This document shows, piece after piece, positions 1 through 64,000 of a DNA stretch of 64,000 nucleotides. Numbering within the stretch: position 1 is the first letter of the stretch; every line of letters starts with the position of its first letter. The notes under the pieces are model-generated. The model was not told the origin of the DNA and made no database searches. It saw only the letters and a program-made list of their open reading frames with translations. Source of the DNA: Chrysophaeum taylorii (taxonomy: Eukaryota > Sar > Pelagophyceae > Pelagomonadales > Pelagomonadaceae); the NCBI GenBank assembly GCA_029834535.1, contig JAQMWT010000529.1:230491-294490 (forward strand), in the 5' to 3' direction. The position numbers were made by a program, and so were the translations under genes.

Positions 1-2
1 CG

Positions 3-2468
3 GGTGGTGGACCGCCGGTAGCACTTCCCGCGCCAGCAAGTGTGGTATCGCCGCCCGACGCGAGACGACCACCACCACGAACATCATCATCGTTAGTCGC
101 CCCCCCGCCGGCGGCGAGACCGCCACCAGCAGGCGAGCCGCCGGCCGGAGTCGCGGCGCCGGCAGCGCCTCCGGCGGGCGTTCCACCAGCGGCGAGAGAA
201 GAAAGGACCGCCGAAGCCGATGCTGAGAAGAGCCCGCCGCCCCCAAATAAACGGCCGGCGGCGAGCGTCGCGGACGCGGCTTCTCCCTCCTCGGGGACGC
301 GACTGTGGCTATCGGGACGCGGCGAGGTTCGCGGGCACGTCGAGGGGTGCACGTTCGCCGTGTGGTGCGGGACCAGATGGCGTCGCGAGGTGGACATGCG
401 AAGCGCAAAAGTCGAGCGGAAGAAGAAGGGCCGGGCGTTCCGGGTCGTCGTCGGCGACGAACGGCTCGTTTTTGAGGCCGACGACGAGGCTTCGGCCGCG
501 GCGTGGGCGGCCTCGCTGGCTTCGCACAAGACGATCGCGGTGACCTACGAGGGTTCGTCGGGGATCGTGCTGCGGGAGGTCGAGGGGCTCGGGCTCGTGG
601 TCGCGGACGGCGGCGAAAATCATCATCAACTACGACCGGGGGCGTTTAGGCTGTCGAGCGCGGGGGGGGTGGCGTGCGAGACGCGCGAGGAGCTGGGGAG
701 AGCGCTGGTCGGTTTGCCGTTGGAGTTGGTGTTCGGCAAGACCGCGAAATCCCCCGACCTTTTCAGCTACGAGTGCTTTTCGATCGACGCCTTGGCGGCG
801 GCGGCGAATGATTCGACCTCTGCGGCGGCGGCGGCGGCGGCGTCCGCGAAAGAAGCATCGCGCAAACAGCAGCAGCAGCCCAAGGTGAGTTTGCGGAAGA
901 TGATGGGGTACTGCCGGTGGCTGAACGCGACGGGCGTCTGGGAACGTCGGATCGAAGTGAGAACTTTGTACGAGGAGCTGAAGAACGGGCTGCTCCTGTG
1001 CCGGCTGATGCAACACCTCGTGCCGGGGACGAGGTACGAGCGCGTGTATCGCAAGCCGCGGACGCGGGCGACGGCCATGTTTAACATCGAGCAGGCGCTC
1101 GGGGCAATCTGGCGTAACGGTCGCGTGAACAACTCCGTGATAGCGACGGCGTCCGACATCTACGAGTGTCGAGCCAAAGCCGTCAACAGGACGGTGGCGG
1201 AAATCTTCCAAGTCTACGTGATGCGGGACGTCAGGAAGCGGTCGGACCGCACGCTCCGTTGGTTCTTCGATCTCGCGGGCCGCGTCGACGCGAGCGACGG
1301 AATATGGGACGCGTTTCAAGACGGGACGGCGATCGCGCGAATCGTGGATTACTTCACGGGCGAAAAGCCCTCTACCCTCCGCGCGCTCTTCGAGACGCTT
1401 CGACGCCTCGACGTCCCGACCTTCTGGACGGCCGAGGACTGGGCAAATTTTCCCGACGACGATCTCGCCTTGGCGCAGCTCGACGCCGTCCGGGCGAGGT
1501 TCCGGGACGCGCCCGCCGCGCGAGCCCCGACCGTCGACGGCGAGGTCGCTTTCGAGGTCCTCCCCGACCCCCCCGACGACGCCTCGCTCCCCCGCGAAAA
1601 GAGCGACGACGAGGACGACGACGACCTCGCGACAACGAAGAAGAAGAAGAAGAAGCCGGACGTCGCGCGGCAGCGCGGGGTGGCGCGTCGTCGCGTGGCT
1701 ATCGCCGCGTGGCTCGAGCGGTCGAGGGCAGCCATATCAGAAGAGGAGAAGCGGCTCGCGCTGCGGTTCGAGTGTCTCGCCGTCGCCGATCCGTCGCGCG
1801 CCGGCGAAAATTTGGCCGAGCTCAGACGACGCGAGGCAGAGCTGAGGAATGCGAAACGAACGCTAGAGACGCGAGCTCGGGCCGAGGAGGCGGCGCTTCG
1901 AGACGACTCGAGAGATCTCCCCGTCGTCGTGCCGCCCCTCCGCACGACGAGAACATCCAGGGTGCACACCCCCATTTCGGCGGAGTCTGTGTGTACGGTC
2001 CAAGACGACGACGACCAAGACGACGACGTGGCCTGGGAGTACTTCCGCGCGCGTCTTCGGGCTCGCGACCGCGAGCGAGCTCCTCGCTTAGAACCCGAGA
2101 GGCGGGGGTGTTTTTTGAGGGACCCCCGGCCCCTGGACCTCCTCGACCGCAACTCCAAGCGACGATTTACCTTCGAGCTCGACGAGGCCGCCGCCGTCTC
2201 CGCCGACTACCCCCCGACGGCCCTCGTCTACAAATGGACCTCGCCAGCGGACGAGAAAGGTGGATTTGTGTGCCTCGAGGACATATCGACAATCTCCAAC
2301 CCCCAACCGACCGTCCTCCAGATCGACCTCCGCCCCCGGAACCCCCGCGCGGTCAAAAACTCCAACGGCCTCCATTCCATCAAACTCCAGGCACCGTCCC
2401 CCGCGGACTGCGCGGCCTTGCGCGCCGCCTTGGCCAACATCATCTTAACTACTACTACTACTACGTAG
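3..2468 (+). CDS. PH and calponin-homology domain protein (5' end cut off)
   Basis: The frame is open from the window edge and the first in-window candidate start is only a GTG at 42, so the true start lies upstream. After a Pro/Ala-rich leader there is a PH-like segment (about 270-530, ending in an 'EADDEASAAAWAASL' helix). A calponin-homology-like segment follows (about 880-1240, with 'LKNGLLLCRLMQHLVPG' and later 'FNIEQAL'), then a second, weaker CH-like segment (about 1240-1500, 'FQDGTAIARIVDYF'). An acidic and lysine-rich linker, a coiled region and a C-terminal PH-like stretch complete it. Such combinations usually bind actin and phosphoinositides and sit at the cell cortex; that role is inferred. 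It ends in TAG, and its last 24 bp overlap, antisense, the end of the next gene. No close family match is recognised. Confidence 0.72.
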   Translation, partial: GGGPPVALPAPASVVSPPDARRPPPRTSSSLVAPPPAARPPPAGEPPAGVAAPAAPPAGVPPAAREERTAEADAEKSPPPPNKRPAASVADAASPSSGTRLWLSGRGEVRGHVEGCTFAVWCGTRWRREVDMRSAKVERKKKGRAFRVVVGDERLVFEADDEASAAAWAASLASHKTIAVTYEGSSGIVLREVEGLGLVVADGGENHHQLRPGAFRLSSAGGVACETREELGRALVGLPLELVFGKTAKSPDLFSYECFSIDALAAAANDSTSAAAAAAASAKEASRKQQQQPKVSLRKMMGYCRWLNATGVWERRIEVRTLYEELKNGLLLCRLMQHLVPGTRYERVYRKPRTRATAMFNIEQALGAIWRNGRVNNSVIATASDIYECRAKAVNRTVAEIFQVYVMRDVRKRSDRTLRWFFDLAGRVDASDGIWDAFQDGTAIARIVDYFTGEKPSTLRALFETLRRLDVPTFWTAEDWANFPDDDLALAQLDAVRARFRDAPAARAPTVDGEVAFEVLPDPPDDASLPREKSDDEDDDDLATTKKKKKKPDVARQRGVARRRVAIAAWLERSRAAISEEEKRLALRFECLAVADPSRAGENLAELRRREAELRNAKRTLETRARAEEAALRDDSRDLPVVVPPLRTTRTSRVHTPISAESVCTVQDDDDQDDDVAWEYFRARLRARDRERAPRLEPERRGCFLRDPRPLDLLDRNSKRRFTFELDEAAAVSADYPPTALVYKWTSPADEKGGFVCLEDISTISNPQPTVLQIDLRPRNPRAVKNSNGLHSIKLQAPSPADCAALRAALANIILTTTTTT

Positions 2469-5400
2469 AAGACGACGACGAGACCGTTCTTCGAGAATCG
2501 GGGCGACAATCGGAATCCCGCCGGCTCTGGCGATCGCGACCTGGTTCTCGGGACTATTTTTGGCTAGATTCGCCAAGGCCCGCGCTGCCGCCTTTTGCTT
2601 CGAAGAAGAAGAAGAAGAAGAAGAAGAACTGCCGGTGGTTCTGATTTTGGCGAGCTCGACGAGCGCCGGAATAGCGCCGGCCCGCGCGATCGCATCCCGG
2701 GCCTCGGGGTGCCTGTTCGTCGCGAGGCTTCCGAGTGCTCTCGCCGCCCAAACCTTGGCTTCGTCATTTATTTCAGACTCGAGGATCGCGACGAGCGCCG
2801 GAATCGCGCCGGCGACCACTAATACTTTGTGATGCTTATTGGTGGCTAGAATCGAGAGGGCCCGCGAAGCGTGCTGTTTCGTCGCGCGCGTTCCGTTCGT
2901 CGCGAGACCGACGAGCGACGTCGCGCAGCGCGCGACCTCGTCTTCGTCGTCGTTCACGCAGCTAACTAGATTCGCGAGGGCCCGCGCAGCAGAATGCTCT
3001 GCGCATTCGTCGTCGTCGTCGTCGGTATTCGTCCTTCCGTTCGTCAAAGCGACGAGCGCCGGAATACCATTCGCCCGCACTATCCTAACCCGAACATCGT
3101 CGTCGACGACCGAAAGGGTGGCCAAGGCTGCGGCGGCATGCGCTTTCGTCGTCGCGACGTTTCCTTTCATCGCCAGACCGACGAGGGCCGGGATACCCCC
3201 CGCGCGCGCGATCGCCGCGCTATTCTCGGGCGCGAGGTTCCGAAGCGTGCGGGCCACCTGCTCTTTCGCCCTTCCTCTGTTCGCGATCGCGACGAGAGGC
3301 GCGACGCCGCCCGCGCGCGCGACCGCGACGGCGTTCTTCGAGCTCAGGATCCGGAGGCAAGAGGCGGCCTTTTCCTTCATTTCTTCGGTCCCGTCGGTCG
3401 CCAGACCGACGAGGGCCGGAATACCCCCGGCGCGCGCGATCTTCTCTACGTCTGCGCGTTCGACGACGACGAGATTCGCGATCGCCAACGCTCCGCACAA
3501 CTTCCTGCCGCCGGTGGCGAGCGCTGCGAGGGGCGGGACGCCGCCACCCCTCACGATCGCGATCGCGTTCTCGGCGTTATCAGCAGCCAGGCTCGCGAGC
3601 GCCCGCGCCGCGTGCTCTTTCGCCTCTTCGGTCGTCCCGTTCGCGCACGTTTCGATCAGCGGCTCGATCCCGCCGGCGACCTGGACGATGCTGCTGCTGT
3701 CCTTTCCCCTCTCTAGGAGACAGGCGAGTGCCCGCGCGGCCTCGGCTTCTCCGCGCTTCAAAAGCGCGACGAGAACCGGGATGCCTCCGGCGTTTGCGAT
3801 CTGATTCTCGTCGTCGTGCCGCGCGAGGTTCGCGAGCGCTCGCGCCGACCATGCCTTCGCCCCGGCGCTCCCGGATGTGGCGAGACCGACGAGAGCCGCC
3901 ACCACCACCACCACCACCGTGTTGTCACTACTCCTGATTGTTGTAGTCAGGCGCGCGAGCGCGCGCGCGGCGTGCTCGCTCGCCTTGACGCTCCCGCTTC
4001 TGGCAACCTCCGCCAGCGGAGGAATACCCCCCGCCTCCGCAATCGTCGCGCGAGTGACGTCGTTCGCGGCGATGTTCGCGAGCGCCGCGCAAGCCATCTC
4101 CTTCGCCTCGTCGTTCCCGTCGTCGGCGGCGAGAGCGACTAAAGGCGGGATACCGCCGGCCCTCGCGATCGCGAGCTGGATGTCTGGATTCTTCACGGCG
4201 AGATTCGCCAGAGCGCGCGCGGCCTGCTTCTTCGCCTCCTCGCTGCTGCTTCCGTCGGCGGCGGCGGCGGCGGCGCTCGAGACGAGCACCGGGATCCCTC
4301 CGGCGCGCCAAATCGCGATCTTGTTGTCGCCGTTGTTCGACGCGAGATTCGCCAGCGCGCGCGCGGCCGTAGCCCCGTCCGTCGTCCCGCCGCAGTGCGC
4401 GACGAGCAGCGGAATGCCGCCGGCGCGTCCAATCGCTATTTTGTTGTTCGCGTTGTTCCAGGCCAGGGTCGCGAGCGCCCGCGCGGCCTGCTCCTTGACG
4501 AGCTTGCTATTACGAATTTCCAGGAGCGAGACCAGCGACGGAATACCCCCGACCGCCGCGATCTCGACCTTTACGTCGGGGTTGTTCGTGGCGAGGTTCG
4601 CGAGAGCCGCGGCAGCCTCCTCCTTCGCTTCGTCGTTTCCGTTCATCGCGATGTTGATGAGCGCCGGGATGCCCTGGGAAAAACCCGCAATCGAGATCTC
4701 GGCATTCGCGGCATTCGCGGCGGCGAGGTTCCCCAACGCGCGAGCCGACCACACCTTTGCCTCGTCGGTCCCCGCGTTGGCCAGCGCGATCAGCACCGGG
4801 ATACCCCAAGCGCGTCCGATCGCGACGCAGTTCTCGGGGTTGTTCGAGGCGAGTTCCGCGAGCGCCCGTGCGGCCAACACCCGCCCTTCCTCAGTTCCCG
4901 CGTTGTTCGCGAGACCAACGAGCGGAGGGATACCCTCGGCCCGCGCGATCGCCGCGCGGTTCGAGGGGTGTTCTTTGGCAAGAACGGAGAGTGCCCAAGC
5001 AGCCTTCTCCCGCTCTTCATCGCTCAGGCACAGCATGCGAACCAGCGGATCAATAATCATAGCGTTGCCGCCGACGACGACGAAATCACTTGGATTATCG
5101 CCGTCCTCGCTCTCGCGGTCGTTCCCGCCGCCGCGACCAACAACGACCTGAGGAAATGAAGGATGACCTCAGGACTGCGCGCGAATGACAAAAATTTTTT
5201 TTGTAGCCACTCACGCTAGCAGCGAGAGCGCACGCCGCGCGCACTCGAGTCTCGGGATCATCATCAGCAAGCTGCCTGGCGACGTCGACGACGTCGAGAG
5301 TGCGTCGAAGACCTCGTCGTCGTTGGCGGCTCGCCCGCCGCTCGTCGACCTTCGCCCCAGCGCTGGTGAGAGGCCGGATACCTCCGGCGCGCGCGATTGC

Positions 5401-7443
5401 AACCTGGGTGTCGGAGCTGTTCAACGCGAGGTTGGATAGCGCCCACGCCGCCCACACTTTCGCCTCGTAGCTCTCGCCAACGTTGGCGAGAGCGACGAGC
5501 GGCGCAATACCCCCGGCCCTCTCGATTGCCACCTTCTTGTTGTTGTTTTTGTTTTCCCGGTCGTCGTTCCAAGCTAGACGTCCAAGCGATCGCGCGGCCT
5601 GCTCTTTCGCCTTGAGGGTCCCACCCTTGACGAGCGCAACCAGCGCTGGGATACCACCGGCGAGAGCGATCGCGGCGCGACCGTCAACATTCGCGGCCAC
5701 GTTCGCGAGCGCCAACGATGCTATCTCCTTGGCCTCGTCGTTCCCATCAGCGACGAGAGCGACTAGCGGCGCAACACCACCACCCCGCACGATCGCGAGC
5801 TGGAGGTGCGCAGGTGCGTTGCCAGCGAGATTCGCGAGCGCGCGCGCGGCCTGCTCTTTAGAATCGTCGTCGCCCGCGAGCGCGACGATTAGTGCCGGTA
5901 CACCCCCTGCGCGCCAAATCGCGATTTTGTTGTTGGTGTTGTTCGAGGCGAGATTTGCGAGCGCCCGCGCGGCCACCGCGCCGTCCGTCCCAGCGCACTG
6001 CGCGACGAGCGGCGGAATACCACCCGCTCGTTCGATCGCTATTTTGTTGTCGGGGTTGTTCGACGCGAGGGTCGCGAGTGCCAACGCGGCCTGTTTTTTC
6101 GCGTCGTCGCTCCCGTCGCTGAGGAGCGCGACGAGCGGTGGAATTCCATCGGCGCGCGCGATCGCCACTTTGTTGTCGTCACACTTTTTGGCCAGGATTG
6201 AGAGTGCCGCGGCTGCTTTTTCGCGTTCCGAGTCGGCGAGACGCGGCGTGCACACCAGCTGATCGATCGCGCGAACAATATAATCGCGCTGCTGCGTGGT
6301 GTTCTGGTGGTCGCACAAGACCTACGAGGAGCAGGGTCATCGCCTGATGATGTGTGACGACGACGCGTTGCCACGCACGGCTAGGGCGCTCGCCGCGCGC
6401 GCTCGCGCCGCCGCGTCGTTTTTCGCGTCGTCGTCGACGAGCTGCCTGGCAACGTCGGCGGCGGCGGCATCGAGGGAGTGAGGCGGGGTTTCCTGAGGTG
6501 GCCGAGACGATGATGTTGATTCTGACGGCTGGGTTGGTGGAGAGGTGGACCGTGGCGTGCCCTTCTCCCGCGCGACGCGCCAGTGCTCGATAGCGGCCTC
6601 GAGGCTGCCGTTAGGTCCATATCGGAGAGGCTGAGGATAGTCGACACCAGTAAGCGGGTCGCGGCACGGATGGAGGCGCAGGTGTCTTTCGAGGGGCACG
6701 CGCTCATAGGAGCGGCCCGCGTCGGTCAGCAAGAGGACGGGATCAGTCATCACCTCTCGAGAAATCGGGCAGACGAGGTGCTCGGGCGGCGCTGAATTGC
6801 CGGAGATCGAGAGGCCACAGACGATTTCCAGAAGAGTTGCGTGTTCCGCCGCCGCCGCAAAGTCGCTGTCGGCGAGGAGAAGTTCGTGGTCGCGCTGGAG
6901 GTCCAGGAGCTGGCGCCGGGCGTCGTCTTCGCTTCGGGCGAGATCGCGCGCGAGGAGCTCGGCGACCAAGGCGTCGGCCGTCGGCCTGTTGAGGAGTGCG
7001 GCGCCGATGTCGTTGGCCACTTTGTCGTCGCTCAGCTCTTCTGGGAGGCGGGCGAGCGTGGCGAGGGCTTCGTCCCGAGCGTCGCGCACCTCGCGCCGGA
7101 GCCATTCTCGATTTCGAAAGACCGTCGCGTTCCTCTCGAGGAGTGCGACGAGCGCATCGTGGATCCGCGAGGTCGCGGCGCTTAGCTTGGCGAGGTACGT
7201 TTTGGAGAAGATTGTGGCACGGGTCTTTTTTGTCGCACAGACCCCGAAGACTGCACTGATCTCCGCGAGCGCTTCCTGAAGAAGAAGAAGAAGAGAAGAA
7301 CCCGCACATTCGACGTCGATCGACTTGAAGATGTCGCCGACGGTCTCGGCGAGGTTCCGCGCCAGCTTGCACTCCTTCTTGAGCGCGTCGACCGCAAGGT
7401 ATTCGTGCTGGATAGCGGCCACCGCCCGCTGCACGTCCTGCAT
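2445..7443 (-). CDS. U-box / armadillo-repeat protein, three exons
   Basis: Three adjacent frames join into one gene: exon 1 7443-6379, intron 6378-6292 (GTGCGT...GCAG), exon 2 6291-5215, intron 5214-5148 (GTGAGT...TCAG), exon 3 5147-2445. All exons are whole codons and the ARM repeat reads straight through both joins, giving about 1614 residues. The start is the ATG at 7443; a TTG precedes it. Exon 1 carries an alpha-helical N-terminus and a U-box ('EHLVCPISREVMTDPV') typical of E2-recruiting E3 ubiquitin ligases. Exons 2-3 hold roughly 27-30 armadillo repeats of about 42 residues with the signature 'AGGIPALVALA' and 'ARALANLA'. Plant PUB-ARM and VAC8-like proteins are the nearest known architectures, usually with far fewer repeats. 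Likely a substrate-binding solenoid on an E3 ligase. A GAA-rich tract at 2603-2628 encodes a serine run near the C-terminus. Confidence 0.85.
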
Positions 7444-7578
7444 CAACGACGACGCCCAGAATGCCCAGAATTGTTGTGGATTTTTTTCTCCCTCGGCTAG
7501 GGTAAAATCCCAAACGTATATGTAATGTTTTCCGGTATATATAACGCATAGGGTTGTGTGTAGTAGTATAGCGTTAGG

Positions 7579-8103
7579 ATGCCGACCGACCGACCGTTAA
7601 AAAAACAACGGATGTCTGGGAGGTTGGTGATCTTGCCGAAGAAGTCATGGAACGTGTGGCGGCGCGACAACATCGCCCGCGTGGAGCGGGACGAGAAGGC
7701 CGCCGAGGAGAAGGCAGCCGAGGCGCAGCGTTCGAGGATGGCGGATCGCATCGAGGAAATGAAGGGTGCCAAGGCGGCGGAGGTGGACGACGTGCTCTTC
7801 GACGCGCGCGGTCACGTGAATTTTTTCGCGCGCGAGGAGCGCCAAGCTGCTGCTGCCAAGACCGACGACACCCGGCGGAAGCCCGGGCTCTTCGCGGCGC
7901 CGGTGCCGTTGCGGGCAGACGAGCCGTGGTATACCAAGGAGCGCAGAACAGGCCCCAAAACAGAAGAAGAAAAACCAAAAAAGAAGAAGAAGAAGAATAA
8001 AAGACGGAAGGAGGACGAGAGTTTTGCCAGTCTGCGGCGGCGACGACTCGAGCGCGAGCGGGTCGAAGCCGCGCGCGCGGCCAAGATTTCTAGGTCTTCC
8101 TAA
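7579..8103 (+). CDS. LENG1: LENG1-like protein with Cir_N motif
   Basis: A 174-residue basic protein. Residues about 17-45 ('LPKKSWNVWRRDNIARVERD') match the N-terminal motif of leukocyte receptor cluster member 1 and CIR/CBF1-interacting corepressor proteins, which are small nuclear proteins linked to spliceosomes and transcription repression. In those proteins the motif sits almost at the N-terminus, so the second ATG at 7612 (MSGRLVILPKK) is an alternative start. A short 'EPWYT' element near residue 114 is also LENG1-like. The C-terminal third is Lys/Arg-rich with a poly-Lys stretch, consistent with a nuclear protein. It lies head-to-head with the U-box gene (136 bp apart), a probable shared promoter, and its stop codon overlaps the next, antisense gene by 14 bp. 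Confidence 0.8.
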   Translation: MPTDRPLKKQRMSGRLVILPKKSWNVWRRDNIARVERDEKAAEEKAAEAQRSRMADRIEEMKGAKAAEVDDVLFDARGHVNFFAREERQAAAAKTDDTRRKPGLFAAPVPLRADEPWYTKERRTGPKTEEEKPKKKKKKNKRRKEDESFASLRRRRLERERVEAARAAKISRSS

Positions 8104-8593
8104 GCTCGGCGGCCCCGGAGAGAATGTGGAAGGCCTGGTCGTAGTCGACAGTAGGAGGGTCCTCTTTCTCCTCGAGATGGCCGTGGTCGTCGAGCAGCAG
8201 CTGGGGTTCTTCTTCCTTTGAAGATATCACGGGGACCTCTATTGTTTTGCGCGGAGGCTGTGGAGGCGGGCGTGTCCTCGTCGTCGTCGTCGTGGTCGGG
8301 GGTGACGCCTGGTCGAGGAGCGGGGAGACCGCTTCGGAGGAGGAGGAGGAGGAGGAGGAGGAGTCCTCGTGGCGGCGGCCGCGTCGCAGGCTCTGGATGC
8401 GGCGGCTCTGGGTCGTCGCGACCGTTGCGGCGGCGTTGGCCTCTTCGACAGCTCGCAGTTCCTCGTCGCGGCACCACTGGGCGCGGCGGTGGCCTTCGGC
8501 GAGAGAATCTTCGCGATTCCGGCACTCGGCGCTCAAGTGGACGTAGATGTCGTCCTCGGAGAAGGTCCGCAAGAGCATTCGGAAGCACTCCAT
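8090..8593 (-). CDS. Unrecognised small protein, conserved-looking N-terminus
   Basis: A 167-residue frame with an ATG at 8593. The first 60 residues ('LLRTFSEDDIYVHLSAECR') look like a structured helical segment. The middle is a serine run from a GGA repeat on the opposite strand, followed by a Thr/Pro/Arg-rich linker and an acidic tail with 'VDYDQAFHILSGAAEL'. I do not recognise the family. It is probably real because it fills the slot between two confident genes: only 28 bp separate its ATG from that of KRI1 (head-to-head), and its stop overlaps LENG1 tail-to-tail by 14 bp, the same packing style as elsewhere here. No membrane segment or signal peptide is visible. Confidence 0.55.
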   Translation of the reverse strand: MECFRMLLRTFSEDDIYVHLSAECRNREDSLAEGHRRAQWCRDEELRAVEEANAAATVATTQSRRIQSLRRGRRHEDSSSSSSSSSEAVSPLLDQASPPTTTTTTRTRPPPQPPRKTIEVPVISSKEEEPQLLLDDHGHLEEKEDPPTVDYDQAFHILSGAAELRKT

Positions 8594-8621
8594 ATGGTGA
8601 GGGTAAGGTTTGTGTTAAGGA

Positions 8622-9947
8622 ATGACGAGCCTGCTGGATGATGGCGATGGACAAGAGGATCAGCTCCGGATCAACCGGGCTTTTGCCAGAAAGTTCGAGA
8701 AGCGGGAAGAGAAGCGTCTGATCGCCAGGAAGGAGGCTATCGGAGAGGGTGAATTTTCGTCGTCGTCCGAGTCGGAGGACGACGAGGCGGCGGCGCTGAC
8801 GACGGACGTGGACCTCCAGATTCTGCGGACGATCAACGCGATCCGGCGGAAGGACCCTAAAGTGTACGAGAAGGACGCTGTGTTTTTCGAGGCGATGCCG
8901 CCGCCATCGAAGAAGAAGAAGGAGAAGCGGATGACCTTCAAGGACGTGGCTCGCGAACAGCTCCTAGAGCGCGAAGAAGAAGAGGCGCCGCCGCCGCCGC
9001 CGGCGCGAAAGACGTACAACGAAGAGCAGGAAGACCTCCGCAGAGAGTTGCTCGTCGACGTCGAGGACCTCGAGTTCAGCCTGAAAAAGAAGCAGGACCG
9101 GGAGGAGGAGGACGAGGAGATGGCGAAGGAGTTGGCCGAGTTCAAGGCTGGCGGGAGGGAGGAGGCGGCGTTGGCGGAGTTGACGAGCAGAAAGCGATGG
9201 GGAGAGGGCGAGGTGGAAGAAGAGGAGGTGGAGGACTTGGACGCCGAGCCGTTTGAGGCTGCGTACAACTTTAGGTTCGAGCAGGATGGCGGGACCCAGA
9301 TCGCTACGCACGCGCGGAGCCTCGTCTCCTCCTCCGGGTACCGACGCAAGGACGAAAGGAGAAAGGAGAAGCGGGACGCGAAGAACAAGGAACTGCGGAA
9401 GCTCAAGGCGTTGAAAAGGAAGCTCGTCCAGGCGCAGCTGGACGAGTTGAAAGAGGAGGGCGTCACCTTCGCGGAAGAGGATCTCGACTCGAATTGGGAC
9501 CCGTCGCGGCACGACGAGTTGATGACCGCGAAGTTTACGGAATCGTATTACGAAGTGAAAGAAAAGAAACCAAAGCTCGAGGTGGAAGAAGAGGCCGAGG
9601 GTGTCTTCAAGTATAAGACGGTGGAGCCAAACGACTTTGGCCTATCGACCGAGGAGATATTGGACGCCGACGATACGGACCTCAAGCAGCTCGTCTCTAT
9701 CAAGCGCCTGGCGCCCTACAGGGAATCGGAGTTTTCCGTCAACAGCAAGAAGCGACACAAGTGGCGTCAGGAGGTGGCCGCCAAGAAAGCCGCAGCGCGC
9801 GAGGAGGCTCTGGCTCTGGCGGCGGAAAAGAAGAAAAAGAAGAAGAAGATTAAAAAAACAACAACAAAACTGCCGGGCATAATTTCCGAGGCCCGGCTGA
9901 AAGCGTATGGTCTAAGGACCTCCTCCTCCTCCTCCCCACAAAGATAG
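8622..9947 (+). CDS. KRI1: KRI1-like ribosome biogenesis protein
   Basis: A 441-residue, highly charged protein. The hallmark Kri1 elements are present: 'DLQILRTINAIRRKDPKVY' (residues about 68-86) in the N-terminal domain and a C-terminal block with 'EDLDSNWDPSRHDELM' and 'DFGLSTEEILDADDTDLKQL', ending in 'KKRHKWRQEV'. KRI1 proteins act in the nucleolus in 40S subunit assembly with KRR1. Lysine-rich stretches in the last 60 residues would serve as nucleolar targeting. It is shorter than yeast Kri1 (about 590 residues), mainly by losing low-complexity sequence. The ATG at 8622 is the only start that keeps the conserved N-terminus, and it lies 28 bp from the ATG of the divergent neighbour. Confidence 0.9.
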   Translation: MTSLLDDGDGQEDQLRINRAFARKFEKREEKRLIARKEAIGEGEFSSSSESEDDEAAALTTDVDLQILRTINAIRRKDPKVYEKDAVFFEAMPPPSKKKKEKRMTFKDVAREQLLEREEEEAPPPPPARKTYNEEQEDLRRELLVDVEDLEFSLKKKQDREEEDEEMAKELAEFKAGGREEAALAELTSRKRWGEGEVEEEEVEDLDAEPFEAAYNFRFEQDGGTQIATHARSLVSSSGYRRKDERRKEKRDAKNKELRKLKALKRKLVQAQLDELKEEGVTFAEEDLDSNWDPSRHDELMTAKFTESYYEVKEKKPKLEVEEEAEGVFKYKTVEPNDFGLSTEEILDADDTDLKQLVSIKRLAPYRESEFSVNSKKRHKWRQEVAAKKAAAREEALALAAEKKKKKKKIKKTTTKLPGIISEARLKAYGLRTSSSSSPQR

Positions 9948-10131
9948 GCACAACAACAACAACAAGCTCTTATTAGTTTCTTCTTTATGATGGATTGGGA
10001 TGGGATGGGATGGGATGCGATGCACGAGGGGGTGGCGGGCGGTCGGCGCGTTCGGTCATCGACAAAGGCGTAGATAGTCGCGCCGCCTGGCGTTGCGACT
10101 CCACTCCAGGGAAAAGAGCATCGCATCATAA

Positions 10132-13100
10132 TCAGAAGGAGGCGGAGTAGTCGTCGTCGCCGAGGCCGCCGGGGTCGGAGGAGGCCTCCTCCATGGAAGC
10201 AAAGCGCTGCTTGGTCTCGGCAGTCTTGGCGTCGGCGGTCTTGGCTTCGGAAATGACGTCGTTGATGGCGTCGACCCACTCCTGCATGTCGGTCTTGTCG
10301 ATAGCGGCCATGACGAGTTCGTCGTTGTCGGCGGTGACTTTGAAGGAGTTCTTGACCCTCGAGTCCTGCACGAGGTCGACGGTCGCGGTCGCGTCAATCT
10401 TGAAAGTCTTTTCCCCGGTTGCCGCGTTGTCGGTGTCGCGGTGGAGGAGGGAGGTGCCCACGAGCTTGAAGAGCTTGACGTGCCAGGTTTGCTTGACGAG
10501 ACGGGATCGGGTGCGCTTCCGGAGGAGACCTTCTTTTTTGGTTTGTATTTTTTCGACTATAGCCCTATACTCGTCGAGCTTGAGTTGCATGTCCTTCATC
10601 TTCTGCGTGTTCTCGGCGGCCGAGTCTTTGGTTTTAGCTTTGGTCTCGGCGAGCTCGGACTGCGTTTCGTGGAGCGAGTTGAAGTGGTCCGTGAGCGACT
10701 TTTCCCAGAGATTTTGCATCTTGTCCTTCTCGTCCAACAAAACGGCGCGCTGCGCGGCGATCTGGTTGAGCTCGGCCTGCGCCGACTCGAGGGACGTCTT
10801 GAGCTGCTGGGACTTGGCTTCGGTCTGGCGAAGTCTGGTGGTGGCTTCGGCGAGCTTCTTTTGCAGATCGAAGAGCTGGGCGTCCTTCTCGCTCTGGAGG
10901 GACGCTCTCAAATTAATCTCGACCTCGAGGCGCTTTTCGAGCTCGACCTCGCGCACCGCCTTCCGCTGGAGCTCGGTCGACGTCGAGGACGAGGTCGACT
11001 GGTGCTCGTCGAGCTGGGACTTGAGGTAGGTGACGCGTTGATTCATTTTGTGCTGGTAGGAGCGGTGATCGTTGGCGAGCTGCGAGTGGGCCCGCAAGAG
11101 CTCGGCGTGCGTCGCGTTCGCGCCGTCGAGCTCGGCCCGCAGCTTGTCGAGCGCGTTTTGCTTCTCCTCGAGCGCCGTCGCCGATTCCTGGAGCTCTTTC
11201 TGGAGGTTTTCGACCTTTGTTTCGACGACGGTTTTGGCTTCTTGCTCGGCCCGGAGCTCGGATCGCACGCTCGCGACCTGCGCTTCGAGCTCCTTGGCCG
11301 ACTCGCCCGCTTCGGATCTCGTCGACGCGAGCTGCGTTTCTAAATCCGCGATCTTGGCGCGCGTTTCCTCCAAATCTTTGGCGAGTTCGTCGCGCTTCTC
11401 GATCAGCTTCGCGCGCTCCGCGACGTCGGCGGCGTGCGTCTCGTAGAGCTCGTCGCGCTCCTTCGCGACGCGGTCGATGTCTTCGCGGGCCTTGTCGTGA
11501 AGGACGACCATGTCCGAATGCTTGGTTTCCCACGAAGCTATGGTCTGGGTGAGATCTTTTTCTTTTTCGCGGTGAGCCTCGAGCTGCTGCGCCTTCTCCG
11601 ACCCTTCTTTCTTGTGCTCCTCCAACAGCCTCCCGAGCTCGTCGAGCTTGGATTCCTTGTGCGTCGACTTGTTCTCCATGTCCTCCAGCCGCGCGTGGAG
11701 CTGAGCTTGCCACGTCTGCTCCGACTCCAACGCGTCCTTCGTATCTTCCAAATCTTGCTCCAACTCTTCCTTGCGACGGTTCGCGCGCTGGAGTTCGGAA
11801 AACAGCGACGTCAGCCGCGTCTCGGTCGCCTTGGCCTGCGCCTCGAGCTGCATCTTGGCCGAGCTCACCGAAATCAGCTCCCTCTGCTGCGCCTCGAGAG
11901 CGTCGGCCACGACTTTCTCGCGCGCGGCGATCTTCGCCCTTTCGCCCGCCGCTTCGCTCACCTGCGCCTCCAAGGCCGCTACTTTTTGCTCGTGCGCGTC
12001 CTCCACTTTCTCGAACACCGACTGGGCCGCGTCCAACGCCGTGCCCAGCGCGTACTCGGCCAGAACAGAATCTTTGGCCGGACCGGCCGCGACCGCCGCG
12101 TACTTCGAAGCGACCGTCTGCACGTCGAACTTGAGGGCCGCCAGGTCCTCGGGATCCTTGGCTCGCACCATCTGGTCGTGGAGCTTCACCACCTGCTCCT
12201 CGCACAGCCGTTTCGACGCGGCCTCGTTCTTCTCCAACAAGCCCGAAAGCTTGCCCGTCAGCTCGTCTTCGAGATCTTCCTGGTACTGGCTCGCGTGCTC
12301 GCCCCCCGCCCGGGCCTTGAACGTCGCGATCGCCCTCTTCAACCCCACCAAATGACTCCGGAACAGCTTGTCGGTAGACGCCACCACCCCTTGACTCGTC
12401 GTCGTCGCCGTTTCCTGCTGCTCCTGGTCGTACGCGGCGAGCGCCTGCGTTTTCGCGTCCGCGCATTCCTTCGTCATCACTTCTTCCCACGCGGTCGCTA
12501 TCGTCGGGACGCTCCCACCCTCGATCGCCTGGATGTACTGCTCCACCAGCGCCACGAACGAAGATCCGTTCAACGGGCGCCCGTGGATCTCCTTGGGCTT
12601 CAAGTGCGTTTCGTACAAATGCGATTTCAACGCCTCCACGCCTTCCTTGAACTCGGACCGCAAATTATCGAACCCGACCTTGTCGATTTGCTGGAGCCGC
12701 TCTTCGTCCAACAAAGGCCTCACCAGCGGAAAGCACTTGCGCTCCGTAAAAAACGCAGTCATCATCGACCGAACCCGGTTCCGTTCGGTCGTCGCGGCGT
12801 CGAATCCAACTTGCGGCTTCAACGACCGCTCCAAATATTCGTCCGAAGATATCGGGCTGTTGTACTCGTCTACCAAATCGAGCGCGAAGTCCCGCACCAC
12901 CCACACAAACGACGGAAAGAATTTGTGGAAATCGTGGGCCTCCAACTCGCCATCCGAATCCCCCGAAATTCGGATGTGTTGCGACAAGTTCGCGACGAAA
13001 GATAAATTCGAAATTGCCGACTCGTCGATCGACCCCAAACTATTATACACGAGCGTCGAGCACAGCAGCGTCGCGAGACTGAAGATCCGGGTGTCGTAGT

Positions 13101-13518
13101 GCTGGTCGGCTTCGAGCCCCCCCAAACCCTCCGTATCCAACACCACAACCCAGCAAGGTTCGCCCGACGGCAGCGTCGCTCTCCGCGGTTCCCCCCAGAA
13201 CCAAATTCCCCGCGTGCACCGTCGCACCGTCGGTCCCACCGTAAACCCCTCCGAGTGCTCGAGGATGAAGTTCACCAGGCTCGACTTTCCCGTCCGATAC
13301 AGCCCCGCAACGCTCACGACGCAGATCTTCCCCTTGAGCGATTCCAAAATACTTCGCGCCTCGGGGTTCACGCTGAACTTCGACTCATCGTCCACCTCCA
13401 CGAGCGGCACGGCCGCCTTCCGGAACGGGCCCTCCTCGACACCGCTCGTCGTCGTCGTCGTTGCCGGAGCCGCCTCTTCCTCCTTTTCTCTCTGCCGCCC
13501 GAACCCAAACAGCGACAT
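10132..13518 (-). CDS. Large GBP-family GTPase with long coiled coil and PH domain
   Basis: An intronless gene of 1128 residues counted from the ATG at 13518; the frame runs further up but only to non-ATG codons. Residues about 40-330 form a guanylate-binding-protein/atlastin-type GTPase: P-loop 'GLYRTGKSS' near residue 75, the switch region 'RRCTRGIW', 'DTEGLGG' as G3, and 'VVRDF' as the family's RD-type G4. A helical middle domain follows, then about 550 residues of heptad-rich coiled coil. The C-terminus (about 990-1090) is a PH-like domain ('WHVKLFKLVGTSLLHRDT'), followed by a short acidic tail with no CaaX box. GBPs assemble on membranes and remodel or tether them on GTP hydrolysis. Here membrane choice could come from the PH domain instead of prenylation; that is inferred. 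A (CTTG)58 repeat lies in its upstream region. Confidence 0.88.
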   Translation of the reverse strand: MSLFGFGRQREKEEEAAPATTTTTSGVEEGPFRKAAVPLVEVDDESKFSVNPEARSILESLKGKICVVSVAGLYRTGKSSLVNFILEHSEGFTVGPTVRRCTRGIWFWGEPRRATLPSGEPCWVVVLDTEGLGGLEADQHYDTRIFSLATLLCSTLVYNSLGSIDESAISNLSFVANLSQHIRISGDSDGELEAHDFHKFFPSFVWVVRDFALDLVDEYNSPISSDEYLERSLKPQVGFDAATTERNRVRSMMTAFFTERKCFPLVRPLLDEERLQQIDKVGFDNLRSEFKEGVEALKSHLYETHLKPKEIHGRPLNGSSFVALVEQYIQAIEGGSVPTIATAWEEVMTKECADAKTQALAAYDQEQQETATTTSQGVVASTDKLFRSHLVGLKRAIATFKARAGGEHASQYQEDLEDELTGKLSGLLEKNEAASKRLCEEQVVKLHDQMVRAKDPEDLAALKFDVQTVASKYAAVAAGPAKDSVLAEYALGTALDAAQSVFEKVEDAHEQKVAALEAQVSEAAGERAKIAAREKVVADALEAQQRELISVSSAKMQLEAQAKATETRLTSLFSELQRANRRKEELEQDLEDTKDALESEQTWQAQLHARLEDMENKSTHKESKLDELGRLLEEHKKEGSEKAQQLEAHREKEKDLTQTIASWETKHSDMVVLHDKAREDIDRVAKERDELYETHAADVAERAKLIEKRDELAKDLEETRAKIADLETQLASTRSEAGESAKELEAQVASVRSELRAEQEAKTVVETKVENLQKELQESATALEEKQNALDKLRAELDGANATHAELLRAHSQLANDHRSYQHKMNQRVTYLKSQLDEHQSTSSSTSTELQRKAVREVELEKRLEVEINLRASLQSEKDAQLFDLQKKLAEATTRLRQTEAKSQQLKTSLESAQAELNQIAAQRAVLLDEKDKMQNLWEKSLTDHFNSLHETQSELAETKAKTKDSAAENTQKMKDMQLKLDEYRAIVEKIQTKKEGLLRKRTRSRLVKQTWHVKLFKLVGTSLLHRDTDNAATGEKTFKIDATATVDLVQDSRVKNSFKVTADNDELVMAAIDKTDMQEWVDAINDVISEAKTADAKTAETKQRFASMEEASSDPGGLGDDDYSASF

Positions 13519-13746
13519 CTCCCTCCTTCGCGGACCACCACTGCTTTGCTCTACAGCGGTTTTTTTTCTTTGGGGGGGGAGGGGGTACTGTATAGTGCCC
13601 AATTTTTTTTCCAAAATTTTTTTTCAGCACCAGCAGCCGCCGCAGCCGCCGCAAGAATTGGTGTTGTTGTTGTTCTTGTTCTTGTTGGGTCTCTCTGCGA
13701 ACCCACTCCGTCCGTCCGATAGAACACTCTCGCGCACCACGATTCT

Positions 13747-13978
<232 letters not shown>

Positions 13979-14250
13979 GGGGTGATGGAACCCTGCCTTC
14001 CTTCCTTCCTTCCTCTGAGTTTTTTTGTCGTCAAAGAAAGAGCCTCATATGCCTCCGTGCAAAATAAACTCACCCCACAGCAACCGTGCTCCTTATCCTC
14101 CCAAGAACGGCTTGCTCACAGGCGTGAACCACCCACCCATATGGTCTCAAGATCAGAGGCGTTGTTTGAATTTGAAGATGATAACGGACAAACAAACTGG
14201 GGGTGGTGGTAAGCTTGATCATACAAAAATCCTTACCACCGCTTACCTCC

Positions 14251-14736
14251 ATGTTCTTGTGCTGTAAGGCGGAGAACTCAACAACGACGGGTGGGTTAAT
14301 CGAGCCGCGGTACATGGATCGGTTCTACTTGTGGAAGCTCCACATAACCAAAGTTGACGGCCTCGAGGGCCCCGGGACAATCTTGTTCAAAGCAACCTAT
14401 TCCGGTCGGAGCATGTTCAGCGATTCGATCAAAGTCTCGCAGAAAATGGAGCCCCAGAGCCGTTACGTGTTCAAGGACGTGCCCGGATGCGACGACGTCA
14501 GCGTCGAACTCTTCCGGGGCACGCCCTGCGCCGATAGTCGAATTGCGACGCTAGGCATTGACCTCGGCCCCTATCGGCAACCAAACGAGACCTCCGACCT
14601 CCACATCGCGATACCCGGCACCACCGCGAGCCTCACCTTGATCGTGTCGTGTGCTGTCCTGGCGGACGACGACGACGAGCAGGCTTCTTGCATGGATGTC
14701 CCCGACACCTCGGACTCCTCCTGCGCTGTGAGTTAG
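14251..14736 (+). CDS. Small C2-like domain protein
   Basis: 161 residues from the ATG at 14251; the frame extends upstream only to a GTG. After 'MFLCCKAENS', whose paired cysteines could be lipidated, residues about 20-135 alternate beta-strand-like blocks ('FYLWKLHITKVDGLEG', 'RYVFKDVPGCDDVSVELFRG', 'LHIAIPGTTASLTLIVSC') in the manner of a C2 sandwich. The calcium-binding aspartates of classical C2 loops are not obvious. The tail is acidic. Small stand-alone C2 proteins bind membranes or scaffold signalling; no specific function can be assigned. The next same-strand gene starts 62 bp downstream. The C2 call is a fold-level impression, not a family match. Confidence 0.5.
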   Translation: MFLCCKAENSTTTGGLIEPRYMDRFYLWKLHITKVDGLEGPGTILFKATYSGRSMFSDSIKVSQKMEPQSRYVFKDVPGCDDVSVELFRGTPCADSRIATLGIDLGPYRQPNETSDLHIAIPGTTASLTLIVSCAVLADDDDEQASCMDVPDTSDSSCAVS

Positions 14737-14798
14737 TTTGTTTTTTTCAAAAAAAGGTCGGTCGCACGAGCGAAAATAAAAGGGTAAGATTTTGAAGG

Positions 14799-15251
14799 AT
14801 GGGCCCCAACGAAATCGGTATGTGGACCGCGCTGCGTCTGAGCTGGCGGGTCTGGTGCGAAGCCGTCGCCGCGATGCAGCGGCAGGATTTGCTGGACGAG
14901 ATGCGGGAGGTCTACACCGAAACATTGCTAGACTGGAGGGAGGACGACACCTTGGCGGAGGCGGGTCTGATCGCCGAGCGGGACCAGGCCCTCCGAGAAC
15001 GCGACGCCGCGGTCCAGGAGCGGGACCACGAGCTCCGCGTGCGCGACGACCTCCGTCACGAGAGGGACCGCGCCCTGCGCGAGCTCCACGCCTACCGACG
15101 ACACGTCCAGACCTTGGAACTTGAGATCGATGGCAGAAGACCTCAGCGCCCTTCCGACTTCCACAAACTCGGCAGTGCGAAGTGGGTCAAGCACCTCAAG
15201 GACCGATGCGCGGCCAAGAGCCGTCTCCTCCTCACCGACCGCCCGAGTTGA
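14799..15251 (+). CDS. Small coiled-coil protein, unrecognised
   Basis: 150 residues from the ATG at 14799. The N-terminal 50 residues are Trp/Leu-rich and helical. Residues about 60-110 are a run of charged 7-residue units ('ERDQALRERDAAVQERDHEL'), a clear coiled coil. The C-terminus ('HKLGSAKWVKHLKDRCAAK') is basic. The family is not recognised. It lies 62 bp after the C2-like gene on the same strand, with only an A/T-rich gap between them. A homodimeric structural or adaptor role is possible but not supported beyond the coiled coil. Confidence 0.5.
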   Translation: MGPNEIGMWTALRLSWRVWCEAVAAMQRQDLLDEMREVYTETLLDWREDDTLAEAGLIAERDQALRERDAAVQERDHELRVRDDLRHERDRALRELHAYRRHVQTLELEIDGRRPQRPSDFHKLGSAKWVKHLKDRCAAKSRLLLTDRPS

Positions 15252-15666
15252 GGAGTGTGCACACGACATATACGCTGCTTTAATCACTCACTATTCGTTT
15301 TTTGGAGAGAGACTACTTTGAACGGAAGACCGAGGGGGGGTCCTGGAACGCGAGAAAACGGCCAAAAATCCGTCGTCGCTGGTGTCGTCCGTCGGGTTGA
15401 GACGCCGAGGACGACCAGATATCTCTCTGCGCACATATTCCTTCGGACTATCTTCCTCCTCCCAACACCATCATCATCGCCGCCACCACAACCATTCGGC
15501 GTATTCAAAACACAAACACCCTCTTCGCTCTCGTGATGATGATGATGATGATGATGAAATTGTAGTGTTGTTGTCCGGCCTTCTTGGTTGGCCGATCACC
15601 CCCTTTTTGTGTCGTCGCGAACAGACTGTAAACAACAACAACAACAACAACAACCCTAATCCTCGC
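15252..15666. other. Intergenic gap with short trinucleotide runs
   Basis: A 415-bp stretch between the coiled-coil gene and the ubiquitin-like gene. It holds a (GAT)n run at about 15534-15556 and an (AAC)n run at about 15632-15652. The frame upstream of the next ATG is open only as low-complexity His/Asp/Asn, so I regard it as 5' leader and promoter. No other feature seen. Confidence 0.5.
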
Positions 15667-16194
15667 ATGAAAGTGCGGATATCCGTCGTCGTCGTCGCGC
15701 ATCCGCGGCGCGTCTACGATCTCGACGTTGCGCTCGTCGCGGCGGCCGACGAGCTGCGCGACAGCGTTGCAAATCTAGTGCGCCTCCCGCTCACGAGCTT
15801 CTGGGTCGTTTACAGGGGACGGGTTGTCAGGGGGGAGTGGTGCGTAGGGACCTTTGGCATCTACTCTAACAGCAAGGTTCACGTCGTCTTCAAGCCCAAG
15901 CTCCAGGTCGTGCCCCGGCGGGAAGACGGTACTACTACGACGACCCTCTTTGTTCTCTCGCGCATCCTCGAGGATGCTAAAAGAAGACAATTCGCGAAAG
16001 CGAAGGAACCGAGACGTCGAGCCACGACGCGCGACGGCCAAATTGTCCTCGCGGTCGAGGCCTCCACAGCAGCCTCGCGCGCCAAGGCACGGCAGAGCGA
16101 AGACTATCGAGTCCTCCGCGAGTCCGAACTTTGGGCCCACAACATGCGCGACGCGCACCCCCTTCTCAGGTGGCGAGCGACCCACGATACCTAA
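15667..16194 (+). CDS. Putative ubiquitin-like-fold protein
   Basis: 175 residues from the ATG at 15667. The first 80 residues ('MKVRISVVVV', then 'LTSFWVVYRGRVV', then 'FGIYSNSKVHVVFKPK') follow the strand-strand-helix-strand pattern of ubiquitin-like domains. Upstream codons give only His/Asp/Asn runs after a GTG, so I take the ATG as start. The remainder is basic and helical ('ILEDAKRRQFAKAKEPRRR') without a di-glycine terminus, so it is not a conjugatable modifier. The family is not recognised; the ubiquitin-like call rests on the pattern alone. Confidence 0.45.
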   Translation: MKVRISVVVVAHPRRVYDLDVALVAAADELRDSVANLVRLPLTSFWVVYRGRVVRGEWCVGTFGIYSNSKVHVVFKPKLQVVPRREDGTTTTTLFVLSRILEDAKRRQFAKAKEPRRRATTRDGQIVLAVEASTAASRAKARQSEDYRVLRESELWAHNMRDAHPLLRWRATHDT

Positions 16195-16396
16195 ACGCCG
16201 TGAGTCACGACGACGATTCAAAAACAGGGACAAAGTGGAACTTCGCCGCCGCCGCATCTTTTTGAGGGTCCGACCGACCTTTGGAGAGGCTTGTTTCCAC
16301 CACTTGGCTCCAAGACCATAACGTGGGCGGCCGCCGCTTTTGGGCTCTCGGCCACGCCGACGACGGAAGTTTGTTTGCGAAGGGGTTATCAATATT

Positions 16397-17584
16397 ATGT
16401 TGTTGTTGTTGACTATGATGCGCTTAAAGCAACAGCCCCAGCGGTGGTTGGTGCGGCGATTAGCTAGCGAGGAGAGCCTCGCGCGGCTGGAGAGCGAGCT
16501 TGCGTCGGCGGTCGCGCGGCTCGAGGCTGTGTCGGGAGAGGTGGTTGCCGCCGAGATGAAAGCTCGCGAGCTCGAAGATGTGAGCGGCGAGACGGATTTT
16601 TGGGGGAACGCGGCGCGCGCACGACGCGTGACCGCCGAGCTCGCGGCGCTCCGAGGGTTCATCGATGATGTTGCCGCGTGGCGTGCGTCGACAGAGGACG
16701 CGATGGTGGCGATAGAGGCTGCCCGCGAGGACGACGACGCGGAGTTCTTCGCGGGCGAGGCGAGGGAGGCTATCGATGCGGTCAAAGCGGGGCTCGACGC
16801 GTTCGAGCTCGAGCGCACGATGTCGGGGCCCTACGACGACCGCGACTGCCGCCTCGAAATTCACGCCGGAGCGGGCGGCCTCGACGCGCAAGACTGGTGC
16901 TCGATGTTGCTCCGAATGTACGAGCGCTACTGCGACAAGACTGCGCTCGCGGCCAACCTTCTCGAGACTGCCGACGGCGACCACCCCGGATGTCTGAAGA
17001 GCGCGGTCCTCGAGATTCGTGGCCGCCACGCCTACGGACTGCTGCGGTCGGAGAAGGGCGCGCATCGACTCGTAAGGCAGTCGCCCTTCAATTCCGCGGC
17101 GAAGCGCCAGACCTCCTTCGCATCGGTCGAGCCTATCCCAATGCTTGCTGACGATCTCACATTGGACATCCCCGACGCAGATCTCGATGTCTCGACGATG
17201 CGATCCAGTGGGGCGGGTGGACAGAACGTCAACAAGGTCGAGACGGCCGTACGAATACTCCACAAACCCACGGGCTTGAGCGTCAAGTGTATGAGAGAAA
17301 GGTCCCAGTTCGCCAACAAAAAAATCGCCATGGCGTTGCTGTCGGCAAAGTTGCTGGCCCTTTTGGATGACCAGCGAAAGCACCGACTCGACGAGATCCG
17401 CGGAGATAAGGTCCAAGCCGACTTTGGGAGTTCGGTCCGGAACTACGTACTCCACCCCTACAAGCTCGTCAAGGATGACACCTACGAGACGCCCAACGCC
17501 GAGGCGGTCCTCGACGGCGACCTCCATCCCTTCCTTCAGGCAGCACTGCGCGCGAGGGCGGCCGCCCCCGCCGCGCGTCCATGA
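16397..17584 (+). CDS. prfB: Organellar peptide chain release factor 2
   Basis: 395 residues from the first ATG at 16397; ATGs at 16415 and 16418 would keep the same mature protein. The N-terminus ('MMRLKQQPQRWLVRRLAS') is basic and amphipathic, as expected for a mitochondrial or plastid presequence. The class I release-factor core follows: a helical N-domain, the 'SPF' stop-codon recognition tripeptide at residues 229-231, which marks RF2 specificity for UGA/UAA, and the catalytic GGQ at 274-276 in 'GAGGQNVNKVETAVRI'. The C-terminus keeps 'VRNYVLHPYKLVKD', a near-invariant RF2 segment. It frees the finished peptide from the organellar ribosome. No programmed frameshift site is present, unlike most bacterial prfB genes. 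Which organelle it serves cannot be told from sequence. Confidence 0.92.
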   Translation: MLLLLTMMRLKQQPQRWLVRRLASEESLARLESELASAVARLEAVSGEVVAAEMKARELEDVSGETDFWGNAARARRVTAELAALRGFIDDVAAWRASTEDAMVAIEAAREDDDAEFFAGEAREAIDAVKAGLDAFELERTMSGPYDDRDCRLEIHAGAGGLDAQDWCSMLLRMYERYCDKTALAANLLETADGDHPGCLKSAVLEIRGRHAYGLLRSEKGAHRLVRQSPFNSAAKRQTSFASVEPIPMLADDLTLDIPDADLDVSTMRSSGAGGQNVNKVETAVRILHKPTGLSVKCMRERSQFANKKIAMALLSAKLLALLDDQRKHRLDEIRGDKVQADFGSSVRNYVLHPYKLVKDDTYETPNAEAVLDGDLHPFLQAALRARAAAPAARP

Positions 17585-18006
17585 TGCCTCCTATATTTTA
17601 CCTATAGATCTTCAGCCCCAGGAGGCTCTTCTTCTGCCGGGGCGGGATACATATAGAAAGGATCGAAAGGATCTTCTTCTTCTTCTTCTTCTTGTTCAAG
17701 GGTGACGACAGACAGCAGCCCTCGCGGGCGGACGTGACGTGACGTCACGTCACGTCACAAAAGTGCGCCTCTCCTTCTTGCCGACCACACATTTTTTCTC
17801 GCATGCACATATGCCCCTACGACGTGCTCGAGCACGCTGGTGTATCGTGTGTGGACCCCGCGGGCAAGGCAATGCAGGCAGGAGACGCTGGCCTCGGCGC
17901 GAGACGTTTGGTCGCGCGTGTTTATCAAGGTTGATGCGCCAAGCCAAACATGTCGAAGGCCGACGACGAAACCTGGCGACAACACGAAGAAGATGATTAT
18001 GCAACA
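17585..18006. other. Convergent intergenic gap
   Basis: A 422-bp gap between the ends of the RF2 gene and the megasynthase gene. It contains a (TTC)n run at about 17671-17694, a 26-bp perfect palindrome listed separately, and a CAC/GTG-rich tract at the megasynthase end. Open frames here are short and show no family resemblance. Confidence 0.5.
17731..17756. promoter_or_regulatory. 26-bp perfect palindrome of TGACG half-sites
   Basis: GTGAC/GTCAC units are arranged symmetrically around a central GACGTC, so all 26 bases read the same on both strands. TGACGTCA is the classic bZIP (CREB/TGA-type) site, and several overlapping half-sites are present. It lies between two convergent genes rather than in a promoter, so it could equally be a transcript-end hairpin. 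No regulator is known here. Confidence 0.4.
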
Positions 18007-20640
18007 TCAATAATGTCTTTTGTGGTGGTGGTGGTGGTGGTGCGTCCCGCGAATTGAGCTTTCGTGGGCCCATTTGGACGGGACTCCGAGCTTGTTGGGA
18101 AGCAACCTCGATCCAGCACCAAGCTCGTAGCCAGCAGTCGTGAGACTCCCGGGCTCTAGAACAGCTCCGGCTCCAATCGTGACGGTGCCAACCTCCACGT
18201 GATCACTCGCATACTGATGACAGAAAACGATAGCGCCTTCTTCGACCACGGCGTTCTGTTTTAGTACCAAGTTATCGACATCCCAGAAGACGGGCGCCGC
18301 AACGATGGCGTTCCCTTCGACACGGGCGCCAAGCATGCGAACAAACCACCCGTAGGCCGCGGTCGAGCTGACGAAGAAGAAGGACGTAATCGTGAACCCA
18401 GCGCGCCCGGCGTCTCCAAATTGTCGCATCCAATATCCGACGCTGAATGGCATCCACTGCTTTGTTTTGCGTCCTTGGGCATCCAAGGCGAACCAGAACC
18501 ACTTGTTTACGATGGCCAGGCAGGCGTAGCCAAGAAGAAACGACGAGAGAAACGCGAGCGCAGCGAACGCGCGGACAGCGAGGAACGGCTTCGAGTTGCG
18601 AAAGTGAACGTCCGGCCCGTAGTCCGAATTCCGGACATCGTAGACAAGCCACTCGAAGGCTGCCGTCGCGGTCGCCACGGCGCCGTAGAGTGCGATCCCA
18701 AAGAGCAGGCGAGTCCAAAGTAAGAGGGCGAACGGCGCCACGACATACAAGACTTTGTGCCAGAACGTCAAGGCGTGGTCGTAGTCGAGTGACTCGCGGC
18801 TCCCGTGGCGGTCCCACGGGAAGCTCACTGCACCCTGACGAGCGATGATCGCATAGCCTTCGGTCGTGCGCTCCTCGATTTCCTGGGCTCCAGCAATCAT
18901 CGCTTCCGTATTCATTGCCACGCTGAATTCTCGCAGCTCGGCGTGACCGCCCCGAATCAGCGTGTTGCCGCCCACGAGCGTCGTCGTTGGAATGTGCACT
19001 GAGCCGTCGGTAGTTCCGAGAATGACAGAGCCAAATCCAACGACGCTATTGTCACCGATCGTGATCGTTGATCCCGTCGTTGGGAAAACAGTACAGAAGG
19101 ACCCGAGATGGGCGTTTTTGCCGACGCGGAGCTGTCGTAGGTTGGTGATGCGTTCTAGAAGAAAATCGACGTGCGTCCACGAACCTGTCGGAAGATGGTG
19201 GTGGTGCGTTCTTAAACAACAACAAAGAGAACGTACCGATTTTTGCGCCGAGGCAAGTATAGTATCGACGCAACACCCACGTGGCACCGAACTGAATAAC
19301 CGTACGACGATAAATGCTGTCGGCAACTTTGTCGTAGACGAACATGAGAGCTTTTTCGAGGCTGGCAGGTTGACCGGCATCCCACACAGGTAGCACATAT
19401 CCACCCCGTCGTCCTCCGAGCCCCCGCCTCGCACGAGTCAAGCACGTCTTAATCCCGCGCGCGATCCAGAAAGAAGCGACGCCAAAGGCGAGCGCGGCGA
19501 GCTCGTGCTGCACGAGCACGCACGCGACAAGCGGGACGAGCCGGGCCGTCTTGCCATACCGCTGGAGAAATAGCTTCCGTTGTACTTTCGGGTCCGTGTT
19601 GCTGAAAATCATGCTCATTGATGGGAATATCGGAGACACGATATACCTGCGCGACAAACAACAAAATATTTCTCGTCCTCGATTCATCCGTACGAGCACG
19701 CTTCAGAATTTTTTTTTTTTGAAGAAAACGCCGCAACAAACGTCGATGTGAATGTCGCGAATGCCTCCGGGTTCGAATGCAGAGCGTCGGCGACATTCTT
19801 GTGGTTTGACGGCGGATACAGTCCTTCTTTCTTCAGGACGAGCGACAAGGTGACGAAGGCTGGGTACGTTGACGCGATGATAATGACAATTGTGGCATAA
19901 ATGGCAACGAGTGAAGTAACGAACGACAAACAGGTTGTGCTCCAGACGGTGGTCGGCTCCTCGGGCGACACCGACGAACCGTCGTTGGTCCCGCAATTCC
20001 CCGTTTCCCGCGTAACGGTCGCTAGAGGTCCGACGGTAGTGCGCGACGCGAGCTTGGTTCCCGACGCCAGCACCGCTCGGGCTTCGATTCGACACGATGC
20101 CCCCAGCTCCACGGTCTGAAAAACCACCTGGCGTCTCACCATGTCGAATTTGCGAGGGTGAACGATCACTTGGGGCCCAAGAACACAACCAGCGCCAATA
20201 AAAACGAATCGAGGCTCGCGGACGTGGACGGTATCGAGAACAACACCACTTCCGATATGCGCTCCAAGCAAGCGATAGTACAGGGCGAGGAGCGGCGTCC
20301 GTCGAAGCTCCTCGAGGAACAAAAATCGATTCATCTGATCGATGCGCTCAATCGTCCACCACGCGATAAACTTAACGGACTCGAGCGAGACAGCCGCCGC
20401 TCCCGGAGCTAGGAGGAGACGTGTCCCTGCAGCTGCAAAGCTTAACAAAACGCACAACGATGCCCAGGCTAGTGGGCCGTGCACCAGGATTGCGAGTCGC
20501 CATGACTCGACCTGTGATTGGTTCAGCCGCCATGCAACCAGCCACGCGGGCACGACAAAGACGGCGGCGACGTACGAATACGCGACGACCCAACACGCGA
20601 AACGCAACGCCGAATAATAATGCAGGACCCTCTGTTCCCT
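18007..20640 (-). other. Domain block: membrane / hexapeptide-repeat NRPS terminal domain
   Basis: After the second carrier come several hydrophobic spans ('ACWVVAYSYVAAVFVVPAWL', 'LAWASLCVLLSFAAAG'), then 'LLALYYRLLGAHIGSGVVLD' leading into isoleucine-patch hexapeptide repeats ('IGAGCVLGPQVIVHP'). The pattern repeats across the two small introns: 'YYTCLGAKIG', then 'LRVGKNAHLGSFCTVFP', more membrane spans, and a last repeat block 'VTIGAGAVLEPGSLTTAG'. This two-fold arrangement resembles the terminal domain of epsilon-poly-L-lysine synthetase (Pls)-type NRPSs, which anchors the enzyme in a membrane and replaces a thioesterase. Here it may release or polymerise the lipopeptide, or present it to the membrane; that role is inferred. 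The His run at the very end comes from a GTG-repeat in the DNA. Confidence 0.75.
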
Positions 20641-23600
20641 AGTTTCAGTACCTTCGGCGACCGTGACGACGTCAAGCGAGTTTGTGCCATCATCAAGAGG
20701 CGCATTAGACATGTCGCGCGAGGGGGCAGTGATGATGCCCTTCGTCTCGAGAACCGCAGCGAGCTCGCGTACGTTCTTGTGATCAAGGAGGAGCGTAGGT
20801 TCGAGCTCCACGCCCGGGAACTCTTCTTGCAGCTTGAAACGAATCCGCACCGCAGACAGCGAGTTTGCTCCGAGTTCGAACAACGACGTCTCTGCATCGA
20901 CGTCGTCGAGTGAGCACCCGATCGTATTTGCAACGATTCGCGCTACTGTCGTCTCGATTGGCGAGGCCGGCGGCCGACGCTCTCCCGTCGCGCGGCGTGC
21001 CACCGGCACAGGAAGTCGTTTGCGATCGATTTTGCCCGACCCAGTGCGTGGCCATACCTCGATTCCGACGATGATTGAAGGCACCAGGTAAGCAGGCAGA
21101 GTTTGTTGCAAGCACGGCCTCAGCGAGGCCTCGACGTCCAAGTCGGCGGCGGCCGGATTTACGTAAGCAACTAACTGTGGATCTGCACTGACGTCGTCCC
21201 GAAGCACACATACCGCTTCGATTACACCAACCTGCTCGCGGAGGACGTGCTCTATCTCTCCGAGCTCGATCCGGTGCCCCCGAAGTTTGACTTGGTTATC
21301 GATGCGGCCAGCGAACTCGAGCTCGCCATTCGGGCGCCAACGAACAAGATCACCCGTGCGATACACCACCCCGCGTCCCGAGGGGTCGGTTTCCGGCCAT
21401 GGATTCTTCACAAACTTGGCGCTCGTCAGATCAGGACGGTTCAAGTATCCGCGCGCAACCTGAATTCCTCCCAAAATAAGTTCCCCGAAGACGCCGATCG
21501 GCTGGAGCTCCATCGTATCTGGAGCGACGACGTAGCACGCGACGTTCGCGAGCGGTTTGCCGATCGAAGAGAGCGTTTTGGTGTCGGCATCGGTAACAAT
21601 GTTGACCGTCGAAATAATTGAGACTTCCGTCGGTCCATAGACGTTCAACAGATGGCGACGATTCAGACGACTGTTCGACGCGACATTTCGGGTCAGAGCC
21701 TCGCCACCTACCACTAACACACGAACAGTCGACGGCAACGAATCTGCAAGTGCAAGAGTGCTTGGGACGTCAGATACGAGAGCAATGTTATCAGATTCTC
21801 GAAGTTCGAAGAGGGAAGATCCGCTTTGAAGAAGCACGCTCGTGCCACCCAGAATTATTAAAGTGGTGAAAAAATTTTGGTAGAAAAAGTCAAAGACATA
21901 TTGAAAGGCCAGAGCTACTCGCACCACGAAACGTTGGTCTTTCCGAAATGCGTCTGGAAAAAATACTGATTCGAAAAAAGGTCTCAACCTCATCAGCAAG
22001 TTGACGACGCCGCAATGCTCGACCATCACGCCCTTCGGTCGTCCCGTGGAACCCGACGTATAGATAATATAGCAGAGGTCCGCCGAGCTCCGCGTGAAGA
22101 CCTCGAGAAAGCCTGAGCTTTTGACCCGCCCATCGCTCCCAAGACGCAGTTCGGTCAGATCGATGCCAGAGAACAACTCCGTCGAGTCGTCGGCGTCTTC
22201 GCGAGTGATAAGATGCGAGCAGCGCGCGTCCTCGAGCGTCAGGCGTTGGCGTTTCGCCGGGGCGCGAGTATCGAGCGGCATGAAAGCTCCGCCTGCCGAC
22301 AGCACGCCCAAGATCGCCGTTGCCATCGCAAGAGACCTGTGTAACAGCAACGCCACGATCACGTTAGATCTTACGCCGAGCGCGCGCAGCCGAGCGCCGA
22401 TCGTCGAAGCAGCGTCCTCGAGCTCGGAATACGTCATTTGTGAGCCTTGCCACTCAACGGCTGTGATCTCGGGGTGTCTACGGGCTTGTTCCCAGACGAG
22501 GTCGTTGACGAGCACGTCTCGAACTTGGTGATCAGCGCAAGTTTGGTGGTTGAACTCCGTCAGAAGTCGGTCTCGCTCAGAGTCGGGGATCATCGGGAGC
22601 TGCCAGATGTCGGCTATCTCTCGGTCGTGGACGAGAGCAGCCGCCAACACGAGGAACCGCTCAGCGAGCCGCTCGATGCTGGCGCGCTCAAACAGCTTAG
22701 CGTTGAACTCGATGATCGCTTCGACGCGTCCAGCCGCGGTAGGACGCGCCGTTAACATCACGTCACACGTAGCCATAGGTGGTGGTGACGGGAGTTGGAT
22801 CTTTTCGAGAGTCAAGGCCGGAGTCCACGTCTGCGAGTCCGAGCTCCACCCGTCCATTGGCTGCCAGTTGATTAGCGTCTGAAACACGGTGTTTCGAGTT
22901 GGGTCGCGCGTCAGTTTTGGTAGCAATTCGTTGACCACGTATTGGAATGGCACGTGGGAACTCGACAAAGAGTCGATCACGACCCTCTTACAGGTTTCAA
23001 CAAGTTGCGGCGCTGACAGACCTCGGGAAACGTTGATGTTCAGAGGCAAGACATTCACAAAATATCCGCAAACGTTATCGTACGAGCGACGAAAACCCGG
23101 AAAGGTTCGACCTTCTGACGGAGTTCCGACGACGACTTCCTCGGCGCCGCTGTGTCTTCCCAGAAGCAGTGCCCATATTGCGAGGAATACGTGGAAGAGC
23201 CTGCAGTGGAACTCGGCCGCCAAGGCTGAGAGGGCAGACGCGAGGTCGGTCGACACGCGCACTTCGACGTAATCGCCGCTGTACGTCAGCCTCGGCGAGC
23301 GCGGATAATCGAGAGGCAGATTCAGAGGCTCCAAGGCCCCCTCACGAAGATGTTGGCTCCAGTATCGCTTGTGCTTCTCGAGGAGATCATCGCTGAGAAG
23401 CAGTGCGCGCTGAGTACGTGCGAAGTCGAAATATTGCAGCTCCGGCTTTGGAAGGCACGATCCGTTCTCGGCTGCTGCGCTCGTGGTGCACGTCGCGGAG
23501 AGGTAGAGCTCGCGGAGTTCGCGCAGGACGATGCGAGTCGACGTCCCGTCACACGCGATGTGGTGCACAAATACAACAAGCAGTAGTAAGTCCCTTCGTA

Positions 23601-26600
23601 GTGTTCTCTCGGACGACGACGACGACGACGACGAGGAGTCCTCGACGAGGAGGCACACGCACAAACATCGAACGACGGGATCACCTCGTAGGAGATCGAA
23701 TGGTACGGATTGCTCGTCTCGTGCACGCTGGAGCGCATCCGCCTCGGTCATCGCAACCGCGTCGACAAAATTGACTTCCATGTGCTCGTGCACAGTCTGA
23801 GTGAAGTGGTTATCGGTATCGAGTCCGTACGTCGTGCGAAGAATGGCGTGCCGATGCACCAGATCGTTCAACGCCTTACGCAACGCGACAATGGAAACTG
23901 TTCCCCTCACCCACTTGGCGAGAGGCATAATTCCGACTCCCATACTGACATCCGCAGATGCACACTCCGTAAGCCACTGGAGCTGGTTGTACGAGAGCAC
24001 GTTGCCGTCCGACGCCAGACTGACGTGATCCAACGCATCAACCAGACCTTGATGATGATGATGATCCCCCGCTGCTGCTGCTTTTGCGACTTGGGCGATG
24101 ACGGGCTCCGGAACAATATCGGCATCGGTTGACGGAACGACGACGATCCGTTCTTCAATCACTGCTGCCAGCTCGCGAATACTCTCGTGGTCGAAAACGA
24201 GCGTCGATTCGAGGTCTTCCAAGCCCGAGAATTCTTTTTGGAGCATGAAACGGATCCGCACCGCAGACAGCGAGCTCGCTCCCTGTTCAAACAACGACGT
24301 CTCGACGTCGAGGTCGTCTAGCGTCCGACACCCGATGGCTTCCGCAACAACTCTCGCAACAGTCAACTCTAGGGGCGAGCTCGGCGGCCGATGCTCTGGC
24401 GCGCGGCCTGTTGCTGGCACGGGAAGCCGCTTTCTATCGATCTTACCCGACCCTGTACGCGGCCATACCTCGATTCCGACAACGATTGACGGCACCAGGT
24501 AGGCAGGTAGCGTTTGTCGCAGGCTCGAACGCAGCGCGTCTTTCGTTACCTCGGCCGGGTTGACGTAAGCAACAAGCTGTGGCTCGGCACCAACGTCGTC
24601 CCGAAGCACACATACCGCTTCGATTACACCAACCTGCTCGCGGAGCACGTGTTCTATCTCTCCGAGCTCGATCCGGTGCCCGCGAAGCTTGACTTGGTTA
24701 TCGATGCGACAAGCGAACTCGAGCTCGCCATTCGGATGCCACCGAACGAGATCACCCGTGCGATACACCACCCCGCGTCCCGAAGCGTCGGTTTCCGGCC
24801 ATGGATTCTTCACAAACTTGGCGCTCGTCAGCTCGGGACGGTTCAAGTATCCTCGGGCAACCTGGATTCCCCCCAAAATAAGCTCCCCGAAGACGCCGAT
24901 CGGTTGGAGCTCCATCGTATCTGGAGCGACGACGTAGCACAGGACGTTTGCGAGCGGTTTGCCGATCGAAGAGAGCGTTTTGGTGTCGGCATCGCTCACC
25001 ACTTTGAGCGTCGAATCTATCGACACTTCCGTCGGGCCGTAAACGTTTAGAATCACGCGCGGCAGACAGTTCAAAGCAGCAACTCGGCTCAGAATCTCGC
25101 CACTTACGGTCAACGCGCGAATACTGGACGGCAATGATTCCGCGAGTGCCAAGATGGTGGGGACTTCGGATATGAGACCGATGTCGTCAGATTCTCGAAG
25201 TTCGAACAGAGAAGAACCGTTGGGAAATAGAACGCACGTTCCTCCCAGAAAGACGAGCGTGCCTAGAAACACCTTCAAGAAACCGTCGAAAATGTACTGA
25301 GCAGTCACCGCTGCTCGCACGACGAGCCGATCGGGCTCCTCGCGAAGAGCTTCTGGAAATGGTGCTCGAAAGAAAGATCTGAGCGAGAGAAGGACGTTGA
25401 CGACGCCGCGGTGCTCGACCATCACGCCCTTCGGCCGGCCCGTGCTGCCCGAGGTATACATGACATAGCAGAGATCCGTGGAGGAGGAGGGCCGCGGGAT
25501 GAAAACAACCTCGGGCGGCAGCGGCGGCGCGTCCGTCGTCCCGACCGGGAGACCATCGCTTCCGAGACGCGTCGTGGTCAGATCGATGATTCCAGAGACT
25601 AGCTCTGTCGTGTCCGTGTCCTCGTGAGTGACAAGATTCTTGCAACGCGCGTCCTCGAGCATCAGGCGTTGCCTCTCAACCGGGGAGCGAGGATCTAGCG
25701 GCATGAAGGCACCGCCGGACGACAGCACGCCAAAAATTGCCGTCGCCATTCCGAGAGACTTGCGCAATAGCAGCGCGACGATCATCTCGGCCTTCACGCC
25801 GCCGAGAGTTCGCAGCGCGGCGGCGATCGTTAACGCCCTTTGCTCGAGCTCGGAGTATGTCATCTGAACGCGTTGCCATTCGACCGCGGCCGTCGCGGGA
25901 TATCGACGGCCTTGATCCCAGACGAGGTCTTGGATGAGAGTGTCCTGCGCTCGAGAGTCGACGCGAGACGTGTTGAATTCGGTTAGAAGGCGCTCTCGCT
26001 CTCTGTCGGAGATCATTGTGAGCTGCCAAATGTCGGCGATGTGTTGATCTTCGACGAGCGCTGAAGCAAGGACTACGAAGTGATCGGCGAGTCGTTGGAT
26101 GCTCGTTCGCTCGAAGAGATCGGCATTGAATTTGATTGTCGCTTCGACGTGTCCGGACGTCGTCGGACGACCCGTGAAGGTGACGTCGCACGTAGCCATG
26201 GAGACCACCGGCTGAAGCAGAATTGGCTCAAAGCTCAAGTTCGTGGTCCAGTTCGTCGTCGCGTCGGCGTGCCACCCGTCGACTGGTTCCCACATTATTA
26301 GCGTCTGGAAAACACTGTTTCGGGAGGGATCGCGGACAAGTTTCGGGAGCAAGTTCTCGACAACGTATTGGAACGGCACGCGCGAATTCGATAGAGCCTC
26401 GATTGCGACTTTCCGGACGTTCCGGACGAGACTCGACGCTGACATTCCTCGCGGGACGCGGAGGTTCAGAGGCAAGACGTTGACGAAAAAGCCACAGAGA
26501 TTATTCTCGTCTGTGGTGGTGGTGGTGGCACTTCGTCCGTGCGACGGCGTTCCGACGACGACGTGCTCGGCGCCGCTGTGTCTTCCCAGAAGAAGTGCCC

Positions 26601-29600
26601 AAATCGCGAGGAACGCGTGGAAAAGCGTACACTCCCATTCGGCTGCAAGCCGAGCGAGAGCAGACGCGAGCCCAGTCGGCACGCGAAGATCGACGTGATC
26701 GCCACGGTAAGTGAGCTTCGCTGGCCGCGTACGATCAACCGGGAGATTCAAAACCTCGAGGTCTCCCTCGTTTAGATGCTGGCTCCAGTAGCGCTTTTCC
26801 CCTTCTAGACCTCGGTCGAGCATCGCGCGTTGCCGACGCGCAAACTCGCCGTACGTTTGCTTGAGCTCCGGTAAGCACGCGCCGATGTCGGCGGCGGCGG
26901 CGTCGTCGGGACCGCTTGCGGCGGCGACGACGTAGAGCTCGCGCATTTCGCGCAGCATAATCCGTGACGACATCCCGTCGCACGCTACGTGGTGCACGAA
27001 TACGCTCAGTAGCACGTCCTTCGTTCCCGTCGCGACGCGCACGAGCAAGCAACGAATCACCGGGTCACCTCGCAATATATCCAGAGGTGCGAGTACCTCG
27101 TCTTTGGCCCGCCGAACCGCCTCTGTCTCGGTAGGTGCAACCGCGTCAATAAAGACAACTTCCGTGCGATCATCGCGTTCGCATTGCGTGAAGTGGCCGT
27201 CGTCGTCATCAATTCCGTATGTTGTGCGCAGAATGGCATGTCGACGCACGAGCTCGTTCAAAGCTCGGCGCAATGCGAGAACAGAGATAGATCCCCGAGC
27301 CCAAGCAGCGAACGCCAAGATGCCAAAACCTTGACTCACTTGGCTGGACGCAACCTCTGTCAAAAGCTGTTGTTGGTTCCACGAAAAACATAATTTTCCT
27401 GGTGCCACGTCGCGATCATCATCGTTAGGCTTGTGGTGTGTTGAAATCGAAGACGACTCCGCGATTTTGACGCTATCTGGAAGCCCGACGGCGCTTTTTT
27501 CGCACATTTCAGTCGGCGTCGTGACTTCGACGTGCTTGACCAAGAACTGTGCGAGCGCCTCGACTGTTGGGTTCTCAAACACCGCACTCAGGGGAATCCT
27601 GACGCCGCCAAGTTTGGTGCTGAGACTCGACGTGAGTTTGGACAACGCAAGCGAGTCGACCCCTGCCTCGAAGAAGTTCGTCGTGACTGAGATCTCATCG
27701 CTCGAACCTACGACGGAACTCAGCGTGGACAGCACGAGGTCCTTGGCCCGGGGAATTGTAAGCACTTCCGATTGGGCATTGCCGATTTTGCCGTCTCGAG
27801 TTGGTGGCCCGTGTCGGCTTCTTTCAAGGACCTGGTATCTGTCGAGGACTCGGTGCCACGAATTTGAAAACAGCGTTGCGAGCTTAACACCACCGTCGAC
27901 GGCGCGCTGAGATTTGTCGGTATTGGCGAGCGTCGTCGTCGCCGCCGCCGCAATGGAGTTAGACAGTTGGCACACAAGCTTCTCGATCAGCTCGCCCAAG
28001 GCAGTGCTCGTCTCCTTAGATCGCCAGTCGTACGATTCTGCTGTAATCTGTCTGAGCTCGGGGTGACAAGCCAGAGAAGTTGCGTGCATGTTGAGTGTCG
28101 TGGTGCGCATCCATAAAAACAAAGCCGGGTCCTCGTTGGTTAACGACAACAAGCACGGCACCAAGAGGTTCGCAACACGAGGCAGGAACGGGCTTAGTTC
28201 CGTCAACCCGAACGAAAGATTCCATATGATATAGATTTGGACCCATTCTTTCGACATCATAGCTGGACACACTTCGTAGCGTACTACCGATTCCGAGGTT
28301 CCCGCGTATAGTGTGCTCGTAGCCACTTCCACCACGCATGCGGTCGGTTGCTGAAGGACGCAGCTCCAATACGCGAGTTCAAAGCCAACACCTAAGAGAG
28401 AGTTGTCATCAGCACGACGCAGGCGCGGGCATATACACATATTGGTGTTGTTCGTGCCACCAATAAACCTCTGACTCTGAAGTATCACGAGCGTAGCGGT
28501 CACGGGTATTAGAGACGCCTTCAACGGCCGTCACTATGATGTCGTCAGCGAGCAGCTCTCCGACTAAACGCGCGGTGTCCTCCAGATGACTCGGTTTGCG
28601 TCTCGTCTCGGCTATAATCCTCGCGGCTGAGAGAAGGGCTTCGTGCTTCATGAGCCTACGCGTGATTCGCGTGTTACGAAATCACATAGAATGCACGACG
28701 GTCGTACTCGTATGGTGAGCTTGTATTTATGTCGTCGTCGATCGCACGATCATTTATGGCACCTTCTCGCACCATCAAGAAATCAAGCAAGAAGTCCGAG
28801 TCGCCGGGAGGCGTAGACGGACGCAGCGTCGATATGCCGAGCGTGTGAAGAGCGAAACAATAGACGACAGCACGTCGCAGGTCGGCGGCAGCGCGCTCGT
28901 CTGAAATGGGAAGATCGCAGCCAGGTTGTCGATTCTCGAGCTCTTGCGCAACCTGCAGGAGCACGGGCATCTTCATCACGTTTGACTTGATCGCCTCGAC
29001 GAACGCTGCGACGTCGACGACAGAGTCATCGTACTCGAGACGTCGCATCAGTGCGTCTGTGACAGCAAGCTGCCGGAGCATCACGGGCAAATCAGGGTGG
29101 TCTTTGAGAATAGTGTCTGGCGGGAACAGGTTGATGATCTGCTTTGCTACGCGCTCGACGAGGGCCAAGCCTCCAGAAACCGACACCACGCGGTTGCTCG
29201 CGGGCACGCCAGCAAGCGGGAAATCTGCAGTCGGTACCGCGATTGCGGCTGCTGCTCGCACACGTGCGGCGGTAGCTCGTTTGGCATCTTGAGGGTTGCT
29301 TTCGTCGTGTAATGCCAAGATCGTGTCGCGAAGAGCACCCGACGGCGTCGTTCCATCCACACCAGGGTGTGCGGCGAGGCCAGCCGCAATCAGCTCGCGT
29401 GGCTCGTCGATAACTCCCTTTGTAAAGTCACGCGTGAGGCTAACAGCGGACCAGAAGTAGCGATTGTCGGTTGCCCAGCGATTAAGACGGATGAGCCTCC
29501 GATCTCGGCCGTCGCCGACAACGATGCCGAACCGAAAGCAGCCAAAATTTTCAGCGTGCTTCAGATTCATCTCGGCGTCGAGGGCGTCGTGGCTTTCCAG

Positions 29601-32325
29601 CGGTGCGAGCAGATGCCGCGAGCTCGCCGAGTGCGGGACGAACTTGACAAGGCCGGTGGTGTGGAGCACCAAGACGTAGAGCTCGCGGGGCAGTGCCGCG
29701 ACAGCGCGTTCGGAAACTCCGGGCCGCAGGTCGACGTCGTCCAGCGTTATTTTGATTTTTGCGACAACGGCCGCCTCGTGCGGGAAGCGGCCACAGCCCA
29801 GATGGTGCTGGCAGTATACGTTCTGATGATCGTCGATCGCATTTTCTGCCTCGACGCGAAATCGTCGAAACGGGTAGTGTTCGTCAAGCACTTCCCAGAC
29901 ACCTAGAAAATCAGAGAGCTCGTAGGGGCATCCCCGAGCCTGAGCTTTTTCGAGCAAGCTCTCCGACCACTTCATTGTCGGATCCGTTCGCACGGAATCA
30001 CCTCTGCGCACCTTCTCTGACCGGCTATGCGCGGAGTATTGGGGATAGTCGTCAACAGAATCGCTGACAGAACTAACGAGCCGCCGCAGCCACTGGGAAA
30101 CCCCCGCTGCAGAATCATTCCTCTCAACGTCGCGCCCACCGTCAGCCGCGGCGAGTAGTAAGGGCTCTTGTTCGCCGCCGAGTGTTGGATCCGAATCAAA
30201 GACGACGCGCAGCTCGCGAGCTACGAGGGCATCTCGAATCGCGCGACGCCGTAGCTTCCCGCTCGTAGTCTTTAAGATTGTTTTCTGCTTGATAAACACG
30301 ACGCGGCGTGGTCGCAGGCCAACGGCCTCGCCAACTCTCGTTTTGAGCGTCGACGCGAGAGCCTCGCATTCCGATGCAGCGTGATCGCGGACTTCGAGAA
30401 CTACGCACAGACGCTCGTTTTCGTCTTCCGCGCTCGCGACGGCAAAGGCGGCGATACATCCTGGTCTCGCGGAGTCGGCCATGGCCTCGGCCGCAGCCAC
30501 TTCGATGTCGTCGCTATAATAATTTTCGCCGCCGATGATGACCATGTCCTTTATTCGGCCGCATACGAAAAGACGGCCATCCTCAATGAACGCCTCGTCG
30601 CCCGTCCTCAGATATGCCTTGCCATCGTCCGGCTCGACCCGTGCGCCGAAGGTCTCGGTGCTGAGTTTTGATTTGCCCCAGTAGCCCTGGGCGACCGAGC
30701 CAGAGCTCAACCACAGCTCGCCAGGCGTGCCGTCAGTCACGACGCGTCGGGTCGTGGCGTCTACGACGCAGACGTCGACGGGGAAGTCAGAACCACACGA
30801 GATGAGGTCGGGTCGTCGACGGGAAGCGACGAGGCCGTCGTTCTCGCCACATGTCGCCACGACGTGCTCGGCGAGGCCGTAGTTGGGGACGAAGATACCG
30901 CGATTTCCGTCGTCGGGGAGGCGTGCGTGGATTGCAAAGTACGCTGCGAACTCGCGGAGGAGCGACGGGACGCAACGCTGGCCGACGCCGCCGACGCAGT
31001 ACACCAGGCAGCTGAGGTCGATGTCGCTGACGTCGGCGTCGCCGGCACGCTTCGTGCACAACCGGTAGCCAAAGTCTGGCGAGGCCGTCCAGATGGCGCG
31101 ATATTTGGAAACGGCGCGCAGCCACATCAGAGGGTCGGCGAGGAACGAAAGCGGCGAGAAGTTGACCATGTGGTAACCTGCGCAAAATAATTTGCAGCTC
31201 ACTCTATTCAGGTATATGCGTCGACACTGGCTCTAGCCGGCGAGAAATGGCCCGAGGAGCATAAGCATCAGGCCGCTATCGTGAAACTGCGGTAGCCAGC
31301 TAACCGCGACGACTCGCGCCGACGGTTCGGCCAAGTCGTGCAAACGAGCAACTGCGGCCTCGCCGATGCGGGTTCCGAGAAAGTTGTGCTGGCCAGGCAA
31401 GTAGATTTCGTTGACGTTGTGCCAGATGTTGCGATGCGAAATCATAACGCCCTTGGGGTCCCTGCGAGACACAGTATGGCTTTACGTTGCGCGTGCAAAC
31501 CCACCCCGTAGAGCCCGACGTGAATTGAAGTAAGGCGATGGAGTTGTGCGGGGCTTGGTCGAGATGTCCGCTGCTCTTTTGTTGGTCCCCGTCCCTTCCG
31601 TGCGCGGGTTCTTGCGATCGACGACGCGCTATAGTATGCTTGCTGTCGAGAAGCGACTCGCTGGCCCTCTCGTCTTCTTCGTTTAGACTGGAGCCGTGAG
31701 AGACTTGAACGAGTTCTGGCTTGGCATCAGCTGGTCGCGGAACCTCATCATTCGACACAAAGTGGCGAAACGACGTTGACCGCATTAAATCCGCGCGTGA
31801 GCTCGTCAGCCGATGGAAGAGTGATGACGGACGCGGATCATCGCTCAGCCCGTCCGTGTTGTGCCAGCGTATCCCCGGCCACGGGTGCCATATGCTCGTT
31901 GTTACGCGCAGCTTGTGCACGACACTGTCGGTGAGTCCCACCTCCGATTCGCAGGCAGTGCTTACGAGGTCTAGTTTCTCGAGGCCCCGTCGAAGGCTGG
32001 AGGGATCGGGAGGGTAATTCGGCACGGCCAAGACGCCAGCGCGAAGACACGAGACGAACGCGACGAAGAATTCGGGCCCCGGTGAGTATACGAGCATGGC
32101 GCGATCGCCCGGCGCGAGACCGAGGTCCCCGAGGAGCCACTTGGCCACGAACTCTGAGCGCATCCAGACCCCGCCAAACGACAGATTGGCAGCTTGGACG
32201 CCAGCGCCGTCGAGCCACGTCAAGAAGGTTTCCTTGTCGAGGGCGGCCACCGTCTTGCTCGCCTGTGCCTGCCAACTCACTTCTTCGCTCCAGGGGCGCA
32301 ACCATCGCGGCTTGCTCGACGTCAT
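18007..32325 (-). CDS. Fatty-acyl-AMP ligase / NRPS megasynthase with membrane terminal domain
   Basis: I read one gene of at least seven exons: 32325-31505, 31461-31238, 31177-about 28700, a short exon inside about 28650-28440, 28391-19694, 19646-19237 and 19184-18007. Intron phases agree at every junction I could fix (43, 60, 47 and 52 bp introns); the joins around 28.4-28.7 kb are not resolved. The product is about 4,600-4,700 residues: FAAL, an unassigned stretch, ACP, C-A-T, C-A-T, terminal domain. A fatty acid would be activated as acyl-AMP, loaded on the ACP, and condensed with two amino acids. The start is the ATG at 32325, which opens directly into the FAAL N-domain. This may equally be annotated as several gene models; the shared logic and matching phases favour one. 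A GC-AG intron (31237-31178) is unusual. The 8.7-kb central exon is intron-free, consistent with a bacterial origin of the NRPS core. Confidence 0.72.
20740..24060 (-). other. Domain block: NRPS module 2 (C-A-T)
   Basis: The condensation domain has 'HHIACDG' at 23545-23565. The adenylation domain has A3 'YTSGSTGRPKGVMVEH' (about 22018-22065), 'FDFFYQNFF' at A4, 'NVYGPTEVSI' at A5, 'FAGRIDNQVKLRG' at A8 and 'GSGKIDRKRLPVP' at A10. The carrier serine ('GANSLSAVRI') lies at 20860-20862. All core residues appear intact. The C-terminal half of this A domain is nearly identical in DNA to that of module 1 (21200-21560 versus 24600-24970), while the A4 pocket regions differ, so the two modules probably load different amino acids or an altered set. 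Confidence 0.85.
24150..27745 (-). other. Domain block: ACP and NRPS module 1 (C-A-T)
   Basis: The ACP motif 'GVDSLALSKL' places its phosphopantetheine serine at 27652-27654. The condensation domain has the intact catalytic 'HHVACDG' at 26974-26994. The adenylation domain shows A3 'YTSGSTGRPKGVMVEH' (about 25404-25451), A4-like 'FDGFLKVF', so the substrate-anchoring Asp of alpha-amino-acid pockets is kept, A5 'NVYGPTEVSID', A7 'YRTGDLVRW' and A10 'GSGKIDRKRLPVP'. The A8 motif is 'FACRIDNQVKLRG', with Cys where Gly is usual. The carrier serine ('GASSLSAVRI') lies at 24271-24273. The first C domain, placed after an acyl-ACP, would act as the lipo-initiation condensation step. The amino acid cannot be predicted safely by eye. 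Confidence 0.85.
27760..30194 (-). other. Megasynthase region of unknown function between FAAL and ACP
   Basis: About 500 residues of exon 3, a short alternative-frame exon (about 28650-28440, 'HEALLSAARIIAETRR') and the first 180-200 residues of the long exon. I recognise no family. The first part has a compact, apparently folded block ('LSDFLGVWEVLDEHYPFRRF', 'LPRELYVLVLHTTGLVKFVP', 'HAENFGCFRFGIVVGD'). The second has mostly helical sequence and a hydrophobic stretch around 28230-28100. The open frame ends at 28674 and the next begins in another phase, so at least two introns lie here and I cannot place them uniquely. In known FAAL-NRPS systems the ACP follows the ligase directly, so an insert this long is unusual. 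Confidence 0.5.
30195..32325 (-). other. Domain block: fatty-acyl-AMP ligase (FAAL)
   Basis: Spans exons 1, 2 and most of the FAAL part of exon 3. The N-domain has 'LAPGDRAMLVYSPGPEFF' and 'AGVLAVPNYPPDPSS', the usual FAAL opening. The phosphate loop 'LQFTSGSTG' ends exon 1 and continues as 'DPKGVMISHRN' in exon 2, so the 43-bp intron splits the ATP-binding motif. Next comes 'WLPQFHDSGLM', the FAAL version of the HD motif, then 'YGLAEHVV', 'YLRTGDEAF', 'IKDMVIIGGENYYSDDIE' and 'LKTTSGKLRRRAIRDAL' with the catalytic lysine region. FAALs make acyl-adenylates and pass the chain to a carrier protein rather than to CoA. An insert of about 70 poorly conserved residues precedes the phosphate loop and might hide a further intron. 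Confidence 0.85.
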
Positions 32326-35250
32326 TTGAGCTTCTCACTCTTGTGCTCAGTCCTGGACCGTGCTGATGATAACTGTGTCACTGAGCACCACCAATTGCAA
32401 AAGTATTGGTCGTGGCAACGAAGACCGTTATTGAGCGCCACGAGATTGTGGCAACAAACAAAGATTCATTTCTGGTGGTGAGTCGCGGACAGCGATTGAG
32501 GGAGCGGGGCAACGCCGGTGCAGAGGCGGTTGCGCCGAGTGCGCCCTAGCAGCGTCGCTGCGGGGCGGGCGACGAGGGGAGAGGGTTGGCCCTCAGGGCG
32601 TAAATGCGCTGCACATCTGGACCGCCGTTAATGTTTGCCAGACAGGAACCACGACCACAAGGATATATCTGTAAGGTTGGGCAGAACGCGACGGACAGGT
32701 CGATTGTTCGTGGACCAACACGTTTGCGGCCCGCGACGCTTTTGCACGACTTCGCACAAGACCGCGCGCAGTGGCGGTCCGTCATCGACGAGTCCTCGTC
32801 CCTCGCCTCTGCCCCAACTGCGTGATGTTCCTCTGTGATTCCGGATCGGCTCCTGCCTGTCCGGCCTGGCTCCCATGCTCGGGAGAGGTCTGAAGTTAGT
32901 TAGTTAAATAAATTTCGTATCATCATCGCTTTGTAATTGACCCAGTTCTTCGCGATGACGGGCGACCTGCGAAGAAAACACGACCAAGAGGTCGACCCCG
33001 GGCGCAGACGAGGCAGTAAAACAGCACAGCCTCGACATCTGCGCCCACACGTGGGAACAACGTACGAGTCGCTGCCGCTGTCGCGCCACAGTCGGGTCTT
33101 TCTGACGCGAGTTTTATTTTTGAGCCACTTTGCACGAAAGCGGCCGTTTTCGGGACGAGGCGGCCAAGCAGACGATCGAGACGGGGTGGGCGATATTCGA
33201 GCAAGGGGAGGGCCACGAGAAGCCCCACCGGCGAGCCCGGATGAGCTTATGGGCGTGTCTTGAGGGTGGTGACTCGCCCGCGTCGCAACCGACGCAGCGT
33301 TCAAGTCAATGGTCGCTAGGACGGCTCGAGCCTCGCGCGTGTTTCGGAGCGTCACTCTTCGCTTTAGCGGCGGCGATGGCTCCGCCGCACTTGTGGCCCT
33401 CCCGCGTAGCGCCCACGGATTTTATTTAAGCTCTTGATGCGCCCCACATCATCGACGTCCATTCGCCGCCGCGAATCGTGATTCTTACTCTGCGCCGAGC
33501 GAACAAGTGGACTAGCGTTCTTTACCTCCGAGACACTTCGCATCCTTGACCATGACGGCCGCGCGCGCGGAGGGAGCGCAGAGGTCGCGTGCAGGCACGT
33601 CGCCACCCTCAACCGCTGCTCGATAGAGCCCGTAATGGAAGGACTCTCTCTCCTGCTTCGCAGTCGAACGCAGACGGGCTCAAAATCAAGACTGGCAGCG
33701 CTGATGTAACCACGCGAGGCAAAAGGAATGTGTAGCCACGACTGCAAGGAACTGGCGGTTTATGCCACAGAAACTCTTGGAGATTGTAGTGGCAAACGAA
33801 ACCAGCAGAGATCGACCTTGGTGTGGCGAGCGGGCGGCGTGTGACGTGGGGGGACTTCTGCAGTTGGCGACCGGCTTCGGTGCTGGCTAAGCGTCGTCGG
33901 TGTCGTCAGGAGCAGCGACGGGGACGGGGGTGGCTATGCCTCATTGGAAACATCCATCCAGAAATGGAAGAATCCAGAATTCTCCAGAAGAATCTGATGG
34001 CCTCTCATCAGAGAGAGACGGGAAATGTGCGTCACCTCATGAAAATTCAGTGTGTAGTACACGTTCGCCCACAGTGACGCGTAGGTGTCATGGGCGACGA
34101 GCTCGAGTGGAATGGGCGGGGAAGTCCCCGCGCGGGTCACAAGTCGCCGAGTGAGCCTCTCCTACTTACGATGAGTTGGAATTTCCTTTCCGCGAGAACG
34201 AACGGATCCCGCTCTACGTCTTGCTTTGCTGCTTGGACACCTTCGACCTTCGAGTGCCGTCAGTGGTAGTTCGGCAGAGTGGTCAGCTTAGAGCTGCGGA
34301 CTCGGGTCTACAACTATGACGTTCGGTGGGACAACAACGCGCCGTGTCAGACACATGGGCTCAAACTCGGAAACTAAGTGGACGACAGTCGAACTCCGAC
34401 GACTAAGGCTGGTGGCTCGTGCTATCTGAAGAGACACTCCCCTCTTCCTTCGCTGTCTCTTCGCGCGGGCCGCTAGTCTCTATTGGTGCCGACGATGACG
34501 AAACTCCTCGACTTCGCCGCCGCGTCGACGACAGCCTTTACGACGACGGCCTTCACGACGACGACGACGAATGAGGTTCGCAGCTCTCGAAGCCTCAAGC
34601 GTCGCGCGACCGAAACGCTGCTGGCGTTGCGATCAAAAGTCAAACGCCACACCCAAACAAACCACTGAGCGTCCTGCGTGCTCATGGTCGCACTCCCCCC
34701 CGTCTTAGCAGTTGACCGTTAAATGCGTTCCTGTAACCGCTGAACGTCCTGCGTGCTCAAACCACCGCACTCCACGCGCCGGTGGTTGTCGCCGACACTT
34801 CAGTTAACACTCACGGGTCTCTATCGAGCGTGTTTCAGCCACTTCGGGCTCAATCCGCCAGGTTGCCGAAGGTCTCCTCTCCAGTTTCCGGAATTAATTT
34901 CTCCGCTTCAATTGGTCGGAAGTTCACTTTTCCGGAAATCCGCGAGTCATGAGTCAACACCCTTGCCTACGCTCGCGACATCGACGCCATCATCACCCAG
35001 CCGGGGGTGCTCCCCCGCCCGGATTCTCGGGCCCTGTCGAGCAGCGGCTACGCAGCTACGGTCCGTCGCTGGACTCGTCCTTGGTGCCTTCGGTGAGGCC
35101 CGTGGGGGATGCGCTGCCCTCGCCGAAACCTGCGCAGGGCGCGTGGCTGTGTCAACTTTATGGTCGGATAAGGAACGCGGGGGTCCCGCGCCGCCGCCGG
35201 GTCCAATAATCAATCCCGTAGCACTGGCCGGCTTTTTTGTACGTCCGTCG
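32326..35250. other. No confident gene; decayed sequence
   Basis: A stretch of 2.9 kb upstream of the megasynthase start without a convincing gene. Short peptides that look once-coding occur in broken frames (for example 'DEAAKQTIETGWAIFEQGE' at about 33150-33210), with stops between them. A phrase CTTAGCAGTTGACC near 34706 recurs as a variant near 38983, and 'GCGTCCTGCGTGCTCA' appears twice (about 34669 and 34745), indicating dispersed repeats. The megasynthase promoter presumably lies within the first few hundred bases, but I see no recognisable element. Confidence 0.5.
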
Positions 35251-35299
35251 TCAAGTTGACCTAAAACGATGCCGATTTCATAGTGGAGCGAAGGTGGTA

Positions 35300-37870
35300 G
35301 CTAACGATTCGGAGAATCTACACGGGGGTGAGGTATTTTGGCTTTTCGGGGGAGGCGGGCCCCTAGGTGGCTCTGCTCTGCACGATATTATACTCCTCCT
35401 CTTTGTCGTATTCGTTGTCCTCGGACACGTAGCGCCAGGAAGCCGCGGGCTTGGAGCCGTTGAAGAAGGTGGGCCGGTTCGCGCGGAGCCACCCGCTGAT
35501 TTAAACCGCCATCATAGGAAACGAAGATCTACCCCAGTCTCTCGCGACCGTCCTTGCAGTTTTCGTCGGATACCGGCTCGATGGTGCCAGGCATGCAGTA
35601 GCAGCCCGGATCGACAACTCCCTCGACGCACGAACCCACCAACGCCAGTCGTCTGTAGCTTCAAACTGCCGCTTGTTGTCCGCGTCCGCGTCCTCGGGTG
35701 GCGAGAAGCGCGGCACTCCCCAACCTTGGCCTTGAGCTCGCCAACGCTCGAGTGCGCGTTCTTGTGTCGATTTCGACACGTTGGGTTCAAGCACTGGCAG
35801 CTGCCGTCGGCGCGAGTCACCCCGCCTCGGCGACCAACTCGCGAGAGTTGGTCGTGATCTATTCGTAGACATGCTTGAGGTGCGCGGTGAGGAATTCGAC
35901 GTTGGCGTTGGAACTGGCATCGTCGGGTCCTTGCCCGATGTGTCGGACTTGGGGGGTTTGAGGTCGCCCATGCCCATGCCGACGACGTACCTATCTCTCG
36001 CCTTGAGGACGTTCGACCGCGTCGCTCGGGAGCTGCTTAAGTGCCGCGTCGAGTCGCTTCTTGACCGTCGAAAGCTGAAGCCCTTTCCGAAGAGGGCATG
36101 CTCGTCTTTGACAGATTCTACTTTCGTGGCCTCCAGGGCCTTGACGTAGACCTTCACCTTTTCGCTCAGAAGAGGGCCTTCTCGACGGCAACGCGACGGC
36201 GATGGTTTTCTATCGCCGCTTCCCGGCGCGCGGCAGCTTGCGCCTTGCGCCTACTGTCGACCACGACGAGCCGCCTGCATCAACGCTCCTCGAACGTTGA
36301 GCTTGGCGAGGCGTCCTCCATCAACTCGACGATAAAACGTTCTAGCCTTCGTTAGTGTTCGACCGGCGACGCGTCGCTGGCGCTTGGCCGCAAAACTCGT
36401 GACGTCGCGGTCAATGATGTGGTCCCGTTTGCACGACTAGAGTTCCGCCGCGTGCCATCGAAGTCCCTCCGGAACTCGGATGTCTGGTTGACCGCCGCCC
36501 GTCGCCAAGGTAGCGCATAGACTGCACTTCCCTCCAACGTGCTGCCGCGGGGCCCGGAGCGCGTCGAGCATGGTCTTGGTCTCTGGATCGTTGGGGTCAG
36601 TCGGAGACTTGAGTCGCGTCCGAAAAACTGCGACGTCATGGATCGTGGACTGGCCGTGAAAGGACAGCATCCCGGATCTCGAGGAACTGGGGGTACGTGG
36701 CGATCTCGGCGTCGAAGGCATCATCATACTCGGCGGTCGCGACGAGGTGTGGATTATCTTGGCAGACTCTGAAGGAGGCTGGCTGGAGCTAGAGAACCGT
36801 CGCAACGTTGGTTCCGTGGCGTTCCTGGTGAACTTGACGAACGAGGTGGAGCGCTCGACTCGGGTAGACGACGTCACCGTAGCCCAGGGCGAGGCGGCGG
36901 CCTCGAAAAAGAAGGACGCCCATCTCGGAGCGCAGGTCGCGAATGAAGCGTTCGGACGGGAGATCCATGTCACTCGCCCGGAGCCTCCGGGCCGCCTCGA
37001 CGACCGAGGCCAGGACCTCGGGGATCTCCGAAGGCGCAACGCGCGAGGTGATGCGGTTGCATGCTGCGCGGTGCCCCGAACTTCGATTCCCACCGCGCGT
37101 CAATCCCTTTCCAGACAGCTTCTGCCGGATCCACGCTTTTTTGGCCCTTTGCTTGTTGAGGTCCGCAACCCGCTCCCGCAGCCGCTCGATCTCCTCCTCC
37201 TTGGCCTGGACGCGACCCTCGGCAGCCGAGAGCTCGAGTTTCATTTGCTTTGCCTCCCCGGTTGAGGGCGGCGTATTTTCGTTCGAGTGGTCGCACGGTC
37301 CGAGATTTCTGCAGTCGGTTCCAAGTCCGCGCCTTGGCTGCCGCCGCAGCCTGCCTTACCGCCTCCTTTGACTGGGCCGCCTTGGTCGCGTCGAGCTCGT
37401 CGATGGATTGCAGCAACTCAAAGGTATAGCGGTCCTGCTGCTTCTAGCTCGCAGAAACTTGGCGCTCGAGAAGAACCGCGTCGGACTCTCATTCAGCACA
37501 CGAACTAATCGGCCGAAGGGGTTGTCGGCTCGTCGCTCGGATCGCCGGACGCGATTCTCCCGTTGCCCACCGACGACGCCCTTCGCCCGACCCGTGACGG
37601 GTGATCGTTTCGACGAGAAACGTAGTCCCGGAAACGGCGTCGTAGTGCGTGCTCTCGACAGTCCCAGCACCTCCTTGGACATTTCGCACCGCCGAGAAGT
37701 ACTGGGTGACCTCGTCGCCAGGACGAATCACTATCTTCAAGTGCCGCGAGTGGAGCGTCCGAGATCCGACAGATGATTGCTCGAAATCGGTGTTATTCTC
37801 AATTATTCGGCGCCAATCCCTGCGACACTCCGTCGAGCAGACATACAATCGGATCGGCAAGCCGCCCGAA
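35300..37870 (-). pseudogene. Frame-broken, unrecognised protein-coding remnant
   Basis: Minus-strand peptides that look genuinely coding follow one another in different frames: 'ENNTDFEQSSVGSRTLHSRH' (about 37800), 'DATKAAQSKEAVRQAAAAAK' (about 37390), 'AAEGRVQAKEEEIERLRERV' (about 37220), 'GASDMDLPSERFIRDLRSEM'-like sequence (about 36960), 'DDAFDAEIATYPQFLEIRDA' (about 36700), 'STVKKRLDAALKQLPSDAV' (about 36050) and 'SWRYVSEDNEYDKEEEYNIV' (about 35400). I find no splice sites that would join them cleanly, so I favour a decayed gene or mobile-element protein with frameshifts; an intron-rich gene or assembly errors are alternatives. No family recognised. Confidence 0.4.
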
Positions 37871-37879
37871 AATGCAAAA

Positions 37880-39230
37880 GATCCGTTTGAGATCCAGAGG
37901 CGCCCCCCGCTTATCAGAAAGTGTCTTTACGTAGCATGCGCACTCGCCGTCAACCAATTCGTTGCGCCATTCGCGCCAACCGACAGGGTTCTTCGGCCGT
38001 TGGGCTTTCGGCGCCGACTCTGCCCGGTTGGATGGGTCAAAGTGATTTCCCGACGGGTGCGAAGCCGCCTCCGGGCACGTTTCGACGGCCTCCTTCTTTG
38101 GGCTCTGCGGCGGCGGAGACTTGAGTGTTATTCACAGTCATAATTACCCTGAACGGCGGTACCTTGATACTAGAACCTAACTTGATCTTCTTTACCAGCG
38201 TTGGTAATACATGCAAGTGAACGTGAACCACTTCAACATGGTCACCACGACGCAATTCTGGTGAAGTGGTGATCTTAAGTGAACACCTCGCCCTACGCGC
38301 GGCTAAAGTGAACCTCAGTAAAGTGAACGTCACTTTTTTTTAAAGCCTACGCCGGTCCCTGCAGCGCCCCGTCAGTTCCGTGCCCCCGACCCGCTATTGC
38401 CTAGATCCGGGTCGCCGCAACGAAATTCTTCTTCACGCGCAGTAGGGCAACTTTGCCCGCCTCGTCCGCGCCGAGCAAGACGTTTCCCTGGTTTATCATC
38501 CAGTTTTTATGGGCGTGTTCGACGTCAGCATCGACACCAGCTATTTCTTGTGCTCCTCATTCTGTTCCGCGTTTTCCACCTCATCATCAACATATTCCTC
38601 CACCTCCAGGTAGCGGTGCTCCACTTCGCTTTTAAGACGGGGTCAGGGTCAAGCCTTCAACCCAGTGAATGGACGTGAGGGGACAGCGCATTAGGCCATC
38701 GGGCTCGCTGTGCCCTCACCGCCCTCACCCATGTCGCCGCCTCGGGGAGCCCCACCCAGGCCGCCCGATCCCAGCAGGACGTCACCCTTCGTCGCACATG
38801 CGTCCGGCGGCAGCAAGAGTGCGACCTACCAAGGCGGGGCCCTTGGTCCGCTCTTCGGCGCCTGCCCCACGACTCGGCGATGACCCCGACTAGGTCCCGC
38901 ATCTTATCTCCGCCCGTAAGGCACATCCCTCCTACCCCACAAAACCACCCACATCCTTCATGCACCACACACACACCCCCCTCTTAGCAGTCGACCTTTA
39001 AAGACTTGGGATTTCGGACTCAAAATTTCGGTGAAGTTAAGTGAAGTAGGGTGAACCAAGTTCCTGGCTAAGTGAGCTCTGTGAATTCCCAACGCTGTTC
39101 TTTCCAGTACAGTATCTGCGGTATATTTCTGACGCGACGTGCTGTCACGCGGCGTGATTTGCCAAGCGTAGTTCAAAAAGCGCACGTGTTCGTGACATGG
39201 CGGCGCGCTGCCGGCTCGCTTCTCCAGGCC
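37880..39230. repeat. Spacer with GTGAAC-type repeat clusters
   Basis: No gene is supported. Two clusters of spaced GTGAAC/AAGTGAAC words occur, at about 38215-38330 and 39020-39080. The same words are arrayed in the fold-back element at 45.7-48.0 kb, so these may be termini or remnants of related elements. The rest is compositionally mixed with short unremarkable frames. Confidence 0.4.
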
Positions 39231-39599
39231 CGTTATGGACGACGGCGATCTGGACGACGTACTCGACGCGGAGGAGGCGGAGCGGCTCAACGAATTGGTC
39301 GCATCCGACGACGCAGTAGACGTCAGGCACGACGGGGGCGTCGTCAGCTTTTTTTCAGGAAGTTCACAAGCTCTATCTCAAGAACATCTGGTTTGTTTGG
39401 CCCAAGGTACACAATCGCAAGCATGTAATGGAGAGCATCATCCAGCACCGCCCATACCTCTTGCACTTCTTCATTCCACTCTTCTTCCAGGGGGTGCTAC
39501 CTTACGGGATGGTGAAGTGGCGTAAGATCAGCGCCTCGATCGAGGAGGACTTGAGGAGGGCATGGCTACATTCATGGAGTGGCCTGGGAGACGGGGCGT

Positions 39600-40506
39600 C
39601 ATCGTCGTTGCGGCGGGTGGTTAGTTTGGTCAAGATCCGTGGGTTTGTGCATCCCCTCCTCGATCTCGGGCCATCCTCCGTCGGGTGCCGGCCGACCGTA
39701 GAGTCCGCTGGCGTTCTCGTTGATGAGCTCGTCGATGGCCTGACGCTCCTCGGGCCGCCCGGCATTGACGCGGAGCAGCCATGCGATGCCGGAAGCGGCG
39801 AGGTGAAATCTGGTCACACGGACTGATCGGCTGCGCCATCGGGTGGACGATCAGCCATGTGACCTTCCCGGGAAAGCGACATGCAGGCGCTTGCGCGCTC
39901 GTTGCTCAGCTGCGGCGTCGGCGAACTCCTGCCCTGGATATATTGGTCGACCTCCTTCCTGCTCGCAGCCTTCGTCAGCGTTATGCTCGGGCAGAGCCCC
40001 GAGCCGTATCGGACAAAGTACTTGTCGATCCAGTCGTGCTTCTCGCGGATGCGGTGTACGACGCCCGCCAAAGTCGACGCCGACGACAGCGGCCAATGCG
40101 AAGTGAGGGCCGTAGAAGAAGTCGTCGTCGTCGTTGAGCGCCAACCAGCGCAACCTCGGGGCCAAGCGCCAGATGCGGTGCGCGAGATCGTTGACGTCGC
40201 CAAATCGATGCTGACCGGTCTAGCAAGCGCGCCCTCCACCGCAGCGGCCTCTTCGGCGGTGTCGATAACGTATCGCTCATATCCATTCGAAGCACCTGTG
40301 AGAAAGAGAAAAAAGAAAAAACCGAGCTCCCAACAAGCGTCTCTCGTCCAATGAAAAGACGGATATGATGATACAAGATTTTGTGTGCGAAAATTAGTAT
40401 ACCCGTTGTCGGATAATACACGACCGACGTCAGTATCGCTGAAATTTCGGGGTGGTGCCGTTGGTTTATATCCGTTTCGTAACGCCTCGTATCGCTGCTT
40501 AGTCAT
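39600..40506 (-). pseudogene. Fragmented unrecognised gene, divergent from the ADP/ATP carrier
   Basis: From an ATG at 40506 (53 bp from the carrier's ATG) reads 'MTKQRYEALRNGYKPTAPPR' and on to 'TNFRTQNL'. An intron-like segment follows (GTATCA at about 40371 to a strong pyrimidine tract and CAG at about 40300). The sequence then continues in shifting frames: 'YERYVIDTAEEAAAVEGAL', 'LNDDDDFFYGPHFALAAVVG', 'REKHDWIDKYFVRYGSGLCP' and 'DELINENASGLYGRPAPDGG' down to about 39600. The splice phases do not fit a single frame in my reading, so a pseudogene or mis-assembled real gene is likely. A separate plus-strand scrap with an acidic N-terminus lies at 39235-39500. No family recognised. Confidence 0.35.
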
Positions 40507-40558
40507 CCATTGAATCTCGCCGACGGTGTGTCGTACGTGGCCTTGTTGAAAGGACGTC

Positions 40559-41467
40559 ATGGGCAAGGACTCGAACTTCGTGCTGGACTTTCTCGCTGGC
40601 GGGATCAGCGGCGCGATCGCCAAGACGTGCACGGCCCCGATCGAGCGCGTGAAGCTCATCATTCAGACTCAGGACGCCAACCCGAAGATCATCTCGGGCG
40701 AGGTCCCGCGTTACACCGGAATCGTCAACACGTTCACTCGCGTCGCTTCCGAGCAGGGGATCTCGGCCTTTTGGCGCGGGAACTTGGTCAACGTCCTGCG
40801 GTACTTCCCGACGCAAGCCTTTAACTTTGCCTTCAAGGACTCGATCAAGGCGCTCTTCCCCAAGTACTCGAGCAAGACAGACTTTGGCAAGTTTTTCCTC
40901 GTGAACATGGCCTCGGGGGGCCTCGCCGGTGCGGGCTCGCTCTGCATCGTCTACCCGCTCGATTACGCTCGGACGCGTTTGGCCTCGGACGTCGGCTCGG
41001 GGAAGCAGCAGTTCAACGGTCTGATGGACTGCTTGGTGAAGACGGCGCAAGGCCCGAGCGGTGTTATGGGCCTCTACAACGGTTTTGGGGTCTCGGTCGT
41101 CGGCATTATTCCCTTCCGCGGGACCTACTTTGGGGTCAACGACACGCTCGTCGGCATCAACCCGTACCAGAAAGACAAGGGCCTCGTCGGTCTCGTGTCC
41201 AAGTTTGGCTGCGCGCAAACCGCCGCGCTCTCGGCCGCCTACGCTTCCTATCCATTCGACACCGTCCGGAGACGCCTTCAGATGCAGTCCGAGAAGCCCC
41301 AGTCGGAGTGGGTCTACAAGGGCACTATGGACTGCTTCGGCAAGATTATGTCCCAGGAAGGCCCCGGCGCGCTCTTCAAGGGCGCCGGCGCCAACGCCCT
41401 CCGCACCGTCGGTTCCGCTCTCGTCCTCGTCATGTACGGCGAAATCAAGGCACTTCTTTCCAAGTAG
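40559..41467 (+). CDS. AAC: Mitochondrial ADP/ATP carrier
   Basis: 302 residues, the standard length. Three mitochondrial-carrier repeats of about 100 residues each start with a Px(D/E)xx(K/R) motif: 'PIERVK', 'PLDYAR' and 'PFDTVR'. The ADP/ATP-carrier signature normally reads RRRMMM; here it is 'RRRLQM', still with the three arginines. Six transmembrane helices can be followed. It exchanges cytosolic ADP for matrix ATP across the mitochondrial inner membrane. The ATG at 40559 gives the usual short N-terminus ('MGKDSNFVLDFLAGGISG') without a presequence. The gene is intronless, strongly GC-biased and looks highly expressed by codon choice, in contrast to the decayed sequence on both sides. 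Confidence 0.96.
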   Translation: MGKDSNFVLDFLAGGISGAIAKTCTAPIERVKLIIQTQDANPKIISGEVPRYTGIVNTFTRVASEQGISAFWRGNLVNVLRYFPTQAFNFAFKDSIKALFPKYSSKTDFGKFFLVNMASGGLAGAGSLCIVYPLDYARTRLASDVGSGKQQFNGLMDCLVKTAQGPSGVMGLYNGFGVSVVGIIPFRGTYFGVNDTLVGINPYQKDKGLVGLVSKFGCAQTAALSAAYASYPFDTVRRRLQMQSEKPQSEWVYKGTMDCFGKIMSQEGPGALFKGAGANALRTVGSALVLVMYGEIKALLSK

Positions 41468-41900
41468 TAAATAAACAAACCTCCTCCACCGCTTCTAAAC
41501 ACTACGCGGCTACAACTACAACAACAACCACCAATCTCACCACGCCTTTTCTTCGCTCTGCTGCCTACCCTGCTCCATTTCCCTCTTATCTCTCTCGCTC
41601 TCTTGGTCGACGCACGCAGTCCATTGTCGCCGTCTATCGACCGAGATCGATCTCAAATTCAGTTTGTTCTTTTCTCGAGAGATGATGATGAATCAGGTGT
41701 GCCTTCTTTCATATTATTAATCATATCGTGCTCAAGTAGTAGTAGTAGTAGTACGTAGTGACAACTCTACTGATGGGGTCAGTCACGCGTCGAGAGTGAT
41801 TGACACGTCGTCGAATGGGGTCACGCATGTAGAGTGACGTGGTCGGAACGTCGTGGTCCCTATACTTCATGCCAGTACCTTCACTTATTAGGTCCCAACT
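41468..41900. other. 3' flank of the carrier gene
   Basis: No gene is supported. It contains (ACA)n-type runs just after the stop, an (AGT)n run at about 41738-41753, and a short imperfect repeat built on GGGGTCA(G/C)(T/G)CACGC at about 41776-41830. Confidence 0.45.
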
Positions 41901-42503
41901 CTACAAAAAAAGTTTCGTGTTCCCTCGCAAAAAAATGTCGCCCGACCGGGTCGCGTTGTGCTCGCTTCCTGCGAGTGATGGGAACGGCCGACCAGCCTGG
42001 AAGAACGGAACGCCGAAAATGGTGGTGGGTACCGGCCGGGGGGCCCCGCACGTCCCGGTCCTTGAAAAGGTGCTCCACCTCTTCGTTCTCTGATCCTTGG
42101 GAATGTGGTTTCGCCCATCCGAGAGAGTGAATCGGAGATTAGAAACACGCACGAGTCGGTGCCGCAGCCATGGGCTCTGCGCTCGACGACTCCACCGCGG
42201 GAGAGAAAAGGCTACCCTTAGCACGTGTGGGGTAGGGTGGAGTCTTCGACCAAGAAGACGACGTCTTCGGGCTTTTTTGCCGACTCGGCAGAGAGCCACG
42301 TAGAGCTGGCCGTGGCTGAAGAGGGGCAAGAGGACTTCGATCTTGCGGAGCGTCTGGCTCTTGTTGATCGTCACGGCCAAGGCGCGCCGCAAGGGAAACT
42401 GGCGTCGGCGCAGCCGGAAGGGAAGCTTGCCCTGCTTCGTGGCGAGAATTAACTTTTTCTTGACCCAAACCCGTTTCCGCTCGGGCGCTCGCACCGCCTC
42501 CAT
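41901..42503 (-). pseudogene. Pif1/Helitron-type helicase C-terminal fragment (copy 1)
   Basis: The minus-strand frame contains 'FRLRRRQFPLRRALAVTINK' followed by 'SQTLRKIEVLLPLFSHGQLYV' and 'ALCRVGKKA'. This is the C-terminal helicase motif region of Pif1-like helicases as found in Helitron Rep-helicase proteins (consensus 'AMTINKSQGQT...FSHGQLYVALSR'). The upstream helicase motifs are missing and the normally fixed Gly-Gln after KSQ is lost, so it is a dead fragment. It is related to the fragments in the fold-back element at 45.7-48.0 kb. Confidence 0.7.
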
Positions 42504-43629
42504 CTTGGCTTCCCCAGATCTTGATCTTCCGAGTCAGCGCCCGGCGTAGAGGATCCCACTCGTCCTCCTTCTGCGCCTCCATCGCGAAGCACGCTGCGCC
42601 CGGGCGCGAGGCTGCCAATGTCGCCCCTCCATCCCCTCGATGTCGCGTCGTCGCCCATGACCCCGAAGGCATGGCGATACTCGAAGCTCATGAAGCTTCT
42701 GCCTCTTGCCGGCGACCTGCGCGTACGAATCCCACGCAAAGCACATAGAGCCGCCGTGCCCAAGGGCTGGTTTCTATCCTTTGTTGGGGAGACACAGTGT
42801 AATAATTCGAGCACCAAAATTACGTAAAAATTCCGAAACCAACTGCCACTCGATACCTGAGCCTAAACCCTGATTCAAAACGCCTGAACAACAGAAACGC
42901 CAACGGCGCCTCCCGTGCCGCCGGGTCCCTGGCGGCGCCCGGTCGGTTAGGCTAGCGCTTGGCCGTCCCCTATAGTCGGCAACGTCCTTCCTTCTACTCA
43001 CCACAGTTCTCCATTCCGCTCGACGCTGGACTCCCGCCAATCTAAGCTGCTTTTATTCAGCGCACGCTCCGCCTTTTAATTAATCTTTGAGTTTATTATT
43101 TCTCCTAAACACTGATTCCTGGGACAGACGGACAAAACCTTTACGAACCTTACAACATTGCCTTACAACTTTGTACAAACAAACAAACAAACTAACTAAC
43201 TATAATTAACTAGAGTCCAGCCCAATGGATGGGGCGTCGACTAATCCCAGCGCCATTCTCGCCTTGCTCGGCGCCATCTGACCTGCCACTCTCATCAGCC
43301 TCCTTCCGCGCACGCTCTGCCCTTTAACCTTTGACTTTGCTCCTAAATCCCAGCGCTATGGCACGTCCTTTTTGGGAGTAATAACGGACTATTGCACGTC
43401 TACCCAGGATTATGTAGCGGCATCCGACGATGGACTCGGATTTCCACCTCAGCAGAGGACGTAACGGCCCCGCCGAAGAAAAGTGGTTATCCACGGGACG
43501 TGGAGACGCCCCCCAAGGAGGCAGGTGGTGTAATCACGAGATCAGGGCGCACGCCAATGGATGGCGGTGCGCGATCCGCAGCAGCCGTCGGTGGCCCTCG
43601 AGTTGCGAGCGGCGACGAGTAGCAGGACG
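42504..43629. other. Repeat-derived spacer related to fold-back arms
   Basis: No gene is supported. The phrase CGCCAATCTAAGCTGCTTT at about 43037 recurs at about 47137 inside the fold-back right arm and, inverted and slightly changed, at about 46540 in the left arm. Next to it, in both places, lie a GCGC(A/C)CGC-type run and TTTGAGTTTA. A looser copy of the same block is at about 43303-43360. A (CAAA)n/(CTAA)n stretch sits at 43178-43202. Confidence 0.45.
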
Positions 43630-45180
43630 ATGAGTGTGCCGCTTCTTTGCGACGCCGACCTGAGGTCATTGGGGTCAGCCGGGATTTCAAGACACGATCT
43701 TTTTCGGGCTGTTCGCTAATTTCGGAGAATATTTTCATCAGGCTTAGAATCTCATTTCAAAGAGAACACCCACTAAAGGCACGGTCGATTCATTCTTCAG
43801 GGGTTGCGATACGTCGATGGCGAGCCTATCCGGGTCAAGTGGGACCATCCATTTGCACTACGAATCAGAAGATTCACAGGGACCCAGCGGCATATGCTTG
43901 GGCGTCTGAACGCGCTTTGCACCACCATTTCTCGATGGGCCACATCGGCTAATAAGCCGCCCTTTCTTTTTCCCTTTCAGAGAACCTGTGACCTTGTTGT
44001 CCTCAAAGCGCACTGACTTTTTCTCCTTGAGACGCACGAGCATCGTACTCGTGCAGTGCACATTACGTGCCAAATATATTTCCTTTACGAATTCATTATT
44101 GCCCCGTCCATCAGGGAAGGCAAATACCTACTTTGTCCAATTTTTAGGACGATAAAGATGCCAGTCAATCATCTGGGCAAACCTCGAAGCAATTCTGGAA
44201 CAGACCAGCGACCCAGCCTCCTGAATTGTTTCTTTATCTTCCGCGGTTCCAGCTACTCGATCACTTTCTGCCGTAGACTTCGTCGATTCTACTTTCTACG
44301 TCACTAGATAGCACTCCGCCCCCCGTCCAAAAGAAGATGGCACGTCCTCCCGAAATGATGATGATGATGATGATGATGATGAGAATCAACATCGGCAGCA
44401 ACCGTTACGGTCACCAAAACCAACACCAGACAGTTTCTCACGAACGCAGTCAATTATTGATCGCCCACTTTTATCGAATGACGAAGTCCCAATGCCAAAT
44501 TGCCGTGATTGGACGACACCGATTTCACTAGAGTCGTTGTTCGTTAAATCAGTCCAGCAAAATCAAGGCAGATCTAATCAAGGAACATGGCGTCAAGATT
44601 CCAAAGGACCAGCTTCTGATCGTCAAACGTTCGATGGACAATGGTAGTACGTTTAAAACGGCACGGGGAAACTTTTCGACGTGCACATCCGAATACCCCG
44701 AACATCACGTTTTTGTCACTATTTCAAGTTCATACCATAACTGTTTTTCCTTCTTCTTTGCACCCGGGACATGCCCGATTCCTCGCGTCCAAGTGGAACA
44801 TACGTCGCACTCGTTTAGATGTTTTTCCGACACATTTTGTTGTCTTCGCTAGCTCAGCTTCATCTTTTGGTTTAACCGGCAACCACCCCTATGACTTATT
44901 AAAGCTTGAGATTGAGTGAGTCACTATAGATGTTAATCACGCGCGATCATCTTAACTTCTCACAAAACATGTAGGACGAGGATTCGCAGGATAATTGCGT
45001 ACTACACAGTGATCTTGCTGCACGGGAATATTACTCTCGTCAATGAAACCAGCATTATGGTCAGTCTAGTTCTTCGCTCATATGGGACATTAACTGTCAC
45101 CGCAGGCATTATCGCCTTGTAAGATGGACTCCGATTTGATTTGGACCACCGCGCTCCTAGCCAGAGTGATCCTCATAAGG
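43630..45180 (+). CDS. Possible intron-rich unrecognised gene
   Basis: Tentative. The ATG at 43630 opens 'MSVPLLCDADLRSLGSAGIS', a plausible helical start that soon stops. Downstream are several strong 3' splice-site-like pyrimidine tracts, each followed by plausible exons: CAG at 43800 then 'YVDGEPIRVKWDHPFALRI'; CAG at 43980; TAG at 44147 after CCAATTTT; and 'KIKADLIKEHGVKIPKDQLL' (about 44560-44620), loosely like the mid-part of a ubiquitin-like domain. A GTGAGT lies at about 44914 and a TAG at 44973. The stretch is visibly lower in GC than neighbouring genes. I cannot assemble a full reading frame or name a function; it may be an old mobile-element gene. Confidence 0.25.
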
Positions 45181-45673
45181 TGATTTTCTTTTACCAACTT
45201 TCAACCACGATCTCGATAACTTCGGTGTTCTGCACCGCCGAGGACATTGATCCAGAGAAGAATGTTTGTTGAGTACGTTTGTCCTGACGATAGGCTTATG
45301 AAGCGCGATGAGTCGATACGCCTCGAGATTGGTGAACTTTGTTCCGATGGCGCCTTCAATACATACTTGAGCCATTCATTCATTACCACCGGATCATCCG
45401 AACGGCCATTTTTTACCAAGCTTGCTCGCAAGATCACACCGCATTGTCGTCGCTGGCGGCACCCCTGAGCGCCACAAGGCACGTTTCGTCGCTCGAAGAT
45501 TTTAGCCCAAGTAGTTCGTGCAGGTCGGCCTGGAGGCACTAGTGTACCTTGACGCAACCCCCCCCTCTCTCTCTCGGCGACCCTATCGAAATCCGGGTCG
45601 AAATCGGCGGTTTTTTCGGTGAGAAAATCCGCCTCATCAACCCCGGTTTATGGGGACCTCATGTTGGGCGTGT

Positions 45674-45702
45674 TACTTACTTACTTACTTACTTACTTAC
45701 TT
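45674..45702. repeat. (TTAC)n run abutting the fold-back element
   Basis: About seven copies of TTAC directly next to the outer end of the left fold-back arm. The outer end of the right arm has only a short related TTATTATCC/AAGTCTTA context, so this run is not part of the palindrome. Confidence 0.7.
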
Positions 45703-45816
45703 CCTAACTACTAATCGACAGATGTTTGTCTGTCTGTTTGTCTGTTTGTCCCTCGATTTAGGGTAAGGATCATGTAGGCGCGAGAGTAAGGATCAGGTAG
45801 GCGCGAGAGCCAGACA

Positions 45817-46370
45817 GTGATCCTCCAAGCCGTCTACGGCGACCTCGCAGACTATTTCCACGACCCGCGGCGGCTCTTTCAGCGCGCCATTCTCACGCCC
45901 CGTCGAAACGATGTTGTCGATGCTGACAACGCGCGCACGACCGCGGCCTTTTTTTCCCGGAGACGACGGAGTTCTTTTAGGCAGACTAGGTTGGGTCGGA
46001 AGACGACGCCTCGCTCTTTACAGTCGAGTTTTCGACTCCCTGACAACCAACGGCATGCTGACTTTGAGCGCGAGCTTAAGGTCTTCGCAACCTCGACCCG
46101 TCGCACGGCCACTGCAACGGTACCAGATACATGATCGATCGTGTCGTGTCACCGAGGCTCCTCCAACCTGTATCCCTTAAGGCCCGCCGACGCCAAACGA
46201 TCACCAAGAGCCAGGGCCAGACGCCCCGCGAGGTCGGCGTCCTCTCGCCCAAGCCCGTCTTCTGTCACGTCCAGCTCTACGTGGCTCTCTGTCGATCGGC
46301 AACCCCGGGGATATGCTCTTCTGAGTCGACGACTCCACCCTACCCCACACGTGCTACGCAATACCTATAA
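45817..46370 (+). pseudogene. Pif1-like helicase fragment, left fold-back arm
   Basis: Broken frames read 'GDLADYFHDPRRLFQRAILT' followed by 'PRRNDVVDADNA' (about 45835-45930), the Pif1 segment before motif V. After frame changes comes 'TKSQGQTPREVGVLSPKPVF' then 'CHVQLYVALCRSA' (about 46200-46300). About 190 codons of the helicase C-terminus remain, with frameshifts; no N-terminal helicase motifs and no Rep domain. Confidence 0.72.
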
Positions 46371-47299
46371 GCCCCCTCCCGGCGTCTACACGCGCACTGT
46401 AAGTGAACTTACTGGAACCAGGTGAACTTACGGAGGTTAGAGATTGGGACTAGGTGAAATTAGTGACCAGGCGAACTTACTGAGACCAAGTGAACTTACT
46501 GGGGTTTTTAGAGTAAACTCAAAGGTTAGCGGCGTGTGCGGATCAAAGCATCTTAGATTGGCGGGGGTGACGGCGACGAGTTCAAAGGAGAGTGGATGTG
46601 AGCACGAGTGGGTTTACGCCGAATTTACTGGGGTTAGAGATTGGGACTAGGTGAACTTAACGGGGACTAGGTGAACTTACTGGCCTGCACTTGTACTTAC
46701 TTACGCTGAAGTGGATGAGTCATTACGGAGTCGACGACCAGTAATAATAAGCTTTTGAAGAAGAAAAATCACGTCACGTGGACAGAGCAGAGCACATGGC
46801 GAGAGAAAAATAAATAATTGGCCATCATGTAAGAACGGCAACGATGTTCAGTATTGCGCGTCCGAAGAAGAAAAAAAAATAAGCATGTCGCAGCAGCAGC
46901 ACCAGCAACAACAATAGATGAAGAATACAATTATAGTGCTTCTTCTTCTTCTTTCGAGAGGAGCACAACGGCATAATAATAACAAGTGCAGGCCAGTAAG
47001 TTCACCTAGTCCCAATCTCTAACCCCAGAGAGTTCACCTGGTCCCAGTAAGTTTCGTATAAGTTTAGTTAGTTACCTGGTCAGTAAGTTCACCTAGCTCA
47101 CACCAACTCCCTTGAGCTCGTCGCTCTCGCCTCCGCCAATCTAAGCTGCTTTGATCCGCACGCGCCGCCAACCTTTGAGTTTACTCTAAAAACCCTTTAC
47201 TCTAAAAACCCCAGTATGTTCACCTGGTCCCAGTTTCACCTGGTCACTCAGTTCACCTAGTCCCAGTCTCCAACCCCTGTAAGTTCACGTGGTCCCAGT

Positions 47300-47905
47300 A
47301 AGTTCACCTACAGTGCGCGTGTAGACGCCGGGAGGGGGCTTATCGGTATTGCGCAGCACGTGTGGGGTAAGGTGGAGTCGTCGACCCAGATGAGTATATC
47401 CTCGGGGATGCCGATCGACAGAGAGCCACGTAGAGCTGGACGTGGCAGAAGACGGGCTTGGGAAAGAGGACGCCGACCTCGCGGGGCGTCTGGCCCTGGC
47501 TCTTGTTGATCGTTTGGCGTAGGCCGGCCTTAAGGGATACAGGTTGGAGGAGCCTCGGTGACAACGACACGATCGATCATGTATCTGGTACCGTTGCAGT
47601 GGCCGTGCGACGGGTCGAGGTTGCGAAGACATTAAGCTCGCGATCAAAGTGAGCATGTCGTTGGTTGTCAGGGAATTGAAAACTCGACTGTAAAGAGCGA
47701 GGCGTCGGCTTCCGACCCAACCTAGTCGGCCGAAAAAAAGAACTCCGACGCCTCGTCTCCGGGAAAAAAAGGCCGCGGTCATTCATGCGCGCGTTGTCAG
47801 CATCGACAACATCGTTTCGACGGGGCGTGAGAATGGCGCGCTGGCTAAAAGAGCCGCCGCGGGTCGTGGAAATAGTCTGCGAGGTCGCCGTAGACGGCTT
47901 GGAGG
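47300..47905 (-). pseudogene. Pif1-like helicase fragment, right fold-back arm
   Basis: The inverted counterpart of the left-arm fragment. It reads 'NKSQGQTPREVGVLFPKPVF' then 'CHVQLYVALCRSASP' at about 47400-47520. The upstream part (about 47800-47890) matches the 'FHDPRRLF' segment of the other arm. It keeps the intact INKSQGQT helicase motif that copy 1 at 42.3 kb has lost, but is frame-broken elsewhere. Confidence 0.72.
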
Positions 47906-48080
47906 ATCACTGTCTGGCTCTCGCGCCTAACTGATCCTTACTCTCGCACCTACCTGATCCTTACCCTAAATCGAGGGACAAACAAACAAACAAACAGACA
48001 GACAGACAGACAGACAAACATCTGTCGATTAGTAGTTAGGATAATAAGACTTACCCCCTGATAGATAGATAGATAGATGG

Positions 48081-48677
48081 ATGAGTAGTCCGTCGGGGTC
48101 TGGATCGGGGTCGTCGACGCCTCCTTTGAACGTGTCGCGGAAGATCGCGATATTGGGGTCACACGGGGTCGGGAAGACGTGCCTCGCGACGCGGTTTGCC
48201 AAGGGGAGATTTGTGGAGGAGTACGACCCGACTATCGAGAATACTTTCACGCGGAAGATTCGTTTTAAGAAAGTGCATTTCAACACCGAGGTCGTGGACG
48301 TCGCGGGAATGGACGAGCACTCGCGGCTGTCGCGGAACGCTTCGGTGGGCGTGCACGGGTACTTGCTGGTGTACTCGGCGGCGAATAGGCTGAGTTTTGA
48401 GAAAATGGGATTCGTGAACGAGGCGCTTCTGGCGGCTCAGGGTATGTCGCCCGGCGTGGTGCGGGTGCTGGTGGCGACGATGATCGACGTGCGGCAGCGG
48501 GAGGTGCCCTTCCACGAGGGGCAGAGCCTCGCGGACCGGTGGGGCGTGCCGTTCTTGGAATGTTCGGCCAAGGAGAACATAAACGTGACGGAAGTGTTTA
48601 CGACGGCGATTAAAGAGGTCGACAAGGACACGGGGTTGTTGGAGGCCGACTCCCAGACGTCATGTCGTATATTATGA
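48081..48677 (+). CDS. RHEB/Ras-like small GTPase with altered nucleotide-specificity motif
   Basis: 198 residues from the ATG at 48081. After a Ser/Gly-rich leader of about 17 residues come G1 'GSHGVGKT', the effector loop 'YDPTIENTF' (identical to RHEB), G3 'DVAGMDEHS' and G5 'SAK'. It ends 'CRIL', a CaaX box whose terminal Leu favours geranylgeranylation. Two catalytic features are unusual: the switch-II Gln (DTAGQ) is Met, and G4, normally NKxD, is 'TMID', losing the residues that grip guanine. RHEB activates TOR on lysosome-type membranes. This one may be constitutively GTP-bound, nucleotide-poor or a pseudo-GTPase (inference). Its TGA overlaps the end of the next, antisense gene by 6 bp, and a GATA-like run sits just before the ATG next to the fold-back element. 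Confidence 0.88.
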   Translation: MSSPSGSGSGSSTPPLNVSRKIAILGSHGVGKTCLATRFAKGRFVEEYDPTIENTFTRKIRFKKVHFNTEVVDVAGMDEHSRLSRNASVGVHGYLLVYSAANRLSFEKMGFVNEALLAAQGMSPGVVRVLVATMIDVRQREVPFHEGQSLADRWGVPFLECSAKENINVTEVFTTAIKEVDKDTGLLEADSQTSCRIL

Positions 48678-48698
48678 GGAGGAGGGCTCTAATGTTTG

Positions 48699-48732
<34 letters not shown>

Positions 48733-50567
48733 AGGAGGGTCGATAGAAGGTGGGGGAAGCCCGAGAGGCAGAGGGTGGAGACGGCGAGGTGGGATAGAGC
48801 GAGGGCGAGGATGGCGCGGGGGGGGTCCCAGAGGGAAGTGTTATCGTCGAGACCGAGGCGGCGGAGGACGTCGTCGCCGTCCTTGACCGCCGCGAGGCCA
48901 CCGAGGGAGGGCCAGTTCCTGCCGGCGAGCTTGGCGGCGCGGAACTCGCGGCGTAGCAACCAGACTACGGCGTGGCGGATCGGGCTGATGGACTGGAGGA
49001 GGTTTTGCTTTTTGGAGGAGGAGGACATGGAGACGCCCGAGGGGTTGACGATGCCGGTGAGGAGGTGGACGACCATGAGGGGCGTCCCGACGGCGAGGGC
49101 GGCCTCGGCGGTGGGCGCGGCGGCGGCGATCGCGAGGCCGAGCGTGGAAGCACACGCCGAGACGGCGGCGAGCGGGATAGCGGGGTGGCAACGAAGTCTG
49201 GTGCCCTGGGAACTCCGGAGGCGCCAGGCGAGAGTCCAGCCGTGGAGGGCCGCGAAGGCACAGTCGGAGGGAATCTCGGCGATGGCTTTTGCGAGGACGT
49301 ATTCCGAACCTCGATAGAGTCCCCTCTCTCTCTCGCGGCCGACGACGGGTTTTTCCTCGGCCAAGAGGTCGAGAGCGCGGACGAGGGAGAGCATAGCCAT
49401 CGATATGGCCGAAAAGGTGAGCAAGGCGACGCGGTCGGCGACGCAGGACACGTCGAGGCCGTCGCCGCCGTCGGGCGTATCGCAGCCGTACCAGTCGGCG
49501 AGGAACACGGCCAAGCCGGCGGTCGACATCAATCGCAGCGCGTGCACCTTTTTGTTCCGGATCACTTGCTTGGCGGACCGCGCAAACAAGAGGGAGATGC
49601 GCTTGAAGGGAGTGAGGCGCTTCTTGCGGCGGGGCGGCGCCCCGCCCGGGGGGGGGGAGTGTTTGGACTCGCGACGCCGAGCCCAACGCTCGCAAAAGAG
49701 AGGACCCGAATCGCCCGAAACGAGATCGAGCAGCCATTCGGCAGGGTTCGTGTTGGCGGGGAGGGTCGCCCCGAACTCGCGGGCGAAGTAGGCCGGGGCC
49801 GCAGCAGCGGCGCCGCGGTAGGCGACGCGACCTCCGGGAGCCAGCAGACACAGGTCGTCGACGCATTCGAGCCAGACTCTCGACGAGGGCTGGTGGAGGG
49901 TCGCGATGGTCGTGACTCCGTGGGTCCGGGCGTACTCCCGCAGCGTCCTCACCACGTGCTCGGCCGCGACGCTGTCGAGGCCGGAGGTCGGTTCGTCGGC
50001 GCACAGGAGGCTCGGTTTGTTGTCGTCGTCCGCGCTCGAGAGCGCGAGCTCGATCGCGACGCACAGTCGCCTTCTCTCCCCCCCGCTGATCGCCCCCTGC
50101 TTGGTGGCCACCCCGACGCGCCGGTGCGCGACGTGCGAGAGTCCGAACCGTTCCAAAGCCTCGTCCGTAAAGGCGAGGGCGCGCCGTCTGCTAGCCCCTC
50201 GCATCTCGTGAGCGAAGGCCAGGCACTCCCTCACCGAAAGCATGCCAAAGAGCTCAGACTCCTGGGCGAGGAGCCCCGCGTCCCCCGCGCGCAGGCCGCC
50301 GAGGCTCTTGTGTCCGTCGGTCACCGTGCCTCGCACCTCTACGCCCACTGACGCCCTCACCAACGCGCGCAGCATCGTTGTCTTTCCCGCGCCCGAAGGC
50401 CCGAGGATCGCCATCAGCCGCCCCGCCCTAGCCTCCCCCGAGCACGGCTCGAGGAGCGTCGTCTGCCCGCGGCGCACGCTCAACCCCGTCCATTCGATGT
50501 CGGCGGCCGTCGCTAAACCAGCGGCAGCGACTGCGACCCATAATGATAATAATATCCTCCTCATCAT
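48672..50567 (-). CDS. ABCG-family half-transporter
   Basis: 631 residues from the MM at 50567/50564, the usual length for an ABCG (WHITE-type) half-transporter. The frame runs on upstream only by overlapping the divergent gene. The N-terminus is a short hydrophobic segment ('RRILLSLWVAVAAAG') that could be a signal or anchor. The nucleotide-binding domain is complete: Walker A 'GPSGAGKTT', Q-loop region 'LLAQESELFGMLSVRE', signature 'ISGGERRR', Walker B 'LLCADEPTSGLD' and H-loop 'TLHQPSS'. About six membrane segments follow from residue about 360, interrupted by the long loop typical of ABCG. The extreme C-terminus is a poly-Arg run from a (GGC)n repeat at 48699-48730. It dimerises to export lipids or small hydrophobics. 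It is head-to-head with the deaminase gene, 60 bp apart. Confidence 0.92.
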
Positions 50568-50627
50568 ATTGGGTACCAACCAACCACACGAGAGCCAGCC
50601 AGCCAGCCAGAAAAAATACGACGATTG
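50568..50627. promoter_or_regulatory. 60-bp bidirectional promoter gap
   Basis: Only 60 bp separate the start codons of the ABCG transporter and the cytosine deaminase, so both must share this space unless their promoters lie inside each other's 5' coding sequence. It contains an AGCC repeat (about 50595-50609) and an A-run next to the deaminase ATG. No TATA box is seen. Confidence 0.55.
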
Positions 50628-52199
50628 ATGTTCAACAACAACTCCTCCTCCTTGGCTGTGGCGGCGGCGGCGGCGGCTGTGACGAGCGTGGCGTGGTGGT
50701 GGTGGAAGAACACCACGAGCACCACGAAGCTGCGGGTCGCCTTGTGGTGGGGCAGGGGGTCCGTGATCCTCGAGGACGTGAGGTGCCCCGCTGCCGTCCT
50801 CCCGAAGGGCTCCGCCGCATCCCCCGAAGGCCTCGTCGCGTGCAACGTCCACATCCACAACGGCACGATCGCGGCCGTGCTGCTCCAGGACGCCGACACC
50901 TCTCTTCCCCGCGTCGCGTGCGGAGCCGCGGTGTGCGTGCCGTGCTTCGCCGACGCCCACGCGCACCTCGTCAAGACTCAGGTCGTCCCGCGGAACAGGA
51001 ATTCGACGGGATCGATGACGGGGGCCCTCGCGGCAGAAGTATGCGACCGACCGCGCTGGACCTTGGAAGACATCTCGCGGCGCATGGAGTTTGGTCTCAA
51101 GTGCGCCTTCCATCACGGATCCAAGGCGGCGCGAACGCACCTCGACGGTTGCTCCACCCCAGAAATCGCCGATGCCGTCTACGCTGCCTTCGACGCGGCC
51201 CGCGACAAGTTCGGGGCATTGGGAATGACGGTCCAGGGGGTCGCGAACTTGTACTTGCCTTTATGGTTGGAACCGGAAATCGCGGATCCCCACGTGAAGC
51301 GAGCCCTCGCAAGCGAGAACGTCGTCCTCGGCGCGTACTGCGGCAACGTTTCGTATTCTCCCGAGGTCGTGCGCGCGATGGACGCGTTGTTTGCATACGC
51401 CGCCAACCATCTTTCGGACGTCGACTTGCACATCGACGAATCAAACGACCCGGATTGCTGCGCGCTCCTCGCGCTCTGCGAGAGTTTGGAAAAGGCGAGA
51501 GCGACCGGCTATCGCGGCCGCGTCGTCCTCGGACACGCGTGCGCCCTCGCCCTCCAGAACGACGAGACGAAAGCTAAGATATGCGCGTCTCTGGCGCGTC
51601 TCCAAGACGTCTACGTCGTCGCGAATCCGTTCACTAACCTCGCCCTTCAGGACCGGCGCGGCACGGCTCGTCCGTTAGGCTTGCCCGTCGCGGCCGACGC
51701 GCCGCGCACGCCCTTCTGGCGCGGTATCACCCTCCTCCAAGAACTCAAGGCGGCGGGCGTCGAGGTCGCCGCGGCTTCAGACAACGTCAGAGACCACTGG
51801 TACCCGTACGGCGACTACGACATGCTCGCCGTCTGGGCCAACGCCGTGATTCTCGGTCATCTCGACACCGCCCCAAACGAGGGTTCGTGGGCGGACCTCG
51901 TCACCGATACCCCATCCCGCGCGATGGGTCTCGTCGACGACTTCTCTTTCTCGGTCGGATCTCCGGCCGATCTCGTTCTCTTTCCCAACGCCCGGCGCCT
52001 CTCCGAGCTCTTTGCGAGACCCCACCTCGACCGCCTAGTCTTGCGCCGCGGCAGACTCCAAAACACCCAACTTCCACCCTTCTCCGACCTCGACGACCTC
52101 GTTGCTCTGGCATCCCCGGCCCCGGATCCGGACCTCCTCGTCCTCCGGGGCGCGACCGTTCTCCTTCAGGAAGAAGAAGAAGAAGACGACAACAAATAG
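50628..52199 (+). CDS. codA: Bacterial-type cytosine deaminase / amidohydrolase
   Basis: 523 residues from the ATG at 50628; a TTG just before it extends the frame. The N-terminus has an Ala-rich hydrophobic segment plus a Trp cluster (residues about 9-26), possibly a signal anchor. The rest follows E. coli CodA: metal ligands H111 and H113 ('DAHAHL'), the 'RTHLDG' strand, H268 and E271 in 'HIDES', H303 in 'LGHACA', 'VYVVANPFTNLALQDR', and the catalytic Asp D385 in 'SDNVRDHWYPYGDYDML'. CodA-type enzymes convert cytosine to uracil in pyrimidine salvage; related members act on triazines or creatinine, so the exact substrate is open. Eukaryotic cytosine deaminases are normally of the unrelated yeast type, so this gene suggests acquisition from bacteria (inference). 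The tail is acidic. Confidence 0.87.
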   Translation: MFNNNSSSLAVAAAAAAVTSVAWWWWKNTTSTTKLRVALWWGRGSVILEDVRCPAAVLPKGSAASPEGLVACNVHIHNGTIAAVLLQDADTSLPRVACGAAVCVPCFADAHAHLVKTQVVPRNRNSTGSMTGALAAEVCDRPRWTLEDISRRMEFGLKCAFHHGSKAARTHLDGCSTPEIADAVYAAFDAARDKFGALGMTVQGVANLYLPLWLEPEIADPHVKRALASENVVLGAYCGNVSYSPEVVRAMDALFAYAANHLSDVDLHIDESNDPDCCALLALCESLEKARATGYRGRVVLGHACALALQNDETKAKICASLARLQDVYVVANPFTNLALQDRRGTARPLGLPVAADAPRTPFWRGITLLQELKAAGVEVAAASDNVRDHWYPYGDYDMLAVWANAVILGHLDTAPNEGSWADLVTDTPSRAMGLVDDFSFSVGSPADLVLFPNARRLSELFARPHLDRLVLRRGRLQNTQLPPFSDLDDLVALASPAPDPDLLVLRGATVLLQEEEEEDDNK

Positions 52200-52245
52200 A
52201 CCTTGGTCTGGTCGGTCTTTGCTGATTTTTTGTACACATATCACC

Positions 52246-52525
52246 GAGGGTAAGCGTAAAGGAATGGCGACGTGGGTGAACAACCGAGGGTAAGCGTAAA
52301 GGAATGGCAACGTGGGGTGAACAACCGAGGGTAAGCGTAAAGGAATGGCAACGTGGGTGAACAACCGAGGGTAAGCGTAAAGGAATGGCGACGTGGGTGA
52401 ACAACCGAGGGTAAGCGTAAAGGAATGGCGACGTGGGTGAACAACTGAGGGTAAGCGTAAAGGAATGGCGACGTGGGTGAACAACCGAGGGTAAGCGTAA
52501 AGGAATGGCGACGTGGGTGAACAAC
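52246..52525 (+). repeat. Tandem 40-bp repeat carrying duplicated PRP38 start codons
   Basis: Seven units of 40 bp (one of 41) fill the gap between the deaminase stop and PRP38. Each contains AAAGGAATGGC(G/A)ACGTG..., so an ATG occurs at 52264, 52304, 52345, 52385, 52425 and 52465, and the seventh, at 52505, is PRP38's own start. Four of the first six encode the 9-residue peptide MATWVNNRG and stop; 52425 gives MATWVNN; the unit with one extra G (52304) gives an 18-residue peptide. Each unit also holds GGGTAAGCG, close to a 5' splice site. Confidence 0.95.
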
Positions 52526-53653
52526 CTCGGGCTGGAGACGGGGTCGCACCTCGTTTCGGGGTCAACCTTAATGCCCAAGTGGGAGGACCGGTCCGGCATC
52601 CCGATCGTAAACTCCAAGGTGAACCTGCTCCCGAAGAACTTGCCCCAGGAACCGATGGCCCGGGGTCCGTTGTTTGAGATCTGGGGAGGTCCTGGCGCGT
52701 CGAGCTTTAACCTGCCCCCGATCACCTACCAGAAGATCAACGAATCGGAGTACTTCAAGTGCCTCTACGTGTTCCGGAGCTTCGAGAAGGTCGTGGACGT
52801 GATCTACGAGAAAGTAACTTACGTCGAACCTTACGCGTCGACCGCTAAAACCCCCAGCAGCGCCTACTGCTTGCTGCTCAAGCTGTTCACGCTGCGACTC
52901 ACCGAGGACCAGGTGAAACAGCTCCTCGACCACCCGGACTCGACGTACATACGCGCGCTGGGCGCCTTGTACGTTCGCTACGGCGCCGAGCCTTCAAAAC
53001 TCTGGCGTTGGCTCGGAGACTACTGCGACGACCTCGAAGAATTCGCGCCATCGATGAATCCCCACGACACGACGACCTTTGGTCAGTTCGTGACGTCGTT
53101 GTTCGATTCGTCGCAGTACTTCGGGACCCCTTTGCCCCGCGTCCCCTTGCCCGTCGAGAGGAGGATCAAGGTCAACCTAGTCCTGGACGCCGAGCAGGTC
53201 GCTAGGGGCAAGAAGAATCTCCGGCACAACATCCAGCCCGGGGCCCGCGTCCGGGCAATCTACACGGATCCCGACACCGACGAGATGACGTGGTGTGACG
53301 CGACGGTCGTCAAAATCCAAACCCCCTACGAAGGCGCTCCCGAGGGGACGCTCCCACGCTGCGTCGTCGACTTTAGACACACCAAGGAGCGCGTCACGCT
53401 CAAGCTGGGACACCTCTCGACCCACCGTCGCCACGGCGACTCGGTCACGCGCGGAACTAACCTCATGTCGGAGGTCGTCCGCCGCGACAGAGAGTCCGCC
53501 GTGGCCGAGTCGCGCTTCGACGTCCACCGCTCGAGACCCTCAAGCTACAACATGGGCCTCATCACCTCAGACCGCAACACCTATCGCAAGCGGAGCCGCG
53601 AGCGCGACCAAGACCCGCGCCGCTCCCACAAGCACCGCCAGCGAACCTACTAA
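52505..53653 (+). CDS. PRP38: PRP38-family pre-mRNA splicing factor (PRPF38B-like)
   Basis: 382 residues. Residues about 55-190 form the PRP38 domain: 'INESEYFKCLYVFRSFEKVV', 'TYVEPYA', 'TPSSAYCLLLKLFTLRLTED', 'DSTYIRALGALYVRYGAEP' and 'LWRWLGDYCDDLEEF'. The protein joins the tri-snRNP and is needed for spliceosome activation. After it comes a beta-rich segment (about 225-300, 'GARVRAIYTDPDTDEMTWCDA') resembling a Tudor/agenet-like fold, not typical of PRP38, and then an Arg/Ser/His-rich tail. The start at 52505 is the last of seven duplicated ATGs; earlier ones are closed by stops. The first 14 residues derive from the repeat unit. A copia element lies 156 bp after the stop. Confidence 0.92.
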   Translation: MATWVNNLGLETGSHLVSGSTLMPKWEDRSGIPIVNSKVNLLPKNLPQEPMARGPLFEIWGGPGASSFNLPPITYQKINESEYFKCLYVFRSFEKVVDVIYEKVTYVEPYASTAKTPSSAYCLLLKLFTLRLTEDQVKQLLDHPDSTYIRALGALYVRYGAEPSKLWRWLGDYCDDLEEFAPSMNPHDTTTFGQFVTSLFDSSQYFGTPLPRVPLPVERRIKVNLVLDAEQVARGKKNLRHNIQPGARVRAIYTDPDTDEMTWCDATVVKIQTPYEGAPEGTLPRCVVDFRHTKERVTLKLGHLSTHRRHGDSVTRGTNLMSEVVRRDRESAVAESRFDVHRSRPSSYNMGLITSDRNTYRKRSRERDQDPRRSHKHRQRTY

Positions 53654-53809
53654 TTTCTTTTTTTTGAAATAACGAAAAAATAAATACACGGCGTGCATGC
53701 ATTGGCGCGAGGGGTAGACTGGACCTGCCTGCCTGCCTGCCTGCTTTAAGGGCCAGTTATTAATGACGACATGGTCGTCTGCGCGGTCAAATCGCGTGCG
53801 TACTCCCCT

Positions 53810-53916
53810 TGTGAGGAAGCTATCACACTTACCCCTGCACCCTCCACGTCCCCATTATAGTTCTTTTATATTATTTTTTCCATTATAGTTCTCACATCCC
53901 CATTTCAGTTCTCACA
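53810..53916 (+). repeat. Left LTR of the copia element
   Basis: TGTGAGGAAGC... to ...GTTCTCACA, 107 bp, preceded by target duplicate CCCCT. It contains a duplicated CATTATAGTTCT word and a T-rich insertion absent from the right LTR and from the 62.7-kb copy. Confidence 0.85.
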
Positions 53917-54099
53917 CGGTACCAGGTGCTCGTTCACGATCGAGCCTGTGCTTGACTTCGTGGCGACTCCTTCTCGGCTTCAGTTCATTGCTACTTGTTC
54001 GGTTCGTTGTCGTCTATCATGTCCTCGATCGAAATTCAAGCTAGCAAGCTTTCGCAACAAAAACTTGATGCCTTCAGCGGTGAGCGACATTTTTTTTTT

Positions 54100-54830
54100 C
54101 CCACCAACCATGGCACGTCGTCTTGAGAACATGATCATCTCCACCGGCGATCACATTATCTCGGCCAACGATCCTTGGACTAGCATCTCAGCATCTCGCT
54201 GCTCTGAAGGCGAATTTTGCGTCAAGCAACAACGTTGATATCCACGAAAACCGCGACATGAACTTCACGCGACTTTACAAGCGCACCACCGATGTCTACA
54301 TGGGCCATGGGGATCGCGTAGCGAACTTCCTCAACAAGTTCATCATCGGAGTATACGATTTGCTCGGCATTGTACAACAATCACCGGAGTTCAAGTTGCT
54401 CGGCATTGTACCTGATCCGACGCACCCTCGAGTGGGTCCTCGCATTTGACTACGTGCATCGTGCTTCACGACTTACTAGCTTTGTTTTATCGTCTCGCGT
54501 CTCGTACCGATGAATGTGGTTGTACCCTTGAGAAGTCCAACAACAATCAAGTTAGATGGCACGCACAACCACTTCTGCCGCACTATCCGCCGCGTCGTCA
54601 GCCACAACCCCGACTTCAGACTCTTCCAACTGACTTACCCTATACGCTCCCCTTTCCCACCAACCTGGCTCCATTCGATTCCGACGCACTACCCAATGTC
54701 CTTCTGGCGGCTGCAAGGGTCACTTTAAGGGGGACTGCCGCAAGTTTCAAAGTTCCTAGCTATTCCACGACAACGCGCTACCCACCATCGCCGTTCTTCT
54801 CAACAGCGCATCACTCCCAATGACTCCAAC
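54100..54830 (+). pseudogene. copia gag remnant with zinc knuckle
   Basis: Broken frames read 'LYKRTTDVYMGHGDRVANFL' and 'NKFIIGVYDLLGIV', the helical gag segment used by copia elements. At 54697-54738 lies a cysteine/histidine knuckle 'CPSGGCKGHFKGDC' with 4-2-4 spacing rather than the usual CX2CX4HX4C. The surrounding sequence is Pro/Thr/Asn-rich. Frames change several times, so no intact gag exists. Confidence 0.55.
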
Positions 54831-56867
54831 AACACCCAACAACACCAACCCACCAAAACCAACACCAGTAACACTACCTTTTCTGCTCCTATGCCTACTC
54901 CAACCTTGACTGATTCTAGTTCCACTCCGCCGCTTTTCTTAACACTACCATCTATTACACCCCCTTCACCGCCTTAAACGGCCGCACCCAACGTCTCCCA
55001 TCCACCTCCCGATACTCTATCTTATCATCTTTGCACCTTTCTGCCAATCAAGATAATACCAAGACAGCGTGTGTACCGCCGATTTTCTGACGCAAGCACA
55101 TCAACAACCCCCTCCCACGGAAGCCCCTCGTTTTTGCGCCCTTCGTTCTGTATTTTCCGCTATTCGTTGCTCCACCCCTCGTTCTGTATTTTCACCTCGT
55201 CGTTGCTCCCCTCCTCGTTGTCTTTTCACCTCGTCGTTGCTCCCCTCCTCGTTCTGTATTTCGCGTATTCGTTGCTCCACTCCCCGTTGTGCATTTTCAG
55301 CTACTCGTTGATCCACTCCCCGTTCTACATTTTCTGCTATTCGTTGATCCACTCCCCGTTGTGCATTTTCACCTATTCGTTGATCCACTCCTCGTTGTGC
55401 TTATCGGTTCTGGTACAACTAGCGAATCACGTTCCATCGCGCATTTCACCCGCCACAACTAAGCTGTGCCTGTCACTTTTTCGCGTGCGCAGCTTTCGTG
55501 CTTCCTATGTGGTTGGATCGCTCATCTTCGGGATCCTGGACCGACGCTTCTTTGCTGTTTTATTCGGCTTCTTCGTTTACGGTATCAACACAATGTTCTG
55601 GTTCTCCTTCGCGCACTCTCGCCTTTTTCGCCGCTTTATTACCTTTAAAATTCGGTTTTGCTCTCGCAGTGAATTCCGTGCTCAGCACCCGCGACGCTAT
55701 CTGCAACGTTCTTACGTGCCACAACTGTTTTGCCACTATCGCCAACTTCTACCGCAGTCTATTCGAGTATGATGAGCGAAGCGCGCCGCTTGCTCCTCCA
55801 ACGTTGGCCCATATGGCAACTTCGTTCTTGCGAATGCGAAAACGGGCCGCTTTCTTATCTGCAACAGCAGGCTGGCATACAGCAGCCTGGTCTACCCGTG
55901 TTCGTTCCTTACACCGCTGACGCGTCGTCCGAAGTCTTCCATCTTCGCGTACAGGACGCGGTCGTGCCCATGGCAACTTGCTCGCACCACAACAACCAAA
56001 CACCCACGTTCGCATCAAACCTGTTTACGCCTGTTTTTGCTTCTGTCGACTCCGACCATCGTCATAACCTGGTCACCATGCACCATGCAACATATCTGCC
56101 CAAAGACCACGTTCTCATCAGACGTCTGGTACACTGCCATCATATATACCAGCCTGTGTTCCCGCTATCTTTACCCCGCTGCGATCCTCAGTGGCAACAA
56201 TCGCTTAACGCAAGTCTTCCCAGACACTTTTGTCGCTATTGTTCTTCAGACCTCGATTTTGCTGACAGTTTCGCTTATCAGATTTTTCCTGCAATGTCAA
56301 CCACCGGAACTTCAACGTTGTTCCGACTTTCTCGAATCACGCGCTCTCGTCTACTGTTGCCCCATTGTCACCTGTTCGTGCTGTTGCCCGATTGTCACCT
56401 GTTCTTCCGCTGTTGCCCCCTTGTCCCCTGTGTTTGATGAGAATGCGCCGGTTTCACTGGGACTGATCACCCCATCACGTGAACCGACCATTCTACGAGC
56501 TCATGAACTCCGACGAACCAAAGAGAGAAAACAACAAAAAGTGCACAACAAAGTCTAGCCAACCACCAGAGCCGACAAAACAACAAGCATGCAAAACATA
56601 AAGCATGCAAAACAAAAAGTAGAGCCAAACGGAGCCGACCGCGCAAAGTCGACAAAAAGCGCACATTATTCAGAAACAAATGGAGAACCAACTCAAACCC
56701 GCAATACTGGCGTTTTACCACGCACTGTCGATTCTGTGTCATCTTGTCATTCCCTTCGATTCTGTGTCATCTTGTCCTTCCCTGTACGTTAATTATTATA
56801 GCTTTCGTTTGTTAGTTCATTATGTCTTCCTTCCCCCCTGTCTCGCCCACACCCTTGTTGATCCCCC

Positions 56868-58241
56868 ATGCGTCGAAGCTTACTTGATGACCCTTTGAAG
56901 TGGGTCCACCGCACGAAGTATGAATCTGGCCGCTTCAAATCGTACACTGCTCATCTCGTTGTCCGCGGTTACACCCAGGTTCACGGCATTGCTTACCACG
57001 ACACGTACCGTCCTGTAGATGTCATCTCTGCTTTCATACAAGCCCCTGTCTAGCGTTGCTGTTCACGCCTGGGATTTGCACAAGTTGGATGTCAGCTCCG
57101 CTTTTATCCAAGCTCCCATTGACGAAGACATCTATGTCTGGCCACCCGCAGGTTATGCTCCTCGCCAACCCACCGATGGTTTCAAAATCATTTACACGCT
57201 CCGTCGCTCTTGGTATGGTTGCAAACTAGCTTGTCGTAATTGGTGGCTTTATTTGGCACGCTTTCTCGTCAATGACTGTGGCTTCGTCCGCGGATCTGGT
57301 GACACTTGCCGTTACGAGCACGCGCTTAATTCTACCGTTTTATCCTACGTCTCGTTCTTGTCGTTGATGATCTTCTTGTGGCGCACTCTCGTTCTTGCCT
57401 TGGTCATTACCAAGCCTTCTTCCTCCGTTTCCGAACCGCCACTGATGTCTACGAGCTTGATCTGACCACTTACGTTGGTCTCCGCATTACGCGTGCTCGC
57501 GCACAACCAGACTTGACTCCCGCTCCCAAAGTTCTTCCTCTTTCTGCGGCTGCTTCTCCTGCACCTAGCTCCCCTGCTCAAGTCTTCATGGAACGCATCC
57601 CTTGTTTTCGTCGTATTCTCCGTTGTGTCTTGTTTCTTTCTGTTATGCCTCGCCCTGATATCACTTGGACCGTCAATCCGTGTGCGCCATTTACTGACAA
57701 TCCTGGTAAACCCAATTGCAATGGTCCTCAAGATCTTGCCCTTGTTCTTTCTTGGTCGCGATTCTACCCTTCGTCTCTGCGGTTATTCCGACTCCAGCTG
57801 GACCGACGACCCTGATGACCGCCACTCCACCACTGGCTATTGTTTTCTGCTTGGTGTGGTGGCTCTATGATATCCTACTGCTCCCGCTCGCAGTACCTCC
57901 TCGCCCGCTCCTCTTTTGAAGCTGAATTGGTCGCTCTTTACGCCGCTACTGCTAAGTTCTCTTGGCTTCTCAAACTTTTTGATGACGACTTTGCTCTCCC
58001 TCGTCACAGGGTACCAATGTATGTCGATAACAGAACCACCGTCACCCAAGTCCGTCTCCAATGTCTCACGCGGCGCACCCGCCATATTGATATTCGTTTT
58101 TACAGCACCGCCGAATATCATCGCAACCACATCATTGATCTCCAACACATTCCCCACCTTGACAACCTTAGCGATATCTTCTCCCGCAGTACGGAAGCTC
58201 CTTCCTTCCTCCGGCTTCGTGCTCGTTACCTCACCTCGTGA
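56868..58241 (+). pseudogene. copia reverse transcriptase and RNase H remnant
   Basis: Successive frames give 'YESGRFKSYTAHLVVRGYTQ', then 'WDLHKLDVSSAFIQAPIDED', the RT core 'LVLVVDDLLVAH', where the usual YVDD is VVDD, then the 'DLTTYVGLRI' end of RT. RNase H follows: 'SDSSWTDDPDDRHSTTGYCF', 'SSFEAELVALYAATAKF' and 'VDNRTTVTQVRLQ', which carry the catalytic D, E and D. The order and motifs are those of Ty1/copia pol. At least three frameshifts break it. Confidence 0.85.
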
Positions 58242-58446
58242 CTTCGCCCGATGATATCTCCTGTCTCTTTCTGCCACAATGCCTCCTCTCCTGACGTCTT
58301 CCTTCAAGCTTCTCCTCTGTAAGCGGCGTCTCACTTACCCCTTTTTCCTTCTTCCTTTTCTTTCTTTTCCAGCACCACCCGTGTGAGGTGAGGGAGGACC
58401 TCACTTACCCCATCTTTTTCTTTCTCTTTCTTTTCCAGCACACCTG

Positions 58447-58524
58447 TGTGAGGAAGCTATGACACTTACCCCTGCACCACTCCCCATAAAAGTTCTCACA
58501 TCACGATTTCAGTCAGTTCTCACA
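58447..58524 (+). repeat. Right LTR of the copia element
   Basis: 78 bp, TGTGAGGAAGC... to ...GTTCTCACA, followed by target duplicate CCCCT. It ends 55 bp before the ATG of the RAP-domain gene, so it may act as part of that gene's promoter or leader. Just before it, two similar blocks (about 58319-58446) each carry a long pyrimidine tract ending in CCAGCAC. Confidence 0.85.
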
Positions 58525-58579
58525 CCCCTCCCTCTTCTTGTTACAACAACAAAACAGTCGACACCCTTACCCGGTCGTC

Positions 58580-61500
58580 ATGCTTCTCAGACACAGCGAC
58601 AAGAGGAAGCGCGAGTCTGATGTGCGGCGGCGGCGGCGGGAAGCGAGGCGCTGCGACGACTCGTCCTCGCCGCAGGAGGAGCCGCGACGCCGCGACAACG
58701 CTCGATCAGACGAGCTGCGACGGCGGGAGATGAGGCGCAGTATGCGTGATGATTCTCTTTCAGATCCACCGGAAGACATGCGGCGGCGGCGGCGGCGCCG
58801 ATCAGACGAGCCGCGACGGCGGATGATGAGGCGCAGCCTGCGTGATGATTCTCTTTCAGAAGAGCCTCCACACGAGCGGCGCGCCAGACTCCTCCGATCA
58901 GACGAGCCCCCGCGGCGGCGGCGGAAGACTCTTCGAGACGACGAAGAGGAGAGACAACGATTCCGTTACGACGACGGCGACTCCGAATCAGACGAACCGC
59001 GCCCGCGGAAGCGCCGCCCACAGTATGGGAATGGGGTCGATGACGAGAGACGACGACCGCGCGGGTCGCGGAATGATAATCGGGAGCTGGCGCGCCGGCG
59101 AGAGGCGACGACGCGACCGCGGGATAGTAGGCCGCGGCGAACGGAGGAGGAGCGCGTGCGAGCGGTTCCCCGCTCCGAGGATCGGCCGCGAAGACGTGCT
59201 ATGCTCGATGATGATGATGATGATGATAATGCTCCTCGGCACGCCGGCGATGTTCGTCGCTCTGATCCCCGCCGCGGTGCCAACAGGGACGAGGCACCGC
59301 TGGAAGAACAAATAGCGTGGGGTAGGGAGATGACGGGTCAGGGCGCGACGTGCGAGACGGTACTCTCGCTCTTCGCTGCCGAGGGCGCCAGGTTCAACAG
59401 TCGGAGCCTGGCGACCGCGGCGCACCGCGTCGCCAAATACGGAGGGAAGAAGCGCGAACTGCGAAGCGATTGGCGCGTGTTGGCTCTCGCCGACGCTTGT
59501 CGTACGCACGCCCGAAACTTCGACGCTCAGAATTTCGCCAACACGGCGTGGGCCTTTGCGAAACTGGGCGTCGACGTGCCTCGGCTCTTCGAGGAGATCG
59601 CCAACGCGTGCCGATCGCGGTTGGGCGAGTTCAAAACGCAAAACTTGTGCATTACGGCGTGGGCGTTTGCCAAGGCCGGCGCGGCGGTACCCCGGTTCTT
59701 CGACGAGGTCGCGGTCGAAGCGAGGTCGCGGCTGGGCGAGTTTAACGAGCAGGACCTCTCGAACACGGCGTGGGCCTTCGCGACGGCGGGCGTCGCGGCG
59801 CCCCGGCTCTTCGAGGGGATCAGAGAAGCCGCGCTGTCTCGATTGGACGAGTTCAACGCTCGGGGCCTCGCCAGCACGGCGTGGGCTTTTGCGAAACTAG
59901 AGGTCGAGGCGCCTCAGCTCTTCGACGAGGTCGCGGAGATGGCACTCTCGCGGGGGCGAATATCGGACTTTAACGCGCAAGATGTGGCCAACGTGGCGTG
60001 GGCTTACGCGAGACAAAATAAGACGGAAACGACGCGTAGGCTCTTTGGCGCGCTCGCCGACTCGGCTCTATCGAACCTGCGCGATTTCAACGGCCAGACC
60101 TTCGCGAGCGTGGTGTGGGCCTTTGCGACGGCGGGCGTCGAGGCGCCTCCGCTCTTCGACGCGATAGCCGACGCGGCTCGATTCAAGTTAAACACGTTCG
60201 GCGCGCGGGACCTCGGGCAAACGGCGTGGGCGTTCGCGAAGACGGGCGTCGAGGCGCGTTCGCTATTCGGCGAGATCGCCTACGCGGCGCGCTCGCGGCT
60301 CGACGAGTTTAGCGCGCGAGACCTCGCCACATTGGTGTGGGCCTTCGCGAGCGCGGGCGTCGAGGCTCCTCTGTTCTTCGACGACGCCGCCGATACGGCG
60401 CGATCGCGAATACGCGAGCTCGAGCCGCGGGATCTCGCCAACGTGGCGTGGGCCTTTGCGAAGGCGGGTTGTAGGGATGCACCTCGCCTCTTCGACGCGA
60501 TCGCCGAGGCTGCTCGACCACGGCTGGGCGACTTGGATGATGATGATGATCCTTCTCGCCAGCTCGCCAATATCGCGTGGGCTTTCGCGACGGCGGGCGC
60601 GGACGCGCCTCGGCTCTTCGACGCGATCGCCGACGCCGTGCGGATCGACGAGTTCGTCAATGCCGAGCACATCGCCAGCACGGTTTGGGCCTTTGCGAAA
60701 GCGGGCGTCGCGGCGCCCGACCTCTTCGACGACTTTGCCGACGCGGCAGCGCGGCGGATAGGCGACTTTGGCGCTCGCCAACTCGCGACCACGGCGTGGG
60801 CTTTCGCGACGGCCGGCAGGGATGCCCCTCGTCTCTTCGATGCGATCGCCAACGCGGCTCGGCCCAAGCTGGGTGAGCTCGACGACGACGACGACGCCCG
60901 GGCGCTCGTCGACGTCGTATGGGCCTTTGCCAAGTCGGGCGTCGAAGCTGGCCTACTCTTCGACGAGGTTTCCGTCGTCGCGCGGTCGCGACTGGACGAA
61001 TTCACGCCAAAGGGCCTCTCGGACCTGGCATGGGCCTTTGCGACGGCGAGCAGAAAGGCGCCCGAGCTCTTTGCCGCGATTGCCGACGCGTCGCGGTCGC
61101 GCCTGGGCGAGTTCACCAAACAAAACCGTTCCGACCTGGCGTGGGCCTTTGCGTGCCTCGACTGGAAAAATGCCGATGTTTTCTCTACGCTTACCTCCGC
61201 GGCTCTTGTTGTTGCAGATCCAGAATCTCTCGATGATCGTCAACTGTCGCAGCTCCACCTCGTTTCCCTACACTTTTCGCTCGAGTGGCCAGACAAGGGA
61301 TCTCCTCTTTCAGAATGCGAGTCGATGCTGCTGGCGGCGTACCAACGCGTGGAATCAGCCCCGTCACAGCTCCAGCGCGACGTCGCCACGGCGCTCTACC
61401 GACTTGGCTGGACGCACGTCTTTGATCACGAGACCGCCGAGGGCTTGTCGCTCCACATGGCGCAGCCCGATACGAAACGCGCGGTCGAGGTCCACGCGAC

Positions 61501-61669
61501 GTCGGATTACCTCAAAGGAAGTGATTCTAAGCTCAACGGCCCGGCGCACTTCAAGTTGCGTCTCTGTCGGCTGCTTGGCTGGGACGTCGTTCGCGTGCCG
61601 TTTTTCGAGTGGGAGGTCCTGGGCTCTGCGGCAGACCAGGACGCGTACCTCCGGGCCAAGCTCCCTTAG
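58580..61669 (+). CDS. RAP-domain octotricopeptide-like RNA-binding protein
   Basis: 1029 residues from the ATG at 58580; the frame extends upstream only to a TTG. The first 250 residues are almost wholly Arg/Asp/Ser-rich, with three imperfect repeats like 'RRRMMRRSLRDDSLSEEPP'. Residues about 300-900 hold roughly 15-16 repeats of 35-40 residues with the core 'NTAWAFAKLGVDVPRLFEEI', a helical-pair repeat of the OPR/FASTK-like superfamily. The last 60 residues form a RAP domain ('GPAHFKLRLCRLLGWDVVRV', 'PFFEWEVL'). Such proteins bind organellar RNAs and guide cleavage or stability in mitochondria and plastids. The basic N-terminus is not a normal presequence, so localisation is uncertain; nuclear residence or a missing upstream exon is possible. 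A copia LTR ends 55 bp upstream. Confidence 0.85.
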   Translation: MLLRHSDKRKRESDVRRRRREARRCDDSSSPQEEPRRRDNARSDELRRREMRRSMRDDSLSDPPEDMRRRRRRRSDEPRRRMMRRSLRDDSLSEEPPHERRARLLRSDEPPRRRRKTLRDDEEERQRFRYDDGDSESDEPRPRKRRPQYGNGVDDERRRPRGSRNDNRELARRREATTRPRDSRPRRTEEERVRAVPRSEDRPRRRAMLDDDDDDDNAPRHAGDVRRSDPRRGANRDEAPLEEQIAWGREMTGQGATCETVLSLFAAEGARFNSRSLATAAHRVAKYGGKKRELRSDWRVLALADACRTHARNFDAQNFANTAWAFAKLGVDVPRLFEEIANACRSRLGEFKTQNLCITAWAFAKAGAAVPRFFDEVAVEARSRLGEFNEQDLSNTAWAFATAGVAAPRLFEGIREAALSRLDEFNARGLASTAWAFAKLEVEAPQLFDEVAEMALSRGRISDFNAQDVANVAWAYARQNKTETTRRLFGALADSALSNLRDFNGQTFASVVWAFATAGVEAPPLFDAIADAARFKLNTFGARDLGQTAWAFAKTGVEARSLFGEIAYAARSRLDEFSARDLATLVWAFASAGVEAPLFFDDAADTARSRIRELEPRDLANVAWAFAKAGCRDAPRLFDAIAEAARPRLGDLDDDDDPSRQLANIAWAFATAGADAPRLFDAIADAVRIDEFVNAEHIASTVWAFAKAGVAAPDLFDDFADAAARRIGDFGARQLATTAWAFATAGRDAPRLFDAIANAARPKLGELDDDDDARALVDVVWAFAKSGVEAGLLFDEVSVVARSRLDEFTPKGLSDLAWAFATASRKAPELFAAIADASRSRLGEFTKQNRSDLAWAFACLDWKNADVFSTLTSAALVVADPESLDDRQLSQLHLVSLHFSLEWPDKGSPLSECESMLLAAYQRVESAPSQLQRDVATALYRLGWTHVFDHETAEGLSLHMAQPDTKRAVEVHATSDYLKGSDSKLNGPAHFKLRLCRLLGWDVVRVPFFEWEVLGSAADQDAYLRAKLP

Positions 61670-62705
61670 TAGAAGACGAGAACCTTACCGCGCTGGCGCG
61701 CTTTGAGCCTGCGTGCCTCTCTAGATTTGTTTGTTGCCTGCCGCGAGCGAGCACTCCCACGTGGAAAAAAAAAAAAAGGTTTTTTTTTTTTATGAATCAG
61801 GCAGGCAAAAATGCGCTCGCACCCGAGGCCCTGGAGGCCGCCGAGCACCATATGCCGTCGTAGGCAACGCGCGGCGGCGGCGGTGGTGGTGCGAAGCAGT
61901 TGTTTGAGAATGCCAAGCGTGCGGCTGGTTCCATCCTCAAGTTCAAAGTTCAAGCCAACCATGGGTCGGCGATGCGGCGTTCGGTAGCACGGTGGATCAA
62001 GCCAAGCACCTTGCTGCGCTCGCGGAAGGCCGCGCCAAATCTGGCTCTACTAGCGCGAAAGAAAGTGGACACTTTGTTTTTTTGATTGATTGTTTGTTTG
62101 TTTGTTTGTTTGTTTGTTTGAACAGCGCTGCAGACTCTCTCGTCGTGGATCTGATGTTTGGCAGCGGCGGCAGCACTCGATAGCGACGCGCCGGATTTTT
62201 TCTGCGATGGATGGGCAATTTATGATCGTCTTGAACGTTAAGGTTACCTTCTGACTGGGCTGCCTTGCTCGATATTGGGAAAATTGATTCGTGCCGACAT
62301 GGCGTGGTACCTAGCCAGGGAGCACGCACGCACGCACGCACGCACGCACGAGGGAGGAGGACCGCGAGGTCGAGGCTCGGTGCGGGTAAATTATGCCCGG
62401 CGACTTCGGAGGCGGTCTTTCCACCTCCCTCCCAGCACTGGTCGTTCCGTTCCGACCGAGAGAGGGCTCCAGGAAGATTCTCGAAAGTAGATCCGCGTCG
62501 TGAGAGCGTGCTGGATTTTCGCCGAATGTCGAACGACGAGGAGGTGTAGCAGGCACAAGACCTCGTGTGGTCTCCGCGCGAAATCGAAAGCTCCATCGAT
62601 AGCCGGCAGCAAGCACGCACCTCGATTCGTCGCAAGGCGCATCTTATTATGTTTCACATGCCAGGAAGATCCTTCCTTGTGCGCAAACGAACCTGGTACG
62701 AGGTG
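61670..62705. other. Intergenic spacer with simple repeats; weak exon-like pieces
   Basis: No gene is firmly supported. Between 61793 and 62180, plus-strand peptides ('KNALAPEALEAAEHHMPS', 'QLFENAKRAAGSILKFKVQA', 'STVDQAKHLAALAEGRAKSG') look exon-like but lie in different frames without clear splice sites. Simple repeats: poly-A/poly-T at 61765-61792, (TTTG)n at about 62091-62120, (GCAC)n at about 62323-62350. Confidence 0.45.
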
Positions 62706-62780
62706 TGTGAGAACTGAAATGGGGATGAGAGAACAATAATGGGGACGTGGTGCAGGGGTAAGTGTCATAGCTTCCTCACA
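62706..62780 (-). repeat. 3' LTR of the second copia copy
   Basis: 75 bp; matches the right LTR of the first element apart from a few substitutions and small indels. It lacks the T-rich insertion of the first element's left LTR, so 75-78 bp is likely the original LTR length. Confidence 0.85.
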
Positions 62781-62911
62781 CAGGTGCTGGAAAAGAAAGA
62801 AAAGGAAAAAGGGGTAAGTGAGGTCCTCACACAGGTGCTGGAAAAGAAAGAAAAGGAAGAAGGAAAAGGGGTAAGTGAGACGCTCACAGAGGAGAAGCTT
62901 GAAGGAAGACG

Positions 62912-63904
62912 TCAGGAGAGGCAGTGTGGCAGAAAGAGACAGGAGATATCAGGGCGAAGTCGCGAGGTGAGGTAACGAGCACGAAGCCGGAGGAAGGAAG
63001 GAGCTTCCGTACTGCGGGTGAAGATATCGCTATGTTGGAGGTCAATGATGTGGTTGCGATGATATTCGGCGGTAAAAGCGAATATCAATATGGCGGGTGC
63101 GCCGCGGGAGACATTGGAGACGGACTTGGGTGACGGTGGTGCTATTATCGACATACATTGGTACCGTGTGACGAGGGAGATCAAAGTCATCAAAAAGTTG
63201 GAGAAGCCAATAGAGCTCAGCAGTAGCGGCGTAAAGAGCGAGCAATTCAGCTTCAAAAGCCAACGTAAGAGGTGAGATCAAGTTCATTGACGTCAGTGAA
63301 AGCGCGGATATGGAGGAAAAAGGCTTGGTAATGGCCAGTGCAATGACGAGGGTGCGCCACAAGAAGATCATCAACGACTAAAACGAGACGGAGGACCACG
63401 GTAGAATTGAGCACGAGCTTGTAATGGCAAGTGTCACCAGATCCGCGGACGAAGCCACAATCATTGAGAAGGAAGCGTTCCAAATAAAGCCACCAATTGC
63501 GACAAGCTTGTTTGCAACCATACCAAGAGCGACGGAGCTTGTAAACGATTTTGGAACCATCGGTGGGTTGGCGAGGAGCATAGCCTTCGGGTGGCCAGAC
63601 ATAGATGTCTTCGTCAATGGGAGCTTGGATAAAAGCGGAGTTGACATCCAACTTATGCAAATCCCAGTCATGAACAGCAACGCCAGACAGGGCTTGTATG
63701 AAAGCAGAGATGACAAACGGGACGGCACGTGTCTCGGCGTAAAGCAATGCCGTGAACAGGGGTAACTGCGGACAACGAGGCGAGCCTTGTACGATTTGAA
63801 GCGGCCAGAGTCATATTCTTGCGGAGGATCCACTTGAGGGTACAAATGTTGCCAGAAAACGTCGAAGGAAGGCGCATAACATCCCAGCAACCAAGCTGAA
63901 CCAA
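62912..63904 (-). pseudogene. copia RT / RNase H remnant, second copy
   Basis: Minus-strand frames give 'WDLHKLDVNSAFIQAPIDED', 'YKLRRSWYGCKQACRNWWLY', 'LRLVLVVDDLLVAH', again VVDD, and RNase H pieces 'FEAELLALYAATAEL' and 'VDNSTTVTQVRLQ'. It is internally deleted: the stretch between the RT end and the RNase H glutamate motif is much shorter than in the first copy. Frameshifts and stops make it non-functional. Confidence 0.85.
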
Positions 63905-64000
63905 GAGGCTGTATTCTTAGCGATGGATTGCAACCAGCCAGACGCTCAGGATTGGTCGGAGCTAAAGCTTCAAGTGATGGGTGGAAGTGATTAGTGTATT

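Follow-up and report, generated by a model that had tools for sequence, protein, structure and literature searches.

A fatty acyl-AMP ligase, two NRPS modules and a Pls-type membrane terminus in one predicted gene of the pelagophyte alga Chrysophaeum taylorii

Lipopeptide assembly started by a fatty acyl-AMP ligase (FAAL) is known from bacteria: in non-ribosomal peptide synthetases (NRPS) such as PvdL, involved in pyoverdine formation, and the bacterial lipopeptide synthetases, an acyl ligase, a carrier and C-A-T modules follow serially on one chain, and PvdL begins with the acyl ligase. Pls-type termini are known from short enzymes that make homopolymers. According to the accessible part of its description, PosA is predicted to have six transmembrane (TM) helices arranged as three pairs and has been modelled with three left-handed beta-helices, and its homologues are reported in bacteria, fungi, archaea, Amoebozoa, Metazoa and Alveolata (PMC10522769). 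FAALs with dehydrogenases and oxygenases occur in bacteria, and in plants FAAL-like domains lie between HemY and catalase or amino acid oxidase domains (PMC8460268, in the sections available). In Chrysophaeum taylorii, polyketide synthases (PKSs) have been described, many of which carry an adenylation-like domain at the N terminus; LbH is mentioned for some synthases, and nine NRPS genes were counted among the antiSMASH results, whose layouts are not described in the available sections of the genome paper (PMC10366177).

Here we describe a gene in which a FAAL start and a Pls-type terminus appear to be joined in a photosynthetic eukaryote. The window, that is the whole stretch of 64,000 nucleotides analysed, is an end stretch of contig C529 (230491-294490) in the 70.8-Mb genome of the pelagophyte alga C. 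taylorii. The window gene (W) has the order FAAL - MID - ACP - C-A-T - C-A-T - Pls/PosA-type terminus (TERM), where MID is a region of about 700 residues between FAAL and the first carrier, ACP0 (Table 1). It resembles the PvdL-type NRPS in the serial arrangement of ligase, carrier and modules but differs from them in being eukaryotic and having introns, in carrying MID between ligase and carrier, and in ending in a membrane terminus with no thioesterase found. Features common to W and Pls/PosA (TIGR02353) are three pairs of TM helices, three beta-helices and a single histidine that is invariant; however, the terminus of W follows FAAL, MID, three carriers and two C-A-T modules rather than a single A-T, the score lies under the curated cut-off, and the motif that follows the histidine in bacteria is lost. 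The C. taylorii synthases with an adenylation-like N terminus or LbH are similar in these features, but those treated in the sections at hand are PKSs and W is an NRPS (PMC10366177). The FAAL fusions with oxidases or dehydrogenases (PMC8460268, accessible part) compare with the relatives C390 and P0002-P0004 described below, whereas MID itself matches no such family.

A tblastn search with one bacterial terminus matched 69 plasmid records; among eight bacterial plasmid loci examined, seven encode single proteins of 1,320-1,378 aa, one has an AMP-binding protein and the terminus as two genes, and none is multimodular. The literature search, outside which most subscription papers fell, returned no description of a FAAL combined with a Pls-type terminus and no paper with both 'fatty acyl-AMP ligase' and 'poly-l-lysine synthetase'; W is possibly listed as an NRPS in the supplement of the genome paper.

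Table 1. Predicted features of the window gene, in window coordinates
Feature	Coordinates	Residues (aa)	Strand	Basis and remarks
Whole gene W	18007..32325	4,655 in all	-	7 exons; splice model and paralogue gene structures
Exons	32325-31505, 31461-31238, 31177-28708, 28655-28489, 28391-19694, 19646-19237, 19184-18007		-	
FAAL, fatty acyl-AMP ligase	30207..32238	30-672	-	introns 31504-31462 and 31237-31178 inside; NCBIfam, PDB
MID, N-terminal strand-rich part	29283..29990	745-980	-	conserved in W, C315, C52 and P0007; no family match
MID, helical part	27814..29180	1015-1420	-	introns 28707-28656 and 28488-28392 inside; no family match
ACP0, first carrier	27514..27756	1440-1520	-	Ser1474; PF00550, E 3.9e-15 on the piece alone
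C1, condensation domain	25990..27396	1560-2028	-	HHVACDG at 1694; PF00668
A1, adenylation domain	24406..25980	2032-2556	-	PF00501 and AMP-binding_C, TIGR01733, PDB matches
T1, carrier	24124..24375	2567-2650	-	Ser2601; PF00550
C2, condensation domain	22570..24006	2690-3168	-	HHIACDG at 2837; PF00668
A2, adenylation domain	21004..22557	3173-3690	-	PF00501, TIGR01733
T2, carrier	20734..20976	3700-3780	-	Ser3738; PF00550
TERM, Pls/PosA-type	18010..20628	3816-4655	-	introns 19693-19647 and 19236-19185 inside; TIGR02353, hhalign
TERM repeat 1	19984..20589	TM pair 3829-3878, beta-helix 3935-4030	-	hydropathy, PF00132, TIGR02353
TERM repeat 2	18940..19932	TM within 4048-4181, beta-helix 4258-4345	-	hydropathy; Hexapep below cut-off
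TERM repeat 3	18079..18774	TM within 4401-4489, beta-helix 4547-4632	-	includes His4586; hydropathy, TIGR02353

The gene model joins four open reading frames of the minus strand (32334-31300, 31232-28674, 28530-19684 and 19437-18007), with small exons between them, into a coding sequence of 13,968 nt that runs from a start at 32325 to a single, terminal stop at 18007. The coordinates, strand, domain order and open spliced frame proposed in an initial annotation of this DNA are borne out, and none of the in-frame stops that it had named as counter-evidence remains after splicing. The domain search that it had suggested found the FAAL, the NRPS domains and a TIGR02353-type terminus; in fact, Pfam and NCBIfam families follow along W as AMP-binding/FAAL, PP-binding (three), Condensation (two), AMP-binding (two) and hexapeptide/TIGR02353. 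Six introns were found where four had been placed; in order they measure 43, 60, 52, 97, 47 and 52 nt (range 43-97), and FAAL, MID and TERM contain two each. Five are GT-AG, and intron 2 (31237-31178) is GC-AG; the need for a GC donor counts against the model, though the paralogues C315 and C52 also have GC at this site. Since GC donors recur in these three genes, gene finders requiring GT-AG may miss exons in the C. taylorii genome.

In exon 3, most of FAAL shares one frame with the first part of MID, and exon 5 comprises 2,899 codons of unbroken frame with the end of MID, ACP0, C1-A1-T1-C2-A2-T2 and the first part of TERM. Because every intron lies inside a domain, any division of the gene at an intron would split a domain; together with four paralogues in this genome that follow the same general plan, this makes it well supported by the sequence that FAAL through TERM is one gene. 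The splice model thereby supports the earlier claim that a single eukaryotic gene combines a FAAL with two NRPS modules and a membrane terminus of Pls type. That two neighbouring genes instead produce separate FAAL-MID and NRPS-TERM transcripts, whose products act together, is very unlikely. The public gene model starts inside C1, and the exon 3 frame, with intron 3 kept, runs into a stop near 28674, shortly after the donor, as two genes would have it; but that stop sits inside intron 3 (28707-28656), which splits MID and is found at the same place in C315 and C52, exon 5 reads from the second half of MID into the NRPS in one frame, and both halves occur in one predicted protein, P0007.

The window gene is publicly annotated only in part. 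The public model (P0001, CTAYLR_003483, 2,774 aa) contains no FAAL, MID or ACP0 and only the later part of C1; it also skips as introns the stretches 22052-21708, with the ATP-binding loop of A2, and 19434-19185, a part of TERM, both of which are open. As the skipped parts recur in the paralogues, the skips, together with the start, are judged to be probable annotation errors; the annotation was built with RNA-seq and protein evidence, according to the available sections of PMC10366177.

The gene family in the same genome and the MID region go beyond the initial annotation. The paralogues were read by dynamic-programming alignment of the W protein to the four same-genome loci, on other contigs, that have a strong Condensation match, and each has FAAL, C-A-T and TERM on one strand. 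C315 (3,458 aa) is identical to W at 2,347 of 3,375 aligned residues (70%) and has all six intron positions and phases in common with it; C52 (3,502 aa; 2,324 of 3,396 identical) has five of the six introns, C390 (3,147 aa; 1,768 of 3,012) two, both in TERM, and C370 (3,222 aa; 1,299 of 3,043) none. C315 and C52 have a clear first carrier (65% and 68% identity to W); that of C370 (E 0.0036) and C390 (E 0.029) is weak, with PF00550 under the cut-off. Weaker Condensation loci are C671 (E 1.7e-12 and 4.4e-10), with adenylation and carrier matches, and C466 (E 1.7e-10), with a FAAL.

Comparison of W with C315 and with C52 gave dN/dS values of 0.15-0.34 in the 10 of 13 blocks alignable with each, a sign that changes of amino acid have been selected against; C315 and C52 are one-module genes and offer no counterpart to A1, T1 and C2. 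Against C390 the values were 0.20-0.37 in the clearly alignable blocks (FAAL, C2, A2, T2 and TERM). The length of exon 5, the dN/dS of 0.15-0.34 and the agreement of C315 with W in the position and phase of all six introns exclude a chance origin of the frame. A decaying or silent gene without a product is most improbable: one paralogue, C370, does have an in-frame TAG in MID (L018 9489-9491), possibly a sequencing error, a mark of a pseudogene or a sign of a missed intron, and only a putative 39-nt intron would bypass it; W, however, has no in-frame stop, retains its core motifs and shows the low ratios given above. C1 of W is nearest to C52 and C315 (65% and 63%), whereas C2 is nearest to C390 (68%, against 55% for C315 and C52), so that the two-module gene looks like a front of the C315/C52 line and a back of the C390 line; this origin, with A1 and A2 later made alike, is moderately supported by the sequences.

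Several predicted proteins are related to parts of W. P0007, from an ENA contig, combines MID with a carrier match that is weak (PF00550 E 0.0023, under the cut-off) and with the start of a TERM (TIGR02353 E 9.8e-16), and it was not recovered by plain BLAST with the TERM of W. P0008, an annotated C. taylorii protein, has a FAAL, parts of MID, a weak carrier (PF00550 E 0.0013, under the cut-off) and a divergent TERM, aligned by hhalign with a probability of 91.3% to the bacterial set and 5.3% to the algal set; no Condensation domain is among its Pfam families. In the C. taylorii proteins P0002, P0003 and P0004 (CTAYLR_006911, _008816 and _006909), one (partial) up to four copies of FAAL occur together with acyl-CoA dehydrogenase domains and with a related terminus of Pls type, and in P0006 a PKS part (ketosynthase, acyltransferase and carrier) is followed by a Pls-type terminus (TIGR02353 E 2.4e-49).

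By its sequence the ligase of W appears nearer to FAALs than to CoA ligases. Its best NCBIfam model is the fatty-acid--AMP ligase PRK05850 (E 2.2e-79); among the models named as CoA ligases the best reaches E 1.2e-69. Among 18 PDB sequences matched at E<=1e-20, six are named AMP or adenylate ligase, and the others are named polyketide synthase, acyl-CoA synthase or ligase, saframycin synthetase, McyG or adenylation-domain protein; several of the matched sequences are FAALs. Considered for the FAAL-specific insertion, the alignment to 7r7g covers the middle of the domain. The remaining assembly line has the composition of a multimodular NRPS, with two PF00668, two PF00501 and three PF00550 domains; HHxxxDG motifs in both condensation domains and the three carrier serines were read in the sequence. 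The best NCBIfam match to the exon 5 frame is NF004282, an NRPS/PKS model of 4,334 positions, and PvdL chains are among the PDB matches of C1. The binding-pocket letters of A1 and A2 differ, at positions that we take to be those of the pocket. Neither a thioesterase nor a reductase is among the Pfam families of the four open reading frames (E<=0.001) or the NCBIfam families of the spliced terminus, in agreement with the absence of a thioesterase already suggested from the letters.

MID is a candidate new family on the evidence of its sequence. Pfam gave no match to it, not even with a threshold of E 10, and NCBIfam gave none to its first part or to the MID of P0007, a protein whose sole family is TIGR02353 in its last part; the best match of the MID stretch to PDB sequences reached only E 0.72, and one scan of prokaryote contigs and one of viral contigs gave no convincing relative. 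Identity to the MID of W is 67% in C315, 64% in C52 and 49% in P0007, here over residues 3-670 of 686 (96% of the length); likeness is partial in C370 (38%) and in P0008 (49% and 37% in two pieces). The AlphaFold2 (AF2) model of the strand-rich part is of low confidence (pLDDT 48), and that of the C370 counterpart of the helical part has a pLDDT of 54, with about 67-89 in its first 120 or so residues. An identity as acyl-CoA dehydrogenase was rejected: hhalign gave a probability of 0.1% against the dehydrogenase part of P0002-P0004, and Pfam no match.

In the place of MID, C390 has a flavin amine oxidase (PF01593, E 7.1e-08) between FAAL and carrier, and P0003 has acyl-CoA dehydrogenase domains, two families of which are also listed in P0002 and P0004. 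Because of the domains found there in C390 and P0003 we call this position a slot, and from its place between ligase and carrier it may serve for tailoring.

The spliced TERM matches TIGR02353 with E 5.6e-23 and 81 bits, under the curated cut-off of 423, and the last exon alone with E 5.7e-09; P0002 (90.9 bits), P0005 (158.6) and P0006 (168.4) also score below the cut-off. A comparison by hhalign of five algal with four bacterial Pls/PosA termini gave 99.8% over 584 columns. The terminus had been described as two-fold; hydropathy and the published description of PosA point instead to a threefold, PosA-like build, three times a TM pair followed by a left-handed beta-helix. The pairs lie at 14-32/45-63, 233-251/348-366 and 586-604/656-674 in TERM numbering, and two extra segments (71-89 and 608-626) are barely above the threshold, making eight in all. 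Segment counts vary, with seven in C315, C52 and C370, six in C390 and six to nine in the four bacterial termini, so that six helices are a reading rather than a direct output.

His4586 (codon 18219-18217) is the only histidine of the W TERM kept in 10 of 10 and in 14 of 14 aligned sequences, the set of 14 including the four bacterial ones, with the proviso that these sequences do not count as independent, P0002 and P0003 hardly differing in this region, and that P0008 is divergent. G4260 and G4549 are invariant in both alignments and A3938 in the 14. The motif that follows the invariant histidine in bacteria (H-L-Y/F-E-D-R-V/I-M-K) is absent from the algal genes; given this loss and a TIGR02353 score far under the cut-off, the chemistry of TERM may differ from that of bacterial Pls/PosA. 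Near the predicted C-terminal end of the protein (window 18022-18042) there is a natural run of seven histidines.

We consider it probable that W is a single nuclear megasynthase that builds an N-acyl dipeptide, as the domain order would imply, and that TERM releases this product to an acceptor. FAAL would make the fatty acyl-AMP and load the chain on ACP0, where MID would act on the bound chain or position it; C1 would then join the acyl group to an amino acid on T1, and C2 the acyl-aminoacyl group to an amino acid on T2. TERM, anchored by about six TM helices, would take the acyl-dipeptide from T2 and, in place of a thioesterase, pass it on, probably with the help of His4586, to a free acceptor, which would be an amine, another amino acid or a molecule of the membrane. 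The individual chemical steps, the product and the part played by MID are all inferred; FAAL loading, the two condensations and release by TERM draw on established knowledge of the families and on the motifs present.

It is unlikely that the single gene works by polymerisation as in Pls, with several free (di)amino acid units added to the acyl-peptide by TERM, or with reuse of the module, to give an acylated oligomer. TERM is homologous to the terminal part of the homopolymer-making Pls/PosA (PMC10522769, in the part available), but two different modules, with different pocket letters in A1 and A2, precede it, and another acceptor is suggested by the start with an acyl group and by the missing bacterial motif after the histidine. 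Moreover, the same kind of terminus stands after acyl-CoA dehydrogenase domains in P0002-P0004 and after a PKS part in P0006, contexts in which amino-acid polymerisation is probably not its sole use.

Beyond the N-acyl dipeptide synthase favoured here for W, we put forward, as a tentative and rather doubtful generalisation, a pelagophyte class of synthases with the plan FAAL - interchangeable tailoring slot - ACP - (C-A-T)n - Pls-type terminus, where n is 0, 1 or 2. New genes would arise by slot swap and module addition, MID would be an enzyme family of its own altering the ACP-bound fatty chain, and the terminus would have turned from the polymerising of amino acids to the transfer of lipopeptides to a membrane acceptor. 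W and the four loci of the same plan form a gene set in which a Pls-type terminus with a peptidyl donor, the role of MID and the lipopeptides of a bloom-forming alga can be tested.

Ten long neighbouring open reading frames were scanned; eight match commonplace families (ARM repeat twice, U-box, GBP, release factor, ABC transporter, amidohydrolase and FAST/RAP), two have none, and no biosynthetic cluster around W is evident among them, in agreement with the poor clustering remarked in the genome paper (PMC10366177, sections available). Bacterial contamination of the assembly has a negligible probability: FAAL, C and A domains have bacterial relatives, and the sequenced culture gave 12 single-contig bacterial genomes (PMC10366177, same sections), but six introns common to paralogues on other contigs in practice refute it, and the neighbours, for example the ARM-repeat, U-box and GBP proteins, look eukaryotic. 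The guanylate-binding protein (GBP) at window 10135-13623, minus strand, is a 1,163-aa open frame with a C-terminal PH domain, and the frame at 48675-51260, also on the minus strand, has an ABC transporter ATPase and ABC-2 membrane domains in an ABCG-like order.
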